The translations under genes and the position numbers were made by a program. The notes beneath the pieces are model-generated. The model saw nothing but the letters and a program-made list of their open reading frames with translations, searched no databases and was not told where the DNA came from. From Bradyrhizobium sp. CCBAU 051011 (GTDB taxonomy: Bacteria; Pseudomonadota; Alphaproteobacteria; Rhizobiales; Xanthobacteraceae), in the NCBI RefSeq assembly GCF_009930815.1, contig NZ_CP022222.1, positions 8,350,501-8,414,500 on the forward strand: 64,000 nt of DNA, given 5' to 3'. Below, piece by piece: positions 1 to 64,000 of the stretch; position 1 is the first letter of the stretch; each line of letters begins with the position of its first letter.

Positions 1-110
1 TCACCGACCAAGACAAGCCGCCCGTCAAAATTCCCGATGACGCTTCCCATGTCGCGGTGCGAGGCCTCGCTTTCTCCCGTCAATCGCAGCCAACAGAACG
101 ATCAACAACA

Positions 111-619
111 ATGACGACCGCCCCTACTCCACGCCCTAAGACTATCTCCAAGGCCGAATTCGCTCGCCGCATCAATGTCAGTCGATCGCGGGTGTCGCAG
201 CTGGAAAAGGAAGGCCTGCCCGTCCGGGTAGATGGCAAGATCGATTTTGCAAAGGCGAAGCGCTGGACCGACAAGAACCTCGATCATCACCGCCGAGCGG
301 CCCGGAAGCCCGATGCGTTCGATATGCCGCAGACGGCAACGGAAACGCGCGGTGAGAAGCTTCGCTGGAAAGCTCAGCTTCGCGAATTGGAATCCGAAAG
401 CGATCTGGCGAACTGGTCGACCGTGCCGAAAGGACAATCTTCGAGCGGGCCACCGCCGAGCGCGATCGTTGGATCGGATGGGTTGCGCGGGCGACTGCCC
501 AAATCTCAACCGAAGCTGAAATCGATCCGACGAGGCTATACGGCGTGCTTGACCAGCTCGTCCGCGACCATCTAACCGAACTGGCGGCGACGTCTTTGCT
601 AGATCTGCAGAGTGGATAA
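111..619 (+). pseudogene. phage terminase small subunit (Nu1-like), frameshifted
   Basis: The product would be the DNA-recognition subunit of a phage packaging terminase. The N-terminal half reads as a helix-turn-helix protein (ISKAEFARRINVSRSRVSQL near residues 10-30), then a charged helix rich in ESESD. Around base 405-415 the frame is lost; the next frame continues with GELVDRAE, a WIGWVARA segment and a C-terminal LVRDHLTELA, stopping at 617-619. The two halves together match the usual small-subunit layout of about 170 residues. The ATG at 111 is chosen over the upstream in-frame ATG at 57 because homology starts there. It stands upstream of the hydrolase and the large-subunit fragment, the normal terminase order. 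Confidence 0.7.
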
Positions 620-658
620 GAATGCGGGCAGATGTCGGCAGGTAATGAGAGGGCGACC

Positions 659-1864
659 ATGGCGACCTTCATTCTGGTACACGGCACATTTGCAAATGCC
701 GCAGATTGGCCCGCGTTGCAGTCCGGCTTAGCCGAGGAAGTCAGCCCTCCAACAGACACCGCTCGTTTTGAACAAGTGCCTTGGACCGGCAAAAACCGCG
801 CGAGCGCCCGTCAGGCTGCCGCAAAGCAAATTCGCTCGAAAGTCGACGAAATCCGAACGCACTTACCTTCTGAGAAAATCTTCATTATTGGCCATAGCCA
901 CGGTGGGAACGCTATTGCTTACTTCCTAAAGACTTATCCAGAGGTAGCCCTAGAGGTAACCGGCTGCGCATTCCTTTCAACTCCGTTCGTGGCAATTCGC
1001 GCTCGGGCAGGCGCAATACGACCTCTTCTCTTAGTTCTTCTCTTCATGAGTGCTGCACCAGTGACCGTTTGGGCCGAGTACGCTCTCCCACGTTCAATAA
1101 AGAATATTGCCGATTGGCCGATGCAATTCTGGTGGGGAGTCGCCGCGCTCGCGGTTCTTTCGCTGTTGCTGACGCTAATTGCTTTCAGGCCTTATCGATC
1201 CCGAGACACAATTGATGCAATGCTTGCGAAGACGATTCTTCAGCAAACCACGGATATTCCAACAGGGAATTACCTGTTCTTACGTTGCTCGGGTGATGAA
1301 GCAGCAGCTGCTCTTTCGGCTTTCCAGTTTAACGCTTGGCTTGCTGTAAAGCTCTCTCAGAAAATAGAGCACTTGTTCCGTCCTCTGTTCAGCGAACGTC
1401 CCCTTGTCGTTATGGGCTTTACCGCATTCGCGGTCATTCTGTTCTACACTGCATTTCGCGCCGCGATACCGATCGCCTCGGATCTCGCGGAAATTGGGAT
1501 TGTAGAATTATTCCGGCAGATGGGATCGTGGCTTACTGATGGCCAAATCCTGAGAGTCGTAGTCGTAATCCTATTTCTGCTCCTTGTTTTTGTGATCCCC
1601 ATTATCTTCATCCTGTCGTTACTAGGGACCATTGCAGTGTTCGCAGCACAAGCGCTTGCTTCTTGGTCGTTCGGATGGACAGAATTCAGGGCGGGCCTTC
1701 TGGTTGAACTTGCAATTGAACCATTGCCCTTTGGAAATTATTCGCTCACTCACATAGATTGGGCGAGCGCATCCGCGCCAGATGGTATTACCCACAGCTG
1801 GACATACGAGCATCCTGTTGCCATCGCTCGATTGCGGGATTGGGTACAGTCCGGATTGTCCTGA
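659..1864 (+). CDS. alpha/beta-hydrolase with membrane segments (phage cargo gene)
   Basis: A 401-residue protein starting with a lipase-like strand (FILVHGTFAN) and a nucleophile elbow GHSHGG near residue 80, so a serine hydrolase or lipase/esterase fold is likely. Unlike a simple esterase it carries several hydrophobic spans (about residues 115-135, 160-180, 245-270 and 300-340), so it is probably an integral inner-membrane protein. The ATG at 659 directly precedes the fold and follows a GAGAGGG ribosome site; the upstream in-frame ATG at 632 is less likely. It lies between the small and large terminase genes, an unusual place that suggests a cargo (moron) gene. Unlike its neighbours it has no frameshift. 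Substrate unknown. Confidence 0.75.
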   Translation: MATFILVHGTFANAADWPALQSGLAEEVSPPTDTARFEQVPWTGKNRASARQAAAKQIRSKVDEIRTHLPSEKIFIIGHSHGGNAIAYFLKTYPEVALEVTGCAFLSTPFVAIRARAGAIRPLLLVLLFMSAAPVTVWAEYALPRSIKNIADWPMQFWWGVAALAVLSLLLTLIAFRPYRSRDTIDAMLAKTILQQTTDIPTGNYLFLRCSGDEAAAALSAFQFNAWLAVKLSQKIEHLFRPLFSERPLVVMGFTAFAVILFYTAFRAAIPIASDLAEIGIVELFRQMGSWLTDGQILRVVVVILFLLLVFVIPIIFILSLLGTIAVFAAQALASWSFGWTEFRAGLLVELAIEPLPFGNYSLTHIDWASASAPDGITHSWTYEHPVAIARLRDWVQSGLS

Positions 1865-1868
1865 GGCC

Positions 1869-2452
1869 ATGATCTCATCTGTTGAAAGCTGGGCCGAGGA
1901 TATATGGTGTCGCGGGCTCGCACCCGAGCCGCCGCTAACTATCTCCGCTTGGGCAGACGCGCATCGGATGTTGCCGGAGACCGCCTCCGAACCAGGTCCG
2001 TGGCGGACAGATCGGACCCCATACCTCCGCGATGTGATGGATGCACTCTCGGCATCCTCACCGGTCGACCGCGTTGTCTTTATGAAGGGGGCCCAGCTGG
2101 GCGCAACGGAAGCCGGGCTGAATTGGGTCGGCTACGTCGTAAGCAACGCGCCCGGCCTGATGCTCTACGTGATGCCAACCACGGAAAGCGCCCGTCGCAA
2201 CGTGCGCACGCGCATCGACCCCTTGATCGACAGCACGCCGATCGTGCGCCAGCGGGTCACTAAGGCGCGATCTCGCGACCCCGGGAATACGGCGACGCTC
2301 AAGTCCTTCCCGGGTGGCAAATAGCATTTGTGGGCGCCAACTCCGCCGTTGGTCTGCGATCGACGCCCGCCCGGTACCTGTTCCTCGACGAGGTCGACGG
2401 CTTTCCGCATGACCGCGCTGGACAACAACCGGTCGGCGCTGTGTTGAGTTGA
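1869..2452 (+). pseudogene. phage terminase large subunit (GpA-like), truncated and frameshifted
   Basis: N-terminal third of a lambda-GpA-type packaging ATPase. It shows the TISAWADAHR start typical of the family, the ATPase motif region FMKGAQLGATEAGLNW (adenine/Walker A-like) and, after a one-base loss near 2322, the continuation AFVGANSAVGLRS and a Walker B-like RYLFLDEVDGFP. The frame then ends at 2450-2452; the nuclease domain is missing. The ATG at 1869 lies just after the hydrolase stop. The gene cannot make a working terminase. Confidence 0.8.
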
Positions 2453-2460
2453 GAAAGGCC

Positions 2461-2994
2461 CTAAGACATGGCCTCGATTACAGTTTCAATTGGCATAAAA
2501 AACGTTCGCGAACCGTCAGGATACTCCTGGAATTCCTGATCTTTCCAAAACTGCGCTGCCTCGTCGTCGATCGCGTGAACAAGAACGCAACGAACTCCGA
2601 TGTTTTCCGAAACGGAAACAATCCGTATCAGCGCGTCCTGCAAGAGGTCCTTGCCCAAGCCCTTCCATTGGGGCGATTTGTCACGAGCCAGTCGGCCGAT
2701 AATGGCGACAGGTGCGTGATTGGGGAGACCTTGCTTGCGCTTCAGCTTGGACGGTAATTGTTTGCGTTCAACGCTGCCCATAGCAATGCAGTAATAGCCT
2801 ACGACCACATTGCCACTACATACCACGTAAGTTCGGGCGAATTGCCCCTCGCTATTCAGCGCTTGATTTTTGATCCAATCATTAAGCGGCGGCTTTCCGC
2901 AATCAAAATGGCCGAGATCGTGGAAAGTCGTCAAGCGCACGGGGCGAGTGAGTTCGCCGCGCGCTTGACGAGGATGCTCGACTATTTCTGCCAC
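2461..2994 (-). CDS. GNAT-family acetyltransferase toxin (TacT-like)
   Basis: A 177-residue GNAT acetyltransferase. Members of this family acetylate aminoacyl-tRNA and stop translation. The N-terminus has the family phrase HFDCGKPPLNDWIKNQA, followed by VVGYYCIAMGSV (beta strand 4), IIGRLARDKSPQWKGLGKDL (acetyl-CoA pyrophosphate-binding loop, RLARD and the GLGKDLL helix) and the C-terminal DGSRTFFMPIETV. Length is normal. Its start overlaps the end of the DUF1778 gene by 13 bases, the usual antitoxin-first arrangement with translational coupling. It lies opposite to the prophage genes and may have been an addiction module of the element. No damage is visible. Confidence 0.85.
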   Translation of the reverse strand: MAEIVEHPRQARGELTRPVRLTTFHDLGHFDCGKPPLNDWIKNQALNSEGQFARTYVVCSGNVVVGYYCIAMGSVERKQLPSKLKRKQGLPNHAPVAIIGRLARDKSPQWKGLGKDLLQDALIRIVSVSENIGVRCVLVHAIDDEAAQFWKDQEFQEYPDGSRTFFMPIETVIEAMS

Positions 2995-3299
2995 AGCGGT
3001 CGACGCTTCATCAGCGCCTTGAGCGCAGGTCCGGCAGGCGGCGGATTGTCGAGAGCATCGATGAATGCATCATACTTTTCCGCGTCTAGAACAAATAGAC
3101 GCTGGTCGAGCAGAACATCGATGGCGTGCTGTCGCGCGCTATCAAGCACGAATTCACTCAATGTCTTGCCAACAGCAGCAGCGGCGGTGTCTATGAGCTG
3201 CTTAGTCTGCTGCGGAGCGCGAATGTGAATGTTCGCGCTACTTTTCTGGACCCGCCCCTTCGAACGCGCGGGCGGGCGCTCTAATACTGCGGTTGACAT
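2982..3299 (-). CDS. DUF1778 antitoxin (TacA-like)
   Basis: A 105-residue protein with an N-terminal basic stretch and a ribbon-helix-helix domain (NIHIRAPQQTKQLIDTAAA at about residues 24-42, then GKTLSEFVLDSARQHA). The C-terminal tail (FIDALDNPPPAGPALKALMK) is the toxin-wrapping segment typical of DUF1778 antitoxins, which bind the GNAT toxin and repress their own operon. The ATG at 3297-3299 has a GAGAGG ribosome site. It is the first gene of the pair and lies behind a good promoter with a palindrome. Confidence 0.85.
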   Translation of the reverse strand: MSTAVLERPPARSKGRVQKSSANIHIRAPQQTKQLIDTAAAAVGKTLSEFVLDSARQHAIDVLLDQRLFVLDAEKYDAFIDALDNPPPAGPALKALMKRRPLWQK

Positions 3300-3327
3300 T
3301 GGAAAATCCCTCTCTGCTGCTGATTGG

Positions 3328-3357
3328 TATATAGGGTAGCCGTGTACACAACGTCAA
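3328..3357 (-). promoter_or_regulatory. promoter and putative operator of the toxin-antitoxin pair
   Basis: On the minus strand TTGACG (3352-3357) and TATATA (3328-3333) are separated by 18 bases, a sigma-70-type promoter. The spacer holds the perfect 8-bp palindrome GTGTACAC (3342-3349), a plausible binding site for the ribbon-helix-helix antitoxin. Start codon at 3299. Inference from spacing and symmetry. Confidence 0.6.
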
Positions 3358-3935
3358 CACATATTTGAAGTTCCCCTGGAAGGCGTCGCCGTGCTGCCCA
3401 CAAAACGTATTATTTTTCAATTAGTTACAACTTTCTGGTAGCGAACTTACCTGCGCTATTCACAAGACAGCGGGTCGCCTGGTCGGCACGCGCAGGCCAA
3501 AAATCAACATTATTTCAAAGAGTTGGACGGTTGGACGAATTTGACCGGACCAGATTCCATATATGCTTCGGTCAAAAGAGTCCGACGGCTAGCACCGGAG
3601 GCCAGACTCGCTCGCGGGCCTCAAGGGGTTTCGCCCACCGTTGGCGGCGCCTTCAGCGCCCTTGCCCCCGCGTTCGAGCCCGGCCGAGGACTCCGGTGGG
3701 GCTGACGCCCCCAATCCGGACTGAAGTCCGTCTTCCGCAATGATTTGAACACCAGCGACATCGAGGGGCGCAGTGCGCCGGCCCTACGGCCGGCGGCCTA
3801 CGCTCTCTCAATTCGTTCCCGTCGCGGCAGCCCAGACTTCTGACGAAGGGGATAGGAGAACAGGAAGCGGCTACGCGGAAGGTTGAGGCCTTCATGAGCG
3901 CGGTCACCATGCGCGAGACTCTGCTTTTTCGATCA
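3358..3935. other. no gene recognised
   Basis: About 580 bases without a convincing coding region. The open frames at 3523-3743 are GC-biased and carry no recognisable domain. I see no RNA gene. Confidence 0.4.
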
Positions 3936-3982
3936 TTGACATGATGTTTGAGGCCTGACATAACTTCAAACACAATGTTTGA
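3936..3982 (+). promoter_or_regulatory. promoter with three copies of a TGTTTGA operator-like repeat
   Basis: TTGACA (3936-3941) and CATAAC (3959-3964), 17 bases apart, form a plausible promoter for the gene at 3994. TGTTTGA occurs at 3945-3951 and 3976-3982, and its inverse TCAAACA at 3966-3972, so the repeats flank and overlap the -10 region and reach the leader. This suggests repression by a small DNA-binding protein, perhaps the product of the next gene. Confidence 0.5.
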
Positions 3983-3993
3983 GGTCAGAGAAA

Positions 3994-4470
3994 ATGTCCG
4001 AACCGATCTATACGCTGAAGCAAATCTGCGACGCCCTGAACATCACGCGTGGCCGTGCCGAGCAATGGATCGCGCGGGGCCACTTCCGCCCTCCGCATAA
4101 TCCGATTTTTGGGGCAGCTCGGGAATGGCAGATCCAGGACGCTATTCGCTTCGCTGCCTTTGGGGTCATCGTCGATAGCGGCATTCCTCAAGAACAGGCT
4201 GGTGTCATCACGCAGTTGGACATGCACGGGTTCAAAAACGATACGGCTTTCTTCGTTGTTTGGAGGGGGCTGCATGAGACTGCCACCAAGAAAGCGTCTG
4301 GGACGTTCCTGAAAATGCACATACCTGGCGTGTGGTACGGAGAGATCGTCAAAGAAAGCGCCTTGCTGGCCCATCTCGAGAATGAGGATGTTTGGTCAGC
4401 GACTGTCGTGAATCTCGATAACCTTGAACGCAAGGTCAAAGCAGCCCTTGGATACGAGGGGAGCAAGTAA
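3994..4470 (+). CDS. phage-type DNA-binding regulator (MerR-like helix-turn-helix)
   Basis: A 158-residue protein. The N-terminal 45 residues (YTLKQICDALNITRGRAEQW, then IARGHFRPPHNP) look like a MerR/excisionase winged helix, and the rest has no known domain. The ATG at 3994 follows GAGGTCAGAG and lies directly behind a promoter with three operator-like repeats, so autoregulation is possible. The stop overlaps the start of the next small gene (TAATG). Function in the phage (early regulator or replication switch) is inferred from the HTH only. Confidence 0.6.
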   Translation: MSEPIYTLKQICDALNITRGRAEQWIARGHFRPPHNPIFGAAREWQIQDAIRFAAFGVIVDSGIPQEQAGVITQLDMHGFKNDTAFFVVWRGLHETATKKASGTFLKMHIPGVWYGEIVKESALLAHLENEDVWSATVVNLDNLERKVKAALGYEGSK

Positions 4471-4583
4471 TGACCAGCACGCCGACGCAGACGAACCAGC
4501 GCAAGGGCCGTCGCAAGAAGATGCAGGCGCAGCATCTCGTCGACGAGGACATCGAACCGTGCCAGCCTTGGAAGCCTACATGA
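4470..4583 (+). CDS. small basic phage protein (37 aa)
   Basis: Begins at an ATG overlapping the previous stop by one base (TAATG) and encodes 37 residues with a very basic middle (QRKGRRKKM) and a C-terminal QPWKPT. The overlap argues for translation with the upstream gene. It may be the remaining N-terminus of a longer gene, since the next 170 bases look degenerate. Confidence 0.4.
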   Translation: MTSTPTQTNQRKGRRKKMQAQHLVDEDIEPCQPWKPT

Positions 4584-4753
4584 GGGCCGCTGTTCAAGCG
4601 CCATTGCTCAGAGCTGCAGCAGCGGATCATCGTCGGCGGTGAGCGGCCGACGTTCGAAGAGATCGCGGACTATCTCAAAATCCCGGTTTGGGTCGCCGTC
4701 GCTGGGTTTGTCCATTCGGTGGAAAAACAGGAAGCCAAGCTTCGGCAAAACTG

Positions 4754-4915
4754 ATGCTCAACGCCCTCACCAACATCGGCCCTCGGTTTCGCGCAGCTGC
4801 GCTTGCGTTCCGCAATTATGACGCCGCCGGTGCTGGTCGTCGCTGGCGCGGCGCGAGCGAGATCCTGGTTCAGGGCTCGGCCAAGACAGCGGCGCGCGGT
4901 CCGCAGCGTCATCGC
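4754..4915 (+). pseudogene. phage portal protein, N-terminal fragment
   Basis: The frame from the ATG at 4754 starts with MLNALTNIGPRFRAAALAF and NYDAAGAGRRWRG, which resembles the beginning of lambda-GpB-type portal proteins. After about 50 residues the similarity ends and the frame runs into unrelated sequence. Position after the terminase remnants fits phage gene order. Most of the portal gene (about 450 residues) is deleted. Confidence 0.45.
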
Positions 4916-4999
4916 AACCTAACCGGCCTCCTCCGCAGTGGCGACGTGAAAGCAATACCGACGGCTGATGCGCAAGCTGCAGCAGCAGGGGGGCGCGTA

Positions 5000-5698
5000 A
5001 TGGCAAACAGCGTCGTGACCCCCATCGGCGGCTCACTGGTGATGCAGACACGCACAGGCGTCGCCGCCATCATGAACACGGCGCTGGCGCCGTTCATCTT
5101 GCAGGAACAGTGGTGCGGCCCGATCTGGGCCGCCAGAGATGCCGCCTCATTCGTTGCCGTCGACAAGGATGGCGACCTGATCGCGCTCGGCGACAACATC
5201 GATTGGATAGCCTCACGCGCCCGCGCCGTTGAAATCCAGCAGAAGCTACCGCCGCTCGCCGATATCGCGGCGGCCTACAAGACGGTTGACCAGACTCTCC
5301 GCGTCAAGCCCGCATCAGGCGAGTATCAGCTACTCGCAAGCAAGATGCTCGACGTGCTCGGCATCAAGGGGGGTGACGATACTGATGCCTATGTCGAGGC
5401 GCTGGCCTGGACGCTGGCCGAAGTTTGGCGCGCCAATGGAGACCCCAGCGGCACGCCGGGGTGGATTCCAATTCCAGCGTTCGCCAAGGCCGTTCAACAC
5501 ATCTGGCGAGACCGCGATTTCTTGGGATCACTTTGGCGGAACAAAACGGCCGCCGATCCCTGACATCATCGAGCACTCCAAAGACTACCGCCGCGATCTG
5601 GTCTTGGTGCGGGACAGTATCGACATGCTCGGCCGTACCAGAAGCGACTCGGTCGGATAATCGAGGTCGTCAACGACTATGAAGCCGAGGAATGGTGA
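5000..5698 (+). pseudogene. phage protein of unknown function, frameshifted
   Basis: Starts at ATG 5000 (MANSVVTPIGGSLVMQ) and runs about 185 residues to a stop at 5563. Two other frames carry what looks like the original C-terminus: PPIPDIIEHSKDYRRDL near 5553-5605, then YQKRLGRIIEVVNDYEAEEW ending at the stop 5696-5698. This implies two indels, near 5540 and 5630. The middle (IAAAYKTVDQTLRVKPASGE) is typical of small prophage proteins annotated only as hypothetical. I cannot name the family. Confidence 0.5.
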
Positions 5699-5762
5699 GA
5701 GAGCGCGCCGCCTCACGCGCGCGCGGGCGTTTGAAGCGTAAGCATATCAGCCGCTGTCTGCT

Positions 5763-6056
5763 TCAGTCGCAGACTTCGACCCAGCGAGATACCCAGGAAT
5801 ATCCGTCCCAATAACGCTCGCGAACGCTTCGACAGGGCGGCGGTTCTTCGACGTATACCCGCGGCGCGGCAGGTACGTAATACACCGGTGGTGGGGGAGC
5901 CGGGCGGGCCGCGAGTGCGCCACCGAGCAACATCCCGCCGAGAAGACCCCCGGCCACCCCAGCGGCGATTTGGCCGTTTTCGGCCCTTGCAGGAGCTACC
6001 ACAAATCCGGAACTCGCAAGAATCGTGGCAGCAACAAGCGCTACTACCAATCTCAT
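5763..6056 (-). CDS. small secreted protein with glycine-zipper segment
   Basis: A 97-residue protein beginning with a clear Sec signal peptide (MRLVVALVAATILASSGFVV, cleavage likely after APARA). The mature part has a glycine-rich stretch (IAAGVAGGLLGGMLLGGALA), a proline/tyrosine linker (PPPPVYYVPAAPRVYVEEPP) and a C-terminal C-x19-C region with YWDGYSWVSRWVEVC. This layout is common in small periplasmic or outer-membrane-associated proteins of Bradyrhizobium. The ATG at 6056 is preferred because GGAGG lies 5 bases upstream; two in-frame ATGs further upstream lack that. Function unknown. Confidence 0.75.
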   Translation of the reverse strand: MRLVVALVAATILASSGFVVAPARAENGQIAAGVAGGLLGGMLLGGALAARPAPPPPVYYVPAAPRVYVEEPPPCRSVRERYWDGYSWVSRWVEVCD

Positions 6057-6476
6057 CGCGGCCTCCATCGAGGGTGCAATTGCTCGGTAGGATTTCAACT
6101 GTTTTCAGTTAAATCATTCTTAATCGGAAAGAAGTGGTCCGCCGGGCCTCCAAAAGCGACGCCTGAGCCACACCGGACCATGCGTGGTCGCGAAAGGCGT
6201 GGCCTTCGAATACGAGGTAGTCGGCAGAATAAAAATGGCCCCAACGCGCGGCGGTGCGCCGAGGCCATCCAAAGTATTTCCATCTGCAAACAGCCAGGTG
6301 GAGTGGGGCCCTACCTGGCACGCCGATAGAAGTGGGAAAAGGTGGCAAATCAGAGGCCCAGCCCAGCCGGGCGCCGCCGCGCCTATGCATTTTCTGAACG
6401 TCCTGCGGAACGAAAGCACATGCCAGGAGTTCTGCGAAACACCAAAGCTACGCGTAATGGGGTTGTTCGGGGAACT
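6057..6476. other. no gene recognised
   Basis: About 420 bases between two convergent-free genes. Several open frames overlap on both strands without a recognisable domain or ribosome site. No RNA gene or repeat is apparent. Confidence 0.4.
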
Positions 6477-6659
6477 ATGTCGCAGAATCGCTTCCATGCC
6501 CGCAAAGCCGCAGCAGCACTACTAAAAATGGCGAAGGTATCTTCTGATCCCGCGTTGGCCGGTCGGCTAGTGGAGGCCGCCGCAGATCTGAAGGATCATG
6601 TTGGCGAGGCTCCGCCGCCTGTCAGCGTGAAGGCGCCTGATATAAGAACAGATGACTAA
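6477..6659 (+). CDS. small conserved hypothetical protein (60 aa)
   Basis: Starts at ATG 6477 with GGGGA 5 bases upstream; longer in-frame starts (6342, 6417) lack a good site. The product, beginning MSQNRFHARKAAAALLKMAK and containing SSDPALAGRLVEAAADLKD, is an alpha-helical, alanine-rich small protein of a type I recall as frequent in Bradyrhizobium genomes. No function is known to me. A response-regulator gene follows after 34 bases in the same direction. Confidence 0.6.
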   Translation: MSQNRFHARKAAAALLKMAKVSSDPALAGRLVEAAADLKDHVGEAPPPVSVKAPDIRTDD

Positions 6660-6693
6660 CTGAATCGCCCCGACTAGTCCTGGATGATCCCTC

Positions 6694-7059
6694 ATGCGCA
6701 CAATCTCCACGCTGCTGGTCGAGGACGAAACCCTGATCAGGATGATGTTGGCTGAAATGGCGGAAGAGCTGGGGTGCTTGAACATTTCGGAAGCCGCAAA
6801 TATTGAGGCGGCGATGTCATTGGCTGAGACAGGCTCGTTCGATCTAGCCCTGCTAGACATTAACATCGCGGGTTCTCTTGTAACCCCGGTCGTTCATATT
6901 CTCGATAGACGAAGCGTTCCGATCGTTTTCGTCAGCGGTTATAGCAACCAAACGATGCCGGACGAGCTAAGAGGCAGGCTGCTTGTTCAGAAGCCCTTCT
7001 CGCAAGATACCTTAATGGATGCTATCAACCGCGCGATTGGCTTGGATTCCGCCGCTTGA
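6694..7059 (+). CDS. single-domain response regulator
   Basis: A 121-residue receiver domain without an output domain. The acidic pocket is LLVEDE (residues 7-12), the phospho-acceptor lies in FDLALLDINIAG (Asp near residue 55), the Ser/Thr position in VFVSGYS, and the conserved Lys in LLVQKPFS. CheY-like proteins of this size act as phosphate sinks or bind a partner protein. No histidine kinase is adjacent. The ATG at 6694 fits the start of the domain. Confidence 0.85.
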   Translation: MRTISTLLVEDETLIRMMLAEMAEELGCLNISEAANIEAAMSLAETGSFDLALLDINIAGSLVTPVVHILDRRSVPIVFVSGYSNQTMPDELRGRLLVQKPFSQDTLMDAINRAIGLDSAA

Positions 7060-7149
7060 TTGCCGCTTTGGCTTTAATTTGATTTTCGCAGTTGGCCTTA
7101 TTTTGACTTGTGTTGGCGGATTACTATGGGCCAGTTTTGTTTCAGGGTC

Positions 7150-7568
7150 AGGCGCAGCTGACGAAGCTGATGATGGCCCTCAAGTCCGGCGACGTCGTCG
7201 TGGTGACGAAACTCGATCGGCTCGGCCGTTCTACCCGCGAGCTATTGGACCTGATCGAACAGATCGGCGCGGCCGGTGCTGCGTTCCGGTCGCTCGGCCA
7301 CCCGCTATTCGACACCACGTCATCGCAGGGCCGCTTGCTTCTGGCCGTGCTGGCCGCGATCGCAAGCTTCGAGCGCGACTTGATCGCAGAGCGCACCACC
7401 GAGGGCCGTAAGCGCGCCATGGCAGAGGGCAAGAAGTTCGGCCGGAAGCCTAAGCTGACAGACTTCCAGAGGAAGGAAGCCTTGAAGCGCCGGGCAGCCG
7501 GCGAGACCCTGGCCAAGATCGCGAAGAGCTACGCGGTCGACACCTCGATGATCTCCCGCTTGCGCTAA
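7150..7568 (+). pseudogene. serine recombinase (resolvase/invertase), 5' truncated
   Basis: The frame carries the middle and C-terminal part of a Tn3-type resolvase: LTKLMMALKSGDVVVVTKLD, RLGRSTRELLDLI, GRLLLAVLAAIASFERDLIA, ERTTEGRKRAMAEGKKFGRK and a C-terminal helix-turn-helix (GETLAKIAKSYAVDTSMISR). The first roughly 45 residues with the catalytic serine (YARVST-type motif) are absent; sequence upstream of 7150 is unrelated. It cannot be catalytic. Confidence 0.8.
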
Positions 7569-7671
7569 ACGCCACTGCCATCGCCCCGGCGTGCGCCAAC
7601 TGGCTGGCGGCGGCGATCTTGAAGGTGGTCAGGGCTTAAGCAGGCTCCCGTCTCGCATCTATCTGGGCTTA

Positions 7672-7896
7672 TCAGGCCGCTGGGGGCTCTAGTTCCAGCA
7701 CGCGCAGTCCAGCGGGTGTAATCTCGTATCTGCCATCTCGGCGGCGTACCAGCCACCCAGCTCTGACCATCTCCTGCGCAGTCTGCACGCTACAAACAGG
7801 ATGACTGCCGCCGGGGTAGTAGAGCCTGCCAGTGCGGTCGATAAGGTATCCGTATAGCTGAGCTTGCCGAAGTGCTCTAATTCTAGGGCTCTCCAT
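7672..7896 (-). CDS. hypothetical winged-helix-like small protein
   Basis: 74 residues. The C-terminal half (AQEMVRAGWLVRRRDGRYEI followed by TPAGLRVLE) has the look of a winged-helix second half, as in small phage or plasmid regulators. The ATG at 7896 follows GAGGG. It runs opposite to neighbouring phage remnants. I do not recognise a named family. Confidence 0.5.
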   Translation of the reverse strand: MESPRIRALRQAQLYGYLIDRTGRLYYPGGSHPVCSVQTAQEMVRAGWLVRRRDGRYEITPAGLRVLELEPPAA

Positions 7897-8254
7897 ACCC
7901 TCACATAGTCACCAGGGCCGGGAATTGCGATTCCATGCGCGTGCCGGCCTCACAGGGGTAGTTCACCACCCCGCATAGCCCGTTACACCCGAATCGGTCG
8001 CTTGTCCGTCGCTAGGGTTGCGCGCACTATTCCTTTGCGGCCGATCAACTCGGCCCCATCACCCCGATCGGCGGCAAGCGACGGCCCCGGCGTGATGCCA
8101 TCCGAGGTTAGCGCCGGGGTTGTCCTCGCAAAGAAGCGCTAGCGCCTTAGCAGCGCGCGCTGTCCGCGCGTTCGCGCCGGCTCGACCCGGTCCGCCAGCC
8201 GGCCTCCTCGTCCCTGGCCGGGCCGGAACCATGCACCTGATTGGTGCTAAGTAG
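7897..8254. other. no gene recognised
   Basis: About 360 bases, very GC-rich, with several short imperfect inverted repeats but no coding region or RNA gene I can support. Confidence 0.35.
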
Positions 8255-8560
8255 ATGGTATCACAAAACTTTTATTTTGACCCGGTAAATCTCGTTGCAG
8301 GTCGGAGAAGCGGGAAGGATTCGATCGCTTCAGCCGTCGCCGCCTATGCGGCCGCCACGTTCAAGCCGGACGGCAAGGTGCGAGCTGGCGAGCGCCCCCT
8401 TGTTATGCTGCTTGGAGCCGATCGCGCCCAGGCGCGGGCGCAGCTAGCGTACATACGGGGGTATTTTGCCGAGATTGTGCCATTTAAGGCGATGGTTCAG
8501 CGCGAAACGGTAGACGGTCTCTGCTGGTTAACGGCGTCGATATCGTGGTGCAGACGAGTG
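8255..8560 (+). pseudogene. second phage terminase large-subunit fragment
   Basis: The frame from 8255 has VNLVAGRRSGKDSIASAVAA (Walker A, AGRRSGK), then RPLVMLLGADRAQARAQLAY and FKAMVQRETVDGL, the order seen in the ATPase domain of large terminases. A frameshift near 8517 moves the continuation (LLVNGVDIVVQTSDHRSARG) to the next frame. Only about 100 residues remain. It joins directly to tape-measure sequence, so a large deletion removed the head and tail genes between. Confidence 0.6.
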
Positions 8561-8574
8561 ACCACCGATCAGCT

Positions 8575-10325
8575 AGAGGCCGGCAGCATCTTGGCCGGCT
8601 CCACAATTCTCGGTGCCATGGGGAAGCTGGTCGACAAGACCAAAGATTTCCAAGACGAGCTGATCAAGCTGCAGCGGCTCGGCGGCGACTCGGCAACGCC
8701 GCCGCAGCTGGCACCATGACCGCCAAGGCCTTCGACATCGCAAAGCGCGTTCCCATGAAAGTCCAGGATCTCCTGAAGATCCCCGGCACCACGTATTCAA
8801 TAATGGGCGAACATGAGGCGATGGAAACATGGGAGCCGCTCGCCAAATATGCCTGGACCCAGCAAAGCGACGCGCACTTCAAGGGAGACGTCACCGGCAG
8901 CTTGCAAAAGGTCATCAGGGCCGGTGAAATGTCCGGCCGCATCACCGACCCCATCACAAAAAACATCGACCCTCACCGGCTATCGTCGTTCCTCGATACG
9001 GTTGCGCGCATCAAGGCGGCGACTCACGGAATGGTCAATGAAGATATCCTCCTAGCGCTGGCGCAGCAGGGCGGCCCGACCCTGCGCGGCTTGAGCGATG
9101 AAGGATTCCTCGCCTTAGCGATTCAGTCTCAAATGATGGGGGGACACCGCGCCGGCACGGCGTACATGTCCTTGTGGCAGCAGCTCGCCAGCGGCACCAT
9201 GAAGAAGCGCACCGCCGAGGGCATGGAAGAAATGGGATTTTTGAAGCCAGGCGAATGGTCGAGCGAAGGCGGCCACGTCTCCATTGGTTCGGAAGCCTCG
9301 AAGCGATTGGCGCAACTGATCGGCCAAGATCCCCTCGTGTTCGCCAAGCAGATCAACGAGGAGCTTGCCAAGAAGGGCATCACGGATCCGATAGAACAGC
9401 AGCAAGCAATAATGCGCTGACCGGCCGGCAGACCACCCAGCGCCTCACAATGGAGGAGGCTCTGGGGCGGCAGCAGATGATCGCAGAACGCTCGCGCATG
9501 CAGCAAGGCGTTGGCGCTGGCGCATCCTACGATCTGATCAATGACAAGAGCATCACGGCGAACATGCACGCAAAGCAGAACGCCTGGAACAACCTGTTGC
9601 TCGCGGTGGCGGGCCCGAACAGCGAGAACGTCGTGGCCGTCCTGAAGCAACTTACTTCTGCGATAAACGGCCTGACCTCCGTCGCCACGGGAATCGATCC
9701 TGAAAAAATGCAGCTAATCTTCAAGGCTGTCGCCGCCCTGGGCGCGGGCCTCGTTGTCCTCGGCGCGGTCTCGCTCGCCTCGCTCGTTGCGCTTGCGAGC
9801 GTCCCCAGTATCATCATTGCGCTCTCCGGCGCGCTTGGCATCTTCGCCGCCTTGAATTGGGAGAGCATCAAGGCCAACGCCGAGACCATCAAGGACGTCG
9901 CCATGACCATCATCGGCGCGGTGCCGGGTCTCGGCGCCGTAGCCGCCGCGATTGGCACGCTCGCCCAGATCCCATGGCAGAACATCGTCACCATGTTCGA
10001 CGGCATCAGGAATGCCCTCATGTCGTTTATCGGATGGCTGGAAAGCGTAGCCGGCAAGGTCAAAGGCATCTTCAGCACAAAACCGACTCCGGATGCGGCG
10101 CCGACAATAGACAATAAGAGCCTTCTACATCTTCAGCGGTTCAACCCAGGCACTGGCGGTCAGAAGCGTGAACAATATGCCTTCAACCTAAACATTGATG
10201 GTGACAGAATCGCTCAAACGATCATCGACAAAATGGAAGACATCTACAGCTTCCCGACTGGCGCGCCGTCGCCGGATGGATCCGGACGCTATTTCGCCGG
10301 CGACCATAATTTCACCGATGTCTGA
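8575..10325 (+). pseudogene. phage tail tape-measure protein, truncated and frameshifted
   Basis: About 580 codons of a tail-length determinant and scaffold. It begins inside the gene (SILAGSTILGAMGKLVDKTK), shifts frame near 8690, continues with KVQDLLKIPGTTYSIMGEHE and FLALAIQSQMMGGHRAGTAY, shifts again near 9415 (IEQQQAIMR, then LTGRQTTQRLTMEEALG) and runs to the stop at 10325. Long hydrophobic segments (LGAGLVVLGAVSLASLVALA, IPSIIIALSGALGIF region) are the membrane-inserting part typical of these proteins. The N-terminus is missing. Confidence 0.75.
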
Positions 10326-10327
10326 TC

Positions 10328-10534
10328 ATGCCTAAGTCAGTTCTCGAGCTCGACCCGACGCGCGCGATGGAGATCCACGATATTGACTACGCTGGCGCAA
10401 TGGAGCTCGCCGGCATCATTAAAGCAAGACATGGCGGTGGCGAGTCCGGGCCGGAGGCCCTACGGGCGATGCTGGATGAACTGGTCGAGGCCGGATTTGT
10501 GCCGATCGCCAACCCGTCGCACTCGGCACATTAG
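10328..10534 (+). CDS. small phage-associated hypothetical protein
   Basis: 68 residues starting two bases after the tape-measure stop (MPKSVLELDPTRAMEIHDID). The C-terminal half (GPEALRAMLDELVEAGFVPI) looks helical. The tight spacing suggests that it belonged to the same transcript; it may itself be a fusion of two remnants. No family recognised. Confidence 0.4.
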   Translation: MPKSVLELDPTRAMEIHDIDYAGAMELAGIIKARHGGGESGPEALRAMLDELVEAGFVPIANPSHSAH

Positions 10535-10661
10535 ACCACAGGTCACCGCGGGGATTATCTCGGCTGGTGATAAGTTGCAGTGGTCCAGGGGACGCAACTA
10601 GCGGAAGCGCATCCAAAGGGAATACATTCGCTCCCAGAGGCTTCGGGGCCGGGGGGTTGAA

Positions 10662-11531
10662 ATGCCGGGGGCAATGCATCTTCGAATTTGGGACGTGGAG
10701 CACGGCGCCTGCGCAATGCTCCACCATACGCTGAACGGCGTTGCTGGCCGCTTGGCAATGATCGACAGCGGCGACACGCACGACTGGATGCCATCGGGGT
10801 TCATCACACAAACGCTCGGCCGAAACAGGCTGGACTATCTGTTCATTACGAACGCCGACCAGGACCACATGAGCGGCCTTCAGGGCCTGTGGGACGCCGG
10901 AATAGATGTGCCTGTCATGCATCACAATCCGACGTTCGGCGCCCAGGCGTTTGCGGCGGTCAAGCGCCAGAGCGGCCCGCTGACGCGCGACGCGCAACGC
11001 TACATGCAGAACTTGGGCACGTTTACGGCGCCGGTTGAATACCCGTTCGACAGCAGCATGGGCGGCATCACCGCCACGATGTTCTATAACCCGTGGCCGC
11101 TGTTCCAGAAGACGAACGATCTGAGTCTTGTCGTGTTCATCAAGTTCGGCCGGTTCGGCATCCTGTTTCCGGGCGACCTTGAAGGGCCTGGCTGGCGAAA
11201 CCAGCTGTCTAACGCCGCATTCCGCACGATGCTCGAGAGCGTTAATATCCTCGTGGCCTCACACCACGGCCGCGACAACGGGTACTGCGAAGATATCTTC
11301 GACTATTGCCGCCCCCAGGCCGTCGTAATGTCGGACAAGGCCATCGTGCATGACACACAGAACATGGTCCAAGCGTACCGCTATCAGGTGATGAAGCATC
11401 ACGCCAACGGAGTTTTTGTGCGCACCTCGGGGCGCAACAGGCACGTACTTACTACCCGCCGCGACGGCTGGATTCAGTTTGAAGTGGACGACCAAGGAAA
11501 CTTCGGCATCGAAACAGAGTACCAAGGATGA
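10662..11531 (+). CDS. MBL-fold metallohydrolase (ComEC-like soluble domain)
   Basis: A 289-residue metallo-beta-lactamase-fold protein of the ComEC/Rec2 hydrolase type. Visible motifs are HLRIWDVEHGACAML (first strands), IDSGDT, the metal motif TNADQDHMSGL (in place of the classical HxHxDH), an internal histidine cluster VMHHNP, FPGDLEGPGW (ligand Asp), and ASHHGRDNGY (distal His). ComEC-like domains are nucleases or nucleotide-processing enzymes; free-standing forms often sit beside membrane proteins. The stop overlaps the start of the next gene (ATGA), so the two are translated together. The gene is intact while the phage genes upstream are broken, suggesting separate selection. It could belong to a defence or toxin module; function is inferred. 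Confidence 0.75.
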   Translation: MPGAMHLRIWDVEHGACAMLHHTLNGVAGRLAMIDSGDTHDWMPSGFITQTLGRNRLDYLFITNADQDHMSGLQGLWDAGIDVPVMHHNPTFGAQAFAAVKRQSGPLTRDAQRYMQNLGTFTAPVEYPFDSSMGGITATMFYNPWPLFQKTNDLSLVVFIKFGRFGILFPGDLEGPGWRNQLSNAAFRTMLESVNILVASHHGRDNGYCEDIFDYCRPQAVVMSDKAIVHDTQNMVQAYRYQVMKHHANGVFVRTSGRNRHVLTTRRDGWIQFEVDDQGNFGIETEYQG

Positions 11532-12175
11532 AAAGCCGCTCCACGGTCCTGAAGGCCGCCAACATGAAATGGCTGGTGTCGCTGGCGGCATTCGACGCCG
11601 CCGTGGTGTTGCTGTTTGTGGCGCCGGGGTTGATAGACGCCAGCACGTTGGCGCTTCTGCGTGCAGGTTCAGCGACGGCCCTGCCGGTTCTTGTTTTGCT
11701 GTTCACGGGACTACTGTCGCACGATGCAAAGGCGCGGCTTGTCTTCTGGAAGATCGCCAACCCGCTTCCTGGCAGCGCCGCCTTTACGAAGCACGCGCCC
11801 GCCGACGCGCGGATCGACATGGCGGCGCTGGCAAAGAACGTGGGCGCGTTGCCGACCGACCCAGGCCAGCAGAACGCAATGTGGTACAAGCTGTACCGCC
11901 TAGTCGGCGATGACCCCGCAGTGTCCGAGGCCCACAAGCTGTACCTCATGTACCGCGACATGGCGGTGATGTCGCTGTCTATGGTTCCGCTGGCGCCCGC
12001 CGCGATTTGGTATGCCGGCGCACCAGCGGGCAGCCTATGGATTGCTAGCGGCTTGTTCGCGGTGCAGTACGTGATGTGCGCCGTTGCCGCCCGTCACAGT
12101 GGCACGCGTTTCGTGTGCAACGTGTTGGCCATCCATTCGACCACGAAGGTCAAGGCAAAGACAGCTGCACAGTGA
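11528..12175 (+). CDS. four-helix membrane protein coupled to the MBL hydrolase
   Basis: 215 residues with two N-terminal transmembrane helices (about 16-36 and 43-65), a soluble middle (DAKARLVFWKIANPLPGSAA, IDMAALAKNVGALPTDPGQQ, NAMWYKLYRLVGDDPAVSEA) and two C-terminal helices (about 146-166 and 168-190). The 2TM-soluble-2TM layout is seen in several putative pore-forming effectors (S-4TM type), but I see no direct motif proving this. It begins inside the last codons of the MBL gene by an ATGA overlap. A short basic tail (STTKVKAKTAAQ) ends the protein. Function unknown; a membrane partner or effector of the hydrolase is the best guess. Confidence 0.65.
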   Translation: MKSRSTVLKAANMKWLVSLAAFDAAVVLLFVAPGLIDASTLALLRAGSATALPVLVLLFTGLLSHDAKARLVFWKIANPLPGSAAFTKHAPADARIDMAALAKNVGALPTDPGQQNAMWYKLYRLVGDDPAVSEAHKLYLMYRDMAVMSLSMVPLAPAAIWYAGAPAGSLWIASGLFAVQYVMCAVAARHSGTRFVCNVLAIHSTTKVKAKTAAQ

Positions 12176-12203
12176 TTTCGCGCTTCCGCGCTGCGAGAGA
12201 GCT

Positions 12204-12596
12204 TTACGGCAACATTCCTCCCATCCACTTAGCTAATTCAGCTCGGGCCAGACCTTTTGCCGCCTCCAAGACGAATCTCAAGCTCTCACCGCTAGCGGTC
12301 TTAGCCATGGATTTCGCTTTCTCCCACCGATCGGGGTCTTTGGTGGAGTCGATGAAATCATGACCGTCTGCGGTCAAGCGCTTGACGATGAAGTTGCCTG
12401 ACACCTCGACATACTCGCCTTCCAACCAGCCCTCATCCAGAATCTGCATGAGATTGTAGGCAAGTTCATCGTCGCTGTGGTCAGGAAGTTCGAACAGCTC
12501 ACTGGCGTAACAGGAATGACTACTCCGGCCATTGAGGTCTGAGTTTTGCTCGAGCGCTTGCATCATGCGCCTGATCAGATCGAGATTTCTTTTCAT
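12204..12596 (-). CDS. DUF2513 family protein
   Basis: 130 residues beginning MKRNLDLIRRMMQALEQNSD, the signature start of DUF2513. The middle (ELAYNLMQILDEGWLEGEYV, VKRLTADGHDFIDSTKDPDR) is a winged-helix-like fold. The family is common in phages and mobile elements, is thought to bind DNA, and has no established role. It faces away from the gene at 12781, with a perfect inverted repeat between the two. Confidence 0.75.
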   Translation of the reverse strand: MKRNLDLIRRMMQALEQNSDLNGRSSHSCYASELFELPDHSDDELAYNLMQILDEGWLEGEYVEVSGNFIVKRLTADGHDFIDSTKDPDRWEKAKSMAKTASGESLRFVLEAAKGLARAELAKWMGGMLP

Positions 12597-12634
12597 GCCC
12601 TGACTCCAAGCTGCACCGTTGTTTGGTGCTCGCT

Positions 12635-12655
12635 AATGCACCCAGTCGGTGCATT
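12635..12655. promoter_or_regulatory. inverted repeat, putative operator between divergent genes
   Basis: AATGCACC and GGTGCATT, a perfect 8-bp inverted repeat with a 5-base spacer (CAGTC), located 38 bases upstream of the DUF2513 start and 125 bases upstream of the gene at 12781. No U-run follows on either strand, so an operator is more likely than a terminator. Confidence 0.5.
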
Positions 12656-12780
12656 TTCCGCTTTGTTGACAATGACTTATAACCGGGCGCAAGATCAGCT
12701 TTGCCGCCTATCGGGCGGCGAGCCCCGGTCAGTGCCGAATACACTAGACCAGGGCTCTGACCCAAGACACGGAGACGACC

Positions 12781-13326
12781 ATGTCTAAGGCTAAGGCAAG
12801 TTCTAGCACATCCAACGAAGCCGAGTTGTTCAACATAATCAGGCGGCTCCGCGAACTCTGCCGCGAGAGCGACAGGCTGGACGATCGCGAAATGAAGTTG
12901 TTGGGGCGCCTACGGTCGATGGTGGGTGAAGAGGCCTACCGCGGGCACCTCGTCGGAATGCACTTCGCCGGAGCTAAGAAAAGGCCGCCGGAGACGCGCG
13001 AGGTTGGCATGCTCCTGGCTGAGATATCAGAGGTCAGAGCGCAGGACGCGCAGATCAGAGAAGCCCTCTACGAAGTCGAATGGCAAATCGGTTTTGCCGA
13101 TGTCTCCACGCAAAAAGGATACGAGGCCCAGGTCCGCGAGATCAACAAGGCCGAGTTTGACGATGGTGATCTCGTCATGATGGCATGGCAGCTCGGCCGC
13201 TCGGCCGCGCGACCAGGTATCAGCAAGCCTCCGAATCTTGAACTCGAGGCCGATCGCGATGAGCGCCGCCGCAAGGAATCGGAAGGCCACCACGACACCG
13301 CCGATAACCAGTCCGCCGCGCTCTGA
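12781..13326 (+). CDS. hypothetical coiled-coil-like protein
   Basis: 181 residues, highly charged and probably mostly helical (ELFNIIRRLRELCRESDRLD near residue 15, EISEVRAQDAQIREALYEVE near 85). The tail from about residue 150 is a hydrophilic, low-complexity stretch (ADRDERRRKESEGHHDTADN). The ATG at 12781 follows GGAG. A hairpin terminator lies directly downstream, so it is likely a single-gene transcript. No family recognised. Confidence 0.6.
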   Translation: MSKAKASSSTSNEAELFNIIRRLRELCRESDRLDDREMKLLGRLRSMVGEEAYRGHLVGMHFAGAKKRPPETREVGMLLAEISEVRAQDAQIREALYEVEWQIGFADVSTQKGYEAQVREINKAEFDDGDLVMMAWQLGRSAARPGISKPPNLELEADRDERRRKESEGHHDTADNQSAAL

Positions 13327-13348
13327 TCGTGCTGGCATCGACACCAAG

Positions 13349-13380
13349 AGCCCGCCGCTCACCGGCGGGCTTTCCTGTTT
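13349..13380 (+). terminator. rho-independent terminator
   Basis: A 9-bp GC-rich stem (AGCCCGCCG / CGGCGGGCT) with a 5-base loop, followed by TTCCTGTTT, 22 bases after the stop of the gene ending at 13326. Confidence 0.75.
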
Positions 13381-13490
13381 GCCCAATAATTCCTGCCTTG
13401 TCGTTTGCGGCGCGTTCCAACTTGATAAACGGGCTAAACGCCACTAAATCTGCGTGCGGACCCGCCCCACGATTAAAATCGAGTCGAAAG

Positions 13491-13664
13491 ATGAGCCAAG
13501 GAACATGGCGCGTCCGACCGAGTGAGATTGACCGCGCTATCCGGTCCGTTCGGTCTTCTGGTCTTCCAGTCCGCAACATCGAAATTGCTCCGGACGGCAC
13601 CGCCCGCATTCACGTCGGCGACCTCGATAAGGTTGCCGGCGATGAGCCGCGGGAGGTGCGGTGA
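13491..13664 (+). CDS. small phage/ICE hypothetical protein (57 aa)
   Basis: MSQGTWRVRPSEIDRAIRSV with a C-terminal VRNIEIAPDGTARIHVGDLD. Proteins with the phrase RAIRSV..GLPVRNIEI..DGTIRI occur next to integrases in many Bradyrhizobium elements, as I recall them. The ATG at 13491 follows GAAAG. It overlaps the next gene by one base (TGATG) and starts a run of four or five overlapping genes that ends with the integrase. Confidence 0.6.
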   Translation: MSQGTWRVRPSEIDRAIRSVRSSGLPVRNIEIAPDGTARIHVGDLDKVAGDEPREVR

Positions 13665-13951
13665 TGGCGACCAGGAAGCGCGCGCGTCCGTACAAGCGCG
13701 ATGTGGATCAGGTGCCGACAATTCGGATCACGACTGTGCAGATCATGTCGTCGCCGGAATTCGAGCTTGGGCTTTCCGATGTCCGTCGGGGCATCCCGTT
13801 CGACTGGCGGAACGGCGAGTGGAATTACGAACGAGGTCGCCTGTTTGGGCACATCGCACCGCTCGATATGCAGCTCCGGATCGGCGGAAAGCTCAATCCC
13901 AAAGCAGTTGCACTCTACGATGCCGCCTCCAATCGGAGGCTGGTCATATGA
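13664..13951 (+). CDS. hypothetical protein in integrase operon (95 aa)
   Basis: Starts at ATG 13664, overlapping the previous stop; an alternative GTG at 13661 is one codon earlier. Product begins MATRKRARPYKRDVDQVPTI and has SPEFELGLSDVRRGIPFDWR and WNYERGRLFGHIAP. No known domain. Its stop overlaps the next start by four bases (ATGA), so the genes are co-translated. Confidence 0.6.
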   Translation: MATRKRARPYKRDVDQVPTIRITTVQIMSSPEFELGLSDVRRGIPFDWRNGEWNYERGRLFGHIAPLDMQLRIGGKLNPKAVALYDAASNRRLVI

Positions 13952-14844
13952 CCAAGCGCAAGAATCGATCTCTCGACACGATCGCCGACGACATCAGCAA
14001 GCTGAAGCGGGATCACATCTTCGATGTCGGCGATCTTCTGATCGAGGCCAAGGAACAGTGCGAACATGGCCAATGGCTCGACTGGCTCGATGATGAATTT
14101 GAGTGGTCAGTTGACACCGCCGAAAACTACATGAAGGTCGCGGAACTAGCTTCCAAATTCCGCCCGCTTCGGAATTTGAAGCTCGCAAAAACCACACTCT
14201 ACACACTGGCTGGCAGCGATTACGATGACGATACGATCGGTGCGATCATCAACGAGTTGGAGAAACATGCCACCAGGACGAGACTGAAGCCGTGCGATGC
14301 AAGGCGCATCATAGATATCGGTTTCGGGAGGCACCACTACGGCGACTATCCCGACGCAACACTCTTCAAATTAGCGGACATCGATTGGACCCGTGGCGAG
14401 CCGTTTCACGAGAAAGCGGTCACCGCGCTGAAGGAGCGTAAGCCGGAAACCGACGAAGCCGCCGAGGCTATTGTTGACGAGATCGTAGCGGAACAGCGAG
14501 AGGCTGATCGGGTGCGGCGAGAAGCCGAGCAAGCCGAGATGTTGCGCAATATCGAGCGCAGCATTGAATCCGATAACGAGGCCGAGCGCGAAGCTGAAGC
14601 CATCCTTGACGGACCGCCGCCGGAGCTGCCGTCGATCACACCACCAGAGCCGCAGAAGTTTAGCGCCAGTACACTATGGGCCGGGACCGGATCGTTCGAT
14701 CGTGCCGTAAGAGACCTCCTCGATTTGCGCACGAAGCCGGCTGAAAGATTTGTCGGGGTGTTCTCGCCGACAGAGTTGCGCGCGGTCAGCGAATTCATGA
14801 TTGCCGTCGCGGAGGCCAGCAAGACGAAGGCGGAGGCGGTCTGA
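13948..14844 (+). CDS. DUF3102 domain protein
   Basis: 298 residues. The N-terminal half is a DUF3102-like domain (FDVGDLLIEAKEQCEHGQWL, WLDDEFEWSVDTAENYMKVA), which is found in phage and plasmid proteins and resembles ParB/KorB-type helical modules. The middle is a long charged helix (residues about 165-220, rich in E, A and R) and the C-terminus (LRAVSEFMIAVAEASKTK) is again helical. The chosen ATG at 13948 overlaps the preceding stop. Role possibly DNA binding in the maintenance of the element; not established. Confidence 0.7.
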   Translation: MTKRKNRSLDTIADDISKLKRDHIFDVGDLLIEAKEQCEHGQWLDWLDDEFEWSVDTAENYMKVAELASKFRPLRNLKLAKTTLYTLAGSDYDDDTIGAIINELEKHATRTRLKPCDARRIIDIGFGRHHYGDYPDATLFKLADIDWTRGEPFHEKAVTALKERKPETDEAAEAIVDEIVAEQREADRVRREAEQAEMLRNIERSIESDNEAEREAEAILDGPPPELPSITPPEPQKFSASTLWAGTGSFDRAVRDLLDLRTKPAERFVGVFSPTELRAVSEFMIAVAEASKTKAEAV

Positions 14845-14847
14845 TCC

Positions 14848-15093
14848 ATGCCAAAGCAGGCCGCCCTTCTGTCCACCTTGCCGCCCCGCCTGATCGGGCG
14901 CGACGCGGCGGCGGCCTATGTGTGCGTCTGCCCGAATACCTTCGACCGTCTAGTGGAAGCAGGGCGCATGCCGCGCGCCCGGATTCTAGGCGATAAGCGC
15001 AAGGCATGGGACACGAGGGAACTTGACATCGCCATAGATCAGTTACCTCATGAGGGTGAGGAACTAGCCGCCTCTGACGAGGGCTGGACATGA
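14848..15093 (+). CDS. excisionase-like helix-turn-helix protein
   Basis: 81 residues with PPRLIGRDAAAAYVCVCPNT, FDRLVEAGRMPRARILGDKR and KAWDTRELDIAIDQLP, the AlpA/excisionase winged-helix pattern in which a Cys/Ser-Pro-x-x-F helix binds DNA. It starts three bases after the DUF3102 stop and overlaps the integrase start by four bases. The classical partner function is to direct the integrase toward excision. Confidence 0.75.
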   Translation: MPKQAALLSTLPPRLIGRDAAAAYVCVCPNTFDRLVEAGRMPRARILGDKRKAWDTRELDIAIDQLPHEGEELAASDEGWT

Positions 15094-15993
15094 CCAGGAA
15101 ACGGCGCCGGCTGCCGCCGCACGTTGAGGCTAACACTGTCAAGGGTCACACCTACCTATCGTTTCGCGTTCGCAGTCAGAACGGGCCGCGCATCCGTCTC
15201 CCCGACGATCCGACATCGGAAGAGTTTCGCCTTGCCTACGCCGCGGCAATGGGCGGCACACAGAAGTCCGCCACGAAGAAGGACTCGCCCGACAGTATCT
15301 CCGCGAAGATCACTGCCTACATGGCGAGCCCGGCCTATCGCGCCCTTAGCGACTCCTCAAAGGATGGCTACAACTCTCGGCTTGAGCAGATCAGGACCGA
15401 CCACGGCCACCGCGCGTTCTCTGGTCTTACCAAGGAGCGCGTTGAGACCTTCATTCTTGCGCCGCTCGCCAACAAGCCCGGCGCCGCTCTCGATACGCTG
15501 AAAAAGTTGCGCATCCTGATCAACCATTTCAAGCTCACACCCGATCCGACCGCCGGCATCAAGCGGCCGAAGGGGAATGAGATCAGGTCATGGGCCGATG
15601 GCGAGATGCCGCTTACGAACGGCGCTGGCCGATCGGCACGAAGCAGCGCACCGCCTATGCGCTGATGTTGAACATGGGCACCGCCCGCATCGACACCCAC
15701 GCGCTGACATGGCCCCAAGTCGACGATGGCGCCTGTTACCGGCGCCACAAGACCGGAGTCGCCGTCGACATGGCGGTGAGCGAGGATCTGGAGAAGGCGC
15801 TGGCGGCGACGCCGCGCAAGCATGTTGTGGTCATCACCACGGCCTACGGCAAGCCGTTCACGGTCGACGGTTTCAGCCGGTTCATGCGCGACGCGATCAC
15901 CGCCGCCGGCTGCCTCTAACCTGCCAGCCGCATGGCCTGCGCAAGACGCTTGGCCGACTGCTTGCCGACGCCGGCTGCAGCGCCCACGACATC

Positions 15994-17515
15994 GTCGTCC
16001 GTGAAGAATTCCCAAGCCGTTGATTTGGAATCCGGAAACGGCATTTTGCAGTAATTGAATTTGCCGGAAAGCGGGCCTTTGGAGCGGGATTCCTTGCAAA
16101 CTTGATTTGTGATTCACTCGCGCAGAACCGGCTTTGGCGAGAGATTCGATGCGGCCACGAGAGCGGAGCGAGACGGGGGAACAGGATCTTTTCCGCTCCC
16201 GGCTCGATCAGATCATCGACATGAAGCATCCGCTGGTGAGGCTGGGCCGCACGGTGGATTGGGGCTTTCTGGAAGGGCGGTTCGGCGAGGTTTACGATGA
16301 TGATCCCGGCCGGCCGCCGCTGCCGACGCGCTTGATGGCGGGGCTTTCGATCCTCAAGCACACCTACGACCTGTCCGACGAGGTGCTGTGCGAGCGGTGG
16401 GTCGAGAACCCCTATTACCAATACTTCTGCGGCGAAGAATTCTTCCAGCACCGGTTGGTGTTCGATCGCTCGTCGCTGACGCGCTGGCGCAATCGCATGG
16501 GCGAGGAACGGCTGGCGGCGCTGATCCAGGAAAGCCTGTCGGTTGCCGTCAAGACCGAGGCAGTCAAGCCGTCCGAACTGTCGCGGGTGATCGTCGACAC
16601 CACGGTTCAGCCCAAGAACGTGACGTTCCCCACCGACGCGAAGCTTCTAAACCGGGCGCGCGAGAAGCTGGTGCGGCTGGCGCAGCGCCATGGGGTGATT
16701 TTGCGTCAGTCCTATGCGCGGGTGGGCAAGTTCGCCCTGATCGAGCACCAGCGCTATGCCCACGCCAAGCAGTTCAAGCGCGCCAACCGGAAGCTCAAGA
16801 CGCTGCGGACCTATCTGGGCCGCGTGATCCGCGACATCGGCCGCAAGATCGAGGGTAACAGCGGGCTCGAGGCGGCGTTCGCAAAGCTGCTGGCGCTGGC
16901 GCGGCGCGTGCGCGAGCAGCAGCAGCGTCAACGTGGGCCGAAGGTTTATTCCCTGCACGCGCCGGAGGTCGAGTGCATCGGCAAGGGCAAGGCCCACCGG
17001 CCTTACGAGTTCGGCGTCAAAGTCTCCGTCGCCACCACGATCGGCCACGCCAGGGGCGGCCAACTCGTCACCCATGTGAAGGCACTGCCCGGCAATCCCT
17101 ATGACGGTCACACGCTGGCCACCGTGATCCCGGACATGGAGGCGCTCATCGGCAACATCATCGCGCGCCTCCTCGCCGACAAGGGATATCGCGGCCACAA
17201 CGCCCCACCCGATTACAAGTTCAGGGTCTTCATCTCCGGCCAGAAGCGAGGAGTGACACCAAGGATCAAACGCCAATTGCGCCGCAGGGCCGCTGTCGAG
17301 CCCGTCATCGGCCATCTCAAAGCCGAGCACCGCATGGGCCGCAATTATCTCTGGTTCCGTCGCGGCGATGCAGCCAACGCCGTCCTCGCCGCCGCCGGCT
17401 ACAACTTCCGCCGCCTCATCCGCTGGCTCAGGCTTTTGCTGCACCTCTTCCTGACCGCACTCTTCTCCGGCGGTCGGCTTAATCCAGCGTGAAATCAATC
17501 TTCTTCACGGACGAC
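15994..17515 (+). mobile_element. IS5-type insertion sequence in the integrase gene
   Basis: The ends are a perfect 15-bp inverted repeat (GTCGTCCGTGAAGAA at 15994-16008, its complement at 17501-17515), flanked by the 6-bp direct repeat GACATC (15988-15993 and 17516-17521). Removing the element and one repeat restores the integrase reading across His-Asp-Ile-Met-Ala. Total 1522 bp with one transposase gene. Confidence 0.85.
16149..17492 (+). CDS. IS5-family DDE transposase
   Basis: 447 residues from the ATG at 16149; a TTG at 16134 would add five. DDE catalytic positions are visible in SRVIVDTTVQPKNV (first Asp), IIARLLADKGYRG (second Asp) and AVEPVIGHLKAEHRMGRNYL (Glu). The N-terminal region (RLGRTVDWGFLEGRFGEVYD, LPTRLMAGLSILKHTYDLSD) is the usual IS5-group start. 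The gene is intact. Confidence 0.9.
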   Translation: MRPRERSETGEQDLFRSRLDQIIDMKHPLVRLGRTVDWGFLEGRFGEVYDDDPGRPPLPTRLMAGLSILKHTYDLSDEVLCERWVENPYYQYFCGEEFFQHRLVFDRSSLTRWRNRMGEERLAALIQESLSVAVKTEAVKPSELSRVIVDTTVQPKNVTFPTDAKLLNRAREKLVRLAQRHGVILRQSYARVGKFALIEHQRYAHAKQFKRANRKLKTLRTYLGRVIRDIGRKIEGNSGLEAAFAKLLALARRVREQQQRQRGPKVYSLHAPEVECIGKGKAHRPYEFGVKVSVATTIGHARGGQLVTHVKALPGNPYDGHTLATVIPDMEALIGNIIARLLADKGYRGHNAPPDYKFRVFISGQKRGVTPRIKRQLRRRAAVEPVIGHLKAEHRMGRNYLWFRRGDAANAVLAAAGYNFRRLIRWLRLLLHLFLTALFSGGRLNPA

Positions 17516-17714
17516 GACATCATGGCCGCGCTCGGGCACACCACGCTTGCCGAAGCGGAACGATATACTCGCGACGCCGATCGCAAGCGCGGCGGCAAGC
17601 GCCGCGGTGACTCAGCTCAATGAACATCGCAAGAACAAACCTTCCCAAACCACACCCGAAAGTTTGGGAAAAGCGGCAAAAAGCGAAGGGAAAATAACGC
17701 CGAGACTACCCGCA

Positions 17715-17779
17715 TGGCGCTCCCTAGGGGAATCGAACCCCTTGAGCGGGCCGCCTCCTGACCGCTCGACGAAGGGAGC
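17715..17779 (-). pseudogene. tRNA-Glu-like remnant, probable attachment site
   Basis: Read on the minus strand it has a perfect 7-bp acceptor stem (GCTCCCT / AGGGAGC), discriminator G and CCA, a Glu-type D-arm (TCGTCGAGCGGTCAGGA) and a canonical T-arm (GGGGTTCGATTCCCC). The anticodon arm is cut: after GGCCCGCTCA the sequence goes straight into the T-arm, so roughly 13 bases (3' anticodon strand and variable loop) are missing. The anticodon would have been CTC (Glu). Its 3' end faces the integrase about 90 bases away, the standard position of a tyrosine-integrase attachment site. Not a functional tRNA as it stands. Confidence 0.7.
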
Positions 17780-17855
17780 TAAGCTATTGAAATTGCATCT
17801 AAACTTGCGACCTCCTCAACTCATCACAGCGCTTTTTCCTGCGTCCGGCACGTGA

Positions 17856-18136
17856 TAGATCTACCGCATTTCACTGGGGGATATAAGCGTCCGACCTTTT
17901 TCGAGTGACGGATGCGAGCGATGCCGGAAACCACCTTACAGAAGATGATAGGCGCGATCACCAATCTTGATCGGCTGAATCAAGCCGTCGCCGAGCGCCT
18001 TTACCCGGTTATCGCGAGAGACGGCGACAGCAGCGGACGAGGACACCGATCAGGATCGCAATCAGGACCTGGACATAAAGGAGGTTTTTACCACGGTCGA
18101 GACGCCCGCGCGGCCGCAGTTCCGATCTTGTCATGA
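17856..18136 (-). pseudogene. C4-dicarboxylate transporter DctA, N-terminal fragment
   Basis: Minus-strand frames show LLYVQVLIAILIGVLV (the first helix phrase of DctA) and, in a shifted frame, GDGLIQPIKI followed by VIAPIIFCKVVSGIARIRHS and KKVGRLYP, which is the DctA segment usually written IKMVIAPVIFCTVV. Only about 90 of roughly 440 codons remain, with at least two frameshifts. DctA imports dicarboxylates and feeds bacteroid nitrogen fixation, which fits a symbiosis island. Confidence 0.65.
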
Positions 18137-18406
18137 TTTTCCTACCCCAACACGAACTCGAATAACTGGCCGCCGCGCGCTGAGAGGCGAGCGACATCAC
18201 ACGAGCGGCCACCTTGTCCGGTTCAGACGACGATGTCGGAAGTCCGACAATCGGCAACGTCATCAAAAAGCAGGCAGTTACGGTGTTTTCCTCGCCAAGC
18301 AAGGCGCTCACCAGATTCGGCGAGCGGCACGCCGATTGCTGGGATCAGGCGCAAACCCGCCGCCGCTGCCGGAGTGCTCGCAGCGGCCCCGTCTCAGGAC
18401 TGCCCG

Positions 18407-19129
18407 ATGAGCCGCGCTCGATCGATCCCGATTAAGGCACTGATGCCGCTTATGCTCGGAAGTGAACAGTCGGCGAACATCAATGTCGCGCTTGCCGCCG
18501 AGTTCACCGAGCCGGCCGGGGATATCGTATCCTTCAAGCAGAAATCCGCACAGAAGGCCGTGTTCGGCGCGAGCCGACAGCTTTATAGCCAGATCACGCA
18601 AGGCGGGTCGTGACAAATGATTCTCACGGCCGACGATTCCCACCCGAAGAAATTGGTTGAGAATGGTTTTGCTGTACGTGAAGGCCGACTCACCCACGCT
18701 AGCAGCAACCTGGTGCTCTGGAGCAGAACGGCGAAGTTCGTGAACGGCTTCGACACGTTCAGGACGGCATCTATCCTAAAATTACAGATCTGCAACTCCG
18801 CCCCGGCGCTCTATGGCGCTGCGGTGGAAGCGATGAAGGCCATCGATGCCTATGAGGGCATGCAACCGAAGCTGGTCGAGGGCGCAACCATCACGCAGGC
18901 CTACCAATTCATCAAGACGGTCAATGCCGAGCTCAGCGCCGCCCCGCTTCCGCAACTCGCAGACAGCAAGAGCGTTTCGCGCTGGCTCGTGCCGCAGGAG
19001 TTTGTGACCCGATCTTGCGGAACGTCGTGCGGTTGCAGACTGACGCCGATAACCGAGCGACGCGCGCCTAAAGGTCCCGGTAGTCTACTCAATTATTACG
19101 CGAGCATGACAATGTGCTCGAACAGTTAA
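18407..19129 (+). pseudogene. modA: molybdate-binding protein ModA, copy 1, broken
   Basis: The mature part is recognisable: ANINVALAAEFTEPAGDIVS, FGASRQLYSQITQGG, then a stop near 18611 where intact ModA reads APFEVFLSAD, then ILTADDSHPKKLVENGFAV, LVLWSRTAKFV, YGAAVEAMKAIDAYEGMQPK and LVEGATITQAYQFIKTVNAE. The signal peptide is degenerate and the C-terminus loses frame after WLVPQEFV. At least two disabling changes are visible. It precedes intact modB and modC. Confidence 0.75.
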
Positions 19130-19139
19130 ATTGACGCGC

Positions 19140-19823
19140 ATGGATAGCTTTTCACCAGAAATCTGGCAGTCGCTCGGGCTTACGATCGAGCTCGCGAGCG
19201 TGACGACCGTGATCCTGCTGATCGTCGGCACGCCGCTCGCGTGGTGGCTAGCACGCTCGAAGAGCCTTTGGACGGAGGCCGTGGCCACGATCATCGCGCT
19301 GCCGCTGGTGCTGCCGCCAACAGTACTCGGTTTTTATCTGCTCGCCCTGCTCGGCCCGAACGGCCCGGTCGACCTTCTCGCCTCTCTCTGGGGCGGGCGC
19401 ACGCTGGCCTTCACCTTTGCGGGGCTCGTGGTTGGATCGGTTTTGTCAGCGCTGCCTTTGGTGGTGGAGCCCATCCGCTCCGCCTTCGCTGCTGTGGGTG
19501 ACCGGCCGCTGGAGATCGCGGCTACTCTGCGCGCCTCGCCCTTATATGCCTTCTTCACGGTCGCCCTGCCTCTGGCGCGACCGGGTCTTCTGACAGCCGC
19601 TGTGCTTGGCTTTGCGCATACGATCAGCACGTTTGGCGTCGTGGTGATGATCGGCGGCAACATTCCTGGGCGCACCAAGGTGCTGTCGGCCTTTCTCTTC
19701 GACTTTGTCCAAGAGTCGCGCTGGCGCGAAGCAAGCTGGCTTGCCGGCGCCATGGCGATGTTCGCCGTTGCGGTCGTCCTCACCTTAACCTTGATCGACA
19801 AAAACAGCAGGAGGAGCACGTGA
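19140..19823 (+). CDS. modB: molybdate ABC transporter permease ModB
   Basis: 227 residues and about five transmembrane helices ([40 protein letters not shown] and others). The ATPase-docking EAA loop is [20 protein letters not shown], and the C-terminal [19 protein letters not shown] is typical of ModB. The ATG at 19140 is chosen; a TTG at 19131 is possible. The stop overlaps the modC start. It forms the channel for molybdate uptake, needed for the nitrogenase FeMo cofactor and so for NifQ nearby. Looks intact. Confidence 0.9.
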
Positions 19824-20986
19824 GGACAGCCACACCGGGCCGGATTGAAATTGCCTTTAGAGGCAGTATCGCTAGCTTTCCACTCGATACACAATTCAGC
19901 GTACCGGCCAAAGGCGTGGCGGCGATTTTCGGCCCGCCAGGCTGCGGAAAGACTGCGGTGGCGCGCTGCATCGCTGGCCTTGAGCGTTTGCCGGCCAGCT
20001 TCTGCGCCATCGATGGCGAGGTATGGCAGGACGAGACTACCTTCCGCCCGCCGCATCTGCGTTCCATTGGCTATGTGTCTCAGGAGGCGGGCCTTTTTCC
20101 CCATTTGTCGGTCAGGCGCAACCTGCTTTATGGTGCGCCCAAACCCAAACCGATGCCGATCGCGTTTGATGAGGTGGTCGAACTGCTCGACCTAGCGCCG
20201 CTACTCGACCGCTCTCCCTCGCATCTCTCCGGCGGGGAGCGGCAGCGCGTCGCCATGGGTCGCGCGCTGTTGTCTCAGCCCAGACTGCTTGTGATGGACG
20301 AGCCGCTTGCTGCGCTCCACAACCGCGCCAAACGTGAGATTCTGCCGTTCGTCGAACGCCTGCCCGCGAAGCTCGCGCTGCCGATGATCTACATCGGCCA
20401 TGACATGGCGGAGATCGAACGCTTTGCCGATTATCTCGTTATGATGGATCGCGGCATGGTGACTGCGGCTGGGCCGCTGCATGTCTTGCAGACCGATCCT
20501 GCGCTGCCGCTTGCACCAAGCCGCGAAGCCGCCATCAGCCTTGATGCCGTGGTGAGCGGCTATGATGGACGCTATGGGCTTCTTATTCTCCGCCTCAAAG
20601 GTGCGCGCCTGTTGGTTCCGGCGCCGCCGCTTGCACCCGGCGTGCACCAACGGCTGCGCATCGCCGCCTGCGACGTCAGCGTCGCGCGCGAAGCGCCGCG
20701 CGCAGGCTCCATCCTCAACGTCTTTCCGGCGCGCATCAGAGCCTGTTTGCCGCTCGGCGCGGCTGAGATCACGCTGGTACTTGCGCTCGGCACCGGGGGC
20801 TCGGGCGCAGAGATTTTAGCGCGCATCACGCGTTTCTCCTTTGATTCGCTAGGACTCAAGGATGGAATGGACGTATTCGCCCAGCTCAAGCACATCTCGC
20901 TACTCTCGGCCTCTGAACCGCCACTGCAAACCATACCAGCTTCCACGCCAACAGCAGAGCCTGGACAGGCAAGCGCCGCGGCGTGA
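19820..20986 (+). CDS. modC: molybdate ABC transporter ATPase ModC
   Basis: 388 residues, starting with GTG overlapping the modB stop. Walker A is GPPGCGKT (slightly variant), Q-loop in [16 protein letters not shown], signature [16 protein letters not shown], Walker B LLVMDEPL, then a D-loop AALHNR where Asp is replaced by His, and the switch region [16 protein letters not shown]-terminal MOP-like domain ([20 protein letters not shown]) follows. The D-loop change and the variant Walker A are worth noting but other motifs are complete. Extra C-terminal residues (after about 360) are Ser/Ala/Pro-rich. Confidence 0.9.
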
Positions 20987-21255
20987 AACGAGAAGCTCGG
21001 CACGAGAGGCGAGCAGCATCATCTTAAGCCTCCACTCTTGTCGTGCCACGCCATGTGCGGTTGAAGACGCCGATATCGGAAGCACGACAAGCCGACCCAG
21101 CCATTCGACAGGGCACGCTGGCAGCTATGCGCGTTTGCTGTCGTCAACCAAGGCCGCGCACCATTTTCCTGAACGGCACGCGGATTGCTGGGATAAGGAG
21201 CTAAAGAGCCGCGATGGCCAAAGCCATCGCAGCGGCCCCGTCCCAGGAATTTCCG

Positions 21256-21929
21256 ATGACGCTTACCCGATTGATCCTGATCAATTCAATTCTGACGCTG
21301 CTTATAATCGGAAATGCAGAAGCGGCAGAGATCGATGTGGCGGTCGCTGCGAACTTCACCATGCCGGCCAAGGAGATGCAGCGTCGTTGAAGCAAAAGAC
21401 CAGGCGAGGCCCCGTTTAGCTTTGGCGCGAGCGGACAGTTTTACGGCCAGATCACGCAAGGGGCGCCCTTTGAGGTGTTTCTCTCGGCCGAATGCCCGCC
21501 CGAGCAAACTGGCCGAGAACCGTCTCGCGGTTCCGCAAAGCCGCTTCACCCATGCGATCGGCAACCTCGTGCTGTGGAGTTCGACTCAGAAGTTCGTGAA
21601 CGACGCGGAGACTTTCGCAAAACTGTCGATCTACAATCCGGCGGCAGCGTTCTATGGCGCAGCCGCGGAGCACGCTGTGAAAGCGCTCGGCACCTGTGAG
21701 TCGACGCAGCCGAAGCTGGTCGCGGGATTCTCGTGTCTTTCTGGGACGGACGCACCCCCCTTCATCTTTGCCGGGCCTGTGGTCGGATCAGTTTTATACG
21801 CGCTGTCTTTCGTGGTACAGCCGCTTCCGAACGCCTCCGTGGCCAAGCTGGCTTGCCGTGGGCATGGTGATGTTCGGCCTTGCGGTAATCTTCACCCCAG
21901 CCTTGATCGAGAACTGCAGCGCAAGTAGA
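21256..21929 (+). pseudogene. modA and modB, copy 2, degraded
   Basis: The start is better kept than in copy 1: MTLTRLILINSILTLLIIGN then AEAAEIDVAVAANFTMPAKE (signal peptide and mature ModA start). A stop follows near 21388; downstream FSFGASGQFYGQITQGAPFE and, in changing frames, LYNPAAAFYGAAAEHAVKAL remain. From about 21746 the sequence jumps into modB (FAGPVVGSVLYALSFVVQPL) and then to its last codons before 21929. Large deletions remove most of modB. Confidence 0.65.
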
Positions 21930-21933
21930 GCAC

Positions 21934-22080
21934 GTGAGGACAGCCACACCAGACCGGATCGAAATCGCCTTCAGCGATAGGCTCTCTAGCTTTGCGATCG
22001 ATGCGCAGTTCAGTGTACGGGCCAAAGGTGTGGCGGCGACCTCCAGCACGGCGCGCATGACGCGCCGCTGCCTATACGCT
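21934..22080 (+). pseudogene. modC, copy 2, N-terminal remnant
   Basis: Starts with GTG and reads RTATPDRIEIAFSDRLSSFA, IDAQFSVRAKGVAA, parallel to the modC start at 19820, then loses similarity before the Walker A motif. No ATPase motif survives. Confidence 0.65.
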
Positions 22081-22234
22081 AAGGCTCAACTATGGAATTG
22101 ACGTATTCGCCCCAGGTCAAAGGCCGTCCCGCTGGTTCACGACCTCTGAACCCTACGGCATCGCGCCATCTACGCCAGCAGTAGATACTGGACAGGCAGG
22201 CGCTGCAGGTGAAACGAGCCAGAGGATCAAGCCT

Positions 22235-22747
22235 ATGATCGCCAACCTCGCCGAGATCGATCCCAAGCGCCTTGCGGCAATCCTCTACAGGCCGGAACAA
22301 GACGCGGATAGACTGCTCGCCGACTTCACCCAGGATCTCGCGCGGCAAGGCGTGCGCGTCGGCGGCATCGTCCAGCGAAACTTCAAGGGCGCAAACGGCA
22401 CGAAAACCATGCTAGCGCTCGACGTTGCAACGGGGCGCGAGATTCCGATCTGTCAACCACTCGGCAGCGGCGCCACGTCCTGCAAACTCGATGCTAATGG
22501 GCTCGCAGATGCCGCAGTTGTTGTGTCCCGCGCGATCAAGCGGCACGTCGATCTACTCGTAATCAACAAATTCTCTAAGCAAGAGGCGTCCGGCCGGGGC
22601 CTGCGCGACGAATTTGCTGATGCCATCATTGCTGGAGTGCCGCTCCTCACCGCCGTCCCCGAAAAATGCCATGCCGCCTGGCGGACATTCACCGGAGATG
22701 TCGGCACGACGCTGCGGTGCGAGCGCCAGGTCGTGGAGGGATGGTGA
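22235..22747 (+). CDS. DUF2478 protein (molybdate-associated)
   Basis: 170 residues. AAILYRPEQDADRLLADFTQ, GVRVGGIVQRNFKGANGTKT, LLVINKFSKQEASGRGLRDE and IIAGVPLLTAVPEKCHAAWR follow the DUF2478 pattern, a P-loop-NTPase-like family (NKF resembling an NKxD-type motif) often found beside molybdenum transport genes. The exact biochemical role is not known to me. It stands 150 bases after the duplicated mod remnants and looks intact. Confidence 0.75.
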   Translation: MIANLAEIDPKRLAAILYRPEQDADRLLADFTQDLARQGVRVGGIVQRNFKGANGTKTMLALDVATGREIPICQPLGSGATSCKLDANGLADAAVVVSRAIKRHVDLLVINKFSKQEASGRGLRDEFADAIIAGVPLLTAVPEKCHAAWRTFTGDVGTTLRCERQVVEGW

Positions 22748-23194
22748 CGCGACATCGCCCTGCGCCTGCCGCGCATCCGCGCGCATTGCATCCCGTCAGC
22801 GGCTATTTACCCACATCAGATCCGATAGACTGATCACGCGCGGGAGGACATCCACAATTTTGATCCCGAGAACGTGCGCCACGTCATTAACGTCATTGCC
22901 GGTTCCCGCGCCACCTCACATCCGCTGTCCTCGTGCGCGTCGTGGGGTCGATCCGTGGCTTGGCGGAACATTGCCGCGGGCGCTGGGTTTCATCTTAATC
23001 AATTGCAATCGTTCGGCATCATAACCCGAACAGTTGGCTTGGGGCTAATCGTTCAAAGGCGCGCAACCGGCGGAGCACGGCAACATGCTCGGTTGTTGAT
23101 GCAGGACGGCAGAACCATTCAAACAATGCTGTTAAGATGCCATCACGACGAGCATCCGATTGTCACATTTCACCCAGTTGAATCGCGATATCAT
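22748..23194. other. no gene recognised
   Basis: About 450 bases before the sigma-54 promoter. An open frame (22874-23314) overlaps the peroxiredoxin start and shows no domain. No exact NifA site (TGT-N10-ACA) is present here. Confidence 0.4.
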
Positions 23195-23211
23195 CTGGCA
23201 TATCGCTTGCT
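23195..23211 (+). promoter_or_regulatory. sigma-54 (RpoN) promoter of the peroxiredoxin gene
   Basis: CTGGCATATCGCTTGCT has GG and GC exactly 10 bases apart, as in -24/-12 promoters (consensus TGGCAC-N5-TTGCW). It ends 54 bases before the ATG at 23266. Confidence 0.75.
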
Positions 23212-23265
23212 TCGCCTGATGCCGGAATCATCGGTTTCTGCGCGAAGCAATCTTGTGAGGACAAT

Positions 23266-23820
23266 ATGCTTGGAATTGGAAGCAAGTTGCCGTCGTTCGA
23301 AATCACAGGCGTGAAGCCCGGTTTTCATCTGCACGAGGAAAACGGGCAGAGCGCGTTCGAGACGCTGACGGAAAACAGCTTTCCTGGAAAATGGAAAGTC
23401 ATCTTCTTCTACCCCAAGGATTTCACCTTCGTCTGCCCAACCGAGATCGCGGAGTTTGCCCGGCTATCGAAGGATTTCGCCGAGCGCGATGCTGTGGTGC
23501 TAGGCGGTTCGACCGACAACGAGTTCTGCAAGCTCGCTTGGCGGCGCTCGCACAAGGACCTGCAACATCTGCCAATCTGGCAGTTTGCCGACACTAAGGG
23601 CGGGCTGGTCGATGGCCTCGATGTGCGTTCGCCCGACGGCGTCGCTTATCGCTACACATTCGTCGTCGACCCCGACAATACCATCCAGCACGTCTACGCG
23701 ACCAATCTAAATGTCGGCCGCAGCCCGAAGGACACGCTGCGCGTTCTGGACGCGCTACAGACCGACGAGCTCTGCGCCTGTAACCGCGAGATCGGCGGCG
23801 AAACCCTGAAAGTTGCTTGA
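23266..23820 (+). CDS. AhpC/Prx-type peroxiredoxin
   Basis: 184 residues. The thioredoxin-fold core is [20 protein letters not shown] with the peroxidatic Cys57; the second half ([40 protein letters not shown]) is the usual AhpC fold, and C170/C172 in DELCACN near the end are candidate resolving cysteines. The enzyme reduces hydrogen peroxide and organic peroxides. It is followed after seven bases by an AhpD-type partner, so the two make a complete reductase pair. The sigma-54 promoter places it under RpoN control, fitting protection of nitrogenase-containing cells. GAGG precedes the ATG. Confidence 0.9.
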
Positions 23821-23827
23821 GGCATCA

Positions 23828-24373
23828 ATGTCGATTGAACAGCTAAAGGACCAGATTCCCGATTTCGCCAAGGACGTGAGACTCAACTTGGCTTCGATCC
23901 TGTCGGATGAGACGCTATCACCGCAGAGCAAATACGGGCTGTTGCTCGCCACCGCGATTGCGGTCCGCAATCCCCTGGTGATCGCCGCAATGGAATCTGC
24001 GGCCGCCGTCGTGATAACGCCGGCCGCGGTCGCGGCGGCAAAATCCGCGGCCTCCATGATGGCGATGAACAACGTCTACTACCGCTTCGTTCACCTCGCC
24101 TCCAATCCGGAATACAAGACGATGCCGGCGCGGCTGCGCATGAACGTGATCGGCAATCCCGGCGTGGACAAAGCCGATTTCGAGCTGTGGTCGCTGGCGG
24201 TAAGCGCCATCAACGGCTGCGGCGCCTGCATGGACGCCCATGAGAAGGCGCTGCGGGAAGCCGGCGTCAGCTCGGCGGCCATCCAAACCGCGGTCCGCTT
24301 TGCCGCGATCGTGCAGTCGGTTGCGGTTGCGATCGAGGCGGCCGGCATGGGCGTGACCCAGGCGGTGGAGTGA
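23828..24373 (+). CDS. AhpD-like alkylhydroperoxidase
   Basis: 181 residues, all-helical carboxymuconolactone-decarboxylase fold. The active-site motif [19 protein letters not shown] (CxxC plus His four residues on) is complete. AhpD reduces oxidised AhpC. The ATG at 23828 has GAGG upstream; an in-frame alternative start at 23813 would overlap the ahpC end. Long Ala-rich helix [19 protein letters not shown] at about residues 58-76 is normal for the family. Confidence 0.9.
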
Positions 24374-24578
24374 TCCTCCGCGCTCATTGCCGAGGGTGTT
24401 TTAGAATCCAGATGCGGTTGATACTCCAACAACTTCAGGCGCATTCGGAAAAAAGCGCCCCCTCAGCAATTTCAATAGCTTGGCAGCCCTCTCCAAACGA
24501 AAATAGCGCGTCCGGCTGGAGCGCACGTTCGCGGCGCCTACCGCGAGGCGAGGCCTTCCAATAGTGATCAGATCGAAG

Positions 24579-26113
24579 TTAAGGAGCTCTGCAGCTTCGG
24601 TACTTTCGTCGGTATGCAGCTAAGAAGTCTTCGTCTGCGCAGATGCACCGTCCTGACGTATCTTTTGCCTTAGGATCGTGAAGATGCGACGCGAGTGGAC
24701 GAAGCAGGTTAATCCGTGTGCTTGTGGTCCGCAGGTTCAGAAGGCCGGAAGCGTGCTTCACGAGATGCGCCGCCAACATTATGCCAGCGAGAGCCGACTG
24801 AAACGACATCGGCACAACGGCTCTCACCGGCTGCGCTCCGTCCGTCAGGCGCATGACAATCCCTCCGCAGATTGCCCGCTGGTGAAAGCATCGGACGGAC
24901 TGGCCGACAAACTCTTTAAGGGCTTCGGACGGAATGTTGAACGCTTTGGCGACACGTTCGACGAAACCTACATCCACCGGCCTGTTCGTCTGAAGGAGAT
25001 CCCGGATCTCCTGTTGGGCCTCCGGCATCTTGAGCTCCTCAGCAATCTTCTCGTCTTCGTCTTTATTTTCCCGTGAGGCAAGTAAAGGCAGGCCAGACAT
25101 GCCCGGCCGTCATCAAAGCCATGGCGCGACACTCCGAGATCAAGCTCTTGTGTCCAGGCGTTTACGATCCATTTCGGCAACGCCCCCTGCGCGGCAATGC
25201 GGTCCGGAGCGTTGTCCAATGCGACAGCAACTCTTTCGAACATCCAATCGTTCCGGTCGCTCACATAGACGTCCCATTTGACACAATGAGCCGACACTTC
25301 CAGCGCCGTATCCACGAGCGCGGCACGCGCCAGATCCACTTTTGGTGAACCAACATCACATTGGCCGGCCAGCACGTAGCGCTGTAGATTCGAAAGGTCG
25401 ACCTCCTCATCGTCCACCAGACGAAGCGATCCTTTAATGCTCGCCGTGCGAGCCAAAGCCCAAATCGCGCCATTGCCGATCGCGCCGAGCCCGACGAGGT
25501 GAGTCTCGCCGATATCCGTTCCTTCCAAACCCGGACCGGAGTCAGGGGTACCCTGGGCGTAGGTCAGCATTGACAGGTCGATAAGCTCGTCCGCGTCGCC
25601 CTGCTCCAGCTGGTCGGCAAATACCGTCCGAAAGACGTTGGCTGCCGCGAAGCATGACGCAGCTCCCGCGCCAAACGGATTCATCGACTTGCCGGAACCA
25701 ACCAGACCGCGGCTCGAAAGTTTGGCTCTCCATCCCTCCGAGCCGATGAAGAAGGTCGGACACTTAATGCGCGACGGACTGCTTCCAACGACCACGGAAA
25801 CCGTGACGGCCTTCCTGGTTTTCGCGAGCTCGATCTCAGGATTGATGGACTTCGCCAGGAACTCCAGGATTGGAACATGATCCTTCGCCTTTGCATCAAG
25901 CGGCCGCAGCGCGATCGTCGGATAAAGGCGCGACAACAGCCTGATGATCATATCCAGGCTGGCTCTGCCTTCCCGCGACTGCACGGCTGCGCCGTCGAAA
26001 GACACTCCGATCACTTGCGCGGCAAGCCTGTCCTCGAACGCCGACATCTTGAAATTGGTCAGCGCCCGCGACGCTGCCGACGCCGCGCGGTCCATGAAGT
26101 TGGCCCTGGCCAT
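24579..26113 (-). pseudogene. E1-like ThiF-family activating enzyme, single frameshift
   Basis: Last gene of a ubiquitin-like operon. An unassigned N-terminal domain of about 200 residues is followed by the ThiF/Uba fold: ETHLVGLGAIGNGAIWALAR (GxGxxG), LRLVDDEEVDLSNLQRYVLA (Asp and the SNLxR motif), VAVALDNAPDRIAAQGALPK, and a Cys-rich loop GRACLACLYLP. At 25066-25069 (an A4 run on the coding strand) the frame is lost; one base more would join PHGK to NKDEDEKIAEELKMPEAQQE, continuing through AICGGIVMRLTD to a stop at 24579. The total would be about 510 residues. E1 enzymes adenylate the C-terminal Gly of the Ubl. Sequencing error, a real mutation or slippage are all possible. Confidence 0.8.
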
Positions 26114-26116
26114 CGT

Positions 26117-26605
26117 TCAATCCTTGATTAAAATCATCCGCGTAACCTGGCCAACCGACAAGGGGCGCCACACTCCAGCCCCGTCAAGCCGGTACGATGC
26201 GACGTTCCTGAGATCGAAGGGCACTCGCGCGAAGTCAGGCACGACCAAAGACAAGCACCCCACCGTCGTGGCGATCGCGTACTCGTCGTCCGTGCTGGAA
26301 TGATAGGCTCGGCCGGGATGACTGTGTATCTGGGCAATGAGCGCAAGCTTCTCCCGGTACAGCCATACATTTATGCGATGCAGCTCTTCAGGTCCTATTA
26401 CGACGCACACTCCATCGGCAGTACGTATGTGGCGCTGGGCAGGAATGAGCGTCCTATGTACCTGAAAATGGTGCCCCGTCTGACGGCCTACCCAAAGGCC
26501 GAGACCTTCATGCCCTTCACAACCCACCTTCCGCAAATGGGCATCGAGTTCATCTACGCAGCCGGGCGGCACCGAGAGGACCGTAACGTCCGCAATCTGA
26601 TTCAT
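26117..26605 (-). CDS. JAB/JAMM-family isopeptidase
   Basis: 162 residues. The metalloprotease motif is complete: Glu early (GHEGLGLWVGRQ), then IAQIHSHPGRAYHSSTDD (His-x-His and the Ser/Asp positions). Zn-dependent JAB proteins cleave ubiquitin-like proteins from targets or precursors. The ATG at 26605 overlaps the E2-like stop by four bases, and the gene ends three bases before the E1-like start. The upstream in-frame region that lengthens the frame to 26755 overlaps the E2-like gene and is not used. Confidence 0.85.
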   Translation of the reverse strand: MNQIADVTVLSVPPGCVDELDAHLRKVGCEGHEGLGLWVGRQTGHHFQVHRTLIPAQRHIRTADGVCVVIGPEELHRINVWLYREKLALIAQIHSHPGRAYHSSTDDEYAIATTVGCLSLVVPDFARVPFDLRNVASYRLDGAGVWRPLSVGQVTRMILIKD

Positions 26606-27219
26606 TCCGGTACGGCCAGTAATGAGGGCAGCACGTTCACCGCCGGGATCTGGACCTGCACCTGGTAATGCTCGATCGGCTTTACCCCGTGGTGCCAGAT
26701 CTTTTCGAGGATAAAAGCCAACGATCCTTCGCCAGAGCTTCGATGCAGCAGCCATGAATCACTCGTGTGAGCGGGATTGTTGTGGTATTCGAAAATGCCG
26801 GGAAGACAAATAAATGGCCGATCATCAGGGCTGTTGTACTGAATCATGTTTGTCATTTGCACCCCTCCCTGCTGGGCCAGCGCCAGAATGGTCTCGGGAG
26901 TTGCGCCGGGGATTGCCGCACGGCGAAGCATTTGCAGCTGGAGCAATTTGGCGGGTATCGGTTCGCGCATGAAAGGGTCCACGAACCTGACGGAGGGCGG
27001 CCGCAGATCGTAATTCGTAAAATTCAGCACGATGGCAGCGACGATCGGAGGCGGTCTCGGCTTAGTCGCCGCGAAAGCCACAAAGATCTCCGGAAACTCT
27101 GCGTCAAGCAGGATCCAGCCCCTCTTGCGATAGGCCGATTCCATGCTCCGATAGTTGGCAAGCTCCCGCTCGAACTTTACGCGCGAGACCTCGGGATCGA
27201 CAGTTTGGAGATCAGCCAC
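26602..27219 (-). CDS. E2-like protein with predicted metal-binding CEHH motif
   Basis: 205 residues, GTG start overlapping the end of the Ubl gene by eight bases. The first half (FERELANYRSMESAYRKRGW, VAAIVLNFTNYDLRPPSVRF, VDPFMREPI) resembles the UBC/E2 fold seen in bacterial ubiquitin-like operons; the second has FICLPGIFEYHNNPAHTSDS, a Cys-x5-Glu-x-His-x4-His pattern that I recall as a predicted metal-binding domain linked to these operons. The Cys here is the only obvious catalytic-type Cys. Whether it carries a thioester or binds metal cannot be decided from sequence. Confidence 0.75.
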   Translation of the reverse strand: MADLQTVDPEVSRVKFERELANYRSMESAYRKRGWILLDAEFPEIFVAFAATKPRPPPIVAAIVLNFTNYDLRPPSVRFVDPFMREPIPAKLLQLQMLRRAAIPGATPETILALAQQGGVQMTNMIQYNSPDDRPFICLPGIFEYHNNPAHTSDSWLLHRSSGEGSLAFILEKIWHHGVKPIEHYQVQVQIPAVNVLPSLLAVPE

Positions 27220-27502
27220 CGGCCACGCCAGCCTTGAGGCTCAGGAACAGCGTCACTTGCTTGCCAAATCCAAACTCGCCTAGCTTCTTGTCCGGATCCA
27301 ACAGCTCGCCCGCTTCGTTCTTGATCTCCCAATTTTCGGGCGGCTGAGCCAGGTTATTGGTCTCCTCCAGCGCCTTTTGGCGGGCCACATGCAGCGGCTG
27401 CTGCTCTATGGCCTTAATGACGACAGGCTGACCGTTCACGACCATCGTGATTTCGACGAAATCCGCGCCGTGATCACTTCCCGGCTTCTTCTCATTCTTC
27501 AT
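27212..27502 (-). CDS. ubiquitin-like protein ending in Gly-Gly (DUF2604-like)
   Basis: 96 residues. A beta-grasp pattern is visible: FVEITMVVNGQPVVIKAIEQ (strands 1-2), PLHVARQKALEETNN (helix), NWEIKNEAGELLDPDKKLGE, and a final strand VTLFLSLKAGVAGG. The C-terminus is exactly Gly-Gly, so it needs no processing to be activated. ATG at 27502 with AGGA upstream; the open frame extends to 28006 but lacks a better start and overlaps other remnants. It is the first gene of an overlapping four-gene operon with E2-like, JAB and E1-like partners. Protein targets are unknown. Confidence 0.85.
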   Translation of the reverse strand: MKNEKKPGSDHGADFVEITMVVNGQPVVIKAIEQQPLHVARQKALEETNNLAQPPENWEIKNEAGELLDPDKKLGEFGFGKQVTLFLSLKAGVAGG

Positions 27503-27699
27503 TTTTGGTCCTGTTGTGTGTGGGCGGCGCTTGGAATCGATGCTGTCGATTGTATGCAGAGGACGACGTGTTAAAAAAAGCGAGCATGCCACAAGATGCA
27601 TTCGGAAAGTCTTCATTTGGCGCGGGGTTATGCAGTTTTCAGGCGTTGGCGCTCTTTCGTCCACATCTCCGACCCGTTGCGGCTTGAGCCGCGCAGACC

Positions 27700-27940
27700 G
27701 GCGGGCTCGCCAGTGAGCAGCATCCGGAACACGTCGCCACACTGGCGCATGCGGCTCAAGCTGGACAACCGATGTCTCGTGCCCTTCAACGGCTTTGCCG
27801 GATATGCCCGCGAACCGAACCCGAGACGAAGAAGAAGGATGTCGTCTGGTTCGCGCTAAAACGAGGATCGGCCGCTCTGTGCCTGCGCTGGCATCGGGAC
27901 CGAGTTCAGCGGCGACCGCGGCACCATATCCAAGCCGGTC
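27700..27940 (+). pseudogene. SRAP/YedK-family protein, fragment
   Basis: Frames on the plus strand give IRNTSPHWRMRLKLDNRCLV, PFNGFAGYAREPNP and, after a shift, ETKKKDVVWFALK. In SRAP proteins (abasic-site crosslinkers) the usual text is IRNTSSPHWR...RCLVPFNSFAEY. The N-terminal catalytic Cys region and the C-terminus are gone. Confidence 0.6.
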
Positions 27941-27942
27941 CC

Positions 27943-28140
27943 AATGGCAGAAGGAAGACCCCAAAATTCTCAAAGCCGTTAACGATGTAATTAAGGACAA
28001 GCGCAATCCACATAAGGGCTCGGGAACCGGAACCCCATAAGCATGATTTTGAAGGGTGATGGTTGCGGCGCATTACCGGAGAGCATCGACTCGTTTACCG
28101 CCCCAAGGGGCGAGACCCAGCAACTCGACACTCGCTCAAC
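27943..28140 (+). pseudogene. YoeB-type mRNA interferase, broken
   Basis: QWQKEDPKILKAVNDVIKDK and RNPHKG are followed, in another frame, by HDFEG, a stop, then WLRRITGEHRLVYR. In intact YoeB this reads WQKED...IGKPEPLKxxLxGxWSRRITxEHRLVY. A frameshift, an internal stop and loss of both ends inactivate it. No antitoxin gene is seen. Confidence 0.6.
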
Positions 28141-28839
28141 GTCGATACCACTGCTGAGCTGCTGATTCGCAATCCCGCCTTCCGAATCCTATTCGGAGGC
28201 GTGCTCAAGCCGGAGTACGTTCCCTGCCCCCGACCCCGAGGGTCCGCTGATGAAATGCTTGCCTATGACATAAAGCGACATGTACATCTGCCCAGGCTGG
28301 GCCGCGATGTTGTCTGAACATGCCTCCCGCAAATCCCAGTGCTCGATTCTGCGCCTTGACCGGCTCAGGCTGCGAGGTCCAGCTGGTGCTCAAGACGAGT
28401 TGCTCCTGCTGGCACGCCCAAAACCTACGCAACGTCGCAAAGTTGATCCCGCCGCCTACGCTGCAGTGCTGCGGTTCACCTAAGCACACCACGACTCAGG
28501 GCGACCATTGCTCTGTACCCTCCACAAAGCGCTGGTTCGTCGACTTGACGTGTCGTTCTCGTTAATCAATCGCCTTTTTGGTCGAACTCGGCCTGCTCCA
28601 GCGCAGGCAGAACCTGATCTAATCGCCGCATCACCGAGTGCAGCGAGTCGCTAAAACAGCTCCGTTCTGCTCCAGCTGCAAGCACTGTTCGCGCATCGAA
28701 GGTGCCCGCGGGCTGCGCTGGCGCCAAACTGCGGCCTCCGGAGAAGTTATCGTTGGCGATACCGGGTCCGAAGATCCCGAGAGCTGAGACGACGAACCGC
28801 CGTCTCGTTGTCCTGGCGGGGACGATCAGTTGGTGCTCA
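28141..28839. other. no gene recognised
   Basis: About 700 bases with short unconvincing open frames on both strands (for example 28205-28492 minus, Cys-rich). No domain, RNA or repeat recognised. Confidence 0.35.
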
Positions 28840-29598
28840 TCAAAAGATATACTCGGGAGCCAGCCATTTGTGTGGGACGCCGGTCGTCAGACCGCCATCG
28901 ATAACGATCTCGGAACCGGTAAGATAACTGGACTCGTCGCTGAGCAGGAACAAGACTGCCTGCGACACTTCCTGCGGCCGGCCGGCCCGTCCCAGTGGAA
29001 TGGGGAAAATGGAGGGATCGAAGCTCACGGTCATCGGCGTGGTGATGAAGCCGGGATGGATCGAGTTGACGCGGACGCCCGAGGCCGCGGCCTCCAGAGC
29101 AGCAGACTTGGTTATGCCTCGCACGCCGAACTTGGAAGCGACATAGGCATGAAGCCCGGCAGTGCCCCGGAGCCCCTCGACGGACGAGACATTAACGATC
29201 GAACCTCCGCCTACGCGCCGGATTGCCGGCAGAGCCGCCTGCATTCCAAGGAACGCTCCGGTCAAATTGACTGCGATAATCTTGTTCCACTGATCAAGCG
29301 GGAACTGCTCGATCGGGGCCGTGCTGGCGATGCCAGCATTGTTAACCAGCCCATGCAGCGCGCCGAAGCTGCTCTCAGCGGTCGCGACCGCCCTAGCCCA
29401 CTCCTCCGGCTGGGTGACGTCCTGAGGTACATAGATGGCGGAAGCGCCCAGTTCAGCCGCGAGAGCCTCTCCTTGTGTATGAAGAATATCAGTGATTACG
29501 ACCTTGGCGCCTTCAGCTACAAGCAGGCGCGCATGAGCTGCACCCATCCCACGAGCTCCGCCGGTCACCAGAATGACCTTTTCGTTCACACGTCCCAT
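28840..29598 (-). CDS. short-chain dehydrogenase/reductase
   Basis: 252-residue classical SDR. NAD(P)-binding TGGARGMG (residues 11-18), an Asp after beta-strand 2 (VVITDIL) that favours NAD over NADP, NNAG, catalytic Ser in VNVSSVEG, YVASK (Tyr and Lys), and PGFITTPM. The closest types I can name are the 3-alpha/20-beta-hydroxysteroid and related dehydrogenases; substrate is not predictable. It lies alone between remnants, downstream of fix genes on the same strand but separated by about 700 bases. Confidence 0.85.
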   Translation of the reverse strand: MGRVNEKVILVTGGARGMGAAHARLLVAEGAKVVITDILHTQGEALAAELGASAIYVPQDVTQPEEWARAVATAESSFGALHGLVNNAGIASTAPIEQFPLDQWNKIIAVNLTGAFLGMQAALPAIRRVGGGSIVNVSSVEGLRGTAGLHAYVASKFGVRGITKSAALEAAASGVRVNSIHPGFITTPMTVSFDPSIFPIPLGRAGRPQEVSQAVLFLLSDESSYLTGSEIVIDGGLTTGVPHKWLAPEYIF

Positions 29599-30310
29599 GA
29601 CATGTTCCTTGCTTCGCTCCGTCGATCAGTGGCTGCGCAGCGGGGCGATCAGCTCGAGCCCATCTTTCTCGCTTAGACCGGACAACCTTGACGATCTCGC
29701 CGCCCGAAACCAGGCGCGCCCTGTCATGCCAGAAGAACTCCTGATGGTGCTCCATCAGTTCGTCCTTCGCCGACTTGGCCGGACGCCTGCTAGGGAAATG
29801 GGGGTTAGCAGTTCGTAGGTGCAAGTGGATCTTCCTCGAACATGTGCCTCGCCGCGCATGACCTAGCCATCCTTCAGCATGGGCATGGCTGCTGTCACCA
29901 AACGGCTCCCTCTTCTCAAAGGAACGACATTCTCGCCCAATATTTCCGCGCCTCGTTGATGAGATTGGCTGCTGCCGCCTACAGGCGCCGGCTCCCACCA
30001 AACCGGCGTTCGCGGAGCCGCCTGCCGCGTTTGGATCAGGCTTTGACGAGCGAGAGCAACGCACATGAGGTTCTCCGGCGTGCAGCGGCGGGAAGATCCA
30101 GATCTTCTAATCGGTGCGCCAATGATGGCGCGCGCAGAAACACTAGGAGAATCTGATTGCGAGGCAAAGCTCCCGCGACCGTTCCGTGCGCCGGGCGCAT
30201 CACCAGCTACCGCCATTGATAAGGCTCTCCGCACAAGAAGGGCGCGGAGACATGGATTTGCCGTGAGATGCCTTAGCAACGGCGTTCACGCTGAGCCTGC
30301 TGTGCAGTTC
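29599..30310. other. probable degenerate sequence, no gene recognised
   Basis: About 710 bases. The minus-strand frame MEHHQEFFWHDRARLVSGGE (near 29660-29760) could be the end of an unknown gene, but I cannot name it and no intact gene is supported. No RNA gene seen. Confidence 0.35.
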
Positions 30311-30607
30311 TCATCCGAACTTGAACAACACACCGTATCCGCCACGCGGATAGCTCCATTCGATGTCGCCGGTGGGCTCGCCGATGACGCGGCAGGTGCC
30401 GCACTCGATGCAGCCGTCGACGGTGACCTCGACTTGCCCCTTATCGTTGAGCTCATAGCAGCGCGCCGGGCAGACCTTTAAAAGCGCAAGCAACTGCGGG
30501 GATGGCTTCGTGTGTGCGCGCACTTTGACGTGAGGACGACCGACGTCGACAAGATAGCGGTTATAGAACAGCTTGTCCTCGACGCGCACTGATGTCTCGA
30601 CATTCAT
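30311..30607 (-). CDS. fixX: ferredoxin-like protein FixX
   Basis: 98 residues. [18 protein letters not shown] and [15 protein letters not shown] provide the Cys motif (Cx3C ... CxxCxxC) for a 4Fe-4S cluster. FixX hands electrons between the FixAB flavoprotein/FixC branch and nitrogenase or its reductase. It follows fixC by 32 bases with AAGGAAG before the ATG. Length and N-terminus ([20 protein letters not shown]) match the usual family. Confidence 0.92.
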
Positions 30608-30639
30608 ATTTCAGCTTCCTTGACTTCGATTTGGGCTGG

Positions 30640-31947
30640 TTAGCGCCATGCACGGGCGAGGCGGAATGCATCGCCAAATAGACCGGTCCAGGACCGCGCG
30701 TTGACAAAAGATTTCATTGTCACCTTCTCTTTCTCAGCCTTCGGCGTACCGTCGACGCGTACATAGTTCTGCATCGCCTTCGAGACGAGCTGCGGATAGG
30801 TAAGAAAGAAGTTTTGCGAGTTGGTATGCATCAGCATCGGCATATCCTTGTGCTTCTTCAGATCCTTAATCACGAAAGAGTCATCCAGCATCTTCTTGTA
30901 GACTGACAGATTTGCCGCGGTCATGGGTTGGCAGTGCGATTTCACCTGGACAATCGCTTCCGCCGCGATGCGGCCCGAAGTCATCGCGAGGTTAGAGCCC
31001 TCGCGATGAATGGCATTGTTGAGCTGCGCCGCATCGCCCACCACCACCCAGCCGTCGCCATAGAGCTGCGGGATCGCCTTGTAGCCGCCTTCAGGAATGA
31101 GGTGGGCGGAATATTCCTTGACCTCCGAGCCCTCGATCAGGGGCGCCACGGATGGGTGACGCTTGAAACAGTCGAGCAGCCCATATGGCGTCTCTCCGGT
31201 GCGCTGAAAGTCGGCGACGATACAGCCGATGCCGATCGAGATGCACTCTTTATTGGCATAGATGAAGCCCATTCCGGTCATGCCACGGGAAATGGTGCCG
31301 GCCGCTTCGACAACGACGCCTTCGTCACCCTTGAGATTGAAGTGGGCCTCGATGGTCTCACGCGGCAAAAAGTGCATTTCCTTAACCGCGAGTGCTACCT
31401 TGTCGGGCTTGGGCCGCTCGCGCAGGCGCGCACGCGTACCGAGAAGGCCGTTCACGCCTTCGCCCAGCACCACGACATCTGCTTGGATTTCGCCGTCGGA
31501 GCGATCCGTATGAACACCGATGACTTTCCCATTGGCGTCCCGCGCGAGCTCAGTGACGGTGGTCTCGCACAACACGGTCGCGCCGGCCTCGCGCACTTTC
31601 GAGGAGAACCATTTATCGAACTGCGCGCGGATGATCGTATACCGGTTCGGCCGCTCCTCGTTGAAGTCTTCGGAGCGGTAGTGCACACCGAAATGGGAGC
31701 GATCGTCCATTATCCAGAACCGTTGCTCGACGAGATGACGTTCGAGCGGCGCGTCATCGCGGAAGTCCGGGATGAGCTTTTCGAGCATGTCGGCATAGAG
31801 GATTGCGCCTTGAACATTCTTCGATCCGGCATATTCACCGCGCTCGAGCTGCAGCACCTTCATGCCGCGTTTAGCCATCGTTAGCGCCGCCGCGTTGCCC
31901 GACATGCCGGCGCCGACCACGATTGCATCGAACTTCTCCTCGATCAC
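30640..31947 (-). CDS. fixC: flavoprotein-quinone oxidoreductase FixC
   Basis: 435 residues from a GTG at 31945-31947 that sits 5 bases after a strong AGGAGG; the longer frame to 32001 overlaps fixB and is rejected. FAD-binding [20 protein letters not shown] (GxGxxG), then [14 protein letters not shown], the second FAD motif [20 protein letters not shown], and [14 protein letters not shown]. Family role: electron-bifurcating or ETF-quinone-type electron transfer toward nitrogenase. Intact, ten bases after fixB. Its electron donor FixA is broken here. Confidence 0.92.
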
Positions 31948-31957
31948 AACAACCTCC

Positions 31958-33067
31958 TTAGCTCGCGATACGGTCGCGCGAATGCGGTGAAAGCCGTGCA
32001 CGAAATGCGGCCGTCAGCGCCGGTAACAAGTGCATAGCGTCGTTGACGACGCCGATATGGGCAAAGTCAAAGATTGGCGCGTTCTTATCGGTATTGATGG
32101 CGACGATCAGATCGGCGCCCTCCACGCCGACCCGATGCTGGATCGCGCCAGAAATGCCCGCGGCTATATAGAGCTTTGGCCGGATGGTCTTGCCCGTCTG
32201 GCCGATCTGCCGGTCGGAGGTGACCCAGCCCTTTTGTACCAGCGGACGCGAACAGCCATATTCGGCGCCGAGGACGGTGGCGAGCTGTCGTACCAGCTGG
32301 AAACTCTCCGGCGAGCCCAACCCCAGCCCGCCGGCGACGACGACGTCGGCATACGCGAGATTGGATTTGGCCGAATCACGGTCCGGCAGAAAGGATAGCA
32401 CTTTGGTGACGATGTCTTCTTCGAGCAGGCGGAGCGGATGGACGACAATGCGGGCGGCATCGCGCGCGACACGCTCTGGCATCGGCATCACGCGCGGGCG
32501 GACGGTTGCCATCTGCGGCCGGTAATTCAACGTGTAGATCGTGCAAAGCAGCGATCCGCCAAAGGTCGGACGCGTGGCGGCAAGCGAACCATCCGCGTCA
32601 ACGTCGAGCTCAGTGCAGTCCGCAGTGAGACCCGTAAGTAGTGTAGTGGCTACCGATCCTGCAAGATCGCGACCCAGCGTGGTGGCGCCCAACAGGAGGA
32701 TCTCTGGCTTGTAGGTGTTGACGAGATCGGTCAGCGCCTTCGTGTAGGACTCGTTTCGATACTCCGACAGCACATGCTCGCTCACAAGATAGGCTAGGTC
32801 GGCCCCGTAGCAGAAGGATTCGAGCGCAGCATTGCGCGTGGTTGCGGCCTCCGGGCCGATGACGACCGCGGCGAGATCAACCTTCAGCTTGTCGGCAAGC
32901 CTGCGGCCTGCGCCCATGAGTTCCCAGGAGACGGGATGCACCTGGCCGCGCTCCTGCTCGACGAAGACCCAGACGTGCTTGTAGGCCTTAAAGTGCTCGG
33001 GCAATTCTTTTTTGATTCCTGCGCGGCCGGCCGCGGCAGGCGTGGGAGCCTTGGTGACGTTGCTCAT
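31958..33067 (-). CDS. fixB: electron transfer flavoprotein alpha-type subunit FixB
   Basis: 369 residues. [20 protein letters not shown] at the start, then [20 protein letters not shown] and, in the FAD domain, [40 protein letters not shown] and [20 protein letters not shown], all characteristic of ETF alpha. It pairs with FixA (ETF beta). ATG at 33067, 15 bases after the fixA stop. Intact. Confidence 0.92.
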
Positions 33068-33082
33068 AGCTTTGAATTCCCC

Positions 33083-33615
33083 TCAGAACCTGCGCGCCTG
33101 CGCCACAAGATCGGTCTCTAGGTTGGGTTGGCCCTTCAAGATAGCTTTCATCAGCACCTCCATCGGCTGCTTGGGGGGCTTCCACCAGCCCCGCCTTCTC
33201 GGCACGTGGCGCCGGCGCAAAGGCCCGCTTGACGACCCGCGAGCCGAGCGCGACGCATTTCGACACTCTTCGACGTCGGCCTCCTGCGCGCTCCATTTTA
33301 CAATCGGCCCCAGCGCCGCCCGCAGGGCGGCGGTCATCACGGACGGCAAATCTGGCTCGTTGCCTGCGCCATGGTTGACCAGCGGATTTGTGCGCAATAT
33401 CTGCACGCCGGGTCCGGCGCGGCGCTCCGCGTCGACCGTGGTGAGCGCGGTGATCTCGCTGCCGAACTTGTCACGCAATTGGAGCGCGGCCTCGAGCGCG
33501 AACAAGTATCGGTTGATGATGCTCGGCCGCCATGACGCACCATGGTGTTGGTCACGGGATTGACGCGGATCTGCGCGGAATCGGGAACCTGCTTGGTGCA
33601 AACGATACTGTGCAT
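33083..33615 (-). pseudogene. fixA: electron transfer flavoprotein beta-type subunit FixA, broken
   Basis: Starts MHSIVCTKQVPDSAQIRVNP, the normal FixA N-terminus, at ATG 33613-33615 with GGAGAAGG upstream. Near 33535 the frame shifts; the next frame gives LFALEAALQLRDKFGSEITA. Then the text jumps to DAERRAGPGVQILR, so about 90-100 codons of the middle (including the dinucleotide-binding part) are deleted around 33430. More changes follow, but VKWSAQEADVEE and a C-terminal LKGQPNLETDLVAQARR remain. Expected full length about 280. Not functional, although the promoter upstream is well kept. Confidence 0.85.
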
Positions 33616-33856
33616 GCCTTCTCCAGAGTAGCGTGGAACGCGAGTTACCATTGGCGGCCGTCTCCGGGTCAATCCCAGCCTCAATGGCGGCGTCAGAGGC
33701 AACTGCGAACGGCATTACGCTAGCGTGAGCCATAAGATGATCCCGGCGCGAGCGGCGAGCAGTGACGGCACAACATTTTTGGTTTTTCTCCAAATCTCAT
33801 CTCCGACGGCAACAAAACTGTGTAGTCGGCGCCAATGACGGACTTGGCCGGAGAAC

Positions 33857-33873
33857 AGCAAGTGTCGTACCAG
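33857..33873 (-). promoter_or_regulatory. sigma-54 promoter of the fixABCX operon
   Basis: Minus strand CTGGTACGACACTTGCT: GG and GC are 10 bases apart. It lies about 240 bases upstream of the fixA ATG and downstream of nifW. Confidence 0.7.
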
Positions 33874-33966
33874 TTGGGGACATCAAAAATCAGCCGTCCA
33901 TTCAACAACTTAAGAAAGTTGACAAAGACTGGGCGTTAGCATCGCCGATCCTACAATTCCGACATA

Positions 33967-33982
33967 AGTCGCGAATGCGACA
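33967..33982. promoter_or_regulatory. degenerate NifA upstream site of fixA
   Basis: AGT-N10-ACA, one base from the TGT-N10-ACA consensus, with the same inner CGC-N4-GCG symmetry as the exact site before nifV. It is about 95 bases upstream of the sigma-54 promoter. Confidence 0.45.
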
Positions 33983-34089
33983 GCGCCGCTTCGCTTCATT
34001 GCTGTACAGAGTTGATCTGGATGAAGAGGAATATGGCACAACGCGCTGCACCGACATGGCTTGGGGGCAGATCTGAACCATGTGTGAGG

Positions 34090-34431
34090 CTATTTCAGCG
34101 AGCTCAACGGCACGAATGCCGCCGGTTTCTTGGGCTCGGCGACCGCATCCTTCAAGACCTTGAACACCCGCTGGTCGATCGGCGAGGACGCCACGAAGTC
34201 GGCATAAGCCTGCTCCAGCACCGCCTTGCACCGCGCCGTTACCTCGGCCTCCGCGCTATCTTCGAATACTTCCTTGGCGAGATATTGTCCCATGCGCTTT
34301 AAGATATGCAGGCGCGCGACATTGACAATCTTCGGGTCGTAATCGACGTCAAGCAGCGCAAAAAAGTCTTCAGCCGAGGAGGCTTTGTTGAGTCGATCCA
34401 GGATGCCGACTGCCGCCTGCATGTTGCTCAT
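34090..34431 (-). CDS. nifW: nitrogenase-stabilising protein NifW
   Basis: 113 residues. LNKASSAEDFFALLDVDYDP and VNVARLHILKRMGQYLAKEV are the diagnostic NifW text. NifW associates with the MoFe protein and helps its maturation or protects it from oxygen. ATG at 34431 with AAGGAG upstream; an internal Met at 34422 is possible. It lies about 200 bases downstream of nifV on the same strand and probably shares its transcript. Intact. Confidence 0.92.
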   Translation of the reverse strand: MSNMQAAVGILDRLNKASSAEDFFALLDVDYDPKIVNVARLHILKRMGQYLAKEVFEDSAEAEVTARCKAVLEQAYADFVASSPIDQRVFKVLKDAVAEPKKPAAFVPLSSLK

Positions 34432-34631
34432 CGAGATATCTCCTTTGGGTTAGATCGCCGGCCTGTGGTCGGGACCCGACGCCGGCTGGTCATCTCCTTG
34501 CGACGCTGCTTCGCGCAGGCGGCGCTGCATATGGCCTCCAGACCTATGTCGTCGTGGATCAGCGAGGAACCTCCGTGGCACGCCGGCGGTTTCGAAGTGA
34601 TCGGCTGTAATAATGCCGGACCATGGCCGCC

Positions 34632-35819
34632 TCACGCTCCATTGATCAACAAGCGCTCGCAGACGTCGCGCCAGATCGCCACCACCGTCTCGCACGCGAC
34701 CGGTCGCTTGTGCTCGATGGCATGTTTCCGCACCCGCAACAGGATCTGTCTTGCCTCTTCGGCGCTGGCGGTGAGCTGCAATTCGTCGAGCAACGTGGTG
34801 ATCGACGACAGCCCGGAATGCTTGCCGATCACAATACGGTTGGAGCGACCAAGCAAGCGGGGGTCGAGCGACTGATACGTGCGTTGATCTTTCATTAAGC
34901 CATGGACATGAATGCCGGATTCGTGGGTGAACACATGCTCACCCACGATCGCCTTGTTCAGAGGAATCGTGCGTGCAGCCGCGGCTGCCACAACGGCCGC
35001 GACGTTCTGCAGCTCCGGCAGCACGATGCCGGTGTCGCGCCCGTAGAGCTGTTTGAGAGCGACCGCGACTTCTTCCAGCGGTGCATTGCCCGCCCGCTCG
35101 CCGAGACCGATGACAGTCACCGAGGCATGGCTCGCGCCGCCCTTGATGGCGGCGAGCGTATTGGCGGTCGCGAGCCCGAGATCGTCATGGCCGTGAAATT
35201 CGAGCTCAAGATCGGTGGTCGAACGCAAACGAGCGATCAGCGCAAAGGTGGAGTCGGGATCAAGCACGCTGAGCGTATCGGCAATGCGAAAGCGCCGTGC
35301 GCCCGCGGCTTTTGCGGTGGCGATCAGCGTGGTGAGAAAATCGACATCTGCGCGGGAGGAGTCCTCGCCGCCGACGGCAACCTCAACCCCCCGCTCGCGG
35401 GCATAACTTACCACCCGTCTCACTTGCTCCAGCGCCAGCTCGCGGTCACCGCCAAGCTTGGCTCCAATCTGCACGTCAGAGGCTGGGATGGAGACATTGA
35501 CCATCGACACCTTGGCCTCGATTGCCGCATCGACGTCGACTTCACGCATCCGGCACCAGCCAATGCTGGTGACCGGGAGACCGATCTCGACCACGGCTCG
35601 GATAGCCGCGATTTCCTCACTGCCCATGGCAGGCGTACCTACTTCGATCTCGGTGACACCGGCGCGCGCCAGCGCCTGCGCGATCGTCACCTTTTCGTCG
35701 GTGGTGAAGGCAACACCAGGAGCCTGTTCGCCGTCGCGCAGCGTCGTGTCGTTGAGTACGATCGGACCTGCCCATGACGTCTTGGACCATGACGGTTTGG
35801 CAGAGGCGACGGCGATCAT
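34632..35819 (-). CDS. nifV: homocitrate synthase NifV
   Basis: 395 residues. [20 protein letters not shown] (catalytic Arg-Asp and metal Asp), [20 protein letters not shown] (metal-binding His-x-His), and [14 protein letters not shown] identify the isopropylmalate/homocitrate synthase family; position between nifW and nifQ makes NifV the choice over LeuA. It condenses acetyl-CoA and 2-oxoglutarate into homocitrate for the FeMo cofactor. ATG at 35819 has AGGAG; the frame extends upstream to 35888 without a ribosome site. A sigma-54 promoter ends 34 bases upstream and a NifA site lies beyond. Many legume symbionts lack nifV and depend on the host; its presence implies possible free-living fixation. 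Confidence 0.9.
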
Positions 35820-35853
35820 GGAAGGCTCCTTGTTCCTGGCAAAGCAAGACTTG

Positions 35854-35870
35854 AGCAACCCGCATGCCAG
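35854..35870 (-). promoter_or_regulatory. sigma-54 promoter of nifV
   Basis: Minus strand CTGGCATGCGGGTTGCT: GG-N10-GC spacing exact, close to consensus. It ends 34 bases before the nifV ATG. Confidence 0.8.
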
Positions 35871-35926
35871 GCCGGCGCTCGGCCCCAAGCTATTGGACTA
35901 GCTAGCAGTTTTCGGCACATTCGGAT

Positions 35927-35942
35927 TGTCGCAAACGCGACA
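35927..35942. promoter_or_regulatory. NifA upstream activator site of nifV
   Basis: Exact TGT-N10-ACA (inner CGCAAACGCG), 56 bases upstream of the -24 element of nifV. Confidence 0.75.
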
Positions 35943-35992
35943 GCATCGCAAACTCAAGGCGTCGGCTTAACCTCACCATACGGTGGATGCCA

Positions 35993-36505
35993 TCAACTCC
36001 GCTTGCGGCGCAGATGGATGATCAGATCGCCGCAGGAGACTTCGTGACCGCGCAGCGGCTCCGGCACATTCACAAGCAGGAGATCCGCATTGGGGACATC
36101 GAGCAGCGTATCCTCGCCATGTAGATAATAATGCGGATGCGGTGTGGTGTTGGTGTCGTATAATGCACGCGAACCATCAAGGCAGAACCGGCGCAAGAGG
36201 CCGGCTTGCGTGAACTTGTTCAAAGTGTTGTAGACGGTAGACCATGGGACCGGAAAGCCGGTCTCGCGCGCCTCGGCAAATAGCATCTCTGCGCTGACAT
36301 GCCGGGCGCCCCTGGCAAACAACAGCTCGCTTAGCATCAGGCGCTGGCGCGGTCGCAGCCCGGCCTTGAGTAACACATTCTTCCAGCCGCCAACGGCGGG
36401 AGATTGCCCGCTGAGTTGGACGGAGGCCGGTTCTACCTGCACCTCCTCGAGGCTCGCACGATCCTCGGCGTCGCTGGTCGGAAGTCTGGCCAACGGCCGA
36501 TCCAT
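35993..36505 (-). CDS. Fur-family regulator, Irr-like
   Basis: 170 residues from the ATG at 36505; the longer frame (to 36667) overlaps nifQ. The Fur fold is clear: RPRQRLMLSELLFARGARHV, SAEMLFAEARETGFPVPWST, VYNTLNKFTQAGLLRRF (DNA-binding helix), then PHPHYYLHGEDTLLDV, where Irr proteins carry their His-rich haem/metal site. Irr represses or activates iron and haem genes in Rhizobiales. The gene starts ten bases after nifQ, so it is probably in the nifH-nifQ transcript, linking iron status with nitrogen fixation. No strong ribosome site. Probably a second, island-borne copy besides the housekeeping irr. Confidence 0.8.
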   Translation of the reverse strand: MDRPLARLPTSDAEDRASLEEVQVEPASVQLSGQSPAVGGWKNVLLKAGLRPRQRLMLSELLFARGARHVSAEMLFAEARETGFPVPWSTVYNTLNKFTQAGLLRRFCLDGSRALYDTNTTPHPHYYLHGEDTLLDVPNADLLLVNVPEPLRGHEVSCGDLIIHLRRKRS

Positions 36506-36515
36506 CCGATGTCGC

Positions 36516-37232
36516 TCACATCGGCCAGGCGCCGGCGGCGACCGGGACAGCCGCCTGCAGCAGAACGTCGCGTCGACGCTCGGCCATCCGGCTCTCGCCG
36601 CTTTCATCGCCAAAGCAAAGGTTGAAGTCGTTGCATTGCGTGCACACCGGTGTCGTACACATGACAAGGCCGTCGTCCTCGCACAGCGTGCGATAGAAGA
36701 AGCGCTTCCAGCGCATATTATTGGTATTGCGCGCGGCCAGTGGCGCGAAATGGCGGCCTAGGAGCCTGGATAGTTCGCCACGACCGCGCAATCCGAGGTC
36801 TTCCCACATGTGATTTGGCTCGATTGCGCGACGCGCGATCATCGCAGCTAGCCAGTTGCCGATGTCCCCTTCGGTCGAGCGTTGTGCGAGCAGGAGATCA
36901 CGCAACATTGCCGCCTCGTCGATCTCATTGCGCTTGACACCCAAGGGCAACTCCTCGCGGTTTATCCGGATCGACGGGAAGTATTGCTCCAGCACCGCGG
37001 CCAGCTCGTGGCTGGACAGACCGACCTTCTCTGAAACCAGACCACCATCCATCGTGGCGGCCGCCAGAATGGACGCCAGCACGTGACGATCGAAATTGCT
37101 GTCACTGGCTATATCGGCATCTGCGGGGTCCGCCCCAGTGAGCAGGCGGTATGTCGCAATTCCCCTATGCTGCTCATCGTTCGCTTCAGTCGCTCTGGCG
37201 GCCCTAAGCGGAAAGAACTGGGCTTCAAACAT
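36516..37232 (-). CDS. nifQ: molybdenum-processing protein NifQ
   Basis: 238 residues. C-terminal CTTPVCTQCNDFNLCFG provides the Cx4CxxCx5C cluster motif typical of NifQ; HMWEDLGLRGRGELSRLLGR and NTNNMRWKRFFYRTLCE are further family marks. NifQ delivers molybdenum for FeMo-cofactor assembly, which fits the mod genes in this window. It is downstream of nifH, separated by a hairpin, and probably co-transcribed. Intact. Confidence 0.9.
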   Translation of the reverse strand: MFEAQFFPLRAARATEANDEQHRGIATYRLLTGADPADADIASDSNFDRHVLASILAAATMDGGLVSEKVGLSSHELAAVLEQYFPSIRINREELPLGVKRNEIDEAAMLRDLLLAQRSTEGDIGNWLAAMIARRAIEPNHMWEDLGLRGRGELSRLLGRHFAPLAARNTNNMRWKRFFYRTLCEDDGLVMCTTPVCTQCNDFNLCFGDESGESRMAERRRDVLLQAAVPVAAGAWPM

Positions 37233-37262
37233 GAATTGCCGACCTTTTCACAGTGATCAAGT

Positions 37263-37286
37263 ATGTCGTGATGCTGGTCACGACAT
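37263..37286. other. hairpin between nifH and nifQ
   Basis: ATGTCGTGA-TGCTGG-TCACGACAT, a perfect 9-bp stem with a 6-base loop. No U-run follows in the nifHQ transcript direction, so it may be an RNA processing or stabilising hairpin instead of a terminator. Confidence 0.5.
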
Positions 37287-37350
37287 CTTTCGCCGGAGCG
37301 CCGACCTCCTAATCAGCATTGGGAAGGCCGGCCTCTCTCGGTCTGGCCTA

Positions 37351-38376
<1,026 letters not shown>

Positions 38377-38397
38377 TCAGTGTTGCTGCATCCTGAT

Positions 38398-38414
38398 AGC
38401 AACCGCCGTGCCAA
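38398..38414 (-). promoter_or_regulatory. sigma-54 promoter of nifH
   Basis: Minus strand TTGGCACGGCGGTTGCT, a near-perfect -24/-12 element with exact GG-N10-GC spacing, about 160 bases upstream of the nifH ATG. Confidence 0.9.
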
Positions 38415-38482
38415 CCCTGTCCGCGCCCTTTAAGCTTCTGATTACACTTTGAAAAATTCGCGAGCCGGTGGATGAAACCAGG

Positions 38483-38527
38483 TGTTTTGAACGTGACAGG
38501 ATTCGTGCCGCTGTCAGAAGCCGGACA
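38483..38527. promoter_or_regulatory. two NifA upstream activator sites of nifH
   Basis: Exact TGT-N10-ACA at 38483-38498 and again at 38512-38527, about 70 and 98 bases upstream of the -24 box, the usual distance for NifA activation with DNA looping. Centre-to-centre spacing is 29 bases. Confidence 0.85.
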
Positions 38528-38651
38528 AGGATCGCCAGCATCAAACGGGAAAACGCCGGCTTGGCGGGCCATTTCAATGCATTCATGCACGGAACGGAAA
38601 TCTCTAATGCTCTTGCAAGCCGGTTTGTCGGAGCGGATTTTCAGGAGAGCA

Positions 38652-38945
38652 ACATTGCAGATCGGTGTCGGACAGCCGAAAGAAGTCGACCAGCGACGGG
38701 TGATCGTGGTCGACGATGACGAGATCACCCGCGCGGCCTTGCAATTCGTGCTGCATGAGGAGATCGAGACGCACCGAGCTTGCAACGCCGGAAGAGGCCT
38801 TTGCCATGGGCGTCGATTGGCTAAAACGGCATCTGGTGTTGCTCGACGCCTTTTTTAAGCAAGAGGGGCGGCGCTGATCGGCGAACTGGCGCCCCATTTC
38901 CCGACGATCGGATCCTGATCATCTCCGACAGATCCGACCAGATAC
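38652..38945 (+). pseudogene. response regulator, frameshifted and cut by IS3 remnant
   Basis: EVDQRRVIVVDDDEITRAAL and QFVLHEEIETH give the start of a receiver domain; shifted frames give LATPEEAFAMGVDWLKRHLV and LLDA, and ILIISDRSDQI near the end. There it meets IS3 transposase sequence at about 38945. Divergent from nifH, with the NifA sites lying between. Not functional. Confidence 0.65.
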
Positions 38946-39092
38946 GGACCTTCGTCGAACACCACAATCACGTCCGCTTTCATGAGAGCATCGATAACCT
39001 CACTCCTGCCGATGGTTACTTCGGCAGGGCTGAGGCCGATCCTCGCCAAGCGAAAACGTGTCAAGCGCAACAGCATCATAAAGCGCCGTTCA
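38945..39092 (+). pseudogene. IS3-family transposase, C-terminal remnant
   Basis: RTFVEHHNHVRFHESIDNLT and PADGYFGRAEA followed by a shifted ILAKRKRVKRNSIIKRRS: the typical end of IS3-group OrfB. The rest of this frame continues after the IS66-type element at 44413 (RRSQHQLQATL), showing that the element inserted into it. Confidence 0.7.
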
Positions 39093-39170
39093 GTATCGCT
39101 CCGGCGGAGGCCGCCTTGTGCGGTTTGGCGGTTCGTCTGAGGATTTGACCTTAAGTCTAGCCTTAAGGTC

Positions 39171-39572
39171 ATGTGGCGAATGCAGGTGAAGGTCTTGGGC
39201 GCTGAACGTCGGCGCCGATGGAGTTACGACGAGAAGGTTCGTCTGATTGAAGAGACGTTGCAGGCTGGCGAGACTGTGTGCGGCGTCGCGCGCCGACATG
39301 GAATGGCGCAGAGCCTGCTGTTCACCTGGCGTCGGCAAGCGCGCCAGGGCCGCCTGGGCGGCGAGGCCGTGCCGGCTCTTGTTCCTGTCGAGATCGCCTC
39401 CACGCCGGCTCCCGCACCCACGTTCGGGCCGCAGCCGTCTTCGCTTCCTGCGCAGCGTCCAAGGAACGGAATGATCGAGATCGAGCTTGGCGGCGGCTGT
39501 CGCGTGCGCGTTGACCGGGAGGTTGACGCCGAAGCGCTGCAGCGAGTGCTTGAGCTTCTGAGGCGGCGATGA
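39171..39572 (+). CDS. IS66 accessory protein TnpA (element 1)
   Basis: 133 residues with a helix-turn-helix (RRWSYDEKVRLIEETLQAGE, TVCGVARRHGMAQSLLFTWR) and a C-terminal IEIELGGGCRVRVDREVDAE, the usual IS66 OrfA. Overlaps tnpB by four bases. Confidence 0.85.
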   Translation: MWRMQVKVLGAERRRRWSYDEKVRLIEETLQAGETVCGVARRHGMAQSLLFTWRRQARQGRLGGEAVPALVPVEIASTPAPAPTFGPQPSSLPAQRPRNGMIEIELGGGCRVRVDREVDAEALQRVLELLRRR

Positions 39573-39917
39573 TCCCGATTCCGAGCGGCGTCAGGGTCTG
39601 GATCGCACACCGGTCACACGGACATGCGCCGCGGCATGCAAAGCCTGGCTCTTACGGTTCAGGAGAGCTTGAAGCGCGATCCTCATGCCGGCGATCTTTA
39701 TATTTTCCGGGGCCGTCGCGGCGATCTGGTCAAGATTCTTTGGCATGATGGGTTGGGCATGTCGCTCTACGCCAAACGTCTGGACCGTGGAAAGTTCATC
39801 TGGCCCTCGGCGGTGGCCGGCGCGGTGTCGATCTCAGCGGCACAGATGGCTTATATGCTCGAAGGCATTGACTGGAGAAATCCTCAACTGAGCTGGCGGC
39901 CTGCGAGCGCGGGCTGA
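39569..39917 (+). pseudogene. IS66 TnpB (element 1), frameshifted
   Basis: MIPIPSGVRVWIA at the start is followed by an extra base near 39607; the next frame continues TGHTDMRRGMQSLALTVQES and GDLYIFRGRRGDLVKILWHD to the stop at 39917. All of the usual 115 residues are present but in two frames. Confidence 0.8.
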
Positions 39918-41364
39918 ACGAAGAAGTTGCGGCTGCCGGCATTTTGGGGAGTCACAACGCATTCAATCTGTGATTCACTGCTTCGCATGGATGCTGATGG
40001 CGGAGCGATTCCGGATGACATTGCTGCCTTGAAAGAGGCGCTGGCGATCGAGCGCGCGAAGGCGTTAGAGGTTGCAGCGGAACTCGCGGTCGCCCGCGCG
40101 AAAGCCTCGGAAGACAGCGCGCTGATCGCCCAGCAGAAGCTACGGATCGCCAAGCTCGAGCGTCAGATCTACGGACAACGGTCGGAGCGATCATCGCGGC
40201 TGATCGATCAGTTGGCACTGACGTTCGAAGAGCTGGAAGCCGACGCCACGGAAGACGAATTGGCAGCCGAACGGGCTGCGGCCAGGACGACGACTGTGCG
40301 CGGATTTACGCGCAAGCGCGCCGAGCGCCAGACATTCCCTGAGCATCTTCCACGCGAGCGGGTGGTGATCGATCCGCCGACGGCTTGCGCGTGCTGCGGC
40401 AGCAATCGCCTGCGCAAACTCGGGGAAGACGTGACCCGGACGCTGGAATCGGTGCCGCGTCAGTGGAAAGTAATCGAGACGGTGCGGGAGAAGTTCAGCT
40501 GCCGCGACTGCGAGAAGATCAGCCAGGCGCCGGCGCCGTTCCATGCCGTCGCACGGGGATGGGCCGGCCCCAGCCTGTTGGCTATGATCATGTTTGAGAA
40601 GTTCGGCCAGCATCAGCCGCTGAACCGTCAGGCCGAGCGCTACGCTCTCGAAGGTGTGCCGATCGCGTTGTCGACCATGGCCGACGCCGTGGGATCGGTC
40701 TGTACGTCGCTTGATCCCCTGCTTCGCTTGGTTGAAGCCCATGTCATGGCGGCTGAGCGTCTTCATGCCGATGATACGACCGTGCCGGTGCTAGCCAAGG
40801 GGAAGACCGACACGGGACGGTGTTGGATCTACGTCCGGGACGACCGGCCATTTGGTGGTGCCGGACCGCCAGCGGCGATGTTCCACTACTCGCGCGACCG
40901 CAAGGGCGAGCATCCCCAGGCGCATCTGGCCCGCTATGCCGGCATCCTCCAGGCCGACGCCTACGACGGGTATAACCAGCTCTATCTGGCTGGGCGCCAT
41001 CCTGGACTGATCCGGGAAGCTGCGTGTTGGTCGCACGCGCGGCGCCCGTTCTTTGCCATGGCCGATATCGAGGAGAATGCGCGGCGCAAGGCCGCCGGCA
41101 AAAAGGAAATTGCGCTCTCTCCGATCGCGATCGAGGTGGTGCGCCGGATCGATGCGCTGTTTGAGATCGAGCGGTCCATCAACGGCAAGAGTGCCGAGGG
41201 GCGCCTGGAGGTTCGTCAGGCTCTGAGCCGCCCCCTGGTGGAGGATCTTCAGGTCTATATGCGAGAGCAACTCGCCAAGCTCTCCCGCGGGCACGACCTG
41301 GCCAAGGCGTTCAACTACATCCTGAAGCGATGGGCGGCCTTCAGTAAGCGGCAAGCTGAGGCCG

Positions 41365-42957
41365 TCAGGCGGCGTGGTTCCATGGCATAAGCGCGTCGAT
41401 TTCGCTGCTCGGCCAGCCGTTGGCGATACGCTGAAGCGTGAGGGTGAGCCAGGCGAACGGATCGACGTTGTTCATCTTCGCTGTCTGCAGCAGCGTTGCG
41501 ATGGTCGCCCAGGTTCGCCCGCCGCCGTCGCTGCCAGCGAAGAGGCTATTCTTTCTCGTAATTGTTTGTGGCCTGATGGCGCGTTCGACGATGTTGGAGT
41601 CGAGCTCGATGCGACCATCGGTCAGGAAGCGCTCGAAGATGGCACGGCGCGAGACGGCATAGCGGATCGCCTCGGCCAGTTTTGATTTGCCGGAGATCCG
41701 CCGCAAGCTCTGCTGCCAGAGGTCGAAGAGATCTGCGACGACCGCTGCGGAGGCTTGCTGGCGCGCGGCAACGCGTGCGTCGGGGCTTTGACCGCGCACG
41801 GTCTTCTCGACCTGCCAGAGCTTTGCCATCCGCTCGACCGTCGTCGTTGCCACTCTCGAGCTTCCTGCAACATGCAGCTCGTAGAACTTGCGTCTGCTGT
41901 GTGACCAGCAGCCAGCCAAGGTGATGCCATCATTGCCGCGATCGGGTCGCGCCAACTTGTTATAGGCGGCATAGCCATCCACCTGCAGGATGCCGCGATA
42001 ACCATTGAGATGCCGGACCGCGCATTCGCCGGAGCGGCTGTCTTCGAAGCGATAAGCCACCATCGGGGGACCGCTGCGGCCAAAGGTTCGGTCATCTCTG
42101 GCATAGGCCCATAAGTAGGCCGTCTTCGCCGATCCGGAGCCCGGAGCGAGTGTCGGCAAGGTGGTTTCGTCGGCAAAGACCCGTTCGGCCTTCTTGACCT
42201 CGCTGAAGATGTAGTCGGCTACGATCTCCAGCTCGAAGCCGAGCTTGCCCATCCATTGCGCCATCAGCTGGCGGTCGAGCCCGACCTTGTCGCGGGCGTA
42301 GATGGCCTCCTGCCGGTAGAGCGGCTGGCCATCGGCATATTTGGAGACGGCGATCTGGGCCAGAAGCGCTTCCGTCGGAATGCCTCCTTCAATGATATGG
42401 GCCGGGGCCGGCGCCTGGATTACGCCGTCCGCGTTCTTGAAGGCATACTTGGGACGGCGCGTGACGATCACACGGAACTTCGCTGGCACCACATCCAGGC
42501 GCTCCGACACGTCCTCGCCGATCAGCACCTTCTGCTTGCCGGCATGCTTAGCCAGCTCTTCCGGCTCAATGACGGTTTCGATCCGTTCCAGATGGGGTGC
42601 AAAGCCCTTGCGCCGGCGCGGTGCACGCTTGCCTTCCGCTTGCTCACGGCCCTTGCTGACCTGGGCCTTGATCGCGGCGATGCCGGTCTCGATCTCCTCG
42701 AAGACAAAGGCCCGCTGTTCATCGTCGCCGTTCACAGAGCCGAGCTTTTCCGATCGTCGGCCGAACCGGGCGCGGTCGAAGGCCTTCAGGATCTGCGTCA
42801 GCCGCTCGATGCGCGCATCGGCATCGGCGTTGCGCGCCCTGAGATCGGCGACTTCGCTCTCCAGAGCATCGGCGCGGGCCGCCTTCTCGGCCATGGCAAG
42901 CACCATGGCTTTCAACATCTCTACGTCATTCGGGAGGTTGAGATCGGGCGGCGTCAT
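41365..42957 (-). CDS. IS66 transposase TnpC, copy A
   Basis: 530 residues with an N-terminal leucine-zipper-like coil, ARFGRRSEKLGSVNGDDEQR, DDE region (VFADETTLPTLAPGSGSAKT, GILQVDGYAAYNKLA, LDSNIVERAIRPQTITRKNS). Intact. An antisense open frame of 251 residues over its start is a shadow. Confidence 0.92.
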   Translation of the reverse strand: MTPPDLNLPNDVEMLKAMVLAMAEKAARADALESEVADLRARNADADARIERLTQILKAFDRARFGRRSEKLGSVNGDDEQRAFVFEEIETGIAAIKAQVSKGREQAEGKRAPRRRKGFAPHLERIETVIEPEELAKHAGKQKVLIGEDVSERLDVVPAKFRVIVTRRPKYAFKNADGVIQAPAPAHIIEGGIPTEALLAQIAVSKYADGQPLYRQEAIYARDKVGLDRQLMAQWMGKLGFELEIVADYIFSEVKKAERVFADETTLPTLAPGSGSAKTAYLWAYARDDRTFGRSGPPMVAYRFEDSRSGECAVRHLNGYRGILQVDGYAAYNKLARPDRGNDGITLAGCWSHSRRKFYELHVAGSSRVATTTVERMAKLWQVEKTVRGQSPDARVAARQQASAAVVADLFDLWQQSLRRISGKSKLAEAIRYAVSRRAIFERFLTDGRIELDSNIVERAIRPQTITRKNSLFAGSDGGGRTWATIATLLQTAKMNNVDPFAWLTLTLQRIANGWPSSEIDALMPWNHAA

Positions 42958-43031
42958 TGGCCCGACCAGAGCACATTTTGCCCCGTTTCTCTTGCCCTTT
43001 CAGCTCACTGATTCACTTCGCCGCAGCGCTT

Positions 43032-43376
43032 TTACCCAACAATCTCCGGCGGCTTGACCGCCACGGTCCGGACCCGCTTCCAGTCCATCCCATCCACCAG
43101 TGCCATCAACTGCGCCGGGTTGAGCTGCACCCGATGATGCCCGATCCGCGGCCAGCAGAACTTCGCCTTTTCAAGACGCTTTAAATAGAGGCACACGCCG
43201 GACCCATCCCACCATACGATCTTTATTCTGTCGGCTCTTTTGGCCCGGAAGACATAAAGCGCACCGTCGAACGGATCTGAGCCCGCATCGCGCACAAGCG
43301 CAACAAGGCCATCGATACCCTTGCGGAAGTCGACTGGATGGCTGGCGAGGAACACCTTCACACCCGAGGGAATCAT
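43032..43376 (-). CDS. IS66 TnpB, copy A
   Basis: 114 residues: MIPSGVKVFLASHPVDFRKG, YVFRAKRADRIKIVWWDGSG, the standard IS66 OrfB. Needed for transposition with TnpA and TnpC in this family. Confidence 0.9.
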   Translation of the reverse strand: MIPSGVKVFLASHPVDFRKGIDGLVALVRDAGSDPFDGALYVFRAKRADRIKIVWWDGSGVCLYLKRLEKAKFCWPRIGHHRVQLNPAQLMALVDGMDWKRVRTVAVKPPEIVG

Positions 43377-43756
43377 GCCGAACGCACCGCCCGGATCACC
43401 CGCTGCAAGTGCGCCTCGTCGACGTCCACGCCGGCACGCACGACCACCTCGCCAATGGCAATCTCAATCACTGTGCCTGCCACAGACGCCACCACACCCT
43501 CGCAACTCGAGTGCCGCGAGCGATAATGCCGCTCGGCCCGAGCATCACGGCGCCAGGCGAACAGCTGCGACGGGTGAATGCCGATCCGGCGGGCGATCGC
43601 CGAGACGCTCGCGCCAGGCTCCAGCGCCTCTGTCACAACTTGCGCTTTGAACTCGTCCGACCAGCGTCGGCGAAGCTGCCGCGGCGTTCCCTCAAGACGG
43701 TCGGCGACCGCTTCGATCATATGGAAGGTTCTAGTTCCAGAACTAGGCGCAGACAT
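43373..43756 (-). CDS. IS66 TnpA, copy A
   Basis: 127 residues, helix-turn-helix (LRRRWSDEFKAQVVTEALEP, GASVSAIARRIGIHPSQLFA) and C-terminal beta part (VIEIAIGEVVVRAGVDVDEA). Overlaps tnpB by four bases. Confidence 0.88.
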   Translation of the reverse strand: MSAPSSGTRTFHMIEAVADRLEGTPRQLRRRWSDEFKAQVVTEALEPGASVSAIARRIGIHPSQLFAWRRDARAERHYRSRHSSCEGVVASVAGTVIEIAIGEVVVRAGVDVDEAHLQRVIRAVRSA

Positions 43757-44135
43757 AGAAGCTCACATCGGCTCACAAACTCAGCAGCCGATAGCCGATC
43801 GCTTACCCACTCCGCCAGACGGGGTTTCCTTGCCGCTTACGGCCTTCACGCTATTCCTGGAGGATGGGCGCGTGTGCCTCTCTAACAACGCCGCCGAACG
43901 GGGGCTGAGAGGCATCGCTCTTGGGCGAAAGTCATGGCTCTTCTGCGGATCCGATCGCGGCGGACGACGCGCCGCGGCCATGTACGGCCTGATCGTCACG
44001 GCCAAGATGAACGGTGTCGATCCCCTGGTTGGCTGACGTCCTCGCCCGTATCGCCGCCCATCCGGCTCATCGGCTGGACGAACTGCTGCCCTGGAATTGG
44101 GCCCTGTCAGCGTCAGCAATCTCAGCCCGAGCGGC

Positions 44136-44381
44136 ATGACCATGCACGTCAACAAGGTCTATCGCGTCACCACGATCAATCGCGTCGCCCAGGACCTCGG
44201 CGAAGACGAGGACTGGCTGTCGGACGTCGCCAGCGAAATGGACGCCGAGGACGGCCGCCTCTGGGTCTACGGTGTCGGAGAAGACGGCGTCATGGCCTTC
44301 ACCGACTTTGGGATCGAGACCTTGATGGAGCTCATCAGGATCCACAAAGAGAACCCTCATCTGCTCAGGCGCCAGGATTAG
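44136..44381 (+). CDS. IS66-associated accessory protein (element 1)
   Basis: About 81 residues: MTMHVNKVYRVTTINRVAQD, LGEDEDWLSDVASEMDAEDG, LWVYGVGEDGVMAFTDFGIE. Similar small frames follow tnpC in several rhizobial IS66 elements as I recall. It lies inside the element, before the right inverted repeat at 44391-44412. Start could also be the ATG at 44142. Function unknown. Confidence 0.6.
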   Translation: MTMHVNKVYRVTTINRVAQDLGEDEDWLSDVASEMDAEDGRLWVYGVGEDGVMAFTDFGIETLMELIRIHKENPHLLRRQD

Positions 44382-44420
44382 AAGACGTCTGCGGCCTACG
44401 CCGGACGGGTACGCCGTTCG

Positions 44421-44849
44421 CAGCATCAATTGCAAGCAACTCTAACCCCTGATGAGCCAAAGCCTCCCTTCTCGAAAACCCTGATCAGTCTGAAATTATC
44501 TGACGACGGACAGAGGGAACGCAGCTTTGCATTAGCGCGGCGATCAGCAGCGCGGCGCGCCGTCGGGAGCAATGGCGTAAATGATCGCGCCGCGTGAAGG
44601 CGGCGGGATCACTCTCGATCGCACGCGCGGCTTGCATCGCGGCGAGCACGGGGCCGCCTCTCGATGCCGGTATTGACCGCACGCTAGGAACATTGAACTG
44701 ATCTGCCTTGCCGATCGCCTCGACCGGGCAGGCATGCCGAGAACTGTGGCCGGCCCGCATGGCGTCGCTCAAGGGCGCGGCGCAATCGTTTGCCAGCAAG
44801 CCAAATGTTCACGTGACGCCGGTCGGCGCGCGAAAGCCGACTGAGTGGA
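44421..44849. other. IS debris, no gene recognised
   Basis: The first 100 bases continue the IS3 remnant frame (QHQLQATLTPDEPKPPFSKT). The rest (44520-44849) has open frames without recognisable domains. Confidence 0.4.
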
Positions 44850-45000
44850 ATGCCTTGCCGGCGCTTGTTCCATGCAGATTGCCTCCACGCTGCTCCGGCC
44901 AGCGCCGGATGTACCGCAGTCGCCGCCTTCGCCTCCGCAGCGCGCGGGGACAGGCAATCGCCCAGGTCGCGTTTGGCCGCTGTCGGGTAAGTGTGCGCTC
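44850..45000 (+). pseudogene. IS66 tnpA fragment
   Basis: The bases match the middle of the tnpA at 39360-39520 (TTGCCGGCGCTTGTTCC, ATTGCCTCCACGCTG, GCCGCTGTCGGGT and others) at clearly more than chance, with substitutions and gaps. A short, decayed remnant just downstream of the halogenase gene end. Confidence 0.55.
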
Positions 45001-45008
45001 ACATTAGC

Positions 45009-46631
45009 TCACGCCGTGATCTCATCGCGTTGCTCTGCTGTTGCAGAAGACTTCCTCGTTCCTCGAAGATACTGAAGATATTCCAAATGGCCAGGCAATG
45101 TGCGGACTAACTCACTCGTGCGATCCCGCACTTCTTGAAATGCCTCGAGGGCGGCGCTTACATTACTGGAGTGGCGCAGAGCAGGCAGGCTATCGACGGG
45201 CCGATAGTTCAACCCAAGCAGCATCACAGAATAGGAGTAGAACTCGAAGCCGTGATAGCACGGGTTGATACTCCTTTCGTTCGGAAGCCGCTTTTTCCAA
45301 AGCTGAAGGCGTTGCTCCACGGAGGGAGGGACAGAGATCTCCTTTGTCGCCTGCCAAAACGGCGTGTCGGCCCTGTCAGACGAGCGATAGTGAAGGACAA
45401 GAAAGTCGCGCACGCCGTCAATGCAATCGGCCATGATTCTATTATAGTCAGCCGCTACATCCGGGTCCGTCGTGGGACCCGAATAATGACGCAGGAGCTC
45501 CTCAATACCAAGCTGAATGAAGAAGATCCCAGTTGACTCTAGTGGCTCCACGAAACCGGAGGACAAACCGATTGCGACGCAGTTCTTGACCCAAGCATTA
45601 CGGCAACGCCCGATTCGCATTTGAATATGATTCGCGATGCAGTCCTTTGCGCGCGGACCTATATGTGCGCGAAGCTCAGATTCAGCTTCTTTGGAAGACA
45701 TGAACTGACTGCAATAGACGTAGCCGGTTCCGACCCGGTTATAGAGAGGAATGTTCCAGACCCAACCGGATGGCAGAGCGGTTGCTGAGGTAAAGGGCTC
45801 GATATCTGATCTGTCGTTTGGGTATGGCACCTGCAGCGCTACCGCGCGATCATTCAGCAAAACTTCTTGAAACGAAACGAACGGTTCCTTGAGCGCCTGG
45901 TTAATGAGGATACCGCGAAAGCCGCTACAATCTACGTACAGCGATCCTTTCACTGCCCCATTTCTGCGCGTTCTAAGACAATCAATCGAACCATCGGTCG
46001 AGAGAAGCACGTCTTCGACATCGTCTTCGATGCACCGAACGCCAAGCGCGGTCGCATATTTCTTGAGAAAGCTCGCGAGCAGACTGGCTTCAAAATGATA
46101 CCCATAAGGATACTGCAAACGGTGATCCGATAGGAAGGCATTTGGGGGCGTCTTGTCTGCAGAATTAAACCTGCCTTTGACCTTGTGATCGAAGACTTCG
46201 CCGTTCATGTACCTTGGGGATCTGTTGTTGTCGCATAGAGCGGAGGTACTAAAGCATACGGAATCGAATGCCGTCTCATTAGGCTTTAGGTGCAACCACC
46301 ATTCACCAAGATTGTTTCCGTCTACCACCTCATAGCGTTGGAACGGATGATAGAAATGCCCGCCGACAGCAGTCCAATTGGTGAACTTGATCGCGAGCTT
46401 ATAGGTCGCATTACATTCTGGCATCCATTCCGCTTCATCAATGCCGAGATAATCAAAAAACAATCTCATAGTGCTGAAGCTGGCTTCACCAACCCCAATG
46501 GTGCCAACATTAGCAGACTCGATAAGCGTGATATCGACGCCCTTCAATGCCTTTTTGAGATAGGCCGCAGTCATCCATCCTGCCGACCCGCCCCCTAGGA
46601 TGACGATGGACTCTCCAGTCATGATTTCCAT
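45009..46631 (-). CDS. flavin-dependent tryptophan-type halogenase
   Basis: 540 residues from the ATG at 46631; ATG 46622 is an alternative. FAD-binding IVILGGGSAGWMTAAYLKKA, ANVGTIGVGEAS, the catalytic Lys in YKLAIKFTNW (about residue 82, PrnA K79), the family motif GWVWNIPLY (WxWxIP), and LSSGFVEPLESTGIFFIQ with the second catalytic Glu (PrnA E346). All key residues are present, so an active FADH2-dependent halogenase is expected. Its substrate (free Trp, peptide or a carrier-bound group) cannot be told from sequence. No flavin reductase or peptide gene is adjacent. Confidence 0.92.
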   Translation of the reverse strand: MEIMTGESIVILGGGSAGWMTAAYLKKALKGVDITLIESANVGTIGVGEASFSTMRLFFDYLGIDEAEWMPECNATYKLAIKFTNWTAVGGHFYHPFQRYEVVDGNNLGEWWLHLKPNETAFDSVCFSTSALCDNNRSPRYMNGEVFDHKVKGRFNSADKTPPNAFLSDHRLQYPYGYHFEASLLASFLKKYATALGVRCIEDDVEDVLLSTDGSIDCLRTRRNGAVKGSLYVDCSGFRGILINQALKEPFVSFQEVLLNDRAVALQVPYPNDRSDIEPFTSATALPSGWVWNIPLYNRVGTGYVYCSQFMSSKEAESELRAHIGPRAKDCIANHIQMRIGRCRNAWVKNCVAIGLSSGFVEPLESTGIFFIQLGIEELLRHYSGPTTDPDVAADYNRIMADCIDGVRDFLVLHYRSSDRADTPFWQATKEISVPPSVEQRLQLWKKRLPNERSINPCYHGFEFYSYSVMLLGLNYRPVDSLPALRHSSNVSAALEAFQEVRDRTSELVRTLPGHLEYLQYLRGTRKSSATAEQRDEITA

Positions 46632-47205
46632 TTTCGTTTCTCTATCGTTAGTTGTTCGAGAGTTGTGCAATGGGCGGACAGTTCTACGTCCGCTCAAGCG
46701 AGAAAAGCATCTCCTGGCATGCTTGCGTTAGGGTGGGGATCGGGATTTCACCGCCTGGGAGATGAAAGCTACTCGCGTTAAAGGCGACAACTCAAACCAG
46801 CGCGTGAAGGCGCAGATCGCGTTCATAACAGGTCAGTATAGGAAGTTCGTAAACCTCCAATCCTTGTTGTAACCGTTGCCCGCAATCGCGTCACAGCTCG
46901 CTCAGCGGTTCTCACCGGAGCGGCCCGAGCAACCTCCTTAACTGCCTCAGAGCTTCGATCCGGGTCCATTCGCGGTAGAACGGGCTCGCACCAAGCACAA
47001 CATCTACCATTGCTAAAGTAGAGCATTGAGAGCGCCGAGACGGTGGCGACAACGTGAGGCTAAGAGCTGAGACATTCGTAGTCGTTGGAAAGCTTTGCAA
47101 GTCGAGGACCATTCCCGCCTATTGAGATCGTACAACGTAACGCTACGTGCGATTCAACCCCCTCCGTGGCTCGTCGCATGAATGTGTCCAACTGTCGGTT
47201 TCCAC
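46632..47205. other. no gene recognised
   Basis: About 570 bases between the halogenase and the IS3-type element. Minus-strand frame with MVDVVLGASPFYREWTRIEA near 47010 may be a remnant, but I do not recognise it. Confidence 0.35.
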
Positions 47206-47233
47206 TGATCTTCCCCCGAAAAAATGGACAGGG

Positions 47234-48094
47234 TTAAGCTGCTTTTAGCTCCATCTCGATCGGGCTGATAAAGCCGATGGCGGAGTGACGACGAGTCCGA
47301 TTGTAGAAGCCCTCGATATAGGCAAAGATATCCCGTGTGGCTTCTGCCCGTGTTGCATAGTGCCTGTGGTGGACGAGCTCCGTCTTGAGCGTGTGAAAGA
47401 AGCTCTCCATCGGAGCATTGTCATAGCAGTCGCCCTTGCGGCTCATTGACGCCCTGAGGCCGGCGGATTGCATCAGCTTGCGGTAATCCGCCGAGGCATA
47501 TTGAACGCCGCGATCGGAATGGTGGATCAGGCCGGCACTTGACCGCTGCGCCGAGATCGCCATCCGCAAAGCCGCCAAGGGCAGGTCGGCGCGCAAATGA
47601 TCCGCCATCGCCCAGCCGACAATCCTGCGGCTGTACAGATCCATGACGGCGGCCAGATAGAGCCAACCCGGATCGGTCTCGATGTAGGTGATATCGGCCA
47701 GCCAGATCTGGTTCCGAGCAGTGGCGATGAAGTTGCGGTCGAGCAGATTCGGGGCGATCGGCAGGTCGTGGCGGCTGTCGGTGGTCCGCACCCGGCGTGG
47801 CCGCGCCATGATGGCCCTGATGCCGTGACGCCGCATCAACCGCTCGATGCGACCACGGCTCGCCCCGCGGCCCTGAGCCTTCAACTCGACATGGATACGC
47901 GGGCTGCCATAACGCCCGCGGGTGTCGCGGTGGACCCGCCTGATGTCGTCGACGAGGTCACGATTGGCAGCAGATCGTCGGCTCTCCGGGCGCGAGCGCC
48001 AGGCATAATAGCCGGCCGGCGAGACGCCGAGCACGTCGCACAGGAGCGTCACCGGATAGTCGGCGCGGCGATCTTCGATGAAGCGGAATCTCAT
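47234..48094 (-). CDS. IS3 transposase OrfB, copy 1
   Basis: 286 residues: GRYGSPRIHVELKAQGRGAS, IWLADITYIETDPGWLYLAA (first Asp), GLIHHSDRGVQYASADYRKL (second Asp), CYDNAPMESFFHTLKTELVH (Glu). Normally made as an OrfAB fusion by -1 slippage. Confidence 0.9.
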   Translation of the reverse strand: MRFRFIEDRRADYPVTLLCDVLGVSPAGYYAWRSRPESRRSAANRDLVDDIRRVHRDTRGRYGSPRIHVELKAQGRGASRGRIERLMRRHGIRAIMARPRRVRTTDSRHDLPIAPNLLDRNFIATARNQIWLADITYIETDPGWLYLAAVMDLYSRRIVGWAMADHLRADLPLAALRMAISAQRSSAGLIHHSDRGVQYASADYRKLMQSAGLRASMSRKGDCYDNAPMESFFHTLKTELVHHRHYATRAEATRDIFAYIEGFYNRTRRHSAIGFISPIEMELKAA

Positions 48095-48411
48095 GTCCGT
48101 GTTCCAGCAAAGATCGCGATCGACTTTTTTAAAATGTCGCGCTCCATGCGCAGCCGCTCGTTCTCTCGCTGCAAACGCGCGATCTCTGCCGCGTGGTCCG
48201 CCGACGGCAGCGTCGCCTGCGTTGTGGGGCGCCGCGTCGCCGCCGTCGGCTCCAGCCGAGCCCCTCGCTGCTCCATCCACCGCCGCAGCACGGAATCGCG
48301 CAGCCCAAGCTCCTTGGCAACAGATCCGATCGAGCGCCCGCTCGACGCTACGAGATCAACCGCTTGCCGCTTGTAGTCGTCCGTAAACGACCGACGTTGA
48401 CGTCCTTCCAT
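48091..48411 (-). CDS. IS3 OrfA, copy 1, with slippery frameshift site
   Basis: 106 residues: helix-turn-helix (FTDDYKRQAVDLVASSGRSI, GSVAKELGLRDSVLRRWMEQ) and a leucine zipper (AEIARLQRENERLRMERDIL). The AAAAAAG run near 48125 is the classical -1 slippage site leading into OrfB. Confidence 0.85.
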   Translation of the reverse strand: MEGRQRRSFTDDYKRQAVDLVASSGRSIGSVAKELGLRDSVLRRWMEQRGARLEPTAATRRPTTQATLPSADHAAEIARLQRENERLRMERDILKKSIAIFAGTRT

Positions 48412-48470
48412 CCGACACCTCCTGGCTCTTCGAGCCTACTACAGGTGTCCATCAATTCGGAGGAGGTTCA

Positions 48471-49277
48471 GATGAGCACGATGACAATCGCTGAGGCCGC
48501 TGCGGAGCCGACAAGCATCAGAAGTACGTTTTGTGCCGACTGCATATCGTGCACTAGGGCGAGATTGTTGTAGATGTAAGTGTCTTTGCGCCAAGTTAGA
48601 AAGCACACCAAAGCCGCTATGGAGAGAAACATGATTAAGAGCGGCTTGTGAGATCGCGTTATGCCCGTCCACCATTCTCTCGACTGAGCAAAAGAGAATC
48701 CTAGGCAGAAAAACGGGAACGTATACTTTATAAGAGGCAATATGGAAAATGTCACAGGTGCAAGTGCGACTAGTATGACTGATACGAATAAGATCCAGGG
48801 CGACCAACGATTGAAAATCAAAAGAATCTTGACGAGAAGGAAAGAAACAAAAGCAGCCCAAATGAACCAGTATGTGCCGGCGGAATCCTTTAGACACTGC
48901 AAAACGCTGGCTGGTTCGCTGGCGGACGAACTTAATATGGCCAACTTTGCTGCCTCCAGGAGAGCGTACCAAAACAGCATGGGCAACAAGAGCTGCACCG
49001 CACGATCACCGATGGCTCGAGTGAACGACTTTCGCAAGAGCGCTCGCCAAGAAAGATATCCACTGATCGCCATAAACAGTGGCATGTGGAACATGTAGAT
49101 CCATTTGAAACATGGCGACTCCCAGAAGCCTCCATCTCGGTAGACGACATATTGGATCAGGTGACCGACGATCACCAAAATAATGAGCACTCCTTTCGCG
49201 AAATCTAAACCTAGCTCTCGATCCTTTGCCTCTGGCGTGCGCGGCCCGGGAACATCCGATCCAGTTACATTTAACAA
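48471..49277 (-). CDS. acyltransferase 3 (NolL/COG3594-like), 3' cut by IS
   Basis: About 268 residues remain. LGLDFAKGVLIILVIVGHLI (catalytic His) and FKWIYMFHMPLFMAISGYLS are the membrane acyltransferase motifs, and eight or so hydrophobic helices follow (YWFIWAAFVSFLLVKILLIF and others). The resemblance to fucose-4-O-acetylases such as rhizobial NolL suggests a cell-surface or Nod-factor sugar acetylase. The start appears to be TTG at 49275-49277. The IS3-type element takes the last 70 or so codons, so activity is doubtful. Confidence 0.7.
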
Positions 49278-49794
49278 TGTATTTCAAACCTCTCGGTATT
49301 GTTCCGATGAGCCGGATACTCGTTGACGGGGAATACCCGCTGCTACCAAGTACTGGTGCACGGTGACAAGGCGCTGACCATCTCAGGAGAGATAGGCCGA
49401 GCTGCCGAGCATAGGTATACGCTGCGGCCACCTATTATAAAAAGCACTTCGCGGCTGCAGCTTTGCATCGCGCAAACAATCCATTCGGCGATGGCGGAGG
49501 CATTTGCCATCTATACTCTACGGCCTCCGATAGCTGAAGGTGGTCGATGGCATGTTCAATTGTACGGAGGTGGGCGACCGGTATCGAAAAGAGGGGACCT
49601 GCTATACGAAGGTTTACCTATGGAGGCTCTGCCCCACTTCGACCGGCTTGCCTGATCGAGGGGGCGCGTTGCGGCCTGTGCGACCGGAAGGAGTGTTTGC
49701 ACACTTCCAGCGGCCGGCTTGCCCGTGGGTGTTTGCGATTCCTGAACCGCTCCTTTGAAAGGACCGATGGCGCTCCCGCAGCACCTTTCTGCCG
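49278..49794. other. no gene recognised
   Basis: About 510 bases upstream of the acyltransferase. Short frames only. A weak nod-box-like core is noted at 49298-49308 but not supported. Confidence 0.35.
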
Positions 49795-50011
49795 TCTCAG
49801 CAGACCATGCTATCGACCACCGCCTGGATTTTGCTCGTCAAGCCGTCGCGTGACTTTTCCCACCAACTGGCGCTGGTTCCTTGTGATACAGGCGCCATGC
49901 TGATGTACGCGAACAATGAGGTGCGATGTAAGCGGCAAGGAAACCCCGTCTGGCGGAGTGGGTAAGCGATCGGCTATCGGCTGCTGAGTTTGTGAGCCGA
50001 TGTGAGCTTCT

Positions 50012-50395
50012 ATGTCTGCGCCTAGTTCTGGAACTAGAACCTTCCATATGATCGAAGCGGTCGCCGACCGTCTTGAGGGAACGCCGCGGCAGCTTCGCCG
50101 ACGCTGGTCGGACGAGTTCAAAGCGCAAGTTGTGACAGAGGCGCTGGAGCCTGGCGCGAGCGTCTCGGCGATCGCCCGCCGGATCGGCATTCACCCGTCG
50201 CAGCTGTTCGCCTGGCGCCGTGATGCTCGGGCCGAGCGGCATTATCGCTCGCGGCACTCGAGTTGCGAGGGTGTGGTGGCGTCTGTGGCAGGCACAGTGA
50301 TTGAGATTGCCATTGGCGAGGTGGTCGTGCGTGCCGGCGTGGACGTCGACGAGGCGCACTTGCAGCGGGTGATCCGGGCGGTGCGTTCGGCATGA
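50012..50395 (+). CDS. IS66 TnpA, copy B
   Basis: 127 residues, identical to the product at 43373-43756. ATG at 50012; ends with a four-base overlap with tnpB. Confidence 0.88.
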   Translation: MSAPSSGTRTFHMIEAVADRLEGTPRQLRRRWSDEFKAQVVTEALEPGASVSAIARRIGIHPSQLFAWRRDARAERHYRSRHSSCEGVVASVAGTVIEIAIGEVVVRAGVDVDEAHLQRVIRAVRSA

Positions 50396-50736
50396 TTCCC
50401 TCGGGTGTGAAGGTGTTCCTCGCCAGCCATCCAGTCGACTTCCGCAAGGGTATCGATGGCCTTGTTGCGCTTGTGCGCGATGCGGGCTCAGATCCGTTCG
50501 ACGGTGCGCTTTATGTCTTCCGGGCCAAAAGAGCCGACAGAATAAAGATCGTATGGTGGGATGGGTCCGGCGTGTGCCTCTATTTAAAGCGTCTTGAAAA
50601 GGCGAAGTTCTGCTGGCCGCGGATCGGGCATCATCGGGTGCAGCTCAACCCGGCGCAGTTGATGGCACTGGTGGATGGGATGGACTGGAAGCGGGTCCGG
50701 ACCGTGGCGGTCAAGCCGCCGGAGATTGTTGGGTAA
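50392..50736 (+). CDS. IS66 TnpB, copy B
   Basis: 114 residues, identical to copy A TnpB (VKVFLASHPVDFRKGIDGLV). Confidence 0.9.
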   Translation: MIPSGVKVFLASHPVDFRKGIDGLVALVRDAGSDPFDGALYVFRAKRADRIKIVWWDGSGVCLYLKRLEKAKFCWPRIGHHRVQLNPAQLMALVDGMDWKRVRTVAVKPPEIVG

Positions 50737-50810
50737 AAGCGCTGCGGCGAAGTGAATCAGTGAGCTGAAAGGGCAAGAGAAACGGGGCAAAATGTGCTCT
50801 GGTCGGGCCA

Positions 50811-52403
50811 ATGACGCCGCCCGATCTCAACCTCCCGAATGACGTAGAGATGTTGAAAGCCATGGTGCTTGCCATGGCCGAGAAGGCGGCCCGCGCCGAT
50901 GCTCTGGAGAGCGAAGTCGCCGATCTCAGGGCGCGCAACGCCGATGCCGATGCGCGCATCGAGCGGCTGACGCAGATCCTGAAGGCCTTCGACCGCGCCC
51001 GGTTCGGCCGACGATCGGAAAAGCTCGGCTCTGTGAACGGCGACGATGAACAGCGGGCCTTTGTCTTCGAGGAGATCGAGACCGGCATCGCCGCGATCAA
51101 GGCCCAGGTCAGCAAGGGCCGTGAGCAAGCGGAAGGCAAGCGTGCACCGCGCCGGCGCAAGGGCTTTGCACCCCATCTGGAACGGATCGAAACCGTCATT
51201 GAGCCGGAAGAGCTGGCTAAGCATGCCGGCAAGCAGAAGGTGCTGATCGGCGAGGACGTGTCGGAGCGCCTGGATGTGGTGCCAGCGAAGTTCCGTGTGA
51301 TCGTCACGCGCCGTCCCAAGTATGCCTTCAAGAACGCGGACGGCGTAATCCAGGCGCCGGCCCCGGCCCATATCATTGAAGGAGGCATTCCGACGGAAGC
51401 GCTTCTGGCCCAGATCGCCGTCTCCAAATATGCCGATGGCCAGCCGCTCTACCGGCAGGAGGCCATCTACGCCCGCGACAAGGTCGGGCTCGACCGCCAG
51501 CTGATGGCGCAATGGATGGGCAAGCTCGGCTTCGAGCTGGAGATCGTAGCCGACTACATCTTCAGCGAGGTCAAGAAGGCCGAACGGGTCTTTGCCGACG
51601 AAACCACCTTGCCGACACTCGCTCCGGGCTCCGGATCGGCGAAGACGGCCTACTTATGGGCCTATGCCAGAGATGACCGAACCTTTGGCCGCAGCGGTCC
51701 CCCGATGGTGGCTTATCGCTTCGAAGACAGCCGCTCCGGCGAATGCGCGGTCCGGCATCTCAATGGTTATCGCGGCATCCTGCAGGTGGATGGCTATGCC
51801 GCCTATAACAAGTTGGCGCGACCCGATCGCGGCAATGATGGCATCACCTTGGCTGGCTGCTGGTCACACAGCAGACGCAAGTTCTACGAGCTGCATGTTG
51901 CAGGAAGCTCGAGAGTGGCAACGACGACGGTCGAGCGGATGGCAAAGCTCTGGCAGGTCGAGAAGACCGTGCGCGGTCAAAGCCCCGACGCACGCGTTGC
52001 CGCGCGCCAGCAAGCCTCCGCAGCGGTCGTCGCAGATCTCTTCGACCTCTGGCAGCAGAGCTTGCGGCGGATCTCCGGCAAATCAAAACTGGCCGAGGCG
52101 ATCCGCTATGCCGTCTCGCGCCGTGCCATCTTCGAGCGCTTCCTGACCGATGGTCGCATCGAGCTCGACTCCAACATCGTCGAACGCGCCATCAGGCCAC
52201 AAACAATTACGAGAAAGAATAGCCTCTTCGCTGGCAGCGACGGCGGCGGGCGAACCTGGGCGACCATCGCAACGCTGCTGCAGACAGCGAAGATGAACAA
52301 CGTCGATCCGTTCGCCTGGCTCACCCTCACGCTTCAGCGTATCGCCAACGGCTGGCCGAGCAGCGAAATCGACGCGCTTATGCCATGGAACCACGCCGCC
52401 TGA
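50811..52403 (+). CDS. IS66 transposase TnpC, copy B
   Basis: 530 residues, identical to copy A TnpC. Intact DDE region. Confidence 0.92.
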   Translation: MTPPDLNLPNDVEMLKAMVLAMAEKAARADALESEVADLRARNADADARIERLTQILKAFDRARFGRRSEKLGSVNGDDEQRAFVFEEIETGIAAIKAQVSKGREQAEGKRAPRRRKGFAPHLERIETVIEPEELAKHAGKQKVLIGEDVSERLDVVPAKFRVIVTRRPKYAFKNADGVIQAPAPAHIIEGGIPTEALLAQIAVSKYADGQPLYRQEAIYARDKVGLDRQLMAQWMGKLGFELEIVADYIFSEVKKAERVFADETTLPTLAPGSGSAKTAYLWAYARDDRTFGRSGPPMVAYRFEDSRSGECAVRHLNGYRGILQVDGYAAYNKLARPDRGNDGITLAGCWSHSRRKFYELHVAGSSRVATTTVERMAKLWQVEKTVRGQSPDARVAARQQASAAVVADLFDLWQQSLRRISGKSKLAEAIRYAVSRRAIFERFLTDGRIELDSNIVERAIRPQTITRKNSLFAGSDGGGRTWATIATLLQTAKMNNVDPFAWLTLTLQRIANGWPSSEIDALMPWNHAA

Positions 52404-52886
52404 CGGCCTCAGCTTGCCGCTTACGGTGCGATCATCTGGACAGCGGCATCAAGGGCAGCGGCAAGAGCGTCCATGATCCGGCCACCCACACCCGCCCGCC
52501 GCCAGCGAACGAAGCGGTTCTAGCATGTGGTGTACGGACCAAACATTTCGGGAAGATCACGCCAAGGCGCTCCGGAGCGCAAGACCCAGAAGATGCCATT
52601 GATGACACGAAGGTCATTCACCCGAGGAAACGCCATCCGGCAGCATGGGCTTGATGGCAATCCATTCTTGGTCGGCGAGCGCGTAGCTCACCCCTATGGT
52701 CGACTATTGGATCAGTTAAGTCTAAACTTGCCCAACAAACAAGCTCCCGCTTAATCCTCTCGACTCACGATTGTCCTAGCCGGTCTGGCACCGATCGGAA
52801 GCGGGCGCGAGGATTTCATCGGCACTCGTTGAGAGATTATAAATGCTTGTGCGAAGGTGAGCTTGCTTGTGACCAAGTCGTCGGCG

Positions 52887-54428
52887 TTACTTCATCATCA
52901 CTTCGACCTCTGCACGAAAAGCCTGGCGCGAGGCGTCTCGTGAATAGAACATATGGCCGCCGGGAAAGACTACAAGCTTGACGCGAGGTGACGAGGCAAA
53001 TGGCGGCAATTGATCGAGCACGATCTGTGATTCGAGATAAGGCGTGACGAGGTCAAACAGGCCATGCCCGACCAGCAATTTCAACTTCCGGTCCGTTGCC
53101 AGGATCTGGCGCAGCTCCGAAACCGACTCCGGAGGGCTGCGGCCGAAATCCCAAGCCTGCGCGACCGTGCGGTTGAGCAGCTCATACGAGCCGTCCGGCC
53201 GCCAGTTAAGCTTGCGCGTAAGGAGGTCGACAGTGGCGCTGGTCAGAGGCGCCAGCAGCGTATCGCTCGAGGGATCGCCGGAAAGGCGGAAATCGGAGTC
53301 CGGATACGGATCGAGGCCGCGCACCGAGGCGTCATAATTGCCGATTAACTTGCCGTTCTTACGATCGAACTCACGGCGGAACTCGGCAAGGTCGAAACGG
53401 CCCGCGAGCCTGCGACTCACCGCCTGGTCGATGCCGGTCAGCGCCGCGGTCTTGTCGGCCAGACGCGTGGTCGCTTCCTTGTCCGCCTGGCCTTTGATGA
53501 GATCGCTCAGAAACTCGCCGCGTGCATAAGCTTCCACGTCGGCGAGATCGGCTCGCTTTACCGGACCCTTGGCTTCACGTAGGGTCGCGACATAGCTTGG
53601 CAGCCTTGCGACGTATTGCAGCAAGCTCGTGCGGGCAAACTGGCTGGAGTCGAACACTGGCGAGAGCATGATCAAGCCCTTGACGCCTATGCCCTGCCGC
53701 ATCTGTAACTGGTCGACAACCTTTGGCCCGCGAATGCCACCATAGCTTTCACCCGCGATGTACTTCGGCGACAACAGCCGGTCATGCTTTTCGAGCCAGC
53801 GGCGGACCACCAGCGCGAGCGCGTTGACGTCGCCCTCAACGGAATAGAGCCGCTTGCGCGCATCATCGCCGGTCCCGGTCCCCACGAAACGGCTGTAGCC
53901 GGTGCCTACGGGGTCGAGAAACACCAGATCGGTGAAATCGAGCCAAGTTTCCGCGTTTGGCCTCACCTCCGGAAATGTCGATGGCGTGACCTCGTCAGCA
54001 TTGATCGGCAACCGCCACGGTCCGGCACTGCCGAGCTGCAGCCAGGCCGATGATGCGCCCGGTCCGCCGTTGAAGAAGAATGTTACCGGGCGCGTGCCGC
54101 GATCCGTGCCGTCAAGTTGATAGGAGGTATAGACGATGTCGGCCTGTGGCTCGCCCTTGTCGTCGAACAGGCGGATGGAGCCGGCGGTCGCGACGAAAGA
54201 GAGCGTCCGCCCAGGGAGCTCAAGCGTGTGCCTGCTGCTGGAGTCCGGCGGGAGGCGATGCTGCTCGGGCGTCGACGGCATACTCGGCGTTTGGCCGGCG
54301 TCACCCTTCTGGCCGGCCGGCGTCGTGAGCTGGGCGGGCGGCCGATCGTCGGCGCCCGCGCTCCACATTATCCCGCAGGCAAACAGGATCAGCGCAGGAA
54401 AGGTGCGGCGCACCGCGGTCAATTGCAT
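52887..54428 (-). CDS. secreted serine carboxypeptidase, S10 family
   Basis: 513 residues from the ATG at 54428 (AGGAG upstream). Signal peptide (FPALILFACGIMWSAGADD), then FFFNGGPGASSAWLQLGSAG (oxyanion region), FLDPVGTGYSRFVGTG, YIAGESYGGIRGPKV with the catalytic Ser, LLVGHGLFDLVTPYLES with the Asp and VVFPGGHMFYSRDASR with the His: a complete triad. S10 enzymes release C-terminal residues at acidic pH; periplasmic or secreted here. A second, truncated copy of its C-terminus lies at 55938-56271. Confidence 0.9.
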   Translation of the reverse strand: MQLTAVRRTFPALILFACGIMWSAGADDRPPAQLTTPAGQKGDAGQTPSMPSTPEQHRLPPDSSSRHTLELPGRTLSFVATAGSIRLFDDKGEPQADIVYTSYQLDGTDRGTRPVTFFFNGGPGASSAWLQLGSAGPWRLPINADEVTPSTFPEVRPNAETWLDFTDLVFLDPVGTGYSRFVGTGTGDDARKRLYSVEGDVNALALVVRRWLEKHDRLLSPKYIAGESYGGIRGPKVVDQLQMRQGIGVKGLIMLSPVFDSSQFARTSLLQYVARLPSYVATLREAKGPVKRADLADVEAYARGEFLSDLIKGQADKEATTRLADKTAALTGIDQAVSRRLAGRFDLAEFRREFDRKNGKLIGNYDASVRGLDPYPDSDFRLSGDPSSDTLLAPLTSATVDLLTRKLNWRPDGSYELLNRTVAQAWDFGRSPPESVSELRQILATDRKLKLLVGHGLFDLVTPYLESQIVLDQLPPFASSPRVKLVVFPGGHMFYSRDASRQAFRAEVEVMMK

Positions 54429-54599
54429 CGAGTTTCTCCTGTCCCGGCGCGCACCTTGAGCGCGAGGCGTGTCTATCAAAACGGCTCTAACCACTAGCTC
54501 ACGTCGGGGAACAACAAAACCTACTCAATCCAGTAGCCGTCATCATGGTACCTGATCAACCCAGGCGCGAGCCTGTCATTTCCTAACAAATCTAACAGC

Positions 54600-54782
54600 G
54601 TGACGCCTGACAGCTACAGCAAACGCTCCTACAGAAGGCGCAATGTTAGCAAGGGCTGCTTCTGCCGGCTCAAGGATTTCCGGCGCGTTACAACTCGCTA
54701 CGACAAGTTTGCGAGAAACTTCTTGGGTGCCGTTTACCTCGCCGCCATCGTCACCTATTGGATAATTGAGTCTGGCTCCTAG
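54600..54782 (+). pseudogene. IS5-type transposase, C-terminal remnant
   Basis: YRRRNVSKGCFCRLKDFRRV and TTRYDKFARNFLGAVYLAAI. In intact IS5-type transposases this reads RNVIERFFGRLKDFRRIATR..NFLAAVALAA. Only about 55 codons remain. Confidence 0.7.
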
Positions 54783-55525
54783 TTCAGCTTTGCCAAGAAG
54801 GAGTTGATCGCGTCAGCACCTTGTTTTGGCTGCTGGCACATCCACCAATGACCTGCCCCTTCTAAAATCGCGACCTTTGCGCCGGCGCGCTCGGCACAAC
54901 GGCGCGCGAGCGTCTGCCCGCCGCAGTAATGGTCTTCTGTCGCGATCAGCGCTAGGCCAGGTTTGGCGGCTGCCCGTGGCAAGCCAGTCCCGAGATCGCG
55001 CATGATCGGTTGCGCGGCCGATCTGTACAGCGCCAGGATTGCCCTGCCCATCTCGCCGTTCGCACCAGCAGCGACCTTCCGCGCGATCGCCGCGGTCATG
55101 CCCAAGCTCTCGTACCGCCGGGCTAGCGCTTCGGCCGGCATGCTTGCCATTTGCGCAACCGCTTGCTCTCCGACCTGTGGCGTCTGCCAAGCCTGCGCCA
55201 AGTCGTGCCAGACGTAATCGGGGTGGAACGCGCCCAGAATATCGACCGCCCAGGATCGTATTAGACCCGGATAGTCCATCGCAATGCGCATGACATGTCC
55301 CCCACCCCAGTCATGCCCCACGAGATCAATCGGTTGCGCCAAGTTCCCGAGTTCGCCAACAAGCCAGTTGCGATAAGCATCAACAGAACAGTCAAAGCCG
55401 GGTGGGAGAGCTGACCCAAATCCGGGCGGAGAGAGACGAATAATCTTTTGGTCGCTCAGATGCGGGACCAGATCGTCCCAGATCGCCTCGGTTTCAGGAT
55501 TTCCGTGAACAAGAACGATGGCCAT
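54779..55525 (-). CDS. alpha/beta-hydrolase with HDWGG motif
   Basis: 248 residues. AIVLVHGNPETEAIWDDLVP (oxyanion HGNP), IDLVGHDWGGGHVMRIAMDY (Asp as nucleophile, as in haloalkane dehalogenases and epoxide hydrolases), and GAGHWWMCQ with the catalytic His. Somewhat shorter than typical dehalogenases (about 290). A possible link to the halogenase in this window is speculative. ATG at 55525. Confidence 0.85.
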   Translation of the reverse strand: MAIVLVHGNPETEAIWDDLVPHLSDQKIIRLSPPGFGSALPPGFDCSVDAYRNWLVGELGNLAQPIDLVGHDWGGGHVMRIAMDYPGLIRSWAVDILGAFHPDYVWHDLAQAWQTPQVGEQAVAQMASMPAEALARRYESLGMTAAIARKVAAGANGEMGRAILALYRSAAQPIMRDLGTGLPRAAAKPGLALIATEDHYCGGQTLARRCAERAGAKVAILEGAGHWWMCQQPKQGADAINSFLAKLN

Positions 55526-55937
55526 CGCGAGTTTCCCTCAAAGCAACTCTGTCGCACAACCCCTCGATAGCACTGCCACAAAGAATGTTGCGCCACTGGT
55601 GACAGCGATGCGTCGCGCACATTGGCTTCCCCAACCGTCGCCTCTAAAAGTCCATCGCCCAATAGTGGCGTGCGTGACAACAACGCCAAAGTTCGTCGCT
55701 TGGCAACTGCGAGAATTGGCGGTGCAAGAAAGCTTTGTCGGCTGTTGGCGCATCGCGACATATTGCGCTAGCGGCACGAACTTGGTCGCTATCGGAGCAA
55801 AGCGGACGTGTCACAGTGACACGACGCCGCGGGGGTTTATAGGTACACGGCCTCAGCCCCACCGTGAAGCTCATGTCCCTTGGATCATCATAAATCTGGA
55901 CACGGTCTTCCAAAGGTTTCCTGCGAAGAGGACTAGA
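55526..55937. other. no gene recognised
   Basis: About 410 bases before the S10 fragment. Overlapping frames on both strands without domain or ribosome site. Confidence 0.35.
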
Positions 55938-56271
55938 AGTTATGAACTGCTCAACGGCGCGGTCGGCGAGCCTGGGATTTCAACGGCAGCCCCCGCAATC
56001 GCTTTTGGAGCTGCGCCAGATCCTTGCGACGGACGCGAAGATGCGCGTACTGGTCGGGCATGGCCTGTTCGATCTTGCCATGCCCTATTTCGGCTCGAAG
56101 ATGGTGCTCGATCAGTTGGCCGCCTACGCCTCAGCGCCGCGGATCAGACTCGTGTTTTTTCCAGGCGGTCACATGTTCCATTCACGCAACCCCTCGCGCC
56201 AGGCTTTTCGCACAGAGGTCGAAACGATGATCAGGTACGGGCGTGTGCTCATCGAGCCGGCCGCGAACTAA
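55938..56271 (+). pseudogene. S10 carboxypeptidase, C-terminal fragment
   Basis: SYELLNGAVG, then after a frameshift PPQSLLELRQILATDAKMRV, LVGHGLFDLAMPYFGSKMVL and LVFFPGGHMFHSRNPSRQAF. This parallels the last 110 residues of the S10 gene at 52887-54428, with substitutions. The catalytic Ser part is missing. Confidence 0.8.
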
Positions 56272-56303
56272 GTCGGAAGTTTGTCCGCGAATCAGGAAAG
56301 ACG

Positions 56304-56640
56304 ATGAGCAGACGTGCGCGCCGGCACCCGTCATTCGAGGCCAAGGTAGCGTTAGCCCTGATTTGAGGCGGGATGGAGCTGACCCAGCTGATTCAGCATT
56401 TCGACGTGCATGCGAAGCAGATCACGCAATGGAAGCAGGATGTGGGCCTAGGTAGTTGGTGCTGATCCCGGCAACAGAACGAGCGCATGCGCGATCGATG
56501 TAGAGACGCTGCACGCCACAATCGGGGAGCTGAGACTGGAGAACGATTTTTCAGAAGGCGCCCTTAGCAAAGCCCGGCTGCTGAGCGCAAAGCGAGGGGC
56601 GGCTATGGGTACTACTGCTCAAAGGCAAAAGCTACCCTGA
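56304..56640 (+). pseudogene. IS3-family OrfA remnant
   Basis: MSRRARRHPSFEAKVALALI (stop) GGMELTQLIQHFDVHAKQIT QWKQ, then VETLHATIGELRLENDF. This matches the HTH and leucine-zipper parts of IS3-type OrfA with stops and a frameshift. Confidence 0.6.
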
Positions 56641-57602
56641 GCTGGCGGGTCTCGCGCCAAAGCGCCAGTACCGTGTGCGGACGGTCGTGCGGCCTCAATG
56701 CCAACGTGATTATTGGTACGTGCCCGCTGTTGCGCTGACAGTCAGTGTTGACGCCAAAACCTGATGGTACCACTATCGAAACCAACGATAATAGCTTGCT
56801 GCAAACGTTCGGCGTGGCAGGTCTCTATCTATCGCGTGTATCGCCGCTGGGGCGAAAGACCCTATCGTACTGGCCAGAAGTGTGTCGGGCGGTGGACGCA
56901 CTCAGCTTCGGGTCGAGATCGCCGGCTCTACGCTAGAAGGTCACCACTTATTTCCATTGTGGCCTGTTCGCGACCGCCTGGCTACGCGTCCGGCGGCGGC
57001 CCATTCGCGAGCCGGCTAATGAGACCTCGGCGAGCAAACGCGCTGATGTCGATTGGCCCGCCGTGCACTTGTCGCTTTAACGACCCCACTCCTCGACATC
57101 ACTTAATCCAAGTCGCTCAGATCATAGGCATGTTCTAGGAGGAAGCGGCCGGCATCTTCGATGAGATTGGCGGCGGCGCCATGTCTCCCAGCTCAGAGCA
57201 GTCACGGATGCGGGTCAACTGGGATGCCGGCACCACATTCGGCGCTCTCACCACTGTGCTGTTGTACGGTCTTAGATCCGGATCTGCTCAGCTCTTTATT
57301 GATTTACCGCAAGGTGCCCTCCGCAAGACATCCATATTAATTGCCGTGGAATGTGGAGCGGAAGTGGCCACGTTACAGACCATAGGCCTCCGGCCTTCAG
57401 ACATACGGTCTATCAGCCGATGGAGTTCGATCAATATCGCCGAGCTTGACGTCGATGCTCCTGCTTCCGGCCGTGGACTATAAGAAAGCGATGGCATGGC
57501 TTGACCACCGAACGCACTTTGCCGGCGAGAGCTGCGCTTGCCCCTACCGGGCGCCGACCCCCAGCAGCGTAGTTCGCGGACTGGCCTAGCGAACCGACCC
57601 TG
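56641..57602. other. probable IS debris, no gene recognised
   Basis: About 960 bases. The first 300 may be decayed OrfB of the IS3 remnant (IYRVYRRWGERPYRTGQK). Frames at 57181-57483 and 57288-57872 overlap in opposite directions and have no domain. Confidence 0.35.
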
Positions 57603-57869
57603 ATGCCCCTGCAATTCCATCGCGCCGTCGAAGACATGGAGATATGGAGCGCAAGCAGCGACAAATATTCGTTCGTGATCAGCTTCCAGCGCCCCACCGG
57701 TCCTGGCTTTCGCGGAAGGTTGGGCTACGTCGCATCGTGGCGTCCGCTTCACCGGGGCCGGGGCGCGATCAGGGTTCTCGGCTTGCCCCTCCAAAGTTTC
57801 GCCGAGGCCGAGGCCGCCTGCAACACCATGCTGAATTATCTGAAGGACGACACTGATTCCAGTCGCTAG
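57603..57869 (+). CDS. conserved hypothetical protein (88 aa)
   Basis: Starts MPLQFHRAVEDMEIWSASSD and has KYSFVISFQRPTGPGFRGRL, GYVASWRPLHRGRGAIRVLG and a helical end (FAEAEAACNTMLNYLKDD). I recall small proteins of this kind in several Bradyrhizobium genomes, without function. No damage seen. Confidence 0.6.
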   Translation: MPLQFHRAVEDMEIWSASSDKYSFVISFQRPTGPGFRGRLGYVASWRPLHRGRGAIRVLGLPLQSFAEAEAACNTMLNYLKDDTDSSR

Positions 57870-58232
57870 CAAATTTGAAGCCTCGCTGAAATGACGCGAT
57901 CGCTCCGCCTGCCGCCCAGGATATCCGCACGATCAACTCGCAGCGCTCAAACCAGCCGTCTGAGGGTGCATCCCCGACAAAGAGGACAAAACAGTCGTCT
58001 GCACTTTGCGAATCCGCCAATACGTGCATGCTTAAGAAGGCCGCATGCAGGCGCTGACGGAGCTCGCTCGCGCCCTCGAGCCGTCTAGGGACGGGCGAGG
58101 ATCCCATCGAAGGATCAACGGACCTTTTCTCTCTGACAAGGGAGCCACGTAAGCGGCAAGGAAACCCCGTCTGGCGGAGTGGGTAAGCGATCGGCTATCG
58201 GCTGCTGAGTTTGTGAGCCGATGTGAGCTTCT

Positions 58233-58616
58233 ATGTCTGCGCCTAGTTCTGGAACTAGAACCTTCCATATGATCGAAGCGGTCGCCGACCGTCTTGAGGG
58301 AACGCCGCGGCAGCTTCGCCGACGCTGGTCGGACGAGTTCAAAGCGCAAGTTGTGACAGAGGCGCTGGAGCCTGGCGCGAGCGTCTCGGCGATCGCCCGC
58401 CGGATCGGCATTCACCCGTCGCAGCTGTTCGCCTGGCGCCGTGATGCTCGGGCCGAGCGGCATTATCGCTCGCGGCACTCGAGTTGCGAGGGTGTGGTGG
58501 CGTCTGTGGCAGGCACAGTGATTGAGATTGCCATTGGCGAGGTGGTCGTGCGTGCCGGCGTGGACGTCGACGAGGCGCACTTGCAGCGGGTGATCCGGGC
58601 GGTGCGTTCGGCATGA
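58233..58616 (+). CDS. IS66 TnpA, copy C
   Basis: 127 residues, identical to copies A and B. Confidence 0.88.
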   Translation: MSAPSSGTRTFHMIEAVADRLEGTPRQLRRRWSDEFKAQVVTEALEPGASVSAIARRIGIHPSQLFAWRRDARAERHYRSRHSSCEGVVASVAGTVIEIAIGEVVVRAGVDVDEAHLQRVIRAVRSA

Positions 58617-58957
58617 TTCCCTCGGGTGTGAAGGTGTTCCTCGCCAGCCATCCAGTCGACTTCCGCAAGGGTATCGATGGCCTTGTTGCGCTTGTGCGCG
58701 ATGCGGGCTCAGATCCGTTCGACGGTGCGCTTTATGTCTTCCGGGCCAAAAGAGCCGACAGAATAAAGATCGTATGGTGGGATGGGTCCGGCGTGTGCCT
58801 CTATTTAAAGCGTCTTGAAAAGGCGAAGTTCTGCTGGCCGCGGATCGGGCATCATCGGGTGCAGCTCAACCCGGCGCAGTTGATGGCACTGGTGGATGGG
58901 ATGGACTGGAAGCGGGTCCGGACCGTGGCGGTCAAGCCGCCGGAGATTGTTGGGTAA
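58613..58957 (+). CDS. IS66 TnpB, copy C
   Basis: 114 residues, identical to copies A and B; starts in a four-base overlap with tnpA. Confidence 0.9.
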   Translation: MIPSGVKVFLASHPVDFRKGIDGLVALVRDAGSDPFDGALYVFRAKRADRIKIVWWDGSGVCLYLKRLEKAKFCWPRIGHHRVQLNPAQLMALVDGMDWKRVRTVAVKPPEIVG

Positions 58958-59031
58958 AAGCGCTGCGGCGAAGTGAATCAGTGAGCTGAAAGGGCAAGAG
59001 AAACGGGGCAAAATGTGCTCTGGTCGGGCCA

Positions 59032-60624
59032 ATGACGCCGCCCGATCTCAACCTCCCGAATGACGTAGAGATGTTGAAAGCCATGGTGCTTGCCATGGCC
59101 GAGAAGGCGGCCCGCGCCGATGCTCTGGAGAGCGAAGTCGCCGATCTCAGGGCGCGCAACGCCGATGCCGATGCGCGCATCGAGCGGCTGACGCAGATCC
59201 TGAAGGCCTTCGACCGCGCCCGGTTCGGCCGACGATCGGAAAAGCTCGGCTCTGTGAACGGCGACGATGAACAGCGGGCCTTTGTCTTCGAGGAGATCGA
59301 GACCGGCATCGCCGCGATCAAGGCCCAGGTCAGCAAGGGCCGTGAGCAAGCGGAAGGCAAGCGTGCACCGCGCCGGCGCAAGGGCTTTGCACCCCATCTG
59401 GAACGGATCGAAACCGTCATTGAGCCGGAAGAGCTGGCTAAGCATGCCGGCAAGCAGAAGGTGCTGATCGGCGAGGACGTGTCGGAGCGCCTGGATGTGG
59501 TGCCAGCGAAGTTCCGTGTGATCGTCACGCGCCGTCCCAAGTATGCCTTCAAGAACGCGGACGGCGTAATCCAGGCGCCGGCCCCGGCCCATATCATTGA
59601 AGGAGGCATTCCGACGGAAGCGCTTCTGGCCCAGATCGCCGTCTCCAAATATGCCGATGGCCAGCCGCTCTACCGGCAGGAGGCCATCTACGCCCGCGAC
59701 AAGGTCGGGCTCGACCGCCAGCTGATGGCGCAATGGATGGGCAAGCTCGGCTTCGAGCTGGAGATCGTAGCCGACTACATCTTCAGCGAGGTCAAGAAGG
59801 CCGAACGGGTCTTTGCCGACGAAACCACCTTGCCGACACTCGCTCCGGGCTCCGGATCGGCGAAGACGGCCTACTTATGGGCCTATGCCAGAGATGACCG
59901 AACCTTTGGCCGCAGCGGTCCCCCGATGGTGGCTTATCGCTTCGAAGACAGCCGCTCCGGCGAATGCGCGGTCCGGCATCTCAATGGTTATCGCGGCATC
60001 CTGCAGGTGGATGGCTATGCCGCCTATAACAAGTTGGCGCGACCCGATCGCGGCAATGATGGCATCACCTTGGCTGGCTGCTGGTCACACAGCAGACGCA
60101 AGTTCTACGAGCTGCATGTTGCAGGAAGCTCGAGAGTGGCAACGACGACGGTCGAGCGGATGGCAAAGCTCTGGCAGGTCGAGAAGACCGTGCGCGGTCA
60201 AAGCCCCGACGCACGCGTTGCCGCGCGCCAGCAAGCCTCCGCAGCGGTCGTCGCAGATCTCTTCGACCTCTGGCAGCAGAGCTTGCGGCGGATCTCCGGC
60301 AAATCAAAACTGGCCGAGGCGATCCGCTATGCCGTCTCGCGCCGTGCCATCTTCGAGCGCTTCCTGACCGATGGTCGCATCGAGCTCGACTCCAACATCG
60401 TCGAACGCGCCATCAGGCCACAAACAATTACGAGAAAGAATAGCCTCTTCGCTGGCAGCGACGGCGGCGGGCGAACCTGGGCGACCATCGCAACGCTGCT
60501 GCAGACAGCGAAGATGAACAACGTCGATCCGTTCGCCTGGCTCACCCTCACGCTTCAGCGTATCGCCAACGGCTGGCCGAGCAGCGAAATCGACGCGCTT
60601 ATGCCATGGAACCACGCCGCCTGA
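59032..60624 (+). CDS. IS66 transposase TnpC, copy C
   Basis: 530 residues, identical to copies A and B; intact. Confidence 0.92.
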   Translation: MTPPDLNLPNDVEMLKAMVLAMAEKAARADALESEVADLRARNADADARIERLTQILKAFDRARFGRRSEKLGSVNGDDEQRAFVFEEIETGIAAIKAQVSKGREQAEGKRAPRRRKGFAPHLERIETVIEPEELAKHAGKQKVLIGEDVSERLDVVPAKFRVIVTRRPKYAFKNADGVIQAPAPAHIIEGGIPTEALLAQIAVSKYADGQPLYRQEAIYARDKVGLDRQLMAQWMGKLGFELEIVADYIFSEVKKAERVFADETTLPTLAPGSGSAKTAYLWAYARDDRTFGRSGPPMVAYRFEDSRSGECAVRHLNGYRGILQVDGYAAYNKLARPDRGNDGITLAGCWSHSRRKFYELHVAGSSRVATTTVERMAKLWQVEKTVRGQSPDARVAARQQASAAVVADLFDLWQQSLRRISGKSKLAEAIRYAVSRRAIFERFLTDGRIELDSNIVERAIRPQTITRKNSLFAGSDGGGRTWATIATLLQTAKMNNVDPFAWLTLTLQRIANGWPSSEIDALMPWNHAA

Positions 60625-61339
60625 CGGCCTCAGCTTGCCGCTTACGGAGCCACCGACTGAGTAGGCCGTTCACCGCCATCGGCTGACCGACTAGGATCAT
60701 GTCAATCACTTCATGTCGGACCATCCGAGCGTCGTCAGCCGGTAGCAGGTGGCGTATTGCAACGCGCAGCTCTCGCGAATGTGCAATAATTGATGTGCTG
60801 AAGTTTGATGCACATAACAGAAACGCCTTGCTCGAGATCATTTTCTGCAGGCGGCATCGTGCCAACGCTGCATGGTCGAGGATCAACTGAGCCATCACCT
60901 CGTGAGGACCGCCTGCGCTCCAGCCGGCAGCTCCGGCCACGCGGTTACCAATAGCGTTGGCATCGTCTTCCTGACATGCTGTCTTGCGCGCCACGAGTCC
61001 CTCCCCGATCCTGGTTGCGAGAGGCTCCGGATGGCGCCAGAAACCAGGGCAGCTGCTGGCATTCGATCCCGAGGCGAGCTCGAGAATTGGAGAGAGCGCC
61101 GCAAGTGCGTCGACGCTGCGAAACGGCTGAACTGTCACAGGTTGAGGGTGAGGACCATATCCGCCGATCGAAGATCCATGCTGGAACCTACAGCAACGAT
61201 CCGCTTGCGATCCATCCAGCGTGCAGCGAAAGACGGTAGCATCATCCTTGCCGACAGCTCCGTGAGTGAACTCGGCGACCAAACCAAGGAGGATGCCGAT
61301 AAGAACCCTCGCGAAGGCCAGTCCTATGGACGGCCTCAA

Positions 61340-61864
61340 TTAAAACGAGGAAGGGCCTCACGGCGCGGTAGGCAATCGGCCGCTAATCTTGCTGCACAAC
61401 CACATCCGCGCCACCAGCCGGCCAACGTGATCAGGGCAAATTCTAGCTTCAGGTAGTCCCAAAATTCGGTCTCGCCGCACCACGCCCCGAGAGCCAAACT
61501 GCTGCTGGATCCAGTGGCAGGTCAACCGGAGCCATCACTGTTCACGAATGAAACAGTGCTGCCCTTCAAGCGGCAACTAGGCTAAGACGACCTCGATGAT
61601 CTTCAACCTGTGTTGCTAGAGCAAGCGGCCAAGCTCGCGCGTGACACACGATCCAACCAGAGTCTTCAAATACACCTTGATCAGATGGCGAGCTTCACAT
61701 TGTCCCTTGGAGACAAACGCTTAGCGGCATCATCCTACTTCTTTATCGTGATCAAGCGCTACCAAATATGATAGGTACGACCTGTTGGTGGTTGTGATAC
61801 TTTCCTGATGGTTCATGATCGAAGCTGAGTAGCATTGCAATCCTTTCAGGCCAGGAGATGTCGA
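61340..61864. other. no gene recognised
   Basis: About 520 bases upstream of the phasin-like gene. No convincing coding region; promoter elements not clear. Confidence 0.35.
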
Positions 61865-62266
61865 ATGCCCGCGATAACAACCGGAGACGAGAAACGCGAA
61901 CGACAGACACGCCCAGAGCCCGCACTGGCGCCAGCATCAGCCTCTGATAAAGGTGGCGCCGCGCATGGCACTGGAGAATCGGCAGAAGCCGCATCGCGCA
62001 TTTCACTTATGTTTCCGGTCTGGCAAACATCGATCGAATCGACAGCAAATCTGTTCGCAGCGGCACTAAACGATGGACTCAAACTGATTGCTTCCTCTCT
62101 GCACGTTCAGGCCACTTATCTCAAAAATGTTGCCGACTCCAAAACTCCCTCTGACCTACTGAGGTGCCACCTGGATCTTGCGGAGCAATCCTGGTCGAAA
62201 TCGTTCAGTCAAGGCTCGAAGATGTTGGATCATTTTAGAACGCACCCATCATCTGCGGTAAGGTAA
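61865..62266 (+). CDS. phasin-like protein
   Basis: 133 residues from the ATG at 61865 (AGGAG upstream). After a hydrophilic N-terminus the rest is amphipathic helix: TSIESTANLFAAALNDGLKL, SLHVQATYLKNVADSKTPSD and LDLAEQSWSKSFSQGSKMLD, the pattern of phasin-2-type proteins that coat polyhydroxyalkanoate granules. Bradyrhizobium has several such genes. No PHA enzyme is adjacent. Intact. Confidence 0.65.
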   Translation: MPAITTGDEKRERQTRPEPALAPASASDKGGAAHGTGESAEAASRISLMFPVWQTSIESTANLFAAALNDGLKLIASSLHVQATYLKNVADSKTPSDLLRCHLDLAEQSWSKSFSQGSKMLDHFRTHPSSAVR

Positions 62267-62386
62267 GCTATCGCCAAGATCGAATAGGGACCGCGCTCTA
62301 TTCCCTGCGGGGCGGTACATGCGGCTGGCGATCGTATAGAGCGCCTTCAATGGCTCCAACCGGACCCGTCCGCTACCGCCTATGGT

Positions 62387-63356
62387 TGATCTTCCCCCGA
62401 AAAAATGGACAGGGTTAAGCTGCTTTTAGCTCCATCTCGATCGGGCTGATAAAGCCGATGGCGGAGTGACGACGAGTCCGATTGTAGAAGCCCTCGATAT
62501 AGGCAAAGATATCCCGTGTGGCTTCTGCCCGTGTTGCATAGTGCCTGTGGTGGACGAGCTCCGTCTTGAGCGTGTGAAAGAAGCTCTCCATCGGAGCATT
62601 GTCATAGCAGTCGCCCTTGCGGCTCATTGACGCCCTGAGGCCGGCGGATTGCATCAGCTTGCGGTAATCCGCCGAGGCATATTGAACGCCGCGATCGGAA
62701 TGGTGGATCAGGCCGGCACTTGACCGCTGCGCCGAGATCGCCATCCGCAAAGCCGCCAAGGGCAGGTCGGCGCGCAAATGATCCGCCATCGCCCAGCCGA
62801 CAATCCTGCGGCTGTACAGATCCATGACGGCGGCCAGATAGAGCCAACCCGGATCGGTCTCGATGTAGGTGATATCGGCCAGCCAGATCTGGTTCCGAGC
62901 AGTGGCGATGAAGTTGCGGTCGAGCAGATTCGGGGCGATCGGCAGGTCGTGGCGGCTGTCGGTGGTCCGCACCCGGCGTGGCCGCGCCATGATGGCCCTG
63001 ATGCCGTGACGCCGCATCAACCGCTCGATGCGACCACGGCTCGCCCCGCGGCCCTGAGCCTTCAACTCGACATGGATACGCGGGCTGCCATAACGCCCGC
63101 GGGTGTCGCGGTGGACCCGCCTGATGTCGTCGACGAGGTCACGATTGGCAGCAGATCGTCGGCTCTCCGGGCGCGAGCGCCAGGCATAATAGCCGGCCGG
63201 CGAGACGCCGAGCACGTCGCACAGGAGCGTCACCGGATAGTCGGCGCGGCGATCTTCGATGAAGCGGAATCTCATGTCCGTGTTCCAGCAAAGATCGCGA
63301 TCGACTTTTTTAAAATGTCGCGCTCCATGCGCAGCCGCTCGTTCTCTCGCTGCAAA
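62387..63356 (-). mobile_element. IS3-family element, copy 2, truncated by IS66-type element D
   Basis: Matches copy 1 (47206-48470) from its left end up to position 48175 of that copy, then stops where GTAACCGGCATGAGG begins at 63357. The orfB is complete; orfA keeps only its last codons. Confidence 0.85.
62415..63275 (-). CDS. IS3 transposase OrfB, copy 2
   Basis: 286 residues, identical to copy 1 OrfB. Without orfA upstream the OrfAB fusion cannot be made, so this copy is probably silent. Confidence 0.88.
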   Translation of the reverse strand: MRFRFIEDRRADYPVTLLCDVLGVSPAGYYAWRSRPESRRSAANRDLVDDIRRVHRDTRGRYGSPRIHVELKAQGRGASRGRIERLMRRHGIRAIMARPRRVRTTDSRHDLPIAPNLLDRNFIATARNQIWLADITYIETDPGWLYLAAVMDLYSRRIVGWAMADHLRADLPLAALRMAISAQRSSAGLIHHSDRGVQYASADYRKLMQSAGLRASMSRKGDCYDNAPMESFFHTLKTELVHHRHYATRAEATRDIFAYIEGFYNRTRRHSAIGFISPIEMELKAA

Positions 63357-63441
63357 GTAACCGGCATGAGGGCCTCACCTCGCAGTGACGAAGCTTGTCT
63401 GCGATACAGGCTGGCAAGAGCTGATCGGTGGAGGTGGCGCG

Positions 63442-63903
63442 ATGGCAAATGCCATGCTTGATGCCAGGCAGGAAGGTGACTCTTATCGCCGCGTTGAGGT
63501 GATCACTGGGGAGCGCCGGCGGCGACGGTGGACGAGCGAGGAGAAGGCCCGGATCGCGGCAGAGAGCTTTGAGGAGGGGGCGAACATCTCCGAGGTGGCG
63601 CGGCGCAATGGCGTTTCTCGCGGACTGCTCACGGTGTGGCGCCGCCAGGTAGCGGCGGCGCTGGCCGGCAAAGCCCAGAACTTCGTGCCTATCCAAATTG
63701 GCGCCGAGAGCGATGGCGGGAGGGTTGGCAAGTCCGAGTGTATTTCGCCGGTACAGACGAAGCCCGTGGAGATTGCCACGCCGCCGGCCAAGGTCTGTGG
63801 AGTGGTCGAGATCGAGGTGAACGGGGCGCGCATCCGGGTCGAGCCGGGGGTGGAACTGGCGACGCTTTCGGTGGTGCTATCGGCGCTTCGAGGGATCCGG
63901 TGA
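63442..63903 (+). CDS. IS66 TnpA, element D
   Basis: 153 residues from the ATG at 63442 (GGAGG upstream); longer starts possible. RRRWTSEEKARIAAESFEEG, ANISEVARRNGVSRGLLTVW (helix-turn-helix) and VVEIEVNGARIRVEPGVELA. Different from the TnpA of copies A-C. Confidence 0.85.
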   Translation: MANAMLDARQEGDSYRRVEVITGERRRRRWTSEEKARIAAESFEEGANISEVARRNGVSRGLLTVWRRQVAAALAGKAQNFVPIQIGAESDGGRVGKSECISPVQTKPVEIATPPAKVCGVVEIEVNGARIRVEPGVELATLSVVLSALRGIR

Positions 63904-64000
63904 TTGCTCTACGGTCAGACCTCAAGGTGGTGCTGGCGGCCCAGCCGGTCGACTTTCGTAAGTCGGTGCATACGCTGTCGGCGCTGGTGAGCGAAGCACT
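63900..64000 (+). CDS. IS66 TnpB, element D (partial)
   Basis: GTG start overlapping the tnpA stop; LRSDLKVVLAAQPVDFRKSV and HTLSALVSEA are the start of TnpB. Cut by the window end. Confidence 0.8.
   Translation, partial: MIALRSDLKVVLAAQPVDFRKSVHTLSALVSEA

Follow-up and report, generated by a model that had tools for sequence, protein, structure and literature searches.

Four minus-strand genes at positions 24579-27502 of the 64,000 nt of Bradyrhizobium sp. CCBAU 051011 analysed here (the window) are, as far as their sequences tell, a BilABCD locus, with bilA encoding a ubiquitin-like modifier (Ubl), bilB a CEHH-type E2, bilC a JAMM protease and bilD an E1. We consider it likely that this is a conjugation locus carried on a Bradyrhizobium symbiosis island, that its intact copies perform phage-directed tagging, and that the window strain has lost conjugation. 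Work on Bil has treated it as a relative of ISG15 conjugation that acts in phage defence, and the window operon itself is an ordinary, probably damaged member. The part of the finding that may be new is the distribution together with nod and nif DNA, as most bacteria with a close relative of the system also carry legume-nodulation genes.

Identity of the four genes

The product of bilA (27212..27502, minus strand) is a 96-aa protein matching DUF2604 (PF10790, 3.2e-33) and the solved Ubl(BilA) chain 8tyx_A (2.7e-34). The gene overlaps by 8 bases with bilB (26602..27219, minus strand), which has a GTG start and encodes a 205-aa E2 matching Metal_CEHH (PF14455, 4.5e-105) and the E2(BilB) chain 8tyz_C (5.8e-68). 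After a 4-base overlap follows bilC (26117..26605, minus strand), whose 162-aa JAMM isopeptidase matches Pfam Prok-JAB (2.2e-07), PADLOC BilC (1.1e-15) and the DUB(BilC) chain 8tyx_B (1.5e-65). A gap of 3 bases separates it from the first frame of bilD (24968..26113, minus strand), identified by comparison with relatives and by Prok-E2_C (3.4e-42), ThiF (1e-13, adenylation core) and PADLOC BilD (4e-15), so that the inactive and active adenylation parts of a BilD are both represented. The intact BilD of a relative (L032, B. australiense) matches the E1(BilD) chain 8tyz_A at 9.8e-197.

The genes for Ubl, E2, JAMM protease and E1 are thus adjacent and in order, with the E1 gene present but split over two frames. 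The preliminary description of four minus-strand genes overlapping or 3 bases apart agrees with our coordinates, spacing and Pfam assignments, except that the E1 is not one intact gene over 24579-26113. Its reading as a Ubl-E2-JAB-E1 operon of the Bil kind is borne out by the matches to solved Bil chains. There is one Metal_CEHH copy in the genome of the window. The same gene order, A-B-C-D, recurs in relatives, hence the arrangement is not due to chance.

A ThiF domain is also what one would expect of a sulfur-carrier or cofactor pathway of the ThiS/MoaD-ThiF/MoeB kind, and NCBIfam MoeB models do match the E1 at 6.3e-11. That match reaches 42 of 266 bits, far under the curated cut-off, and the operon includes an E2 and a JAMM protease that both match Bil chains; we therefore regard such a pathway as very improbable here. 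An assignment to CBASS type II (Cap2/Cap3), in which a CD-NTase accompanies an E1-E2 fusion, was not supported, as its E1-E2 models scored 1e-5 against 4e-15 for BilD and the genes nearby encode Prx, AhpD, SDR and Fix proteins.

Relation to known systems

All four proteins are homologous over nearly their full length to the Bil of Ensifer aridi (E1-E2-Ubl 8tyz and 8tz0; DUB-Ubl 8tyx and 8tyy), the E1 by way of L032, and share its active-site residues; the CEHH/DUF2604 type has accordingly been studied structurally already. It should be noted that of the solved chains only the E2 was linked to E. aridi in this analysis, via the entry P0102, so named by its source, which is 55% identical to the window BilB. 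The suggestion that the operon may differ from studied types was thus not upheld, the CEHH E2 being the same as in the solved system. In contrast to the E. aridi Bil, the window BilD is frameshifted, and the clade of the window (G000), G065 and G091 is without Arg143 of BilB.

The operon class was published in 2006 by Iyer, Burroughs and Aravind, who took the NGR234 megaplasmid as the prototype of their type 6c (PMC1779556); pNGR234a carries an operon homologous to that of the window. As excerpted from that paper, type 6c comprises a multidomain E2+E1 protein, a JAB and a 'predicted metal binding protein', as in the window operon; the excerpted description names no Ubl and lists instead one more conserved protein without a known function (PMC1779556). 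We presume that this protein corresponds to the DUF2604 gene, today named bilA.

The PADLOC Bil models recognised BilC and BilD, as given above, and BilB only at 1.6e-4, and there was no match among them to the window BilA, which indicates that the window operon is only distantly related to the Bil type that PADLOC represents. Short-E2 Bil-like operons also occur in the same genus (L094, and L061 on pBb1S5b), with E2, JAB and ThiF genes in the order of the window. The E2 of L094 keeps C, H and H of CEHH, yet is 145 aa long, about 26% identical, and without most of the variable segment before Cys138. A BilB query found no match at E 1e-5 among 50,697 phage records, and a phage-borne origin was rejected.

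Conserved residues of BilA, BilB and BilC

BilA and BilB align with 8tyx_A and 8tyz_C, respectively, over nearly their whole length, and from this homology a beta-grasp fold is predicted for BilA and an E2 fold for BilB. The window BilA ends in AGVAG-G, where the conserved glycine is Gly95, found in all 35 aligned rows. The residue after it is G in 15 rows, A in 8 and V in 5; BilA ends at Gly95 in 6 rows, and one row has a longer tail. The beta-grasp part of the earlier claim is supported by the homology, while the terminal Gly-Gly is not conserved across rows, only Gly95 being so. As Gly95 is invariant and the following residues vary, Gly95 is most likely the reactive end once BilC has trimmed what follows. 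BilC processing as recounted in a review (PMC11354881) agrees with this.

In BilB the CEHH residues are C138, E144, H146 and H151, at the published positions and with Cys138 as the catalytic cysteine. C138, H146 and H151 are present in 37/37 rows and E144 in 35/37, so that the Cys-Glu-His-His motif seen at first is real and, by the match to 8tyz_C, that of an E2. The review assigns the CEHH residues to the active site of the E2, where Cys138 and His151 are catalytic (PMC11354881); with this and the near-invariance in 37 rows, a metal-binding role for these residues was rejected. The JAMM residues of BilC (E33, H94, H96, S103 and D106) are invariant in 37 rows, making the motif as complete as it had been described, and E33 is the residue mutated in 8tyx.

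A frame break in bilD

The E1 frame starting at 26113 stops at 24968, giving 381 aa, of which about the last 30 are out of frame. Compared with intact relatives, residues 1-351 and 351-510 lie in two different frames; the break is at codon 351 (25055..25070, minus strand, near 25,062), where the window has one base fewer. The detached 3' part (24579..25100, minus strand, other frame) is homologous to residues 351-510 and holds the equivalent of the catalytic Cys together with a CxC pair. All 13 named Bradyrhizobium relatives continue through the break point, with BilD of 511-518 aa in 12 of them, while the end of the remaining one (L031) runs into N.

By alignment the catalytic Cys is Cys416 in L032, beyond the break, and its equivalent is invariant in all 31 rows whose E1 is unbroken; for the studied BilD, the review gives Cys417 (PMC11354881). 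In the window this Cys is not in frame with the adenylation domain. The single intact E1 gene assumed earlier is therefore lacking, a one-base frame change separating the adenylation core from the catalytic Cys. Since BilD is cut before its catalytic cysteine, conjugation is probably lost and the system probably inactive in the window strain. Programmed frameshifting was rejected, as the break of the window was seen in no other of the 25 copies.

Among the 25 strong Bradyrhizobium copies, 22 are without frameshift or stop in the matched stretches (the E1 end of G065 is a run of N). The broken ones are the window (bilD), G091 (bilA) and G190 (bilA and bilD), all in single-contig assemblies (3/8 against 0/17 elsewhere, p = 0.024). 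Further, the window BilD tail after the break differs from L031 by 3 nonsynonymous and 9 synonymous changes. With a tail that is still constrained and with breaks confined to single-contig assemblies, either a recent origin of the break or a mistake in the assembly may be the cause, and we hold it quite possible, without favouring it, that the system is intact in the organism. Against an assembly error, the frames of ten other window genes that we regard as real (ModB, ModC, Prx, AhpD, BilC, BilB, SDR, FixC, FixB and NifV) are continuous compared with relatives; several other mechanically listed open reading frames of the window do change frame, and we took these as spurious. Arg143 of BilB, kept in 34/37 rows, is replaced only in the G000/G065/G091 clade, and D147 is likewise replaced there, including in G065, which is a multi-contig assembly; G091 is moreover broken elsewhere, in bilA. 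The replaced residues and the separate break in G091 fit decay.

Neighbourhood and regulation

Downstream, and convergent with bil, lies a prx-ahpD pair (23266..24373, plus strand). Upstream and on the same strand as bil are SDR, fixX, fixC, fixB, nifV and nifH (28840..38376, minus strand), of which SDR and nifH were assigned by family search and the fix genes and nifV by protein reading. The operon lies next to nif/fix genes, with nifH 10.7 kb off, and its earlier placement among nif genes was right in this sense. The ahpD-prx pair is convergent after bil in 11/13 named Bradyrhizobium loci, and nifV-fixB-fixC-fixX precede bil in 6/13. There were no nifV/fix genes in about 9-10 kb upstream of bil in L036 and L043, and in the remaining 5 loci the contig is too short upstream to judge. 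On the plasmid p42a, bil has TIR and caspase genes as neighbours, like defence loci.

A defence system would not usually be expected at a fixed site next to fix genes, which counts against the defence reading.

Sigma-54-like sites free of mismatches are found before prx (23196), between nifV and fixB (33857), before nifV (35854) and before nifH (38398), and none of those in the window precedes bilA. When one mismatch was allowed, 13 matches were found in the window against 5.8 expected. Inspection by eye of the aligned region upstream of bilA (20/25 copies) revealed a TGGCAT half-site alone in much of the close clade, the second half being absent. As no full site lies upstream, NifA/sigma-54 control of bilA was rejected.

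Distribution with nodulation and nitrogen fixation genes

Metal_CEHH was detected in 4/398 genomes across the phylum and 5/397 across the order, the genome of the window counted. Within Bradyrhizobium it is found in 31/265 genomes, 24 of them strong, and in a second genus of the order in 59/146, 56 of them strong. Of 72,556 plasmids in PLSDB, 13 matched, all from rhizobial genera and one weakly; the query was the window BilB, which favours close relatives.

With nodC above cut-off in 135/265 Bradyrhizobium and 101/146 second-genus genomes, the gene is present in 22/24 strong Bradyrhizobium carriers compared with 113/241 other genomes (Fisher p = 1.8e-5), and in 54/56 strong carriers of the second genus compared with 47/90 others (Fisher p = 2.4e-9); both tests treat genomes as independent, which carriers are not, as islands and plasmids move as units. 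These counts exclude weak PF14455 genomes, 7 in Bradyrhizobium (4/7 nodC-positive) and 3 in the second genus (3/3), and with them included the figures are 26/31 against 109/234 and 57/59 against 44/87. Four carriers (G084, G185, G318 and G1098) are without nodC.

All 24 strong Bradyrhizobium carriers have nifH above cut-off, a count made in carriers only and thus with no non-carrier rate for comparison. For 14 of them one contig holds both bil and nifH, which are within 12 kb of each other in 9 cases and separated by 39-564 kb in the other 5. A contig with both bil and nodC was found in 7/22 nodC-positive Bradyrhizobium carriers, at distances of 158-574 kb, and for the second genus in 21/57, where 20 distances were 17-450 kb and one was 807 kb. 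In the remaining genomes the two are on different contigs, which is uninformative on linkage. Among the 12 plasmids with a close BilB homologue 8 carry both nifH and nodC, although some of the 12 are near-copies of one another or part of counted genomes, and the four Rhizobium p42a-type plasmids have neither gene above cut-off. The nodC coordinates in G1026:C3 and G1126:C5 are identical to those of two Mesorhizobium plasmids, so plasmid and genome counts overlap, and our data suggest that the second genus is Mesorhizobium.

Among the literature titles and abstract openings searched, a scope that did not extend to the primary Bil papers, we found no report of Bil in rhizobia or symbiosis islands; nor did the literature searched yield a mention of DUF2604 or of the PDB codes 8tyz, 8tyx and 8tz0.

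The association would also arise if conjugation served symbiosis itself and not phage defence, with bacteroid proteins, competition or compatibility with the host as its field of action, and travelled with nod/nif for that reason. The nodC association in two genera speaks for this, as do nifH in every strong Bradyrhizobium carrier and within 12 kb in 9 of the 14 sharing a contig, the joint presence of nifH and nodC on most of the close-homologue plasmids, and the recurrence of ahpD-prx beside bil and of fixX upstream. However, association alone is no proof of function where islands and plasmids move as units, and the sigma-54-like sites found before prx, nifV and nifH have no counterpart before bilA. 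Carriers and p42a-type plasmids without nodC, the TIR and caspase neighbours on p42a, and a bil dN/dS about 2-4 times that of fixB/C/X also argue against it, and we consider a symbiotic function unlikely.

We suggest instead that a Bil defence-type system rides on symbiosis islands, with phage defence, judged by kinship, most likely its role. In intact copies BilC would strip whatever follows Gly95 of BilA, after which BilD would adenylate BilA and bind it through a thioester to its own cysteine, Cys416 in L032. BilB would then receive BilA on Cys138 and join it to a target, there being no E3-like gene in the operon, and BilC would reverse the conjugation. Published work on one Bil is summarised as tagging of the phage central tail fibre (PMC12948488). 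By analogy with it, a structural protein of a phage is the most likely target, in which case the operon would protect the carrier of the island. In the window strain the pathway would halt at BilD, which ends short of the catalytic cysteine. If mobile DNA with nod/nif genes is the main home of the structurally studied Bil type, a target search would naturally begin in rhizobia, and strains with and without bil would be open to direct comparison.

Selection, recombination and phylogeny

Over 12 taxa, dN/dS was 0.29 for BilA, 0.30 for BilB, 0.15 for BilC and 0.17 for BilD, as computed by our own counting script from pairs with dS > 0.02. For comparison, the values were 0.08-0.09 for fixB/C/X (7 taxa), and 0.03 for prx, 0.21 for ahpD and 0.36 for modC (10 taxa). 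Breakage of 3/25 copies and loss of the conserved Arg143 in one clade could be taken to mean that bil is a neutral island passenger without selected function. Values of 0.15-0.30 and unbroken frames in 22/25 copies argue against this, and we find it improbable. Between the window and L031, dS was 0.086 for bilD and 0.052 for bilC, against 0-0.024 for bilA, bilB and the flanking genes, and the value for bilD above that of bilA, bilB and the flanks points to recombination at the window bilD.

The most variable parts of BilB are its tail and residues about 91-130. With the tail excluded, residues 86-135 are less alike than the rest in 256/300 Bradyrhizobium pairs. The BilB of G080 is a mosaic E2: residues 1-85 match its own clade at 93-99%, while residues 86-135 match best G185 (74%) and G208b (68%), against 46-50% for its own clade. 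Further, we speculate, with little confidence, that in several genera of rhizobia the CEHH-type Bil might be a standard and long-kept part of symbiosis islands and symbiosis plasmids, that its task might be linked to symbiosis (protecting the nodulating population or modifying symbiosis-relevant proteins), and that the E2 segment at residues about 86-135 might select targets and be open to swapping.

In an E1 tree of 31 rows, in which some forks are weak and long branches were flagged, the main Bradyrhizobium group, a Sinorhizobium/Mesorhizobium group, the p42a copy and the G198/G221 pair are found on separate branches.

Genes close to bil on plasmids and in other genomes

TIR-domain and caspase-family genes lie closely downstream of bil on the R. 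etli plasmid p42a (locus L057, 18371-19729), and pRSpK102f likewise has genes of both these kinds shortly downstream of bil. In three Sinorhizobium plasmids the genes of a VapC-type toxin and a StbC-type partner adjoin bil (L055, L056 and L059, 13717-14394). At a distance of about 8 kb from bil, the plasmid MesoLj131c2 holds a multiubiquitin-domain gene along with a ThiF gene (L058, 4731-6797), which we read as a second Ubl system of this plasmid.

Two genomes of the second genus surveyed, suggested to be Mesorhizobium (G1070 and G1071), have a second bil copy with pieces of broken nodC some 16 kb away, as if this copy were a remainder in an old symbiosis island.

The BilB of L042 (genome G080) is a mosaic E2, with residues 1-85 like its own clade and residues 86-135 like the allele class of G185 and G208b. 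Residues 86-135 may be a segment for target selection.

Other features of the window

A sigma-54-like promoter match (23196-23211, plus strand) is found immediately 5' of the peroxiredoxin gene, which suggests that the nitrogen-fixation regulon includes prx-ahpD. Between nifV and fixB, the ORF at 33083-33793 (minus strand) looks, when read by eye, like a scrambled fixA remnant.

In the stretch 10662-12175 (plus strand), the gene of a metallo-beta-lactamase-fold protein (PADLOC candidate family PDC-M48B, 3.4e-47) overlaps that of a hydrophobic, membrane-like protein for which Pfam gave no match; the two genes are a possible defence pair.

Three apparently identical ORFs of 530 aa (41365-42957, minus strand; 50811-52403 and 59032-60624, plus strand) are presumably IS66-like transposases. 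Close to transposase-like ORFs lies a gene of the tryptophan-halogenase family (45009-46697, minus strand; family match 2.1e-135).
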